DNA of 32,436 nt from assembly GCA_018240405.1 (NCBI GenBank), contig JAFEFW010000016.1, positions 1 through 32,436 of the forward strand, read 5' to 3'. Made by a program: the position numbers and the translations under genes. Shown piece after piece: positions 1-32,436 of the stretch. The DNA is from Pseudomonadota bacterium (GTDB taxonomy: Bacteria; Pseudomonadota; Alphaproteobacteria; Acetobacterales; Acetobacteraceae). Each line of letters opens with the position of its first letter. The stretch's first letter is position 1. Under the pieces are notes generated by a model that was not told the origin of the DNA, did not search any database, and saw nothing but the letters and a program-made list of their open reading frames with translations.

Positions 1-2
1 CG

Positions 3-350
3 TTGCAAGCGGCGAACCGGGGCGAATTCCAGGCCTACCTGATCGGCTGGTCCGGACGCACGGATCCGGACGGCAATCTATACTCGTTCCTGAAGACCGG
101 TGGTGGCCAGAATGATGGCCACTATTCAAATCCCATGGTTGACGAGGGGCTGGAGGCGGCGCGCGCGTCGCTGGACCAGGCTGCGCGGATTGCGGCCTAC
201 GCCAAAGTGATGCAGCAGGAGCGGCAGGACTTGCCAATCCTGTACGTCTACACGCCGGTGAACATTGTTGGCATACAGGCAAAGATCAGCGGGTTCAGGC
301 CGGTGCCGGACGGGATGATCCGGTTACAGGGACTGTCGGTCGGGAAGTGA
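3..350 (+). CDS. ABC transporter family-5 solute-binding protein, C-terminal part
   Basis: This is the last ~115 residues of a periplasmic binding protein of the DppA/OppA (SBP family 5) type. The gene begins before the window, so the first in-frame TTG should not be read as a start. The fragment has the family's closing pattern: a W-S-x-R-x-D-P-D-G segment, Y-S-N-P (binding-site loop), M-V-D-E-G-L-E-A-A-R, then A-A-Y-A-K-V-M-Q-Q-E and L-P-I-L-Y-V-Y at the carboxy end. Such proteins deliver peptides, nickel complexes, glutathione or other small solutes to a permease pair. Two matching permease genes follow on the same strand after a 178-base gap, so it is probably the specificity component of that importer. 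The ligand cannot be read from this fragment. Confidence 0.9.
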   Translation: MQAANRGEFQAYLIGWSGRTDPDGNLYSFLKTGGGQNDGHYSNPMVDEGLEAARASLDQAARIAAYAKVMQQERQDLPILYVYTPVNIVGIQAKISGFRPVPDGMIRLQGLSVGK

Positions 351-528
351 GGGGGCTGCTGGCGCCTCCTGTCCAGCCAACGCTATTGCCCATGCGCCCA
401 AGCCGTGCAACGCGGATGAGCCGCTTGCGAGGCGTTCTACTGGACGCAACGGCTTTCTTGCCCGAGTTTTCCCCGCGGGTTCGGCCTCACGGCACCTCTG
501 CCGGCGGCGATGCGGTCGCATCATCCCT

Positions 529-1473
529 ATGAAGCTCGGCGTCCGGCTCGCGCAGATGGTTCCGACGCTGATCCTGGTCAGCGTGCTGGTCTTCCTCTTG
601 CAGCAACTGATGCCCGGCGACCCGGCAATGGTGCTGGCCGGGGAGGAGCGGGGGGACCCTCGGGTCGTCGCGCAGATCCGGTCGGAGCTTTGGCTGGACC
701 GCTCAGTGCCGGAACAATATCTGCACTGGGTTGGCAACGTCCTGCAGGGTGATTTCGGCTATTCCTGGCGCACGCGCCAGAAGGTCAGCGACCTGATAAC
801 ACAGAAGCTACCGGTCACCGCACAGCTTGCGACCATGGCCTTCCTGATCTCACTGCTGATCGGCATTCCGACCGGCGTGATGGCGGCCGTGAAGCGCAAC
901 AAAGTGTGGGACTACATCGCTAACGCCATCGGCCTGGCCGGGCTCTCCATGCCCACCTTCTGGCTCGGCATCCTGCTGATCCTGCTGTTCTCGGTGCGGC
1001 TCGGCTGGTTGCCGCCGTCGGGCTACGTGCCGCTGACCGAGGATATCCGGCAGTCCCTGGTCACCACCATCATGCCGGCCTTCGTCCTCGGCGCCGCCAA
1101 CGCGGCTGTGCTGATGCGGCACACGCGCAGTTCCATGCTGTCTGCGCTGAGCCAGGACTATATCCGCACCGCGCGCGCCAAGGGGTTATCGAAACCGCGC
1201 GTGCTGTTGCTGCACGCGCTGCGCAACGCCCTGATCCCGGTAGTGACTCTGGGTGCGCTGGAACTCGGCGCGCTGCTGTCGGGGGCGGTACTGACAGAGC
1301 AGGTGTTCTCCATTCCCGGCTTCGGCAAGATGGTGGTCGATGCAGTCTTCAACCGCGACTATCCCGTGGTGCAGGGCGTCGTACTGGTCACCGCCGTGCT
1401 GATCGTGACGCTGAACCTGATTGCCGACATCCTCTACGTGCTGATCAACCCGCGCCTGCGGCGGGCCGCATGA
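529..1473 (+). CDS. Dipeptide/oligopeptide-type ABC transporter permease (DppB-like)
   Basis: A 314-residue integral inner-membrane permease of the DppB/OppB/GsiC type. It opens with a membrane helix (residues ~8-28) and then the family hallmark Q-L-M-P-G-D-P, followed by a periplasmic loop and about five more helices. The cytoplasmic coupling (EAA-type) loop is visible as D-Y-I-R-T-A-R-A-K-G-L followed by H-A-L-R-N-A-L-I-P-V near residues 205-235, where the ATPase would dock. The length is normal for the family. The ATG at 529 puts the first helix at the very N-terminus as expected, although there is no convincing Shine-Dalgarno sequence just before it. The gene overlaps the next permease by four bases (ATGA), a sign of translational coupling. 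It would form a heterodimeric channel with that protein. Confidence 0.93.
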   Translation: MKLGVRLAQMVPTLILVSVLVFLLQQLMPGDPAMVLAGEERGDPRVVAQIRSELWLDRSVPEQYLHWVGNVLQGDFGYSWRTRQKVSDLITQKLPVTAQLATMAFLISLLIGIPTGVMAAVKRNKVWDYIANAIGLAGLSMPTFWLGILLILLFSVRLGWLPPSGYVPLTEDIRQSLVTTIMPAFVLGAANAAVLMRHTRSSMLSALSQDYIRTARAKGLSKPRVLLLHALRNALIPVVTLGALELGALLSGAVLTEQVFSIPGFGKMVVDAVFNRDYPVVQGVVLVTAVLIVTLNLIADILYVLINPRLRRAA

Positions 1474-2306
1474 CGCCGCGGCGCCTCGCGCTGCTGCGCT
1501 TCCGCCGCCGCCCGGCCGCGGTCGTGGCGCTGGTGGTGATCGCACTTTTTGCCGGCGTGGCAGTGGCGGCACCGCTGCTGGCACCCTACGACCCGACCGC
1601 GACCTCCTGGAGCGCCATCCGCAAGGCGCCATCTGTCGCGCATTGGATGGGCACCGATGAAAACGGCCGCGACGTGCTCTCGCGGGTCATGTTCGGCGCC
1701 CGGGCCAGCCTGTTGGCGGGCGTGGTGTCCGTCCTGATCGCCGCCGGCATCGGCGTTCCGGCCGGGCTGCTGGCCGGCTTCACCGGCGGCTGGACCGATG
1801 CCGTGCTATCGCGGCTGGTGGACGCCATGCTGGCCTGTCCGTTCCTGATTCTGGCGATCGCACTGACGGCGTTCCTCGGTCCGGACCTGACCAATGCCAT
1901 GATCGCCATCGGCGTCTCCACCGCGCCGCGCTTCATGCGGGTGGCGCGGGCGGCGACGCTGGAAGTGGCCGGGCTGGATTACGTGCAGGCGGCCTGGGCC
2001 GCGGGCGCGTCGGGATGGCGCGTAGCGGTGCGCCACGTGGCACCGAACATTGTCCCGCCGTTGCTGGTGCAGGCGACGCTGGCGCTGGCGGCGGCGATCA
2101 TCGCCGAGGCGTCGCTGTCGTTCCTCGGCCTGGGCCAGCAGCCGCCGGCGCCATCCTGGGGATCGATGCTGAACACGGCGCAGCGCTTCCTGACGCAGGC
2201 GTGGTGGCTGGCGGTGTTCCCGGGATCGGCGATCTTTCTGTGCGTGCTGTCGTTCAACCTGGTGGGCGACGGGCTGCGGGACGCGCTGGACCCGCGGGGA
2301 GCGTAA
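1470..2306 (+). CDS. Dipeptide/oligopeptide-type ABC transporter permease (DppC-like)
   Basis: A 278-residue partner permease of the DppC/OppC type. It has an N-terminal cytoplasmic and first-helix segment, then the family signature M-G-T-D-E-N-G-R-D-V-L-S-R at about residues 59-71, a block of membrane helices, and the coupling loop (D-Y-V-Q-A-A-W-A-A-G-A then H-V-A-P-N-I-V-P-P) near residues 171-200. The end, L-R-D-A-L-D-P-R, is typical of the family. The start overlaps the previous gene by four bases. No ATPase (DppD/DppF type) follows: the next gene is a molybdoenzyme. The ATPases must lie upstream of the window or elsewhere in the genome. Confidence 0.93.
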   Translation: MTPRRLALLRFRRRPAAVVALVVIALFAGVAVAAPLLAPYDPTATSWSAIRKAPSVAHWMGTDENGRDVLSRVMFGARASLLAGVVSVLIAAGIGVPAGLLAGFTGGWTDAVLSRLVDAMLACPFLILAIALTAFLGPDLTNAMIAIGVSTAPRFMRVARAATLEVAGLDYVQAAWAAGASGWRVAVRHVAPNIVPPLLVQATLALAAAIIAEASLSFLGLGQQPPAPSWGSMLNTAQRFLTQAWWLAVFPGSAIFLCVLSFNLVGDGLRDALDPRGA

Positions 2307-2428
2307 CTTGTCTGCGCCGCGCCGCCCGGGCGTTTGGCCTGAACCCGCCCGGCTCTTGCCTTTCCTGCCAGTGTAGGCGACGGTAACCCCATCACCTCCA
2401 TGTCCGAGATAAGCCAAGCGAGGAAGCC

Positions 2429-4714
2429 GTGAACGACTCCACGATCGTCACCGAATCGACCAAGCGCTACAAGTGGGTTGGCACCCGTCCCATCCGTCCC
2501 GACGGCGTGCCGAAGGTCACCGGCCGAGCGCTATACGGTGCCGACCTGAAGCTGCCGGGAATGATCTTCGGCAAGATCCTGCGCTCGCCGCACGCCCATG
2601 CCCGCATCAAGTCGATCGACACGTCCGCGGCGGAAAAGCTGACCGGCGTGAAGGCGGTTATCACCAGCAAGGATTTGCCGGAGCAGAAATTCGACTACAT
2701 CGGCCCGGAACGCGTTGCGGTGAACTTCTGGCACGTCACCCGCAACATCATGGCGCGGGAGAAGGTGCTGTATGAGGGCCATGCGGTTGCCGCGGTCGCC
2801 GCTGTCAGCGCCTCCATTGCCGAAGAAGCAGCCAGCCTGATCAAGGTCGAGTACGAGGTCCTGCCGCACGTGATCGACGTTGACGAGGCAATGGCCCCGG
2901 ATGCGCCGCTGCTGTTCGAGGACATGATCACCCGCGGCATCGAGCCGGCGCCGACCAAGCCGTCCAACATCTCGAAGAAGCTCGAATTTGCCATCGGCGA
3001 CGTCGCCAAGGGCTTTGCCGAAGCCGACGTGGTGATCGAGGAAACCTTCAAGACTGCCGCCGTGCACCAGGCCTATATCGAGCCGCATGCCTGCGTGGCA
3101 AAGGCCGAGGCCGATGGACAGATCGAGATCTGGTCCTCCAGCCAGGGCCATTTCGCCATGCGCGCCCTGACCGCCCAGATCCTTGGCTCCCGGCTCGGCG
3201 ATATCCGCGTCACCCCGGCGGAGATCGGTGGCGGCTTCGGCGGCAAGACCGTTACTTACCTGGAACCGGTTGCCGCGACGCTGTCGAAGAAGTCGGGCGG
3301 CCTACCGGTGCGCCTGCAGATGACGCGTGAGGAGGTGTTCCGCGCCTCCGGCCCGACATCGGGTTCGTCGATGTGGGTGAAGATCGGCGTCAAGAAGGAC
3401 GGCACGATCACCGCCATGGACGGGCTGTACAAGTTCCAGGCCGGCGCCTTCCCGGGATCGCCGGTGATGAACGGCTGCCTGTGCGGGTTCGCCTCTTATG
3501 ACGTACCGAACCAGCATGCCATCGGCTACGACGTGGTGTCGAACCGGCCGAAGGCGGCAGCGTATCGGGCGCCAGGCTCACCGATTTCGGGCTTCGCGGT
3601 CGAGACGGTGCTGGATATGTGCGCCAAGGCGATCGGCATGGATCCGCTGGAAATGCGCATGAAGAACGTGGCGAAGATCGGCTCGCCGACCATCGCTGGG
3701 CCGAAGCACGCCCATGCCGGCTTCGCCGAGACGCTTCAGGCGCTGTACAACCACCCAGCCTGGAAGGCGCCGCTGGGCCTGAACCAGGGCCGCGGCGTTG
3801 CCTGCGGCTACTGGTTCAACGCCGGCGGTGAGTCCGGCGCGACGATGCAGGTGAACGCGGATGGAACGGTGCTGGTGGCAACCGGCAGCCCGGACATCGG
3901 CGGTTCGCGCGCGTCGATGGCGCTGATGGCAGCCGAGACGCTGGGTGTCGACTACAACATGGTGCGGGCAACCGTCGTCGATACCGGGTCGGTTGGCTAT
4001 ACGCATGTCACTGGCGGCTCGCGCGTCACCTTCGCCACCGGCATTGCGGTGGTGACGGCGACGCAGAACGTCATCAAGGATCTGTGCCGCCGCGCAGCGA
4101 TGATCTGGGATGTCGATCCGGAAGGCGTGGTCTGGGAAGACGGCCACGCCAAGCCGGCCGGGGCCAATGTCGGCGACTTCAAGCCGCTATCGCTGCGGGA
4201 GATCGCTGCCAAGGCGGCGGCGACCGGCGGCCCGATCACCGGTTCGGCGGGCGTCAACCCCGGCGGCCAGGCACCCGGCTTCTCGGCGCAGTTCTTTGAC
4301 GTCGAGGTCGATCCCGAGACCGGTCACGTGCAGATCCTGCGCGCGGTCGTGGCGCAGGACGTCGGCAAGGCGATCCACCCGTCCTACGTCGAAGGCCAGA
4401 TGCAGGGCGGCGTGGTGCAGGGCATCGGCTGGGCGCTGAACGAGGAGTATATCTACAACGCGAAGGGCCAGCTCGATAATCCGGGTTTCCTCGACTACCG
4501 CTGCCCGGTCGCCTCGGACCTGCCGATGATCGACACCATCCTGGTGGAGGTGCCGAACCCGGTGCATCCGTACGGCGCGAAGGGCGTTGGCGAGGCGAAT
4601 ATCTGCCCGCCGATGGCGGCGATCGGCAATGCCATCACGCAGGCCATTGGCAAGCGGATGACGTCGCTGCCGATGTCGCCGCCGCGCATCCTGGAAACGC
4701 TGTCCAAGGGATAG
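2429..4714 (+). CDS. Xanthine dehydrogenase/aldehyde oxidase family molybdopterin-binding subunit
   Basis: A 761-residue large (molybdenum) subunit of the xanthine dehydrogenase family. These cytoplasmic enzymes hydroxylate heterocycles or oxidise aldehydes with water as the oxygen source. The sequence starts with the conserved R-P-D-G-V-P-K-V-T-G-R-A-L-Y-G-A-D block. It carries the cofactor-binding G-G-G-F-G-G-K-T at 267-274, the active-site loop A-A-Y-R-A-P-G at 377-383, Q-G-I-G-W-A-L at 664-670, and G-A-K-G-V-G-E at 716-722, whose Glu722 aligns with the catalytic base. The loop is not the A-Y-R-C-S-F-R type of CO dehydrogenase, so a CoxL role is unlikely. The start is GTG, preceded at close spacing by AGGAAG (2421-2426). 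The 2Fe-2S and FAD subunits usually encoded beside it are absent; a MoaD-like gene follows instead. Substrate unknown. Confidence 0.92.
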   Translation: MNDSTIVTESTKRYKWVGTRPIRPDGVPKVTGRALYGADLKLPGMIFGKILRSPHAHARIKSIDTSAAEKLTGVKAVITSKDLPEQKFDYIGPERVAVNFWHVTRNIMAREKVLYEGHAVAAVAAVSASIAEEAASLIKVEYEVLPHVIDVDEAMAPDAPLLFEDMITRGIEPAPTKPSNISKKLEFAIGDVAKGFAEADVVIEETFKTAAVHQAYIEPHACVAKAEADGQIEIWSSSQGHFAMRALTAQILGSRLGDIRVTPAEIGGGFGGKTVTYLEPVAATLSKKSGGLPVRLQMTREEVFRASGPTSGSSMWVKIGVKKDGTITAMDGLYKFQAGAFPGSPVMNGCLCGFASYDVPNQHAIGYDVVSNRPKAAAYRAPGSPISGFAVETVLDMCAKAIGMDPLEMRMKNVAKIGSPTIAGPKHAHAGFAETLQALYNHPAWKAPLGLNQGRGVACGYWFNAGGESGATMQVNADGTVLVATGSPDIGGSRASMALMAAETLGVDYNMVRATVVDTGSVGYTHVTGGSRVTFATGIAVVTATQNVIKDLCRRAAMIWDVDPEGVVWEDGHAKPAGANVGDFKPLSLREIAAKAAATGGPITGSAGVNPGGQAPGFSAQFFDVEVDPETGHVQILRAVVAQDVGKAIHPSYVEGQMQGGVVQGIGWALNEEYIYNAKGQLDNPGFLDYRCPVASDLPMIDTILVEVPNPVHPYGAKGVGEANICPPMAAIGNAITQAIGKRMTSLPMSPPRILETLSKG

Positions 4715-4718
4715 GGTG

Positions 4719-4967
4719 ATGGCGCGTATCGTGTTCACCTCGGGCTTCGCACGTCGCTACACCAGCGGCGTGCGGGAGTTCGAGGTGGAGGCGAAGAACC
4801 TCCGCGGCGTGCTGAAGGCGATGGATGAGATGTTTCCCGGGTTGGGGGAGCACCTGGAGGAAGAAACCACCGTCGCCATCAACGGCGAACTGCATGAGAC
4901 CGGCTACTTCCAGCCGGTCCCGCCGGGAGCGGAGGTGTTCTTCATTCCAAAGATTGAGGGCGGGTAG
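4719..4967 (+). CDS. MoaD/ThiS family ubiquitin-like sulfur carrier
   Basis: An 82-residue protein with the beta-grasp pattern of MoaD/ThiS sulfur carriers: V-F-T-S-G near the start, a helix containing V-L-K-A-M-D-E-M-F-P-G-L, V-A-I-N-G-E-L in the middle, P-P-G-A-E-V-F-F-I-P near the end, and the obligatory C-terminal Gly-Gly. In this family the terminal glycine is adenylated and thiocarboxylated to donate sulfur, for example in molybdopterin synthesis. I place the start at ATG 4719, seven bases after a clear AAGGGA at 4706-4711; a GTG one codon earlier is possible but worse spaced. It lies four bases after the molybdoenzyme stop codon, so the two are almost certainly co-translated. No MoaE or MoeB partner is nearby. 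Confidence 0.88.
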   Translation: MARIVFTSGFARRYTSGVREFEVEAKNLRGVLKAMDEMFPGLGEHLEEETTVAINGELHETGYFQPVPPGAEVFFIPKIEGG

Positions 4968-4996
4968 GGCGAGGAGCCTCGGTTGCCCGCGTTTGG

Positions 4997-5024
4997 CCCC
5001 GCTGTCCGGCGGGGTCTTTCGTTT
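4997..5024 (+). terminator. Probable intrinsic terminator after the MoaD-like gene
   Basis: A six-base-pair G/C stem (CCCCGC at 4997-5002 with GCGGGG at 5009-5014, loop of six) is followed by a T-enriched tract, TCTTTCGTTT. It lies 30 bases after the sulfur-carrier stop codon and before the next gene. The stem is short and the T tract is interrupted, so partial termination or attenuation is more likely than a strong stop. Confidence 0.5.
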
Positions 5025-5056
5025 CAGCCGCTTCTGTTGGGCGGCAGAGGGACAGC

Positions 5057-5806
5057 ATGAGTGAACAGGCAATTAGCGCCAATGCCGAGGTCCTGGTGCA
5101 GGCGCGCAAGAGCGGCACATCGATCGATGCACTGCCAAGTGTGCCGGGTTCCGTCGCCGAGGCGCATGCGATCCAGGACCGCGTGTCGCGCCTGCTGGGC
5201 ACACCCATCGGCGCGTTCAAGGCCAATGCGCCGCCGGGGCAGGAGCCGACTCGTGGCCCGATCTATACCCCGACAGTCCGCCGAAGCCCCGCACGCTTCG
5301 AGTGGGCAGAGGCGCCGCATCTGGGGGTCGAAGGCGAGGTGGCGTTTCGCTTTGCCCGCGACCTGCCGGCACGGTCAGCGCCCTATTCTCGTGAGGAGGT
5401 CGCGGCTGCCGTGGTCGCTCTGCCAACAATCGAGGTCGTATCCAGCCGGTTTCGCGACACCAGCAGCCGCCCGGCGCTGGAGCAACTCGCCGACGGCATC
5501 GCCAACGCCGGCCTTGTCTGCGGGCCAGAGACGCAGGCGTGGTCTGCGCTCGACTTCACCCGCCTGCACGTCACGCTACGGGTCAACGGCGAAACGGTCG
5601 TGGACAAGGATGGCGGCCACTCGCTTGGCGATCCGCTGCAGATTGCCGTGGCCCTGGTCGAGCTGATGCGCGACCGCGGCGGCGTGAGGGCGGGGCAGAT
5701 CGTTACGACCGGCAGTTGGACCGGACTGCGATATCTGAAACCGGGTGACCGGTGTTCGGTGACATTTGAGACACTTGGGACGGCGGAAGTGGTGTTCGGG
5801 GCGTAG
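5057..5806 (+). CDS. 2-keto-4-pentenoate hydratase / FAH-superfamily protein
   Basis: A 249-residue protein of the MhpD/fumarylacetoacetate hydrolase superfamily, which hydrates or decarboxylates 2-oxo acids in meta-cleavage catabolic pathways. The metal-binding pattern is visible as G-V-E-G-E-V-A-F-R-F at 90-99 (Glu92 and Glu94) with a further acidic residue at Glu126 (P-T-I-E-V-V). The conserved ends V-T-T-G-S-W-T-G and K-P-G-D-R-C-S-V-T-F-E are present. The start at ATG 5057 has AGAGGGA just upstream. It is on the same strand as the transporter and molybdenum-hydroxylase genes, although a probable terminator separates them. The context suits breakdown of a ring compound hydroxylated by the molybdoenzyme, but the actual substrate is not evident. 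Confidence 0.87.
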   Translation: MSEQAISANAEVLVQARKSGTSIDALPSVPGSVAEAHAIQDRVSRLLGTPIGAFKANAPPGQEPTRGPIYTPTVRRSPARFEWAEAPHLGVEGEVAFRFARDLPARSAPYSREEVAAAVVALPTIEVVSSRFRDTSSRPALEQLADGIANAGLVCGPETQAWSALDFTRLHVTLRVNGETVVDKDGGHSLGDPLQIAVALVELMRDRGGVRAGQIVTTGSWTGLRYLKPGDRCSVTFETLGTAEVVFGA

Positions 5807-6035
5807 AAATAGTCCACTTCTGCTGCACGCCGACCGCCCCGTGCTCCCTGTCATGCCAGGGCGGCGCGCGCCGGCGGAAGTGCAGGCCCGACTATTGGCT
5901 CTTGTTTGTCATGGCCTGCCTGAGTGCCTGCCAAGCGCCACGCCGCGCGGACCGGGCGGGACGCCGTCGCCCATAAGCGCTCGCTTTGGGCCCGTCACCT
6001 GCATATTCCTTCATGGTCGGGGCGGACGCAGCCAC

Positions 6036-7625
6036 CTACGTCCGTCGTACGTTCCACATATACAATGCGCCGCCTTCGACCACATCGGTCAGGTAGTTGC
6101 GGTATGCGGTGCGGATCTGGAACTGACCGCACAGCACGAACGGCACCGTCTCGAAGCCACGTTCATGGATCGACTTGGCCAGCGTCTGCTGCGCCTCCGG
6201 CGTTGTCGCCGTCGTCCATTCGCCGGTCAGTTGCTCCATCTTTTCGTCCGCGAACCAGCCCGCCCAGCCGGTCTGGCCAAGCCCGCGCATGGGGAAATGT
6301 TCCACGGGCGTGCCGAGGATCAGCGACGGCGCCCAGGTGTGGAAGATCGACCAGCCGCCTTTCTCCACCGGCTCCTTGCTGGCGCGGCGGTTCGTCAGCG
6401 TCGCCCAGTCGACCGATGCCAGTTCGACATTCATGCCCAACCGCTTCAGCAGGTCGTACGTGACGTCGCCCATCGGTCCGATCGTCGGTACATCGGCCGG
6501 GCTCAGCACCACGGCCTTTTCGCCGTTATAGCCCGAGGCCTTCAGCGCCGCCTTCGCCGCTTCCAGGTCGCCGGTCATGATCTTGGCGCCAATCTCCTGC
6601 CCGTATGCCGTGCCGCAGGGGAACATGGCCTTGCACTCATTGAAGGCGCTGGTGTCGTTGGCGGTGATCGAGGCCATATAGTCGGTCTGGTGTACCGCCA
6701 TCAGCACTGCCCTGCGCAGGGCTACATTGTTGAACGGCGCCTGCAGGTGGTTGAACCGCAGGATGCCGTTGAAGCCGCCGGGATTGGCGGTGCCGATCGT
6801 GATGTTCGTGTTGCGCTTCAACTGCGGAATCAGGTCCGGCTGCACCTGCTCGTACCAATCAACCTCACCCGACACCAGCGCCGCCGCTGCGGTGGCGGGT
6901 TCGGGGATTGTCGGCCACTCCACGCGTTCAAATCGCGCCACCTTGCCGCCGGCCGTCCAGTCCGCCGGTTCGTTGCGCGGGATATAGTCCGGGTTGCGGC
7001 TGTAGCTGGCGAAGCTGCCGGGCGCGAACTCGTCCTTGTTGAACTTGTATGGGCCGGAGCCGGTGGCGTCGGTGATCTGCTTGAACGGATCCGTCTTCGC
7101 TATGTGCTCCGGGACGATGAAGGGGATGGAGGCGCTGCCGCGGGCAATCGCCTCCAGGAAGATCGGCACCTTGCGGGTTAGCGTGATACGTATCGTTCGG
7201 TCGTCCTGCACGCCCCACGTGTCAACGAACTTCGCCACCGTCTGCCCGAAGGTTTCGCGGCCCGCCCAGCGCTTCAGACTCTGCACAGCATCCTGCGCGC
7301 GTACGGGTTCACCGTTGTGGAATTTCAGCCCCTCGCGCAGCTTGATGATGTAGGTGCGACCGTCATCCTCAATGCTGTAGCCTTCGGCCATCTGCGGCTT
7401 GATCTCGCGCGCGCGGGTGATGCCGAACAGCGTATCGTAGACGGCGAAGCCGTGGTTGGTGGTGACCAGGGACGTATTGAACACGGTATCGACCGAGTAC
7501 AACGACGTCAGCGGAATGACCCGCAACGTCCTTGTCCGCGCCGGTTGAGTCAGGCCCGCGGGCGCGGGGAGCGTGGCGGCAGCTGTCAGGCCGGCCGCAC
7601 CGCGCAGGAAGCTGCGGCGTCGCAT
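6036..7625 (-). CDS. Tat-exported ABC transporter family-5 solute-binding protein
   Basis: A 529-residue periplasmic binding protein of the DppA/OppA family. It starts with a twin-arginine signal peptide (M-R-R-R-S-F-L-R-G, then an alanine-rich core, residues 1-~27). The mature part contains the family block D-G-R-T-Y-I-I-K-L-R-E-G-L-K-F-H-N-G-E-P (near 88-107) and G-S-G-P-Y-K-F near residue 190. A strong ribosome site (GGGGAGGAC) lies upstream of the ATG on the minus strand. It is a second, full-length homologue of the truncated protein at the window start, encoded alone and convergent with the hydratase gene. No permease or ATPase adjoins it, so it may use the permeases at 529-2306 or a distant importer. 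Ligand unknown. Confidence 0.93.
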   Translation of the reverse strand: MRRRSFLRGAAGLTAAATLPAPAGLTQPARTRTLRVIPLTSLYSVDTVFNTSLVTTNHGFAVYDTLFGITRAREIKPQMAEGYSIEDDGRTYIIKLREGLKFHNGEPVRAQDAVQSLKRWAGRETFGQTVAKFVDTWGVQDDRTIRITLTRKVPIFLEAIARGSASIPFIVPEHIAKTDPFKQITDATGSGPYKFNKDEFAPGSFASYSRNPDYIPRNEPADWTAGGKVARFERVEWPTIPEPATAAAALVSGEVDWYEQVQPDLIPQLKRNTNITIGTANPGGFNGILRFNHLQAPFNNVALRRAVLMAVHQTDYMASITANDTSAFNECKAMFPCGTAYGQEIGAKIMTGDLEAAKAALKASGYNGEKAVVLSPADVPTIGPMGDVTYDLLKRLGMNVELASVDWATLTNRRASKEPVEKGGWSIFHTWAPSLILGTPVEHFPMRGLGQTGWAGWFADEKMEQLTGEWTTATTPEAQQTLAKSIHERGFETVPFVLCGQFQIRTAYRNYLTDVVEGGALYMWNVRRT

Positions 7626-7887
7626 GATCGTGGAGTCCTCCCCTTGGGCGCGTCGAGCGCCGGTTTATGGGATGATCATGCCATACGGCTGGCGGAACGG
7701 TAGCCCCCTTCGCACATCAAGGAGGATTGCGGCTTCTGTGGCGACCGGGCAACTGGGCAATCGCCGTCACTGGTCCGTTGCGTGTGATGCCGACGCGCGG
7801 CTGCGCCCGTCAACCGCCGCACGCAGTGGTTTGACCCGAGCAGTGGCGGCGCCGCGCTCTATGGCGAGGTCTACGGCGCGGGCGGGG
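7626..7887. other. Non-coding stretch upstream of the 6036-7625 binding-protein gene
   Basis: Together with the receiver remnant and the hairpin this makes a 644-base stretch (7626-8269) with no intact gene. The bases next to 7625 hold the ribosome site of the binding-protein gene and presumably its promoter, though I cannot point to clear -35/-10 hexamers. A plus-strand frame around 7820-7920 reads smoothly, but I recognise no family in it. Confidence 0.4.
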
Positions 7888-8121
7888 TCAGCTTTGTCGT
7901 TGGGCTTGTTCAGCGTCTAAATCCTCAGTTCCTGCCACGGAACGCAAAGCCTCAATGTCGACATGGAAGGTGACGAACAGGAGCGTCGCCTCAGGCCATA
8001 GCCGGCGGACTGCGGACTCGAGTTCGCCGCCATTCATTGCCGGCATGGAGAGATCGATCACCACCAGGTCGAACCGCCGGTCAGAGCGCAGGAATTGTAG
8101 AGCAGCGGGTCCGCCGTCACT
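7888..8121 (-). pseudogene. Truncated response-regulator receiver domain remnant
   Basis: On the minus strand, reading down from 8121, a 77-codon frame translates into the middle of a CheY-like receiver domain: F-D-L-V-V-I-D-L-S-M-P-A-M-N-G-G-E-L, with the phospho-acceptor Asp in V-I-D-L-x-M-P, then R-L-W-P-E-A-T-L-L-F-V-T-F and a stop at 7888. The N-terminal acidic pocket is missing, and so is the conserved Lys strand that should follow. There is no plausible start codon at the 5' end, and the frame hits a stop inside a hairpin repeat at 8123-8160. This looks like a gene fragment left after an insertion or deletion; the original could have been a response regulator or the receiver of a hybrid kinase. 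Confidence 0.7.
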
Positions 8122-8122
8122 A

Positions 8123-8160
8123 GAGCGCTTTCACCCTGACTGTGCAGGATGAAAGCGCTC
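8123..8160. repeat. Long hairpin, REP-like intergenic palindrome
   Basis: GAGCGCTTTCA at 8123-8133 is perfectly complementary to TGAAAGCGCTC at 8150-8160. The stem continues inward, after one mismatch, with CCTG/CAGG, leaving a six-base loop. The heptamer CTAGAGC flanks the region as a direct repeat (8120-8126 and 8223-8229), which could be a target duplication or part of a larger element. There is no T-run on the minus strand, so it is not a standard terminator for the permease gene ending at 8270. A dispersed palindromic repeat whose arrival cut the receiver gene is my preferred reading. Confidence 0.65.
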
Positions 8161-8269
8161 CAGCTTATTGTTTTAGCGCGCGATTCACGCCCTGTCGACG
8201 TTCTGCCCAGGGCGATCCCGCGCTAGAGCTGCCGTGGCCCGGTGTCGTTTGCGACCGTGGGCGGCGACT

Positions 8270-9097
8270 CTAGCGCTTCGCCCGCGCCACAATCTGCGTT
8301 GGGTTGACGAAGCGCAAGGCGATCAAGAGCCAGATCAGCGTGGTGATCATATAGACAACGGCCATGGCATCGATCGACTGGCCGGGGCGTACGCCCGCGG
8401 CAAACACCGCGTAGTACAGCGCCACCACCAGCGTCTGGCTGGTCGGACCAGCGGTCAGGAACGTCAGTTCGAACATGGCAATGGTGCGCACCAGCACCAG
8501 CAACAGCGCGGCGAGGATGCCGGGCAGCAGCAGTGGTATGAGCACCTGTGTAAACAGGCGGAAGGTGCGAGCGCCGAATACGCGGGCAGCTGCTTCCACG
8601 CGCGGATCGATCTGCTCGATGAACGGGATCATGATCAGCACGACGAACGGCACCGTCGGCACCAGATTGGCCAGGATCACGCCCAGCATTGAACCAGCCA
8701 GGTGCGCCTGGTACAGCACAGTAGCCATCGGAATACCGTAGGTGATTGGCGGCACCAGCAGCGGCAGCAGGAACAGGGTCATCACCGCCCGCTTGCCCGG
8801 AAAATCCCGCCGCGCCATGGCATACGCTGCCGGCACACCGATGATGCCTGAGAGGATCACCACCGCACCGACCGCCTGTATCGTGACCAGCAGGATGTCG
8901 GGCAGGTGAAACTCGTTCCAGGCCAGTATGTACCAGCGCGTGGTGTAGCCGGTCGGCAACCAGGTGGTGAACCAGCGGGTGCCAAAGGAATTCACCACCA
9001 CCGCTGCAATCATGCCAATCAGGTTCACCACGAAGAAGCCGACCAGCACCCAGATGCAGGTGCTCCACAGCCTCTCGCCAACCGGACGCACCACCAT
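8270..9097 (-). CDS. Polyamine/iron-type ABC transporter permease (PotC-like)
   Basis: A 275-residue inner-membrane permease with about six hydrophobic segments, the first at residues ~15-37. The coupling loop is clear as E-A-A-A-R-V-F-G-A-R-T-F-R-L-F, continuing into the conserved I-P-L-L-L-P-G-I. Its fold and length match PotC/PhnV-type permeases for spermidine/putrescine, iron or phosphonate importers. The start codon shares one base with the stop of the preceding permease gene, so the two are coupled. It is the last gene of a binding protein-ATPase-permease-permease run on the minus strand. The stop codon lies close to the region of decayed genes. Confidence 0.92.
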   Translation of the reverse strand: MVVRPVGERLWSTCIWVLVGFFVVNLIGMIAAVVVNSFGTRWFTTWLPTGYTTRWYILAWNEFHLPDILLVTIQAVGAVVILSGIIGVPAAYAMARRDFPGKRAVMTLFLLPLLVPPITYGIPMATVLYQAHLAGSMLGVILANLVPTVPFVVLIMIPFIEQIDPRVEAAARVFGARTFRLFTQVLIPLLLPGILAALLLVLVRTIAMFELTFLTAGPTSQTLVVALYYAVFAAGVRPGQSIDAMAVVYMITTLIWLLIALRFVNPTQIVARAKR

Positions 9098-9993
9098 CAG
9101 CCTTTGCCTGAACTGGCCGGGCCGCGGAACAACAGGCCACGAGCGGCGAGCAGCGCCACCACGATGATCACCTGTACTGCCGCCATGATCATCGCGATGG
9201 CCGACGCCATCGAGTAATCGTACGCCTCGAACGCCGCCTGGTAGGCCGCGATGGAAATGACGCGCGTTGGCCCGGCCGGGGCGCCGAGCAGGACAGCGGA
9301 GGGAAAGACAGAAAAGGCCTGGACGAAGGACAGGGCAGTGGTGACCGCCAGCCCCGGCGCCAATAATGGCAATATGATGCGCCAGAACCGTGCCCGGCTA
9401 CGCGCGCCCAGCATCCGGCCGGCCTGTTCCAGCGCCGGATCGATGCCGGTGACGTAGGAGAGGGTCAGCAGAAAGGTGAACGGAAAGCCGCTGATGACCA
9501 GCGACAGCAGGACGCCCCAGTAGTTATGCACCAGCCGGATCGGGCTGCCGGTGATGCCGAAATCCACCAGTACGCGGTTCACCCAGCCGCGCGGTCCGAG
9601 ATAGGTCAGCAGCCCTTCGGCAATCAGCACGGTTCCCAGCGTGATCGGGATCACCAGGATGGCGGTCAACAGTTTCTGATGCCGCATCAGGCGCACGCGC
9701 ATGGCCACCGGGACCGACAGCACGACGTTCAGCAGCGTGGCCGGGATTGCGATCAGCAGCGTGGTGCCGATCGTGTCGTAAAGGAACGGATCAGAAAAGA
9801 AGGCGATGTAATTCGCCAGCGCACCGCCTTCCTTAGGCTCGAACGACAGCAGTAGGCCGTAGAGGAACGGGTAGATGAACAGCGCCAGGATGAACAGCAC
9901 CGCCGGAACCACCAGCAGGGTGACGCCGTCCAGGCCCCGGTTACGCAGCCGCAACCGAAGTCGCGGCGCATGTGCCCCAAGCGCGGCGCTCAT
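9097..9993 (-). CDS. Polyamine/iron-type ABC transporter permease (PotB-like)
   Basis: A 298-residue permease with an N-terminal basic stretch, a first helix at ~24-48 and about five more helices. The coupling motif E-Q-A-G-R-M-L-G-A-R-S-R-A-R-F-W-R-I-I-L-P and the following L-A-P-G-L are present. It resembles PotB/PotH-type permeases and would dimerise with the product of the next gene. It overlaps the ATPase gene by four bases (ATGA) and the next permease by one, which indicates one tightly coupled transcript. Confidence 0.92.
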   Translation of the reverse strand: MSAALGAHAPRLRLRLRNRGLDGVTLLVVPAVLFILALFIYPFLYGLLLSFEPKEGGALANYIAFFSDPFLYDTIGTTLLIAIPATLLNVVLSVPVAMRVRLMRHQKLLTAILVIPITLGTVLIAEGLLTYLGPRGWVNRVLVDFGITGSPIRLVHNYWGVLLSLVISGFPFTFLLTLSYVTGIDPALEQAGRMLGARSRARFWRIILPLLAPGLAVTTALSFVQAFSVFPSAVLLGAPAGPTRVISIAAYQAAFEAYDYSMASAIAMIMAAVQVIIVVALLAARGLLFRGPASSGKG

Positions 9994-11042
9994 GCGGCGT
10001 AGACCAGCACACGATCCGCGGCGGCGCTGAGGTTCACAGTCTCACCACTGCCGACACGGCGATCGGACCGAAAGAACAGCTCCGAACCATCCCGCGCCCT
10101 GCCAAAGCCGTAAAAGTCGCGTCCGCGATACTCGGCGGCTTCGACACAGACGGTGATGGGGCCGTCTGGCGTTACCGTCAGGTCTTCAGGCCGCACTGCG
10201 GCGATCGCCGGGCCCTGCGCCGGCTCCATCGGAATGCCGGGGAGCGTGGCGCCGCCAATGGTGACCTGCACGAAATCGCCCGACAGTGTAGCGGTCGTCG
10301 GCACGATGTTGCGATAGCCCATGAACTCCGCCACGTCGGCATGGGCGGGACGCGCGTACAACGCCTCGGGCGGGCCGACCTGCCGAACCTCGCCATCGCG
10401 CAGTACGACGATCCGGTCGGCCAGTGACAGCGCCTCATCCTGGTCATGGGTGACGTAGATTGTGGCGCAGCCAATCGCCTGATGAATGCGACGGATCTCG
10501 GCGCGCATCTCCAGCCGCAGCTTGGCGTCGAGGTTGGACAGCGGTTCGTCCATCAGCACCAGCGGGGGCTCCACCACGATGGCCCTGGCGATGGCAACAC
10601 GCTGCTGCTGTCCGCCCGATAGTTGCCCTGGCAATTTGTTGGCGTGGTCCTGCAGCCGGACCAGGGCCAGGGCCTCATCGACCCGACGCGCAACCTCGTC
10701 CCTGGGGCGTCGTTGCGACACCAGGCCAAATCCGATATTTTTTCGGACCGACATGTGTGGGAACAGCGCGTAGTTCTGGAACACCATGCCGAAGCCGCGA
10801 TCCTCGGGATCAAGTGCATCAATACGTTTGTCGTCCAGCCAGATGGCGCCGGCGGTCAGCGGCAGCAATCCCGCAATGCAGTTCAGCGCAGTGGACTTGC
10901 CGCAACCGGAAGGGCCGAGCAGGGCGATGAACTCGCCGCGTCCGACGGTGAGCGAGACGTCATGGAGCGCCCGCATCGTCCCAAAGGCGCGGCTGATTCG
11001 GTCGAGGCGGAGGCTACGGAAGCTGTGGGAGATAAGCGTCAT
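9990..11042 (-). CDS. ABC transporter ATP-binding protein (PotA/FbpC-like)
   Basis: A 350-residue ATPase that energises the adjoining permeases. The nucleotide-binding domain has Walker A G-P-S-G-C-G-K-S-T (43-51), the Q-loop F-Q-N-Y-A-L-F (88-94), signature L-S-G-G-Q (141-145), Walker B L-V-L-M-D-E (161-166) and switch His199. Past residue ~235 there is a C-terminal TOBE-type beta domain, as in PotA, MalK and FbpC. An upstream extension to 11126 is open, but I prefer ATG 11042 because it gives the usual short N-terminus before the first strand. A 230-base gap with a palindrome separates it from the binding-protein gene. Confidence 0.93.
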   Translation of the reverse strand: MTLISHSFRSLRLDRISRAFGTMRALHDVSLTVGRGEFIALLGPSGCGKSTALNCIAGLLPLTAGAIWLDDKRIDALDPEDRGFGMVFQNYALFPHMSVRKNIGFGLVSQRRPRDEVARRVDEALALVRLQDHANKLPGQLSGGQQQRVAIARAIVVEPPLVLMDEPLSNLDAKLRLEMRAEIRRIHQAIGCATIYVTHDQDEALSLADRIVVLRDGEVRQVGPPEALYARPAHADVAEFMGYRNIVPTTATLSGDFVQVTIGGATLPGIPMEPAQGPAIAAVRPEDLTVTPDGPITVCVEAAEYRGRDFYGFGRARDGSELFFRSDRRVGSGETVNLSAAADRVLVYAA

Positions 11043-11214
11043 GATTGTTTGTACCGTCTCCCGGTCTTTCGCCAGCCGCGCAGTGCGCCTGGGTGCATCC
11101 GGGGACCCGGCGTTGGAACACCGCAATCCGCAACTTGCGGTGGCCCGTCGCAGCGCCCACCAGGTTCGCGCATGGCCGGGATCATTAATCCGCGGAACAT
11201 CACGTTTGCGCCGC

Positions 11215-11245
11215 CGTCATGGCCCGGCTTGTTCCGGCCATGACG
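11215..11245. repeat. Palindromic intergenic repeat of alphaproteobacterial type
   Basis: CGTCATGGCC is mirrored by GGCCATGACG around a short centre, giving a 31-base imperfect palindrome (outer nine bases perfectly complementary). From memory it resembles an intergenic palindrome dispersed in many alphaproteobacterial genomes, which typically contains a CATGGCCGGGCTTGTCCCGGCCAT-like core. It lies between the binding-protein and ATPase genes of one importer. As a transcript hairpin it could limit read-through or protect the binding-protein mRNA, a common arrangement when the binding protein is needed in excess. It is both a repeat and a possible regulatory hairpin. Confidence 0.7.
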
Positions 11246-11272
11246 ACAAAGCAACGAGATGAGTCACGTCAC

Positions 11273-12457
11273 TTACTTCCCGACCCGTGCGCCGACCTGC
11301 TGGTCCCAGCGCTGGAACGCGTAGACCAGCTTGTCGGCGGGCAGAGGCGTCTCCGACGGCACCTCGGCAATCAGCTTGTCGTAAAACGGGCGGTTAAACT
11401 CCTTGATCGCGTCCTGGCTCTCCTGCGGCGCCATCGATAGCGGCACGTCCTTTACCGCCGGACCGGGGTAGAAATAACCCTTATCCCATGTCGTGGCCTG
11501 CGCCGGCTTGGACAGCACGTAGCTGATAAGTTGCAGCAGCACAGCCAGCTTTTCCTGCGACACGCCCTTCGGCACGGCCATGTATTGCGCGTCCGTCACC
11601 CAGTGGAAGCCCTGCAACACGGCGACTTCGGCTTCCTTTGGCACGACGCCCAGGATGCGTGGGTTGATGTCCCACCCGGTCATGGTGACGATCATGTCGC
11701 GCGAGCCTTCACCCAACTCCTTCATGGTCGCGCCTGTTCCAGTTGGATAATACTCGATGTTCTTGCCCAACTCGACCAGGTACTCCCAGGTCTTTGCCCA
11801 GCCATCCTTGGGGTCCTTGGGATCGGCATCGCCCAGCAGATAGGGCAGGCCTTGCAGAAAGGTTCGGCCGGGGCCGGAATTGGCAGGGCGGGCATAGACG
11901 AAGCGCTTCGGGTGCGCGCGCGTCCAGTCCAGCAGCTCCTGCGCCGTCTTCGGCGGTGTCTTCACCGCGTCGGGCATGTATTCCAGCAACGGTCCGGCCG
12001 GGCAGTAAACGACGCAAACCGCCTGGCCCTGCGCCAGCCCCTGCATCTTCAGCGCGCCTGGTTGGTAGATCGCGTTCAGGTCGGGCAGCGCGGTGGCGTA
12101 GTCGTTGACCATCGGCACCCACAGCCCCTGGTCAATGCCCGCCGACATCGCATCGGTGCCGGTCAGCACCAGATCGATATCGACGCGGCCAGCGGCCTGC
12201 TGTGCCTTCAGCTTGCCGGGTAATTCCGGCGCCGGCGCCTGGCTGAAGCCGATCTTCGCCACCAGCTTCGGATTGGCCTTGGCGAAATCCTCCATTGCCC
12301 GCTGGGTCAACTGCAACTGCCCGGCGACATCGATCACGTTCAGCGTCACCGGTTCCTTGGGCAGTGCGGGCGGCGCGGCAGCCTGCGCTCTGCCGAAGGC
12401 CGCAAGCGCGGCGGCGCCACCGAGAAGGGTGCGCCGCGTCGCAATCGGATGTGTCAT
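11273..12457 (-). CDS. Tat-exported extracellular solute-binding protein (PotD/SBP_bac_6-like)
   Basis: A 394-residue periplasmic binding protein with a twin-arginine-like signal peptide (A-T-R-R-T-L-L-G-G, cleavage probably after A-Q-A near residue 26). The mature protein starts V-T-L-N-V-I-D-V-A-G and shows the two-lobed architecture of polyamine, iron or spermidine-type binding proteins. Ligand-related segments include D-L-V-L-T-G-T-D-A and the later W-D-I-N-P-R. A good ribosome site (AGGGGAGC) precedes the ATG. It heads the importer operon and is divergent from the LacI-family gene, with only 88 bases between the starts, so that regulator probably controls it. The ligand is unknown; this SBP class is broad. 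Confidence 0.9.
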   Translation of the reverse strand: MTHPIATRRTLLGGAAALAAFGRAQAAAPPALPKEPVTLNVIDVAGQLQLTQRAMEDFAKANPKLVAKIGFSQAPAPELPGKLKAQQAAGRVDIDLVLTGTDAMSAGIDQGLWVPMVNDYATALPDLNAIYQPGALKMQGLAQGQAVCVVYCPAGPLLEYMPDAVKTPPKTAQELLDWTRAHPKRFVYARPANSGPGRTFLQGLPYLLGDADPKDPKDGWAKTWEYLVELGKNIEYYPTGTGATMKELGEGSRDMIVTMTGWDINPRILGVVPKEAEVAVLQGFHWVTDAQYMAVPKGVSQEKLAVLLQLISYVLSKPAQATTWDKGYFYPGPAVKDVPLSMAPQESQDAIKEFNRPFYDKLIAEVPSETPLPADKLVYAFQRWDQQVGARVGK

Positions 12458-12478
12458 TGTTGCTCCCCTGAACGCGTT

Positions 12479-12492
12479 AAACCGATACGTTT
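12479..12492. promoter_or_regulatory. Candidate operator between importer operon and LacI-type regulator
   Basis: AAACCGATACGTTT is an imperfect palindrome with AAAC/GTTT arms in the 88-base divergent region, about 20 bases before the binding-protein start. A neighbouring AACGCGTT (12471-12478) is a perfect eight-base palindrome with a central CG, as in many LacI-family sites. Position favours an operator for the adjacent regulator, but the sequence differs from the better palindrome at 13609-13624, so which one it binds is open. Confidence 0.3.
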
Positions 12493-12545
12493 TGTTGCAT
12501 GCACTGGTCGCAGCCGAAGTGGCACGCTAGGCTCGCAGCAAGGCC

Positions 12546-13592
12546 ATGACAACGAACACACCACACCAGCCTGAGCCGCCGCCCGAGACGTCCAAGCCGC
12601 GCGCCCCGGTCAAGATCACCGACGTCGCCGCAGCGGCCGGCGTCGCGCCAATGACGGTGTCGCGGGTCATCAACACCCCGGACCGGGTCTCTCCCGAGAC
12701 GACAGCGAAGGTCAGGGCCGCGATTGAAAAGCTCGGCTATGTACCGAACCTGATCGCTGGCGGCCTGTCGTCGCGCAAGTCGCGCACGGTGGCAGCGATC
12801 GTGCCGACCATTGCGCACCCGATGTTCTCGGGGGTGGTGCAGGCCTTCACTGACTCGATGCGCCGGGCCGGCTACCAGGTGATGCTGTCGATCAGCGGCT
12901 ATGAGGACACGGACGACGAGACGCTGTTCCGCGCCATCCTCGGCCGCCGGCCTGATGCGCTGCTGATCACCGGGTCCGCCTACAGCCCCGGCGCGCTGCA
13001 GATGCTGATCGAGGCGCGTATCCCCATCGTGGAGATCTGGGACGTTTCCTCCCGACCAATCGACATGGTCATCGGCTTCGACCACGCTCGGGTGGGCGCC
13101 GAGGTCGCAGCGTTCTTCTGCGAACGGGGTCATACGCGGTTCGCCACGCTGATGGCGAGCGACTCGCGCGCGGTGACACGAGGGCGCGGTTTCACCGAGG
13201 AGGCAATCCGTCGCGGCGGCGCAATTGTCTCGGAGCAAGTGATGCCGGCGCCAAGTACGATAGCGGCGGGGCGAGAAGGGTTGCGCGGCCTGCTGCCGCT
13301 GCTGGATGATCGGCTGGCGCTGTTCTGCAGTTCCGACATGTTGGCCTTCGGCGCCGTGACCGAAGCGCGCATGCAGGGTGTTGCGGTGCCGGATCGACTG
13401 GCTGTGTGTGGCTTCGGAAATTTCGAACTGAGCGAAATGAATGAGCCGTCGATCACAACCGTCAACGTTGAGGGCGTGCAAACCGGTCGTAATGCCGCCT
13501 CGGTGCTGCTCCGCCGCCTGGCCGGCGAGAACGGCCACCAGCCGGAGCAGGTTGAAGTGCCCTTCCGCATTATCGCGCGCGCATCCACGTAA
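12546..13592 (+). CDS. LacI-family transcriptional regulator (GntR-like)
   Basis: A 348-residue repressor-type regulator. After a proline-rich lead of ~22 residues comes the LacI helix-turn-helix, K-I-T-D-V-A-A-A-A-G-V-A-P-M-T-V-S-R-V (23-41), then the hinge region with L-G-Y-V-P-N-L-I-A (63-71). A periplasmic-binding-protein-like ligand domain follows to the end, including V-A-A-I-V-P-T-I and I-P-I-V-E-I-W-D. The closest family I can name by pattern is E. coli GntR/IdnR (V-G-F-D equivalents I-G-F-D-H-A-R at ~178). It is divergent from the ABC importer and is its probable regulator. Gluconate-like sugars or sugar acids would fit the subfamily, while the importer type suggests otherwise; the effector is therefore uncertain. 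Confidence 0.93.
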   Translation: MTTNTPHQPEPPPETSKPRAPVKITDVAAAAGVAPMTVSRVINTPDRVSPETTAKVRAAIEKLGYVPNLIAGGLSSRKSRTVAAIVPTIAHPMFSGVVQAFTDSMRRAGYQVMLSISGYEDTDDETLFRAILGRRPDALLITGSAYSPGALQMLIEARIPIVEIWDVSSRPIDMVIGFDHARVGAEVAAFFCERGHTRFATLMASDSRAVTRGRGFTEEAIRRGGAIVSEQVMPAPSTIAAGREGLRGLLPLLDDRLALFCSSDMLAFGAVTEARMQGVAVPDRLAVCGFGNFELSEMNEPSITTVNVEGVQTGRNAASVLLRRLAGENGHQPEQVEVPFRIIARAST

Positions 13593-13608
13593 CGGCGTTG
13601 CCTCTCCA

Positions 13609-13624
13609 TTGTTATCGATAACAT
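13609..13624. promoter_or_regulatory. GntR-type operator palindrome
   Basis: TGTTATCGATAACA (13610-13623) is a perfect 14-base palindrome. With its flanks it differs by one base from the symmetrical ATGTTA-N4-TAACAT pattern known for GntR-type members of the LacI family. It lies 17 bases after the stop codon of the regulator gene that would bind such a site. No gene starts just downstream on either strand. Confidence 0.55.
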
Positions 13625-13835
13625 AGAAGCGGGGGCAGGGACGGTCAATTTCCCGCAAGGCGCCGCCGGAGGTAGTCGTGCAAACTATCGCAAATGACGT
13701 CGTGGCTTCGTAGCCGGCTGCAGTGACCGATGCAGGACATCGACGTTGGGGAAAGACTCCCGCGATTTGCCTTTCCTTGCATCCGCTACTGGCTCAGCAA
13801 CAGCTGCAACGAGGTGTTGCCTTGCTGACAATCTC

Positions 13836-14657
13836 TCAGGGAACGGACCGTACGGCCTTCTCCGCTGCCTTCACCTGCTGCCAGCCTGCCTCCATCTGAT
13901 CCAGCGAAAGCTCCGCCAGGCTACGGCCTTCCTCGGTGAAAATGGCCTCCATTGCATTGAACCGCCGAGCGAACTTGTCGTTGGCGTGGCGCAGGCACTG
14001 TTCCGGGTCCAGCTTCAGCTTCCGGGCCAGATTGGCCAGCACGAAAAGCATGTCGCCGACCTCGTCCTTCAGCCGCTCCGGGTCTGCTTCGGGCAACTCG
14101 GCGCGTAGTTCACACACTTCCTCGTCCAGCTTGGCCAACACCTGGTCGGCGTTCTCCCAGTCGAAGCCAACCTGCGCGGCGCGCCTGGTCAGCTTGACCG
14201 CACGGGTCAGGGCAGGGAGCGCGATGGGCACCCCCTCGAGCGTGCCATGCTGTTGCTTCGCTGCCCGTTCGGCCTGCTTTTGCACCTCCCACGCTGCGGT
14301 CTGCTGTTCCGCGTCGCGGACCGCCGCGTCGCCAAAAATGTGCGGGTGGCGGCGGATCATCTTGTCCGTGATCAGCCTGGCCACGTCGGCAAAGGCAAAA
14401 TACCCGGCTTCCTCGGCCATGCGGGCGTGGAACACCACCTGGAACAGCAGGTCGCCCAGCTCGTCCGGCAGCGCGGTGAAGTCGCGCGCGGCGATGGCGT
14501 CGGCGACTTCGTAGGCTTCCTCGATCGTGTAGGGCGCGATCGTGTCGAAGCTCTGCTCCACGTCCCACGCGCAGCCCTGTACCGGGTCACGCAGTCTGGC
14601 CATGATGTCGAGCAGGCGGCGGAGTTCGGCTTCGGCCGATGCGGCAGGATCGGACAT
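13836..14657 (-). CDS. mazG: Nucleoside triphosphate pyrophosphohydrolase MazG
   Basis: A 273-residue protein with two tandem MazG domains, which hydrolyses (d)NTPs to monophosphate and pyrophosphate and limits aberrant nucleotides and the stringent alarmone response. The first domain has the metal-binding pattern E-E-A-Y-E (46-50) and D-E-L-G-D-L-L-F-Q-V (65-74), then R-R-H-P-H-I-F-G-D. The second repeats it as L-D-E-E-V-C-E-L and D-E-V-G-D-M-L-F-V. The frame stays open far upstream, but homologues begin near M-S-D-P-A-A-S at 14657, which leaves a 65-base gap to the preceding gene. It is the last gene of a four-gene minus-strand run. Confidence 0.94.
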   Translation of the reverse strand: MSDPAASAEAELRRLLDIMARLRDPVQGCAWDVEQSFDTIAPYTIEEAYEVADAIAARDFTALPDELGDLLFQVVFHARMAEEAGYFAFADVARLITDKMIRRHPHIFGDAAVRDAEQQTAAWEVQKQAERAAKQQHGTLEGVPIALPALTRAVKLTRRAAQVGFDWENADQVLAKLDEEVCELRAELPEADPERLKDEVGDMLFVLANLARKLKLDPEQCLRHANDKFARRFNAMEAIFTEEGRSLAELSLDQMEAGWQQVKAAEKAVRSVP

Positions 14658-14722
14658 AGGGCGCGGATACCGGCGGGTTTCAGCGGGTGCAAGGCGAAAG
14701 CTGCTGACGGGGCCGACCTTGT

Positions 14723-16960
14723 TCAGTCGTAGAAGTATTTGCTCTTCTGCGCCCAGGTGCTGCCCTTGTAGCGGGCCTGCAGCAGCACATACGCCCGGTA
14801 CGATGATCGATTGTGCCCGCTGCCAAAGCGGCTCACGCGGATCAACCAGTACAATGCTTCGGGCGAACGTGGGTCCTTTGGATGCGCCTTGGCATAGGCC
14901 AGCAGATCTTCCCACACCGAACCCGCGGTTTTTTGATTGGCAGGCTGGTACTGGCCGCGTTCCCTGGCCACCGCGCCGGCCGAAGCCTGGACGAACGCCG
15001 GCAACCGGAACGGGAATATGCCCGGCCCGCACATGCCGTAGCAGACGACATCGCCCTTGACCTCTGGCGCGGGCACGGCAGCGGCACTTACCGGGGCGTA
15101 AAGCCAGTCGTGCCAATGCCCTTCGAAATCGGCGACCGCACCCTGTGGCCGCGTATAGGTGCCACCGAGGTCGACATCGAGGCCGGGCATCTTGACCAGC
15201 ACGAACCAAGCAGCGAAGCGGCGGTCCTCCGGGGTTTTCGCCGCCAGGAACGCCTTCCACTCGGCTTCCAGCTGCGGCAACAGGGTCTGCAGCACCGTCG
15301 TCAGGCGCTGTGCCGTGCCCACGTCCTGCATCAGCACCGCCCGAGTCCAACTGGTAAGCGCGACATCCAGGCGCAGCGGTGCCGGCAGCGTTTCGTCCTG
15401 GGCGAGGCGCTGCCGCGCCGGCAGCGGCAGGCGGTCGATCACCGCAATCGCATCATCGCCGAACCGCACGTCCGGACGGTTCGGGGAGTAGGGCAGGCTT
15501 TCCAGACCAAACATTTCCACCAGGCAGCCCTTGGGGTTGCCGTCCTCTGCCAGGCAGGGAGATGTGCGTGGCGCCAGCCGGGTCAGATCACCCAGGTCGT
15601 GCGCCACCATCGTGCGCTCCGCGAGCAACAGATTGCGTGTGGTTTGCGACAGGTCCGTCCGCGCTAAGGCGGTGTCCAGTTCGGCGCGCAAGGCGCCGGT
15701 GTCACTGCCATTGTCCAGACGGAAGCGGTGATACAGGGCGGTCAGGTAAGCCGGGTTATCGGGCGGGATCGCCTTGGCTGCCTCGGTTAGTTCCGTCGCC
15801 GCAGCACCTGGGTCCGACCATGCGAGCGCGGCGAGCAACCAGGGCGGCTGCTTCTGCTCCGCCCAACGGCCGCGGGCGTGGTCCAGCGCATCGGCGTCTG
15901 TCTTCCAGACGTTGTCGGTGCCGAAATGCTCAAACCATGCGGTGTCGGTCTGGTCCGGCTCGCGGCCAAATACCGCGAGCCAGTCGAGATAGGCTGGCTC
16001 GCCCGGCGGTGACTGGCCGAGGCGGCGGGAGTCCTTGAAGTCGGCAGCAACATTCGGCGGCAGGGTCGCCGCTGTCAGCATCCGCGCCAATTCGCGGCGC
16101 CGGGCCTCGGAGCGATCGCGGAAGTCGAGGGCGCCGGCAAGGGTAATGAGGTCGACGTGGCCATAGGCCGTTGGCGGCGCCAGGGCAATCAGGCGGCGGC
16201 GCGCGTTGGCGTATAGCTCCGGATCTTGGGTGGGTAGCGCCGCGGTGACCGCTGCGCGGGCGGCCAAATACGGCGCCATGCTGCGCCAGGGTGATGCTGC
16301 GTCCGCGGCAATGGCGTCGAAGAGTTGCTGTGCCTTGGCAAAGTCACGGCGGTAGAGCGCGACAGCGGCGGCCTGGTAGGCGCGGTCGCGCTTCAGCCAG
16401 TCCGGCGCCTTCGGGTCGAGCGGCGGCAGGTCGGCATCGCTGCTGCAATTGGCGAAGACGATATCCTGCCCGTCCAGCCAAACCTTGACCCACGGGGTGG
16501 AGGCGCCGTTCTTGGCGACACGGTCAGCGAGGGTGCGCTGCGCGGTGTCGAATGCGTCCGGGAAGCAGGTTTGCACCGCCATGAAGTCGCGCACCGGACG
16601 GTAGACATCGATGTAGTCGTTCCGGATCGCCACTGCGCCCGGTACGGCGCTGCGCGCCTTGAGCCAGGCTTGGGTCGCTGCAGCAATGCCGGCGTTGTCG
16701 CCGCCACAGCAGGGCAGGGACAGCGCCGCGCCTGCCTGCGCGCCAACCGGCATCCCCTGCAACATGCGCCACCCGGCGAAGAGCCGCGGCCACGGTGCGC
16801 GGCCCATTAGGATGCCCGGATTGCCCTTGTAAAACGCCTCCTGCTCGGCCGGCGTCCCGCCATAGGGATCGATGGTCCAGGGGATGCTGTAGCCGCCGCC
16901 GGATGCGAGCGCGTTAGTGGTGCAGAACAGCAGGCCGAGAGTCAGGAGCAGGCGCTTCAT
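14723..16960 (-). CDS. Exported alpha-helical protein of unknown function, partner of DUF3142 gene
   Basis: A 745-residue protein with a Sec signal peptide (basic M-K-R, hydrophobic core, cleavage likely after A-L-A at 19). The mature part is alanine-rich and helical, with repeated A-x-x-L-Y-R-R/A-x-A-L patterns like a TPR or other alpha-solenoid. Possible disulfide-forming cysteines occur at L-P-C-C-G-G and near the end at C-Y-G-M-C-G-P-G. The C-terminal ~50 residues (S-P-E-A-L-Y-W-L-I-R-V, H-N-R-S-S-Y-R-A-Y, Y-K-G-S-T-W-A-Q-K-S-K-Y-F-Y-D) are the part that looks most conserved. It overlaps the DUF3142 gene by four bases. From memory the two genes travel together in other proteobacteria; function unknown. 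Confidence 0.85.
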   Translation of the reverse strand: MKRLLLTLGLLFCTTNALASGGGYSIPWTIDPYGGTPAEQEAFYKGNPGILMGRAPWPRLFAGWRMLQGMPVGAQAGAALSLPCCGGDNAGIAAATQAWLKARSAVPGAVAIRNDYIDVYRPVRDFMAVQTCFPDAFDTAQRTLADRVAKNGASTPWVKVWLDGQDIVFANCSSDADLPPLDPKAPDWLKRDRAYQAAAVALYRRDFAKAQQLFDAIAADAASPWRSMAPYLAARAAVTAALPTQDPELYANARRRLIALAPPTAYGHVDLITLAGALDFRDRSEARRRELARMLTAATLPPNVAADFKDSRRLGQSPPGEPAYLDWLAVFGREPDQTDTAWFEHFGTDNVWKTDADALDHARGRWAEQKQPPWLLAALAWSDPGAAATELTEAAKAIPPDNPAYLTALYHRFRLDNGSDTGALRAELDTALARTDLSQTTRNLLLAERTMVAHDLGDLTRLAPRTSPCLAEDGNPKGCLVEMFGLESLPYSPNRPDVRFGDDAIAVIDRLPLPARQRLAQDETLPAPLRLDVALTSWTRAVLMQDVGTAQRLTTVLQTLLPQLEAEWKAFLAAKTPEDRRFAAWFVLVKMPGLDVDLGGTYTRPQGAVADFEGHWHDWLYAPVSAAAVPAPEVKGDVVCYGMCGPGIFPFRLPAFVQASAGAVARERGQYQPANQKTAGSVWEDLLAYAKAHPKDPRSPEALYWLIRVSRFGSGHNRSSYRAYVLLQARYKGSTWAQKSKYFYD

Positions 16961-17688
16961 GCCGGTAGTCTATCGCGAATGGCGTCCAGTGCGTCAGGCG
17001 TCCAGGGGCGCGGGTTGAACAGCCAGATCCGCCGCCCCGCTGGCAGCCGGGACGGTGGCGTGTCGGTGGCGACGCCAATGGCGGTGCGGCAGCGGGCCAG
17101 GCGGAAATCACCGCCCGTGGCCAGGCGCTGTCGCAGCTTCTCGCCATTTTGGCCCATGCGGAACAGCATCGGCACGATCTCGTCCGCCGCCGCGGCGTCG
17201 AGCCAAGTCTCAGTCTCGCACCAGGAGGCGAGCGCGGTCATCGAAAGGTGCCGTTCAGCCGGCAGCCCGTCCCGCACATCGCGTACGAGGTCCAGCAGCA
17301 CGCCACGCTGCGACGCACGCACCTCGAAATCGATCTGCACCTCGACAAAGCGGGAGTCGCGGAGCAACCCAAGCACCAAGGCGGCGGTGCGCGCGCGCTG
17401 TGACTCCGACCAGGACGGCGGCTGCGTGCGGTCGATCTCGACATGCACGACGCCGGCGACACGTTGCGACGGCCCGACTTTGGCGGGCTGCAGACGCGGT
17501 CTGGCGAAGACCTCCGGGCCGCGGAGCGTGACTGTGCCCGCGAGCACGGCAATGGTGACGCCGGGGCCGGCAAAGGCAAGGTCTTCCGGCCGTTCCCACG
17601 CCCATAGCACCAGCGGGGTCGTCGGCGGTGCGCCGCCGATCAATATCAGCGCGCTGGCCAGCGCAATCAGCCGCAGGGTGCAGATCAT
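16957..17688 (-). CDS. DUF3142 domain-containing protein
   Basis: A ~243-residue protein with an N-terminal hydrophobic segment that serves as a signal peptide or membrane anchor (M-I-C-T-L-R-L-I-A-L-A). I recognise the DUF3142 pattern: L-W-A-W-E-R-P-E-D-L near the start, V-H-V-E-I-D, V-Q-I-D-F-E in the middle, then M-T-A-L-A-S-W-C and E-I-V-P-M-L-F-R-M-G. The motifs resemble the strand-loop acidic residues of a TIM barrel or glycoside-hydrolase-like fold, but no activity is established to my knowledge. I chose ATG 17688 to place the signal peptide at the N-terminus; ATG 17715 is also in frame. It overlaps the next gene by four bases, so they probably act in one exported system. Confidence 0.85.
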   Translation of the reverse strand: MICTLRLIALASALILIGGAPPTTPLVLWAWERPEDLAFAGPGVTIAVLAGTVTLRGPEVFARPRLQPAKVGPSQRVAGVVHVEIDRTQPPSWSESQRARTAALVLGLLRDSRFVEVQIDFEVRASQRGVLLDLVRDVRDGLPAERHLSMTALASWCETETWLDAAAADEIVPMLFRMGQNGEKLRQRLATGGDFRLARCRTAIGVATDTPPSRLPAGRRIWLFNPRPWTPDALDAIRDRLPA

Positions 17689-17757
17689 GGGGCCGCGGCA
17701 GGACCTGGAAGTCAAACCGGTGTCCCGCGGTGGAGGTGCCGCCCGCGGCGCATGGCG

Positions 17758-19122
17758 CTACGCCGCAACCACCGGCAAGCCGGCCAGCGCGGCGTCCAGC
17801 ATTGCGGCATCATAGTCCCGATCCTGCAGCTTGCCGGCGAAGTAGTCGAGATAGGCTTGCATGTCGAAATGCCCGTGACCGGACAGGTTGAAGGCTATGG
17901 TCTTGGCCACGCCATCCCGCTTGCAACGCAGCGCCTCGTCGATCACAGCGCGAATGGCGTGCGAGCATTCAGGGGCAGGGACGATACCCTCGGTGCGGGA
18001 GAACTGCACCGCGGCCTCGAAGCAGGCAGTTTGGTGGAATGCCCGCGATTCAATCAGACCGAGTTCCTGGACCAGGCTGACCAGCGGCGCCATGCCATGG
18101 TAGCGCAGACCGCCGGCGTGGAAGCCCGGCGGGATAAAGGTGCTGCCGAGCGTATGCATCTTTACCAGCGGTGTCAGGTGGCCGGTGTCGCCGAAGTCGT
18201 AGGCATACCGGCCACGGGTCAGGGTCGGGCAGGCGGCCGGCTCGCAGGCGATCGCCTGCACTGTGCGCCCACCGCGCAACTGCGCGCCAAGGAACGGGAA
18301 TACCAGGCCGGCAAAGTTCGAACCGCCGCCGGTGCAGCCGATGACGATATCTGGGTAGTCGTCCGCCATGGCGAACTGCTCGATTGCCTCGAGGCCGATG
18401 ACGGTCTGGTGCAGCAGCACGTGGTTCAGCACAGAGCCGAGAGCGTAGTTGGTGTCGGCGTTCTGCGCGGCGATTTCCACCGCCTCGGAGATGGCAATGC
18501 CGAGGCTGCCGGAGGTGTCCGGCATCTCTGCCAAGACGCGACGCCCGGCTTCGGTCTCATTGCTGGGGCTGGACACGCAGTTGGCGCCCCAAACTTCCAT
18601 CATCGCCTTGCGGTAAGGCTTCTGGTTGAAGCTGGCACGCACCATGAAGACCTTGACCTCCAGGCCGAACAGCGTGCCGGCATAGGCGAGGGAGGATCCC
18701 CATTGCCCGGCACCGGTTTCAGTGGTCAACCGCCGGATGCCGGCTTCCTTGTTGTAGAAGGCCTGGGCAACAGCGGTGTTCAGCTTGTGGCTGCCAGGTG
18801 CGCTGACACCCTCATACTTGAAGTAGATGCGGGCCGGCGTATCCAGCGCCGCTTCGAGCCGCCGTGCCCGGATCAGTGGCGACGGCCGCCATTGCCGGTA
18901 GAGCGCCCGCACCGGTTCCGGAATCGGCACCTGCCGTTCCGCGGTGACCTCCTGCAGGATCAGTTCCGGTGGAAACAGCGGTGCGAGATCAGCGGGCCCG
19001 ACCGGCTGCTTCGTACCAGGATGTAGCGGCGGTGCCGGAGGTTGCGGCAGGTCGGCAACAATATTGTACCATTCTTTCGGAATCCGGGTCTCGTCGAGAA
19101 GGTATTTGACGGTTTCACCCAT
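17758..19122 (-). CDS. TrpB2-type pyridoxal-phosphate-dependent synthase (TrpB-like)
   Basis: A 454-residue PLP enzyme of the TrpB2 (tryptophan synthase beta-like) class, which condenses serine with indole to give tryptophan. The Schiff-base Lys113 sits in G-S-H-K-L-N-T-A (110-117). The catalytic T-E-T-G-A-G-Q-W-G is at 134-142 and the phosphate-binding G-C-T-G-G-G-S-N at 262-269. The length and the extended N-terminus (E-W-Y-N-I near 17-21, with the P-P-L-H-P block) separate it from canonical TrpB1. No trpA lies beside it. TrpB2 proteins act without the alpha subunit and often scavenge free indole. It heads the minus-strand run toward DUF3142 and is divergent from the acyl-ligase operon across a 612-base gap. 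Confidence 0.92.
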
Positions 19123-19734
19123 GACTCAGCCTTTGTGTTGTCGTTGCACCGGATCTAGCACGCGCCGGCACAAGCCGGAATTCCGCGGCCGAACAATTGC
19201 CGCTGGGGTTGCGCCGCCGCCGCTCGCTCCGTGGCGGGCGCGGGCCGGTTTGGTTAACGGCTCACCCTGCCAGGTCCCGCTCTGACCACCACGGGACGCA
19301 CGGGGCCATGAGCCGAATCAAATCCGGAGCGTTGCGCCGAGGGTAACGGACGCGCAGTGGCCGACATCCGCTGCCGACGCGAAGATTGCGTCGGCTCGCC
19401 GCTCAGCGCGCTGCAATTCAGGCATTATCTCACGTGCCGGAACAGGACCGGTGGGCGAACGGTAGCTAGCGGTCATCGTAACATTCTGATATACGACCTG
19501 CCACAGGTGCAAACAGACGGGGCGCTACCATAGCAACTGATGCTGTGCTTCGGCGTCTGAGCGATCGGCCTGTTGCGGCTGGTGCAGCGTGTTGCGTTTG
19601 GGGAGACGGCGATAGGATGCGCAGGAGTCGTTGCTGTGGCGGTACGCCCATCAACTCCGGGGATGCAGTCTCATTGATGACGATCATGCATTGCAGCCTG
19701 ATCACATTATGCAACCGATGCAGGCCGCCTCATA
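19123..19734. other. 612-base divergent intergenic region
   Basis: No convincing gene is visible. The region separates the minus-strand trpB2-type gene from the plus-strand acyl-ligase operon, so it must hold promoters for both. It has two compact inverted repeats: GCCGACGC/GCGTCGGC at 19373-19395 (eight-base stem, seven-base loop) and ACCTG-CCA-CAGGT at 19496-19508. Neither is followed by a T-run. The last ~70 bases before the ATG at 19735 are less G/C-rich than the rest and contain repeated ATGCA/TGCA words. The ribosome site before that ATG is weak, only a CAGG far upstream. Confidence 0.45.
19496..19508. promoter_or_regulatory. Short palindrome upstream of the acyl-ligase operon
   Basis: ACCTG-CCA-CAGGT is a perfect five-base inverted repeat about 230 bases before the ATG at 19735. 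The ACCTG half-site recalls lux-box-like and other dimeric-regulator sites. It is short enough to occur by chance, so I report it only as a candidate regulator-binding site. Confidence 0.2.
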
Positions 19735-22700
19735 ATGGCTGAACGGGTCGGGGAAGCGTTCGTATTCCCCGATATCGTGCGCCAACGCGCGGTCCTGCAT
19801 CCGGAGCGGCCGGCACTGACCTTCCTGCGCTATCGGTCCGCCGAAGACCCGCTTTGCGAGCGCCTACGCTACAGCGAACTGCTGCATCGGGCACAGGCGG
19901 TGGCGGCGGTCCTGCAGGATCGCACGGTGCGCGGCGACCGCGCCTTGATTCTGACACCTCCCGGCCCGGACTACATCGTCGGTTTCCTCGCCTGCCAGCT
20001 CGCCGGAGTGGTTCCCGTCCCTGCCTACCCACCGCGCGCTTCGCGGCACGTGGCACGGCTGGTGGCGATCGCCGCCGATTGCGCGGCTGCGGCGGTGCTG
20101 GCGGTCACTTCGGTCATGCAATCCCTGACGGCATGGGGCGAGGGACGGCTGCCTGAGTGCATCGCCATCGATGCGATACCGGACAACGCGGCTTCGGCCT
20201 GGCGCGATCCGGCTGTTGGCCCGGCCGATCTGGCCTTCCTGCAATACACCTCCGGCACGACAGGCGCGCCAAAAGGTGTGATGGTCGGACACGACGCACT
20301 GATGGCGAATTTTGCCGCCACGGCCGCCCGTCTCGGCCTGACGGATGCGGATACCCATGTCACCTGGCTACCGCCGTATCATGATCTTGGCCTGATCGGC
20401 AGCCTGTTGCAGCCGCTTTATTTTGGCCAGCATACGGTAGCAATGGCTCCTGCGGCGTTCCTGCAGGAGCCACTGCGCTGGCTCCGCACAATCGCAGCAT
20501 TCCGCGGTACCACCAGCGCTGCGCCCAACTTCGCCTATGAGCTATGCTGCGGGCTGGACGTGCCGGACACGCTTGATCTGTCGTCCTGGCGCTGCGCCGT
20601 ATCCGGAGGCGAACCGCCGCGCGCTCGGACGCTCGAACGGTTTTCGGAACGGTTCGGCCCAGCCGGGTTTGCCGTTGAAGCGTTCTGCCCCGGCTACGGT
20701 CTGGCTGAAGCAACGCTGCAGGTCGCCGTGAAGCCGTTGGGCCGCCGGCCACGTTCGCGGCGGTTCAGGGCAGGGACCGGCGGCGACACGCTTGCCGTTG
20801 CCAACGGTCAACCGCTGGACGGACACATGATTCGGGTTGTGGATCCGGCTACGGGTGTTGCCTGCGCGCCCGGCGTGCCAGGCGAGCTTTGGGTCCGTGG
20901 GCCGACAGTGTCGCGCGGCTATTGGGGACAGCCGGAAGCCACCGCGGCAGCGTTCGGTGCGCAACTGACGGGCGAAGAGCGGGCCGGCAGCTTTCTGCGG
21001 ACCGGCGACATCGGCACTATCGTCGACGGCGAGGTCTACGTGCTTGGCCGCCTGAAGGAGCTGATCATCCTGCGCGGGCGCAACCACTACGCGAAGGACC
21101 TCGAAGCCGAGGTGGCGGACAGTCATACGTCGCTTCAAGCCGACAGCACGATTGCCTTCGGGTTGGACGACGGCGCCGCCGAGCAACTGGTGATCGTGCA
21201 GGAACTGACGCGTGCTGCGCTGCGGGCATTGGATGCCCCGGCACTATTCACCGCGATTCGCCAAGCGCTCGTCGAGGCCTATGAGGTCGCACCCCATGCG
21301 ATCGTCCTTGTTCGACCAGGCAGCCTGCCGCGGACAAGCAGCGGCAAACTGCAGCGGTTGGCAGCGCGGGCCCAGTTTCGGGCGAGCACCCTGGTTGCCG
21401 TGGCCGAGTGGCGGGAATCCGCTGACCGGGCCGAACCGGCAGGATCGCCGGCCGGCGATCCGGGCATCCGCGCACAGCTTGTGTCTTTGCCACGCGGCAA
21501 GCGGCGGGAGGCGCTGTTGGACTGGCTGGCGTCGCAGGTGCAGGCGGTGCTCCGCCTGCCGGCGCCGCCCACACCGGTCGCTGATTTCGAGATACTTGGT
21601 CTGGACAGCCTGATGGCGCTGGAGTTGCGGCAGCGGCTGGACTCTGAGCTCTCACTTGCCCAGCCCTTGCCACCGGCAGTCCTGACGGAACGGCGGAATA
21701 TTGTGGCCTTGGCCAGCGCAATCGAAGCCGCCATCGGGGCCAATTGCGCGTTTCCGCCGGCCGCGACCATGCCTGCGCTGGCGCCGCCGAAGTGGGACGA
21801 CGACGTATCAGCGACGCTGACGCGCCTGTATGGCGGCCGCGCACCCGCGAATAACTGGTCAGACGTCGAGGCCCTCTACCAGGATTTCCTACGCGGCGAG
21901 GGGGCGCAACTGCAGCGCGATTTGGAGGCATTCTACCGGGCAAATCCCGGCACTGCCTATCACCAGCTCTACCGAAATGCCTACCTGCGGCGGCGCGAGC
22001 GATTGCCGTTCGATCCCGCCGCCCAGGTTGTCGCTGCAGTGCTGCGCCTGCCGGATCGTCTAGCTGGTGCCTCTGTGGCGGCCCGCAGCGGCGCGCTGGC
22101 CGCGGCTGTGGCAGACATTGTACCAGTTGCCGCGGCCTATCCGGAGGGCCTAACGACAGTCCGCCGGATCGGACGCGATCACGATATGCTGGTGCCAAGC
22201 CGGCAGGGCAGCCGGCATATCGTCATATTCCACAGCGGCGACATCCTGGAACTGGATTTGGCCGGGCTGACAGCTGCTGCGACTGCCCGTGCGGTCGCGC
22301 AGGTGGTAGCGCAACGGCTCTCTACAGCCGCGATACACAACGCGAACTGGCTGCCGGCTGCCACCGCGGCGGCGAAGCCGGACGCAGACCGGCTGCTGCG
22401 GGTTAGCAAAGCCGACCCGACGCTGAACGAAACCATAACGGCGATCGAGTCGGCGGTATGCGTGCTCGTTCTTGATCCGGCGACCGGTGGCGATCCAGCA
22501 GCGCTGCACACCAGGACGCTGTTCGGTAACGGCGGCGACAGGTGGCACGGCCAGCATCATTTGGTGATCTTTGCTTCGCCGTATCTGGGCCTGCTGGCGG
22601 ACCATGCCGCGCTGGACGGATTGTCGGGCCTGCGCCTGGCACAGGCAATGCTGACGCGTGCCGAGACTCTCGTTGCCGCTGCCGAAAGCTCCCGTAGCGA

Positions 22701-23562
22701 TGCGGCGCCAACATCGCCGGTGGCAAAAGCGTGCGACAACCCAGAGACTTCGGTGCCTTGGAAAGCGGCGCAAGCGGATGCGGTGCCACCGCCGCCACAC
22801 GATCCGCAGCGGCCGGCCTCTCGTCTGCTTCCAGCGCCGGTCGGCGCGCTACGGGATGAGCTTGCCGCCATCGCGGCACGCGTCGCCGCAGATGCCGCGA
22901 CCCTTCATGCGGCCCAAATGGTGGTGCCCGGGCTACCACATCGTGCGCTGCCACGCCTGCCGGCCTTGTTCGCCATAGCATCCAGCCGGGCAGGGCTGGA
23001 GGCGCTCGGGCAGGAGGTAGATGTGTACTCGTCTGTCTCTCTGGCGCATTTCCAGCACGGGCGGGTCACCGGCGTGCGCGGCCGTCCACCAGAGACGGCA
23101 TCCCTGTTACGCTCATGGCCGGTGCCCGCCGTGGCGCCCGATGCCGGCCTGCTGGAGAAGGCGATCGACGAGTGGACTGGGCTCTATCGCAGTGCCGCGG
23201 CCGGCGGGGAATTTTATACACACCTCGTGCAGCTTGCGCATATTGCGGCGCATACCGGGCGCGACCCGGCTTTTTTTCGTCAAGCCGAAATCCAGGACCT
23301 GATGGATTGGCCGCCGCTGGTGTCATCAGGCATTCTGAGCGCGCCAGTGCCAACATGGGTTGGCTTTCCAGCGCCGCCGGGCGGCCTGTCGGTCGCTGCG
23401 ACACTCTGCCGGAACGAGAACGCAACAGACGTCGCCTTGCAAATTCTGGTTATGGGTGAGGCGGATAAGGCGCCCCGGTTCCTTGCCACCTTAGGCGTGA
23501 CGCTGGACGCGTTAGCCCGTGTCGTAATCCGTTCGGACCCGGCGGAGGCCGGGCGCGCATGA
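19735..23562 (+). CDS. Fatty acyl-AMP ligase - acyl carrier - choline/carnitine O-acyltransferase fusion
   Basis: A 1275-residue three-part enzyme. Residues 1-~560 are an adenylating fatty acyl-AMP ligase: Y-T-S-G-T-T-G-A-P-K-G (171-181), Y-G-L-A-E-A-T, the aspartate of T-G-D-I-G, and the C-terminal Lys538 in P-R-T-S-S-G-K. Residues ~590-668 are an acyl carrier domain with the phosphopantetheine Ser625 in L-G-L-D-S-L. Residues ~685-1265 match the choline/carnitine acyltransferase fold: catalytic His957 in L-A-D-H-A-A-L-D-G, the G-N-G-G-D-R-W segment, and Y-S-S-V-S-L-A-H-F-Q-H-G-R (1098-1110). Predicted action: activate a fatty acid with ATP, load it on the carrier, then transfer it to a hydroxyl acceptor. 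The residues after G-R are V-T-G, matching neither the carnitine nor the choline pattern I know, so the acceptor is open. The stop overlaps the next start by four bases. Confidence 0.88.
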   Translation: MAERVGEAFVFPDIVRQRAVLHPERPALTFLRYRSAEDPLCERLRYSELLHRAQAVAAVLQDRTVRGDRALILTPPGPDYIVGFLACQLAGVVPVPAYPPRASRHVARLVAIAADCAAAAVLAVTSVMQSLTAWGEGRLPECIAIDAIPDNAASAWRDPAVGPADLAFLQYTSGTTGAPKGVMVGHDALMANFAATAARLGLTDADTHVTWLPPYHDLGLIGSLLQPLYFGQHTVAMAPAAFLQEPLRWLRTIAAFRGTTSAAPNFAYELCCGLDVPDTLDLSSWRCAVSGGEPPRARTLERFSERFGPAGFAVEAFCPGYGLAEATLQVAVKPLGRRPRSRRFRAGTGGDTLAVANGQPLDGHMIRVVDPATGVACAPGVPGELWVRGPTVSRGYWGQPEATAAAFGAQLTGEERAGSFLRTGDIGTIVDGEVYVLGRLKELIILRGRNHYAKDLEAEVADSHTSLQADSTIAFGLDDGAAEQLVIVQELTRAALRALDAPALFTAIRQALVEAYEVAPHAIVLVRPGSLPRTSSGKLQRLAARAQFRASTLVAVAEWRESADRAEPAGSPAGDPGIRAQLVSLPRGKRREALLDWLASQVQAVLRLPAPPTPVADFEILGLDSLMALELRQRLDSELSLAQPLPPAVLTERRNIVALASAIEAAIGANCAFPPAATMPALAPPKWDDDVSATLTRLYGGRAPANNWSDVEALYQDFLRGEGAQLQRDLEAFYRANPGTAYHQLYRNAYLRRRERLPFDPAAQVVAAVLRLPDRLAGASVAARSGALAAAVADIVPVAAAYPEGLTTVRRIGRDHDMLVPSRQGSRHIVIFHSGDILELDLAGLTAAATARAVAQVVAQRLSTAAIHNANWLPAATAAAKPDADRLLRVSKADPTLNETITAIESAVCVLVLDPATGGDPAALHTRTLFGNGGDRWHGQHHLVIFASPYLGLLADHAALDGLSGLRLAQAMLTRAETLVAAAESSRSDAAPTSPVAKACDNPETSVPWKAAQADAVPPPPHDPQRPASRLLPAPVGALRDELAAIAARVAADAATLHAAQMVVPGLPHRALPRLPALFAIASSRAGLEALGQEVDVYSSVSLAHFQHGRVTGVRGRPPETASLLRSWPVPAVAPDAGLLEKAIDEWTGLYRSAAAGGEFYTHLVQLAHIAAHTGRDPAFFRQAEIQDLMDWPPLVSSGILSAPVPTWVGFPAPPGGLSVAATLCRNENATDVALQILVMGEADKAPRFLATLGVTLDALARVVIRSDPAEAGRA

Positions 23563-24722
23563 TCGCCGCTACGGTTCCCCGCCAGCCGTCCGCTCCTGGT
23601 CTTCAGTCAGCGGCCATTGCCGACGACGCGCTATATGTGCGATTCCGGAACAACGAGACGCGGATTTTCCTCGCAGCGATGTTGCGGGAGAACAGCCCGG
23701 ACCCATCGACAACGCACCCGGTGACGCAGGAGCGGCTGGTTTCCCTGTGCGAGCTGCCGGGCGATCTGAGCGTTGTCGCGGCCGACGTGGTTGATGGAGG
23801 GACGTCCCTCCGGCTGCGCTTTTCCGACGGCCATGCGGTGGCTTTCAATGCCGGTGCACTGTGGCTCATGGATCGCGCCGAGGTAATACCCGCACGCGTC
23901 GCATGGGACGCAGCGGATGCGTCTCGGCTTCCCGCGCACGACTGGGCGGAAATCGTCCGGAACCCCGCGGCGGAAAGCCGATGGTTGTCTGCGGTGCAGG
24001 AATTTGGCTTTGCGCTGGTGCGCGGCACGCCGGCCGACCCGGCGTTCCTGGAGAGCTCGGCCACCCGGATCGGACCGATCCGCGACACGAATTTCGGACG
24101 CATCTTCGATGTAGCAACGACCGTCGAGCTGACATCAAACGCCTACACGGAAATTGCCCTTGGACCGCATACGGACCTGGCGACCCGTGAGCACCAGCCG
24201 GGCCTGCAATACCTGCACTGCATCACCAACGCGGCCGAGGGCGGCGACAGTCTTATTGTTGATGGCCTTGCGCTGTGCCGGCGTCTGGCCGCCGAGGACC
24301 CTGTCGCTTGGCGAGTGCTGACGACAACGCCGATCCCTTTCGCCAACAAATCGGCGGACTGTGACTATCGTTGGCGCGGGCCGGTTATACGGCTGGGTCC
24401 GGACGGCGAACTCGACACGCTGCGCTTCACCATGTGGCTACGGGCGCCACTGGTCGGACCGATCGAAGAGGTGAGGGCAGTCTACCGGGCACTGCGCACC
24501 ATCATCCGGCTGGCCGAAGATCCTGCGCTGGTGTTCCGCTTCCGTTTGCGGCCGGGGGACCTGCTGCTGTTCGACAATGGCCGCATCCTGCATGGCCGCT
24601 CGGCATTCCGGCCCGAGACCGGACCGCGCTGGTTGCGTGGCTGTTACGGCGAACGCGAGGACATCGCGTCGCGCCAGCGCCTCTTGGCGCGCGCTCCCGC
24701 CGCTTCCGATCCGATGACTTAA
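23559..24722 (+). CDS. Gamma-butyrobetaine hydroxylase-like 2-oxoglutarate/Fe(II) dioxygenase
   Basis: A 387-residue oxygenase of the gamma-butyrobetaine/trimethyllysine hydroxylase group, which hydroxylate a quaternary-ammonium substrate. The iron triad is readable as H-T-D at 204-206 (within G-P-H-T-D-L) and His345 in R-I-L-H-G-R-S-A-F; Arg357 or Arg360 should hold 2-oxoglutarate. The core block P-G-L-Q-Y-L-H-C with G-G-D-S-L-I-V-D-G (214-236) is typical. Aromatic residues Phe179, Phe183 and Tyr196 align with the trimethylammonium cage of human BBOX1. The N-terminal DUF971-like domain is present (L-R-E-N-S-P-D-P-S-T-T-H-P-V-T), but its zinc cysteines are replaced. The length equals that of human BBOX1. 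It overlaps the fusion gene by four bases (ATGA), and the methyltransferase gene follows after 11 bases. Confidence 0.88.
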   Translation: MIAATVPRQPSAPGLQSAAIADDALYVRFRNNETRIFLAAMLRENSPDPSTTHPVTQERLVSLCELPGDLSVVAADVVDGGTSLRLRFSDGHAVAFNAGALWLMDRAEVIPARVAWDAADASRLPAHDWAEIVRNPAAESRWLSAVQEFGFALVRGTPADPAFLESSATRIGPIRDTNFGRIFDVATTVELTSNAYTEIALGPHTDLATREHQPGLQYLHCITNAAEGGDSLIVDGLALCRRLAAEDPVAWRVLTTTPIPFANKSADCDYRWRGPVIRLGPDGELDTLRFTMWLRAPLVGPIEEVRAVYRALRTIIRLAEDPALVFRFRLRPGDLLLFDNGRILHGRSAFRPETGPRWLRGCYGEREDIASRQRLLARAPAASDPMT

Positions 24723-24733
24723 AGGACCTGCCC

Positions 24734-26119
24734 ATGCCGTTCACGGAGCGTGATACAGAAACTTTCTATGACGCCCATGATAGCGAGTACCGCTCCTTCT
24801 GGGATTCCGAAGGGAGCCTGCATTGGGGGCTGTATGAGCAGGAGCCGGAGCCCGATGGCAGCGACTATCTGGCTGCCTGCCTGCGCAGCAATCAGCGGCT
24901 GGCGTCGGCGCTGCAGCCAATCGGACCCGACTCACATGTGCTGGACCTGGGTTGCGGCAACGGCAACTCGGCACTGTGGCTGGCCCGGCATACTGGCGCA
25001 CGGGTTACTGGCATCGACCTGAGCGGCGTTCGCGTTGGCCACGCCATCGCGGCAGCCACACGCGCCGGGATGGATCGTGTGTCATTCCGCAAGGCATCGG
25101 CTACGGAATTGCCGTTTGAGTCCGGCACCTTCACCCATGTCTGGAGCCAGGCGACGCTGTATCACGTGCATGACCGCCGGCGTGCGCTGGCTGAAATCGC
25201 GCGCGTGCTGAGGGCAGGGGGCGTGTTTGCGTTCGATGATCTGGTGCAGCCGAACCGCCAAGTCAGCGCCCTCGCCCAACGCTACGTCTATGATCGGCTT
25301 CTGTACGGACCGACCTTCTCGCATGATGATTACAGAGCGGCCCTGGCGGAAGTCGGGCTGATGCCGCTGACACATGCAGACTGGTCGCTGCATCTGCGCC
25401 GCAGCTATCAGGCATTGGCGCAGCGTGCCATGCCGGCCTACCCGGATCTCGCGCTCGCCTACAATAAGATGAATGAAGCGATCGACCTGGGGGATCTCGG
25501 CTGGTCCTTCTTCCGTGCGCTGCGTGTGACGGATGCGCTGGACTGGGTTTACGACACCCGGGACCACATTGATATTGCAACAAAATACGATGCCTGGGCG
25601 CCGGTTTATGAAGCCGACGTAGGACGTGACTATCACGACCTTGTGGAAGCTGCCGCATGCCGCTTCGCCAAAGCCAGCACGGTCGACGGAGGTGCTGTGC
25701 TGGATATCGGCTGCGGCACCGGTTTGGTCGGTGCGGCACTATCGCGGCACGGCATGGCCGCACTGGTCGGTGTCGACCCGTCGCGCGAGATGCTCGTGCG
25801 ATGCCGGACCAAGGGCGTGTACACGCAGTTGCATGCGGCTAAGGTCGACGAACTGGATGGCATGGCCGGCCTTCCTGCAGCGGCGGCCATCGCTGTCGGA
25901 GTCTTCACTCATGGGCACGCGCCGTTGGCGCACCTGCCGCACGCCGCGCGTGCCGTGCAGCCAGGCGGCGTTCTTGGCGTGGTACTGCGGGAGGACATCG
26001 CCGCCAGCGATGCGTTTCCGGCAGCCCTGGCTTCGATGCCGGCGCGCTATACGGGGCGCGTGCCGGTTGGCCGGTTTGACGGCCAGACGCTCGATCTGCA
26101 CACTTGGCACCGGATCTGA
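24734..26119 (+). CDS. Tandem SAM-dependent methyltransferase (two domains)
   Basis: A 461-residue cytoplasmic protein with two Rossmann methyltransferase domains. The first (residues ~1-270) has motif I V-L-D-L-G-C-G-N-G-N (69-78), G-I-D-L-S-G-V (93-99), V-W-S-Q-A-T-L-Y-H-V and V-L-R-A-G-G. It resembles N-methyltransferases of the sarcosine/dimethylglycine or phosphoethanolamine type. The second (~280-461) has Y-D-A-W-A-P-V-Y-E, V-L-D-I-G-C-G-T-G-L (322-331) and resembles METTL27-like proteins. Both cofactor loops look intact. The frame is open upstream into the previous gene, but ATG 24734 has AAAGGA seven bases before it and lies 11 bases after the dioxygenase stop. Context suggests it makes a quaternary ammonium for the dioxygenase. 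The methyl acceptor is not known. Confidence 0.87.
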   Translation: MPFTERDTETFYDAHDSEYRSFWDSEGSLHWGLYEQEPEPDGSDYLAACLRSNQRLASALQPIGPDSHVLDLGCGNGNSALWLARHTGARVTGIDLSGVRVGHAIAAATRAGMDRVSFRKASATELPFESGTFTHVWSQATLYHVHDRRRALAEIARVLRAGGVFAFDDLVQPNRQVSALAQRYVYDRLLYGPTFSHDDYRAALAEVGLMPLTHADWSLHLRRSYQALAQRAMPAYPDLALAYNKMNEAIDLGDLGWSFFRALRVTDALDWVYDTRDHIDIATKYDAWAPVYEADVGRDYHDLVEAAACRFAKASTVDGGAVLDIGCGTGLVGAALSRHGMAALVGVDPSREMLVRCRTKGVYTQLHAAKVDELDGMAGLPAAAAIAVGVFTHGHAPLAHLPHAARAVQPGGVLGVVLREDIAASDAFPAALASMPARYTGRVPVGRFDGQTLDLHTWHRI

Positions 26120-26160
26120 TGGTGCGCGCAGCCGTTTGAGGAAGCGATAGGTGAAGGCGG

Positions 26161-26180
26161 CCGGCTTGCGCCGCAGCCGG
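26161..26180 (+). terminator. Weak hairpin after the acyl-ligase operon
   Basis: CCGGCT (26161-26166) pairs with AGCCGG (26175-26180) around an eight-base loop, 41 bases after the methyltransferase stop codon. There is no proper U-tract after it, so it may slow or partly stop transcription at best. It is the only hairpin I see between this operon and the next gene. Confidence 0.25.
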
Positions 26181-26202
26181 TTCAGGTATTCGACGTAGAC
26201 CG

Positions 26203-26227
26203 CATAATGAATATTATGTTAATTAAC
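26203..26227. promoter_or_regulatory. AT-rich palindromic island before the small unknown gene
   Basis: CATAAT-GAAT-ATTATG (26203-26218) is a six-base inverted repeat, abutted by the perfect ten-base palindrome GTTAATTAAC (26218-26227). This is the most A/T-rich short stretch I notice in the window and lies 65-90 bases before the ATG at 26293, so a promoter or operator is plausible. The exact -35/-10 elements cannot be fixed by eye. Confidence 0.4.
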
Positions 26228-26292
26228 GTGCTACCTTGAGATCGGCGGCCTACCTGTGGCAACGCAGCCCGACAACAACGGACGGCCCGACC

Positions 26293-26778
26293 ATGACCGA
26301 CCGCTTCCTGATCGCCGCGCTGACTGACCGCTTGATTTACGACGACGACACTACCTTCAGCGCCGACGACGCACGCCAGCTGCTTGCGGCGTTGCCGCGC
26401 AAGCGCTCACCATGGTTCCAGCTTGGCATCGCCGGAAAGATGTCCGGAGGTTCAAGCCGAGGCTTCGCCGCCGGCGTCGGCGACGTGCAGGTCAAGGACA
26501 AGAAAGACCGCACGTTCGAGTACAACAGCGCCGCTGACGCGTTCACGCGCGCCGGCCAGTGGAAGCTGATGGTGCTAACGCGGCGTGGCCGGATGTTTGT
26601 GGACATCGAACAGGTCATGGCGGATGTGGGCGACGAAGGACGAGGCGCGCTGATCAGCTACGACCTCGACGGCAAACCGTTGGCTATGGATATTCGCGTA
26701 AACCGCTCCTGGCGGCTGTTCTGGTCGCCTGTGGTGGTAGTGATACCGGGCTGGAAGCCTTGGAAGACGCCTGTGTGA
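26293..26778 (+). CDS. Conserved-looking small protein of unknown function
   Basis: A 161-residue soluble protein that I do not recognise. It begins M-T-D-R-F-L-I-A-A-L-T-D-R, has a charged helix (D-D-A-R-Q-L-L-A-A-L), a glycine/serine-rich turn (G-K-M-S-G-G-S-S-R-G-F), then alternating polar and hydrophobic strands, and ends with a tryptophan-rich tail (W-R-L-F-W-S-P-V-V-V-V-I-P-G-W-K-P-W). There is no signal peptide or membrane segment, apart from a short hydrophobic patch near the end. I chose ATG 26293 over an in-frame ATG at 26236, since the extra residues look like non-coding sequence. An AT-rich palindromic region precedes it, so it is probably transcribed separately from the acyl-ligase operon. 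Confidence 0.65.
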   Translation: MTDRFLIAALTDRLIYDDDTTFSADDARQLLAALPRKRSPWFQLGIAGKMSGGSSRGFAAGVGDVQVKDKKDRTFEYNSAADAFTRAGQWKLMVLTRRGRMFVDIEQVMADVGDEGRGALISYDLDGKPLAMDIRVNRSWRLFWSPVVVVIPGWKPWKTPV

Positions 26779-26840
26779 GCGGCCCGCTCATGAACGCGCC
26801 CGGCATCTCCGCTCCGCGACCGCTCGATCGCCACGCGCCA

Positions 26841-27632
26841 CTACGGGACCGTCAGCACCATGCCGTCGTAACCGGCTTCAACACCCGGCGGCAGATTGGC
26901 CTGCATCCAGGCCCAGTCCATGTCAGTTCCCATATGCGTCAGCACCGTTCGCCGCGGCTTTAACCTTTGCACCCAACCAAGAACCGTCTCCAGATTGGCA
27001 TGAGTCCAGTGTTGACCCTTGCGCAGAAAGCAGCCGACGACCCAGGTGTCGACATCTTCCAGCACCTGGAACGCTGGCTCTTCCAGCTTCACCACATCCG
27101 TTGAATAGGCAAAGCCGCCGATGCGCAGGCCGAGCGTGTCAACACGGCCATGGTTCTGGTTGAAAAGCCGGACCGACATGCCGGCGGCCTCGATCGTCTG
27201 GTATGGCTCAACCACTTCGCCCGTCAGAACGGGACGATAGAAACCCGGTGGCTGCCACGGCTTGAAAGCGTAACCAAAGCGCCGGCTCAGCTCATCCAGC
27301 GTCGACCGCGTCGCGTAGGCAGTCAGCGGCCGGTCAACAATACGATTGAGGATGCGCACGTCGTCCATGCCGGTAATGTGGTCGGCATGGGAGTGCGTGA
27401 ACAGAATGGCATCCACACCGGCCACCCGGCAGGCCAGCAATTGGCTTCGCATATCCGGCGAGGTATCAACCAGAAGCCGCTGATTTGATGACATTTCAAT
27501 ATAGATTGACGAACGGGTGCGCCGGTTGCGCGGCTCACTTGGATCGCACTCGCCCCAGTCGCCGCTGCCGTCCACCCCACCAATCATCGGCACGCCGGCG
27601 GAGGCGCCGACACCCAGCAGCGTGACCCTCAT
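26841..27632 (-). CDS. MBL-fold metallo-hydrolase (PhnP/RNase Z-like phosphodiesterase)
   Basis: A 263-residue metallo-beta-lactamase-fold hydrolase. The metal motif T-H-S-H-A-D-H is at 79-85 (His80, His82, Asp84, His85). The opening G-V-G-A-S-A-G-V-P resembles the G-T-G-x-S-x-G-V-P of PhnP-type cyclic phosphodiesterases; the later metal ligands lie in N-H-G, Y-S-T-D-V and L-T-H-M-G-T-D-M. PhnP hydrolyses phosphoribosyl 1,2-cyclic phosphate, but no phn genes are here, and a homologue at this position beside tatD and metG is common in alphaproteobacteria. I therefore call the fold and not the exact substrate. It overlaps tatD by four bases and closes the operon. Confidence 0.88.
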   Translation of the reverse strand: MRVTLLGVGASAGVPMIGGVDGSGDWGECDPSEPRNRRTRSSIYIEMSSNQRLLVDTSPDMRSQLLACRVAGVDAILFTHSHADHITGMDDVRILNRIVDRPLTAYATRSTLDELSRRFGYAFKPWQPPGFYRPVLTGEVVEPYQTIEAAGMSVRLFNQNHGRVDTLGLRIGGFAYSTDVVKLEEPAFQVLEDVDTWVVGCFLRKGQHWTHANLETVLGWVQRLKPRRTVLTHMGTDMDWAWMQANLPPGVEAGYDGMVLTVP

Positions 27633-28432
27633 GCGGCGCCCTGTATCGCGGTCTCCGCCATAACCGCCTTGCGGAACAGCCGCCGGAAGTTTGCTGTGGT
27701 CAGGTTTGCCATCGCGTCCGGCGTCATCCCGTGGATGTCCGCCAGTACCTTCGCGGTGTGTGCGACCCAGGCCGGCTCATTGCGCTTGCCGCGGAACGGG
27801 ACGGGGGCAAGGTATGGTGAGTCGGTCTCCACCAGCAGCCGGTCCTTCGGCACGTCTCGCGCAATCTCCCGCAGTTCCGCTGACCGCGGAAAGGTCAGGA
27901 TGCCGGAAAAGCTGATATAGCCGCCCATGGCGAGCGCGGCCTCTGCCAGGCCACGGCCGGAACTGAAGCAGTGCAAAAGGAAATCGAACGCCCCTGCCCT
28001 GTCCCGCTCTTCCTTCAGGATCAACGCGATATCGTCGTCGGCATCACGCGCGTGGATGCACAGCGGCACGCCGGCCAGGCGCGCGGCACGGATATGGGCG
28101 CGGAAATTCTCCGCCTGCACCGCGCGTGGCGCCTTGTCGTAAAAGTAGTCTAGCCCGGATTCGCCAATTCCGATGATTCGCGGATGACGGGTCATGGCCG
28201 CCAGCACGTCGGGTGACGGCACCGGCGCCTTGGCGGCATTATGCGGATGCACGCCGACCGTGCACCAGAGGTTCGGGTGGCCCTCGATCAGCGTCGGCAG
28301 CGTGGCCGACTGGTCCATCGAGGTGCCGATGGTGACCATCTCACCGATGCCGGCTTCCGCCGCCCGAGCCAACACGGACGGCAATTCCATCGGCGTGTAG
28401 TAGTCAAGATGGCAGTGGCTATCGATCAGCAT
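27629..28432 (-). CDS. TatD family metal-dependent hydrolase
   Basis: A 267-residue TIM-barrel hydrolase of the TatD/YcfH family, known for metal-dependent deoxyribonuclease activity (including 3'-5' exonuclease). All family signatures are visible: S-H-C-H-L-D (His6, His8), G-E-S-G-L-D-Y (Glu91), I-H-A-R (His127), L-L-H-C-F-S-S-G (His154), and E-T-D-S-P-Y-L-A-P (Asp204) followed by R-G-K-R-N-E-P. The start shares one base with the metG stop, and the 3' end overlaps the MBL gene, so the three are translated as a unit. Confidence 0.94.
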   Translation of the reverse strand: MLIDSHCHLDYYTPMELPSVLARAAEAGIGEMVTIGTSMDQSATLPTLIEGHPNLWCTVGVHPHNAAKAPVPSPDVLAAMTRHPRIIGIGESGLDYFYDKAPRAVQAENFRAHIRAARLAGVPLCIHARDADDDIALILKEERDRAGAFDFLLHCFSSGRGLAEAALAMGGYISFSGILTFPRSAELREIARDVPKDRLLVETDSPYLAPVPFRGKRNEPAWVAHTAKVLADIHGMTPDAMANLTTANFRRLFRKAVMAETAIQGAA

Positions 28433-29967
28433 CAGGCGGCGGGTTCCACATAACGCGGGAAGACACCTTGCGGCGCCGGCAGTGGTGTGCCGTCAGGCAA
28501 AGGTTTGGACAAGGCGGCGAAATCCCGGGCATCGGCTGGCACGCCCAGCTGGTCCAGCATCTTCGCCATGCTGCCGGGCATCACTGGCTGCAGCAGCGTC
28601 GCCACCACGCGCACCGTATCCGCCAGCACGCGCAGCACATGAGCCATGCGCACCTTGTCGGTCTTGTTCAGCGCCCAGGGGGCTTGCCGGTCGATGTAGC
28701 CGTTGGCGGCGCGGACGACCTTCCAGATCTCCTCCAGCGCGTCGTGGAAGGTCTGGCGCTCCATATGGGCGCGCACCAGATCCGGCAGCGCGGCGGCAGA
28801 GGACAGGAGTGCGGTGTCGTCGTCGGTGCGCGGGCCGGAGGCCGGCAGTGCGCCACCGCAGTTGCGGGCTACCATCGACAGCGAGCGCTGCGCGAGATTG
28901 CCAAGGTCGTTGGCCAGCTCGACGTTCATCCGGCTGATGATCGCCTGGTGGCTGATCGAGCCATCGGCGCCGAACGGCTTTTCCCGCATCAGGAAGTAGC
29001 GGATTTGGTCGAGGCCGAAGGTTTCCATCAGCTTGCGCGGTTCGATGACGTTGCCGAGGGACTTTGACATCTTCTCGCCGTCCACCACCCACCAGCCGTT
29101 TGACGTAACGCGTTTCGGCAGCGGCAAGCCGGCGGACATCAGGAAGGCGGGCCAGTACACGGCGTGGAAGCGGATGATGTCCTTGCCGACGAAATGCACA
29201 TCAGCCGGCCAGTACTTCCAACGCGACGCGGTCTCGTCTGGAAAGCCGCAGCCGGTAACGTAGTTGTTCAGCGCGTCCAGCCAGACATACATGACGTGGC
29301 CCGGCGCGTCCGGCACCGGAATGCCCCAGTTGAAGGTGGTGCGGCTGACCGAGAGGTCCAGGAGGCCGCCCCGGACGAAGCTCATGACCTCATTGCGGCG
29401 TGAGGTCGGGGCGATAAAGTCCGGATTTTCCTCATAAAGTTTCAGCAGGCGGTCCTGGAATGCCGACAACTTAAAGAAATACGACGGCTCCCGCACCCAC
29501 TCCACCGGCGCGCCGCTTGGCGCCATGAAGGTGCCGTCCGGCTTCTTCGTCAGTTCCGACTCGTCGTAGAACGCTTCGTCGCGGACGGCGTACCAACCCT
29601 CATAGTGGCCGAGATAGAGGTCACCGGACTTCTCGATCCGCTTCCAGAGTTCCGTTGTGGAGGCCTTATGGCGGTCCTCTGTCGTGCGGATGTAATCGTC
29701 GTACGAAATGGCCATGGCGTCGGCCATCGTCTTGAAATCGGCGGAAATCTTGTCGGTGAATGCTTGCGGGCTGATGCCGGCGGCGGCGGCGGCTTGTTCT
29801 ACCTTCTGCCCGTGCTCATCGGTGCCGGTCAGGAAGAAGACGTCATAGCCGTCCAGCCGCTTGAAGCGCGCCATGACGTCGGCCGCGATCGAAGTGTACG
29901 CGTGGCCGATATGCGGCGCACCGTTCACGTAATAGATCGGGGTCGTGATGTAGTATTTTGGTTTCAT
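28432..29967 (-). CDS. metG: Methionine-tRNA ligase
   Basis: A 511-residue class I aminoacyl-tRNA synthetase that charges initiator and elongator tRNA-Met. It has P-H-I-G-H-A-Y (HIGH motif at 19-22), the F-F-L-T-G-T-D-E-H-G-Q-K block, G-W-Y-A-V-R-D-E-A-F-Y where other MetRS forms carry zinc cysteines (absent here), and K-M-S-K-S at 299-303. The anticodon-binding helical domain fills the rest. It ends without the C-terminal EMAP-like tRNA-binding domain, so it is the shorter form usual in alphaproteobacteria. It is downstream of holB and upstream of tatD, a conserved neighbourhood. Confidence 0.97.
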   Translation of the reverse strand: MKPKYYITTPIYYVNGAPHIGHAYTSIAADVMARFKRLDGYDVFFLTGTDEHGQKVEQAAAAAGISPQAFTDKISADFKTMADAMAISYDDYIRTTEDRHKASTTELWKRIEKSGDLYLGHYEGWYAVRDEAFYDESELTKKPDGTFMAPSGAPVEWVREPSYFFKLSAFQDRLLKLYEENPDFIAPTSRRNEVMSFVRGGLLDLSVSRTTFNWGIPVPDAPGHVMYVWLDALNNYVTGCGFPDETASRWKYWPADVHFVGKDIIRFHAVYWPAFLMSAGLPLPKRVTSNGWWVVDGEKMSKSLGNVIEPRKLMETFGLDQIRYFLMREKPFGADGSISHQAIISRMNVELANDLGNLAQRSLSMVARNCGGALPASGPRTDDDTALLSSAAALPDLVRAHMERQTFHDALEEIWKVVRAANGYIDRQAPWALNKTDKVRMAHVLRVLADTVRVVATLLQPVMPGSMAKMLDQLGVPADARDFAALSKPLPDGTPLPAPQGVFPRYVEPAA

Positions 29968-30241
29968 GATGGAGACAGGGACCTGACCGGCGAGCTACTG
30001 ACACCCTTACTACCGGCCACCGGAAGCGGACGCCATTGCGGAATGGCCGTGCCACAGCGGGACGGCCGCAGCAAGGGAGGATCAAAACTCGTCACAAGGG
30101 ATATAAGCGGAACGCGGCAGCATTCCACTCCGGTGTGCGGGCGCGGTTTGTCGTAGTTCATGCCTCTGCGTGGCTCGTGCGAGGAGCCGGCGGCGAAGTA
30201 GCCGTGCCGCCCGCAGCGACGGCAGGCCTGGCGCGCCACGC
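29968..30241. other. 274-base gap between holB and metG
   Basis: I see no firm gene here. A 91-codon minus-strand frame fills it almost exactly: it begins at a GTG two bases after the holB stop and overlaps the metG start by four bases (ATGA). Its start, C-R-R-C-G-R-H-G-Y-F, is cysteine- and glycine-rich, but the rest is low-complexity Pro/Ser/Arg and I recognise no family. The neat junctions are interesting, but high-GC DNA often leaves such frames open. It may hold the metG promoter. Confidence 0.3.
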
Positions 30242-31255
30242 CTACCCGCTTCCACTCAGCATCCCGACCGACGCCACGATCGCCTGCCGTTTATCCAGCG
30301 CAAACCGCTCGGTCTCGTCCTGCAGCCGGGTCAGCCCGTGCCACAGATCACCCCAGGCACCGAGCGGCCGCAGTGCCATCAGCCGCTCCTGATCGGGATC
30401 CGCCCTGCCCCGCACGCTGTCGCGCACAGCCGAGGCGATTCCAGCGCGCATCAGGTCCATGAACGTCGAGAAGCCGGTCTCGGACCGGCCGAGCGCGTCG
30501 GCGATCTCATAGCCGCGGACGGGGGTCACGCCCGGCAGGTCGGCCAGCAGCCTGTCGACCAGGGCTGCAATCGCCAGCCCCTCCGCCTCGGCCAGCACTA
30601 GGGCCCTTCCGGGGGAACCCTCGGCAATGGTGACAAGGCGGTCGCGCTCATCGCCGGACAACTCCGGCAGGTAGTCGGCCATCAGCCGCTGCATGGCCTC
30701 ATCCGGCACCGGCGCCAGGCGAAGCCGGCGACAGCGGCTGCGGATGGTTGGCAGTAATCGACCTGGTGCGGAGCAGACAAGCAACAGCACGGCACGCGGC
30801 GGCGGCTCTTCAAGAATCTTCAACAGCGCGTTGGACGAGCTTTGATTCAGGTCCTCGGCGCCGTCCAGAATGACCACGCGCCAGCCACCTTCGGCCGCGG
30901 TCAAGGCCATGAACCCAGTGATCTCGCGTACCGCGTCCACAGCGATCTGGGTCTTCATGCGGCCGGTCTTCTCATTGCGCTCGCGTTCAATCACACGCAG
31001 GTCGGCATGAGAGTTGGCGGCGACGCGGCGAAACACCGGATGTGACGGGTCGACCGTGAGCGAGTCCTCCACCGGTACACCGGCCAACAGGCGGCGGGCA
31101 AAACGATAGGCCAAGGTTGCCTTGCCGACACCCTCGGGGCCGGTGATCAACCAGGCATGGTGCATGCGCCCGGCCCTGAGTGCCTCCAGCAACGTCGCCT
31201 CGGCCAGGTCATGGCCCAGCAGGAGGGGATTCGCGCGGGGTTCCGGGGCAGGCAT
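30242..31255 (-). CDS. holB: DNA polymerase III delta' subunit
   Basis: A 337-residue AAA+ clamp-loader subunit that helps load the beta clamp onto primed DNA. It has Walker A G-P-E-G-V-G-K-A-T (39-47), the V-I-L-D-G-A-E-D-L-N block (Walker B region), S-S-S-N-A-L-L-K-I-L-E-E-P-P (the family signature), and T-I-R-S-R-C (SRC sensor). No four-cysteine zinc module is visible between the Walker motifs, unlike E. coli delta'. The length suits the family. Its downstream neighbour metG is as expected for alphaproteobacteria; the thymidylate kinase gene often found upstream is not, as an RMD1/YagE-like gene is there instead. Confidence 0.93.
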   Translation of the reverse strand: MPAPEPRANPLLLGHDLAEATLLEALRAGRMHHAWLITGPEGVGKATLAYRFARRLLAGVPVEDSLTVDPSHPVFRRVAANSHADLRVIERERNEKTGRMKTQIAVDAVREITGFMALTAAEGGWRVVILDGAEDLNQSSSNALLKILEEPPPRAVLLLVCSAPGRLLPTIRSRCRRLRLAPVPDEAMQRLMADYLPELSGDERDRLVTIAEGSPGRALVLAEAEGLAIAALVDRLLADLPGVTPVRGYEIADALGRSETGFSTFMDLMRAGIASAVRDSVRGRADPDQERLMALRPLGAWGDLWHGLTRLQDETERFALDKRQAIVASVGMLSGSG

Positions 31256-31314
31256 GCGGCCGACTATATCGCAGGCGCCGGATCGACGTCAGCCGCCGTC
31301 CAAGCGGAGCGCTG

Positions 31315-32436
31315 TCAGTGACGGAAGGCCAGCACCACTTCAACCAGGATCAGCAGCACGATGATGATCTCCAGCACCGTTGACCGGCTGCCAGCCGCCT
31401 CGTCGTACAGCGACATATAGGTGTCGCGGATTATCGAGAGCTTGCGGTCAACCGCAGCGCTCAAGGCTCTGACACGGAACAGCTCCAGTGCCGCCGCGTA
31501 GACGCGGGCAAGATACACATCCTCGGTCACCTGCAGCGCATTGTCGGCCTTCTCGGTCAGTTCGGTGACTTCCGCGACCAGGGCGTAAAGCCGCCGCGCC
31601 AAGTCGGCATACCGGCGTACGCCGGGCCAGGCCCGACCGCGATGCGTCTCCTGCACGAGGTCGTACATCCGCGGCAGCTCGGCATCCAGCAATTCGTCGT
31701 AGTAGCGCATTTCCAGCAACTGTGCGTTCGCCACCTCCAGCACGTCGACGACATCGGTGTCGCCGCGGGGCTCCAGGATGAAGGCACGGTTCCAGGTCAG
31801 CGCCACAAGATCGTCGGCGTAGTAGGAGTAGCGGTGCTGCAGCAGGTCACGTCGAGCGCCGTCAGCGAGCGGGCGCTGCTCACCGGACAGCAGGGCGACG
31901 AGGTCGACGCGTTGCTGCAATGCCTCGGCCGTCAGTGGCTCTTCGAGGCCTTGCACCACGGCAATCAGGTAGTCCTCCGCCAGATGTTCCGTCGCCGGCC
32001 GCACCAGGGCAGCGCCGATGCCGCGACGGACCTGCGCGAGCAGCGTCTCCCAGACGCCGCCGTCGGCGCCGATGCCAATCGCCGCCTCCACCGCGTTCAA
32101 CAGCGCAACGAGGTCCTGCCAGCGCTGTCCCGCAACCGGCACCCGCAGCGCCAGGCTGATGACCCCGAAGTCGAACAGACGGGCGCTGACGCTTGCTTCA
32201 CGGTGACCGATTGCCAGCGGAAGAGTGATGGGGTCGAGCCCAAGCTGCACCGGCGGAACGCCGAACGCCATGGCCTTCGGTGGCGTGGTCGTCAGGCGGC
32301 TGCGCGAGGTTTGCATGCTGGTGGTGCGCGCCCAGCTTGCTTCGGCCTTCGGCAGATCGATCTCGTAGGCGACATCGAAGAGCCGGTAGGCCAGGATGGC
32401 GCCGCTGGTGACAACAGGCTCACCGGCAGCCACGCC
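31315..32436 (-). CDS. RMD1/YagE-like membrane-anchored protein, 5' end outside window
   Basis: At least 373 residues; the start may lie just beyond the window, or be the GTG at 32433. It reads A-Y-R-L-F-D-V-A-Y-E-I-D-L near the N-terminus, a variable middle, then helical segments. At the end one hydrophobic helix (S-T-V-L-E-I-I-I-V-L-L-I-L-V-E-V-V-L-A-F) forms a C-terminal tail anchor. The pattern D-V-L-E-V-A-N-A-Q-L-L-E-M-R, the R-L-Y and D-R-K-L-S-I-I-R-D-T-Y helices and the L-E-I-I-I-V-L-L tail resemble RMD1/YagE (DUF155) proteins, but the match is distant. It could equally be an unnamed alphaproteobacterial family. It lies 59 bases upstream of holB. Function unknown. Confidence 0.6.
   Translation of the reverse strand, partial: GVAAGEPVVTSGAILAYRLFDVAYEIDLPKAEASWARTTSMQTSRSRLTTTPPKAMAFGVPPVQLGLDPITLPLAIGHREASVSARLFDFGVISLALRVPVAGQRWQDLVALLNAVEAAIGIGADGGVWETLLAQVRRGIGAALVRPATEHLAEDYLIAVVQGLEEPLTAEALQQRVDLVALLSGEQRPLADGARRDLLQHRYSYYADDLVALTWNRAFILEPRGDTDVVDVLEVANAQLLEMRYYDELLDAELPRMYDLVQETHRGRAWPGVRRYADLARRLYALVAEVTELTEKADNALQVTEDVYLARVYAAALELFRVRALSAAVDRKLSIIRDTYMSLYDEAAGSRSTVLEIIIVLLILVEVVLAFRH

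Follow-up and report, generated by a model that had tools for sequence, protein, structure and literature searches.

A candidate three-gene bacterial operon for carrier-based fatty ester synthesis, built on a FAAL-ACP-carnitine acyltransferase fusion

Gene content and genomic setting

Three coupled genes occupy positions 19735-26119 on the forward strand of the window (the whole 32,436-nucleotide stretch of Acetobacteraceae DNA analysed here), in the order ligase fusion, oxygenase (OX) and methyltransferase (MT). The first (19735..23562, +), which starts at an ATG and was recognised through Pfam, NCBIfam and a PDB match, encodes a 1275-aa protein that fuses a fatty acyl-AMP ligase (FAAL), an acyl carrier domain (ACP) and a choline/carnitine-acyltransferase-fold domain (CAT). 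It overlaps by 4 bases the gene of OX (23559..24722, +; 387 aa), an Fe(II)/2OG oxygenase of the gamma-butyrobetaine-hydroxylase/TmpA type, assigned from Pfam, NCBIfam and PDB matches and from its residues. An 11-base gap (24723-24733) separates OX from MT (24734..26119, +; 461 aa), a tandem SAM methyltransferase with halves at about 24734-25552 and 25553-26119; this gap is counted to the ATG at 24734, taken here as the start of MT, and a mechanical ORF list opens the same frame at an upstream TTG (24371). These coordinates confirm the gene coupling described in the original prediction, and GC3 is alike across the three genes (0.717-0.744). The domain identities proposed for the three proteins were likewise confirmed by Pfam and NCBIfam scores, those of Pfam being far beyond chance.

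The operon is held by a variable 12.2-kb stretch (14631..26840) located between a MazG and an MBL gene, and in one congener (G664) the tblastn matches of these two genes are just 152 bp apart. The flanking MBL, TatD and MetG proteins are ~70-83% identical to their counterparts in ten congeners, and the contig was assigned to its genus on this basis. A mobile element with terminal repeats was rejected, since the direct matches within positions 14500-27000 are limited to pairs of 22-27 nt and inverted pairs are absent. TrpB2 and the frames at 14723-16960 and 16957-17715, which lie on the opposite strand, were also discarded as members of the system, no link having been found.

Architecture of the FAAL-ACP-CAT fusion

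The ligase part (19780..21396, +; residues 16-554) matches Pfam AMP-binding (E-value 2.9e-67) and a DIP2-like AMP domain (2.2e-8). It is followed by the carrier domain (21520..21723, +; residues 596-663; PP-binding, 7.3e-7), with Ser625 in a GLDSL motif as the presumed phosphopantetheine site, and by the CAT domain (21850..23328, +; residues 706-1198 by Pfam; Carn_acyltransf, 1.1e-27). Among NCBIfam models, the fatty-acid-AMP ligase PRK05850 gave 388 bits, against 274 bits for the best model named as a CoA ligase (PRK07768) and 165 bits for the general PRK06187, all three under their curated cut-offs; judged by sequence, the ligase is FAAL-like, nearer to FAALs than to CoA ligases. The closest PDB entry to the fusion (7r7e, E 3.5e-135) is labelled polyketide synthase, and the protein resembles the FAAL-ACP loading modules of PKS and NRPS, with 37-41% identity in the 25 matches listed of 227 plasmid records; the annotation of 20 of these 25 names an NRPS, a PKS, a beta-ketoacyl synthase or an amino acid adenylation protein. 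Unlike these modules, the fusion terminates in CAT and feeds no PKS or NRPS. As expected from its family, the FAAL domain would adenylate a fatty acid with ATP and load it onto the ACP of the same chain. The predicted acyl donor held on a carrier protein finds support in this arrangement, in which ACP and CAT appear in one chain with FAAL.

CAT scores well above the PF00755 cut-off (97.3 vs 22.3 bits), the alignment recovers its catalytic His957 within a DHAALDG motif, and hhalign relates it to three bacterial standalone CATs (probability 97, E 9e-11), to which it is merely 18-21% identical. With CrAT, CPT2, CROT and ChAT it shares family membership, the catalytic His and, by alignment, equivalents of Tyr452, Ser554 and Phe566, but it differs in the replaced Thr/Arg pair for carnitine, in a partly replaced CoA site and in its fusion to FAAL-ACP. 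On the acceptor side, T465 and R518 of CrAT, which we take to be the residues holding the carboxylate of carnitine, align with V1111 and T1162, whereas Thr and Arg are kept in all three bacterial standalone CATs and in the printed CPT2 and CrAT rows.

On the CoA side, metazoan carnitine acyltransferases and ChAT are reported to conserve K419, K423, D430 and E453 (excerpts of PMC11852590). CAT has no Lys within the 44 residues up to YSSVS, the region of K419/K423, and carries Ser1099 as the equivalent of E453; two out of three alignments place Ala or Pro opposite D430, and one MAFFT alignment an Asp. The CoA-side residues thus appear lost in the aligned sequence, with an uncertain alignment at D430. 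Since a standalone bacterial CAT (L014) is likewise devoid of the Lys pair, an ACP donor cannot be concluded from the absence of this pair by itself.

By analogy, the nearest precedent for the fusion is the fungal PKS ACP-cAT. In fungal HR-PKS with a C-terminal cAT (LtbA, Tv6-931 and MaPKS17a; excerpts of PMC10901484), the CAT fold also lies directly behind an ACP, and the carrier-bound acyl donor and kept catalytic His are in common with the bacterial protein, as compared by description only. The bacterial CAT stands instead behind a FAAL rather than a PKS, with an oxygenase and a tandem methyltransferase encoded next to it. Like the fungal PKS cAT, it may rely on His957 to transfer the acyl group carried by the ACP arm to a hydroxyl on a small alcohol. 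The one-way character attributed to the route in the original prediction could hold only for the route overall, in which ATP is spent: as reported in parts of PMC10901484, one fungal ACP-cAT releases and recaptures its product and another gave no reverse reaction. The same excerpts describe a fungal cAT that merely frees its product from the carrier by hydrolysis, and an isolated LtbA cAT from which no product was obtained in vitro.

The oxygenase and the tandem methyltransferase

OX matches TauD (2.7e-48) and GBBH-like_N (4.8e-5) in Pfam, and shares these domains, the Fe/2OG residues and an aromatic cage with gamma-butyrobetaine hydroxylase, TmpA and DfmD. In the alignment, H204, D206, H345 and R357 are identical in 86/86 relatives, and the aromatic cation cage falls on F179, F183, Y196 and Y363, with Phe in place of Tyr177 and Trp181 of human BBOX at two of these four positions. 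For the carboxylate pair Asn191/Asn292 of human BBOX, OX has Ser193, as do 77 of the 86 relatives, and Met292. This Met, which distinguishes OX from gamma-butyrobetaine hydroxylase, is found at position 292 in none of the relatives (64 N, 12 D, 6 S, 3 P, 1 A). Cysteines present in the N-terminal region of three Burkholderia/Caballeronia relatives are also missing from OX.

OX remains under the NCBIfam cut-offs for TmpA (298.3/400) and gamma-butyrobetaine dioxygenase (TIGR02409; 279.2/414.75). The second of these misses is weak evidence, because a B. cenocepacia oxygenase (L003), whose neighbourhood includes a BKACE gene and an L-carnitine dehydrogenase (681.9 bits against a cut-off of 414), also scores below it (398.1 vs 414.75). 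Burkholderia oxygenases from plasmid records are 39-41% identical to OX. Carnitine-catabolism neighbours occur at 70 of the best 80 OX loci, and a search of the own genome for BKACE gave no match. In the tree, OX groups with L015, L016, L017 and L046 (95/92) on a long branch, about the position of which the tree tool warns; all four belong to the ten loci, among the 80, that have no carnitine-catabolism neighbours, those of L016 and L017 ending at contig edges, where absent neighbours say little. The best-scoring named PDB relatives of OX are TmpA, gamma-butyrobetaine dioxygenase and DfmD, which use trimethylammonio substrates (excerpts of PMC9296572).

MT shares the SAM fold with sarcosine/dimethylglycine and tandem phosphoethanolamine methyltransferases. 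Pfam Methyltransf_11 is found in two stretches (2.9e-25 and 3.1e-10 for the halves scored alone), a tandem arrangement known for stepwise N-methylation. In NCBIfam, the first half is matched best by the sarcosine/dimethylglycine N-methyltransferase (NF041675), at 113.5 bits against a cut-off of 550, and in the PDB the top match of MT, covering this same half, is the glucose (sugar) O-methyltransferase 6uv6. The N-methylation step originally predicted is thus favoured by the former and opposed by the latter. This PDB match, together with the polyols or glucinol used by the characterised ACP-fused cAT domains (excerpts of PMC10901484), would fit a fungal-style polyol or sugar ester, with CAT offloading onto a polyol, MT acting as an O-methyltransferase and OX hydroxylating the acyl chain or the polyol. 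We regard this as unlikely, given the cation cage kept in OX, the trimethylammonio substrates of its best named PDB relatives (excerpts of PMC9296572) and the N-methyltransferase model that best matches the first MT half.

Distribution of the gene set and proposed pathway

The co-occurrence of the three genes in other genomes, proposed as a check of the original prediction, was absent in every set searched, these sets being samples or of limited sensitivity. Among 34 genomes of the genus, the own genome was the sole carrier of CAT. No CAT was seen at the best 80 OX loci, in a search of low sensitivity that detects closer relatives only, as the query also missed three standalone CATs in that database. 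A scan of contigs with six exact CAT peptides, also of low sensitivity, returned 41 stretches with none confirmed, viral contigs searched with the OX alignment and with CAT gave none confirmed, and a search for the fusion in plasmid records gave no match at E 0.01. In the order-sample and further co-occurrence searches, scoring was confined to the top three or four first-look candidates per genome; three order-sample matches (E 4e-5 to 1e-3) had 18-22.5 bits and internal stops and were taken as chance. The CATs of three genomes (G031, G878 and G955) are full-length PF00755 proteins whose open frames, at 573-619 aa, could not accommodate the fusion, and at L013/L096 an MT1-like gene (28%) adjoins the CAT of that locus, but no OX or FAAL match was found there.

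The components are known individually, and their combination was not found elsewhere in the sets searched. This solitary occurrence, and the low identity of CAT to standalone CATs (18-21%), would suit the absence of any single pathway, with OX and MT as independent functions that share a transcript within a variable island, and CAT as possibly a degenerate remnant. The 4-base overlap and 11-base gap, the similar GC3, the open frames and the kept catalytic and carrier residues make this improbable, and rarity of a gene set does not equal lack of function. More doubtful still is true acylcarnitine synthesis, in which MT would trimethylate GABA or another precursor into gamma-butyrobetaine, OX would convert it into carnitine and CAT would acylate it from ACP: CAT has the carnitine acyltransferase fold and OX resembles Burkholderia oxygenases, including the one near carnitine genes whose own missed cut-off leaves that of OX with little weight, but the carboxylate-holding residues are altered in both CAT (V1111, T1162) and OX (Met292), and OX groups apart from the relatives with carnitine-catabolism neighbours.

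Our preferred, though tentative, reading is a small lipid-conjugate pathway, in which a fatty acid, activated with ATP and carried by ACP, would form an ester with a hydroxylated quaternary-ammonium alcohol that resembles choline and is not carnitine. The tandem MT would methylate an amine into a quaternary ammonium compound, which OX, with its kept cation cage, would hydroxylate into the acceptor alcohol; the expected product is a fatty ester of cationic or zwitterionic character. A choline-like or otherwise masked quaternary-ammonium alcohol is likelier than carnitine, because neither acceptor pocket seems to have carboxylate-holding residues; a free carboxylate on the acceptor substrate is doubtful from the aligned residues, and the product is probably not carnitine itself. 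The acylcarnitine-like pathway first proposed would thus be retained in its domains, gene coupling, FAAL-ACP-CAT logic and OX cage, but not in its strict carnitine form. Since no relative with all three genes was found in the sets searched, what ties them together functionally is the operon structure of a single draft genome.

With somewhat greater caution, we suggest that the locus could represent a CoA-independent three-gene bacterial route that builds, de novo, a new class of fatty esters of a hydroxylated quaternary-ammonium alcohol, combining N-methylation of an amine, cage-guided hydroxylation and carrier-to-alcohol transfer by a CAT fold. If true, ACP-to-alcohol release by the carnitine-acyltransferase fold would extend to bacteria, supplied there by a self-contained FAAL donor, and a biosynthetic use would be defined for an oxygenase of the butyrobetaine-hydroxylase type. 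The NRPS/PKS module of antiSMASH had no cAT profile as of 2021, according to excerpts of PMC8582187, and clusters of this kind may escape standard mining.

Operon layout and the ligase, carrier and acyltransferase fusion

The coordinates, spacing and Pfam domains bore out the original prediction of three coupled genes. All on the forward strand, a 1275-aa fusion (FAAL-ACP-CAT, 19735-23562) with AMP-binding, PP-binding and Carn_acyltransf domains comes first and overlaps by 4 bases the gene of a 387-aa oxygenase (OX, 23559-24722) with TauD and GBBH-like_N domains, followed after an 11-base gap by the gene of a 461-aa methyltransferase (MT, 24734-26119) with two Methyltransf_11 stretches, either half of which also scores by itself.

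Judged by its sequence, the ligase part of the fusion is FAAL-like, with 388 bits for the fatty-acid-AMP ligase model PRK05850 vs 274 for the best CoA-ligase-named model (PRK07768) and 165 for the general PRK06187, the highest NCBIfam model being an NRPS/PKS subfamily (472 bits), and all four scores falling below their cut-offs. Among solved structures, the closest (E 3.5e-135) is 7r7e, whose label is polyketide synthase. Among 227 matching plasmid records, the best 25 were 37-41% identical, and 20 of these 25 carried NRPS, PKS, beta-ketoacyl synthase or amino acid adenylation annotation. The presumed carrier serine is Ser625, and the draft genome holding the operon contains one PPTase-domain match, situated at a contig end.

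The acyltransferase (CAT) domain scored 97.3 bits (Pfam cut-off 22.3). Against three standalone CATs of bacteria, hhalign gave it a probability of 97 (E 9e-11) at 21% identity, and PDB chains of CPT2 and ChAT matched it at E 9.5e-7 to 1.8e-4. Residues were assigned at ~20% identity from a fusion sequence of one draft genome, using CrAT numbering, in part that of PMC11852590. In these alignments, His957 (within DHAALDG) corresponds to the catalytic His343 of CrAT, and Tyr1098, Ser1198 and Phe1211 to Tyr452, Ser554 and Phe566, with Val1196 at the Ser552 position. On the donor side, a review describes four residues as conserved among the metazoan enzymes compared (PMC11852590): K419 and K423, at the CoA 3'-phosphate, and D430 and E453, at the pantothenic arm site. 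The 44-residue CAT stretch AAQMVV..YSSVS is devoid of Lys, Ser1099 occupies the E453 position, and the D430 position is Ala by hhalign, Pro by phmmer and Asp (after a large gap) by MAFFT. Given this MAFFT Asp, and a standalone bacterial CAT (L014) that also lacks the Lys pair, the case for an ACP donor therefore rests mainly on the fusion itself.

Acceptor-side residues of the acyltransferase, and the oxygenase and methyltransferase

In CrAT, the carnitine carboxylate is held by Thr465 and Arg518, positions occupied by Val and Asn in choline acetyltransferase. Thr and Arg are found there in 3/3 bacterial standalone CATs and in the aligned CPT2 and CrAT rows; the fusion has Val1111 for Thr465 and Thr1162 for Arg518.

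In NCBIfam, OX came closest to the TmpA model, with 298.3 bits of the 400 required, and then to gamma-butyrobetaine dioxygenase, with 279.2 bits against a cut-off of 414.75. The latter cut-off was also missed by the relatives L003 of B. cenocepacia (398.1), L015 (328.7) and L046 (240.6), and because the L003 oxygenase lies near an L-carnitine dehydrogenase, falling below these cut-offs is weak evidence. Among named PDB entries, the best matches were TmpA, gamma-butyrobetaine dioxygenase and DfmD, for which trimethylammonio substrates are described (PMC9296572).

OX aligned with three Burkholderia/Caballeronia relatives served as the query for a scan of genome contigs, which yielded 457 pattern matches and 412 confirmed relatives; residues were counted in 86 relatives, namely the best 80 of these 412 loci and six plasmid loci. 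All 86 share H204, D206, H345 and R357 (Fe and 2OG), and the cage positions were kept (F179 in 85/86, F183 and Y363 in 86/86, Y196 in 78/86). In BBOX, the cage is reported as Tyr177, Tyr194 and Trp181, and the carboxylate contacts as Asn191 and the Tyr205 main chain (PMC13257696); carboxylate residues are elsewhere given as N191 and N293 in the human enzyme, N187, N287 and R288 in TmpA, and S183 and N288 in DfmD (PMC9296572), and a carboxylate role is attributed to human Asn292 (PMC12067446). At the Asn191 position, OX has Ser193, as do 77/86 relatives. At position 292, aligned with TmpA Asn287 and human Asn292, OX has Met, and the 86 relatives have N (64), D (12), S (6), P (3) or A (1). Near its N-terminus, OX reads RENSPDPSTTH vs RDNCPCSKCVH in the relative L005, the cysteines of the three Burkholderia/Caballeronia relatives being missing; in BBOX, such N-terminal cysteines bind zinc.

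For the whole MT, the DVU_1556 family (122.4 bits) slightly exceeded sarcosine/dimethylglycine N-methyltransferase (111.8), which was the best NCBIfam model of the first half alone (113.5, cut-off 550), the second half giving generic matches. The best PDB match was the glucose O-methyltransferase 6uv6 (107 bits), with 67.5 bits for 2o57, a putative sarcosine/dimethylglycine methyltransferase. These mixed N- and O-methyltransferase matches, together with a glycine-rich SAM motif in either half (VLDLGCGNGN, VLDIGCGTGL), make N-methylation by MT plausible. At another locus (L096, G878:C29, ~3851-4540), a standalone CAT has close to it, on the opposite strand, a methyltransferase that shares 28% identity with the first half of MT.

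Distribution, relatives and genomic setting

In overlapping taxon sets that include the operon's own genome, PF00755 was present in 2/385 class genomes (own and one standalone) and 3/398 phylum genomes (own and two standalone). Protein searches found the CAT in the own genome alone within the genus (1/34) and in 4/396 order genomes, own included, the three weak order-level matches being taken as chance; with MT as query and E 1e-30 as the limit, sets of 372 class and 376 order genomes yielded the own genome and no other, a few first-look candidates per genome being scored in the order CAT and both MT searches. By tblastn, CAT was not found at any of the 80 best OX loci, with a query that also missed three known standalone CATs and could therefore detect closer relatives alone; one locus (L045) had a distant ligase match (27%). 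Of 41 plasmid records that matched OX, six were put to the same test, and CAT, FAAL and the first MT half were found in none of these six. In these sets, sampled or searched with limited sensitivity, the three genes were not found together outside the own genome. Among the literature matches listed, with most subscription journals outside coverage, no bacterial FAAL-ACP-CAT was found, and the carrier-fused CATs reported there come from fungi (PMC10901484, PMC8582187; PMC2613160 for a Botryotinia PKS).

Using L003 genes as queries (L-carnitine dehydrogenase, 681.9 bits, NCBIfam cut-off 414; BKACE, 342.8, Pfam cut-off 24.8), relatives of the dehydrogenase were located near the OX homologue at 70 and of BKACE at 68 of the 80 best loci. 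Neither occurred at 10/80, including L015, L016, L017 and L046, with L016 (5.7 kb) and L017 (13.0 kb) shortened by contig ends. In a tree built on 33 rows chosen from 87, OX joined exactly these four (support 95/92), on a long branch (1.99) of the kind for which the tree tool warns of possibly false joins. Of these four, L015 and L046, the latter with glycerate kinase and chaperonin genes, have surroundings that did not resemble the operon. This grouping with loci devoid of carnitine neighbours, and the lack of a BKACE match in the own genome (97.6% complete), therefore suggest that OX is probably not a carnitine-catabolism enzyme there. The closest OX relative (47%), at L015:7489-10071, lies immediately behind two genes, one for another TauD-family oxygenase and one for a GNAT protein.

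The MBL and MazG genes flanking the variable stretch are 12.2 kb apart in the window vs 152 bp in the congener G664 and ~2 kb in G600 and G442; MazG was not seen within the stretch examined in G740, G724, G717 and G437, and the contig stops 4-5 kb beyond MBL in G703, G602 and G628. None of the operon genes occurred in the examined stretches of these ten congeners, and thus the operon looks acquired. GC3 was 0.717-0.744 in its three genes vs 0.719-0.837 in seven neighbours, and no mobile element was identified around it. Also in this variable 12-kb region, two open reading frames (745 and 252 aa; 14723-17715, reverse strand) have no Pfam match and adjoin a TrpB2-like gene. Outside the operon, ABC transporter genes lie at 8223-12457 (reverse strand), the top model for their ATPase being that of putative 2-aminoethylphosphonate transporters (342.8 bits, below the cut-off of 457.7).

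Proposed function

The most parsimonious reading of the operon is synthesis of a fatty ester. A fatty acyl group would be loaded onto the ACP at the expense of ATP, MT and OX would prepare an acceptor alcohol, and the CAT domain would move the acyl group from the ACP to this alcohol. A precedent for the transfer step is provided by fungal C-terminal cAT domains, described as transferring ACP-bound polyketides to polyols or glucinol, with release reversible in one case, hydrolysis only in another, and no in vitro product for the isolated LtbA cAT (PMC10901484).

From the acylcarnitine-like route originally predicted, the quaternary ammonium acceptor is retained, as the OX family and cage argue for such a compound, and carnitine itself is disfavoured. 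Because, judged by alignment, carboxylate-holding residues are lost in both CAT and OX, the sequences argue that the acceptor would be a choline-like or carboxylate-masked alcohol.
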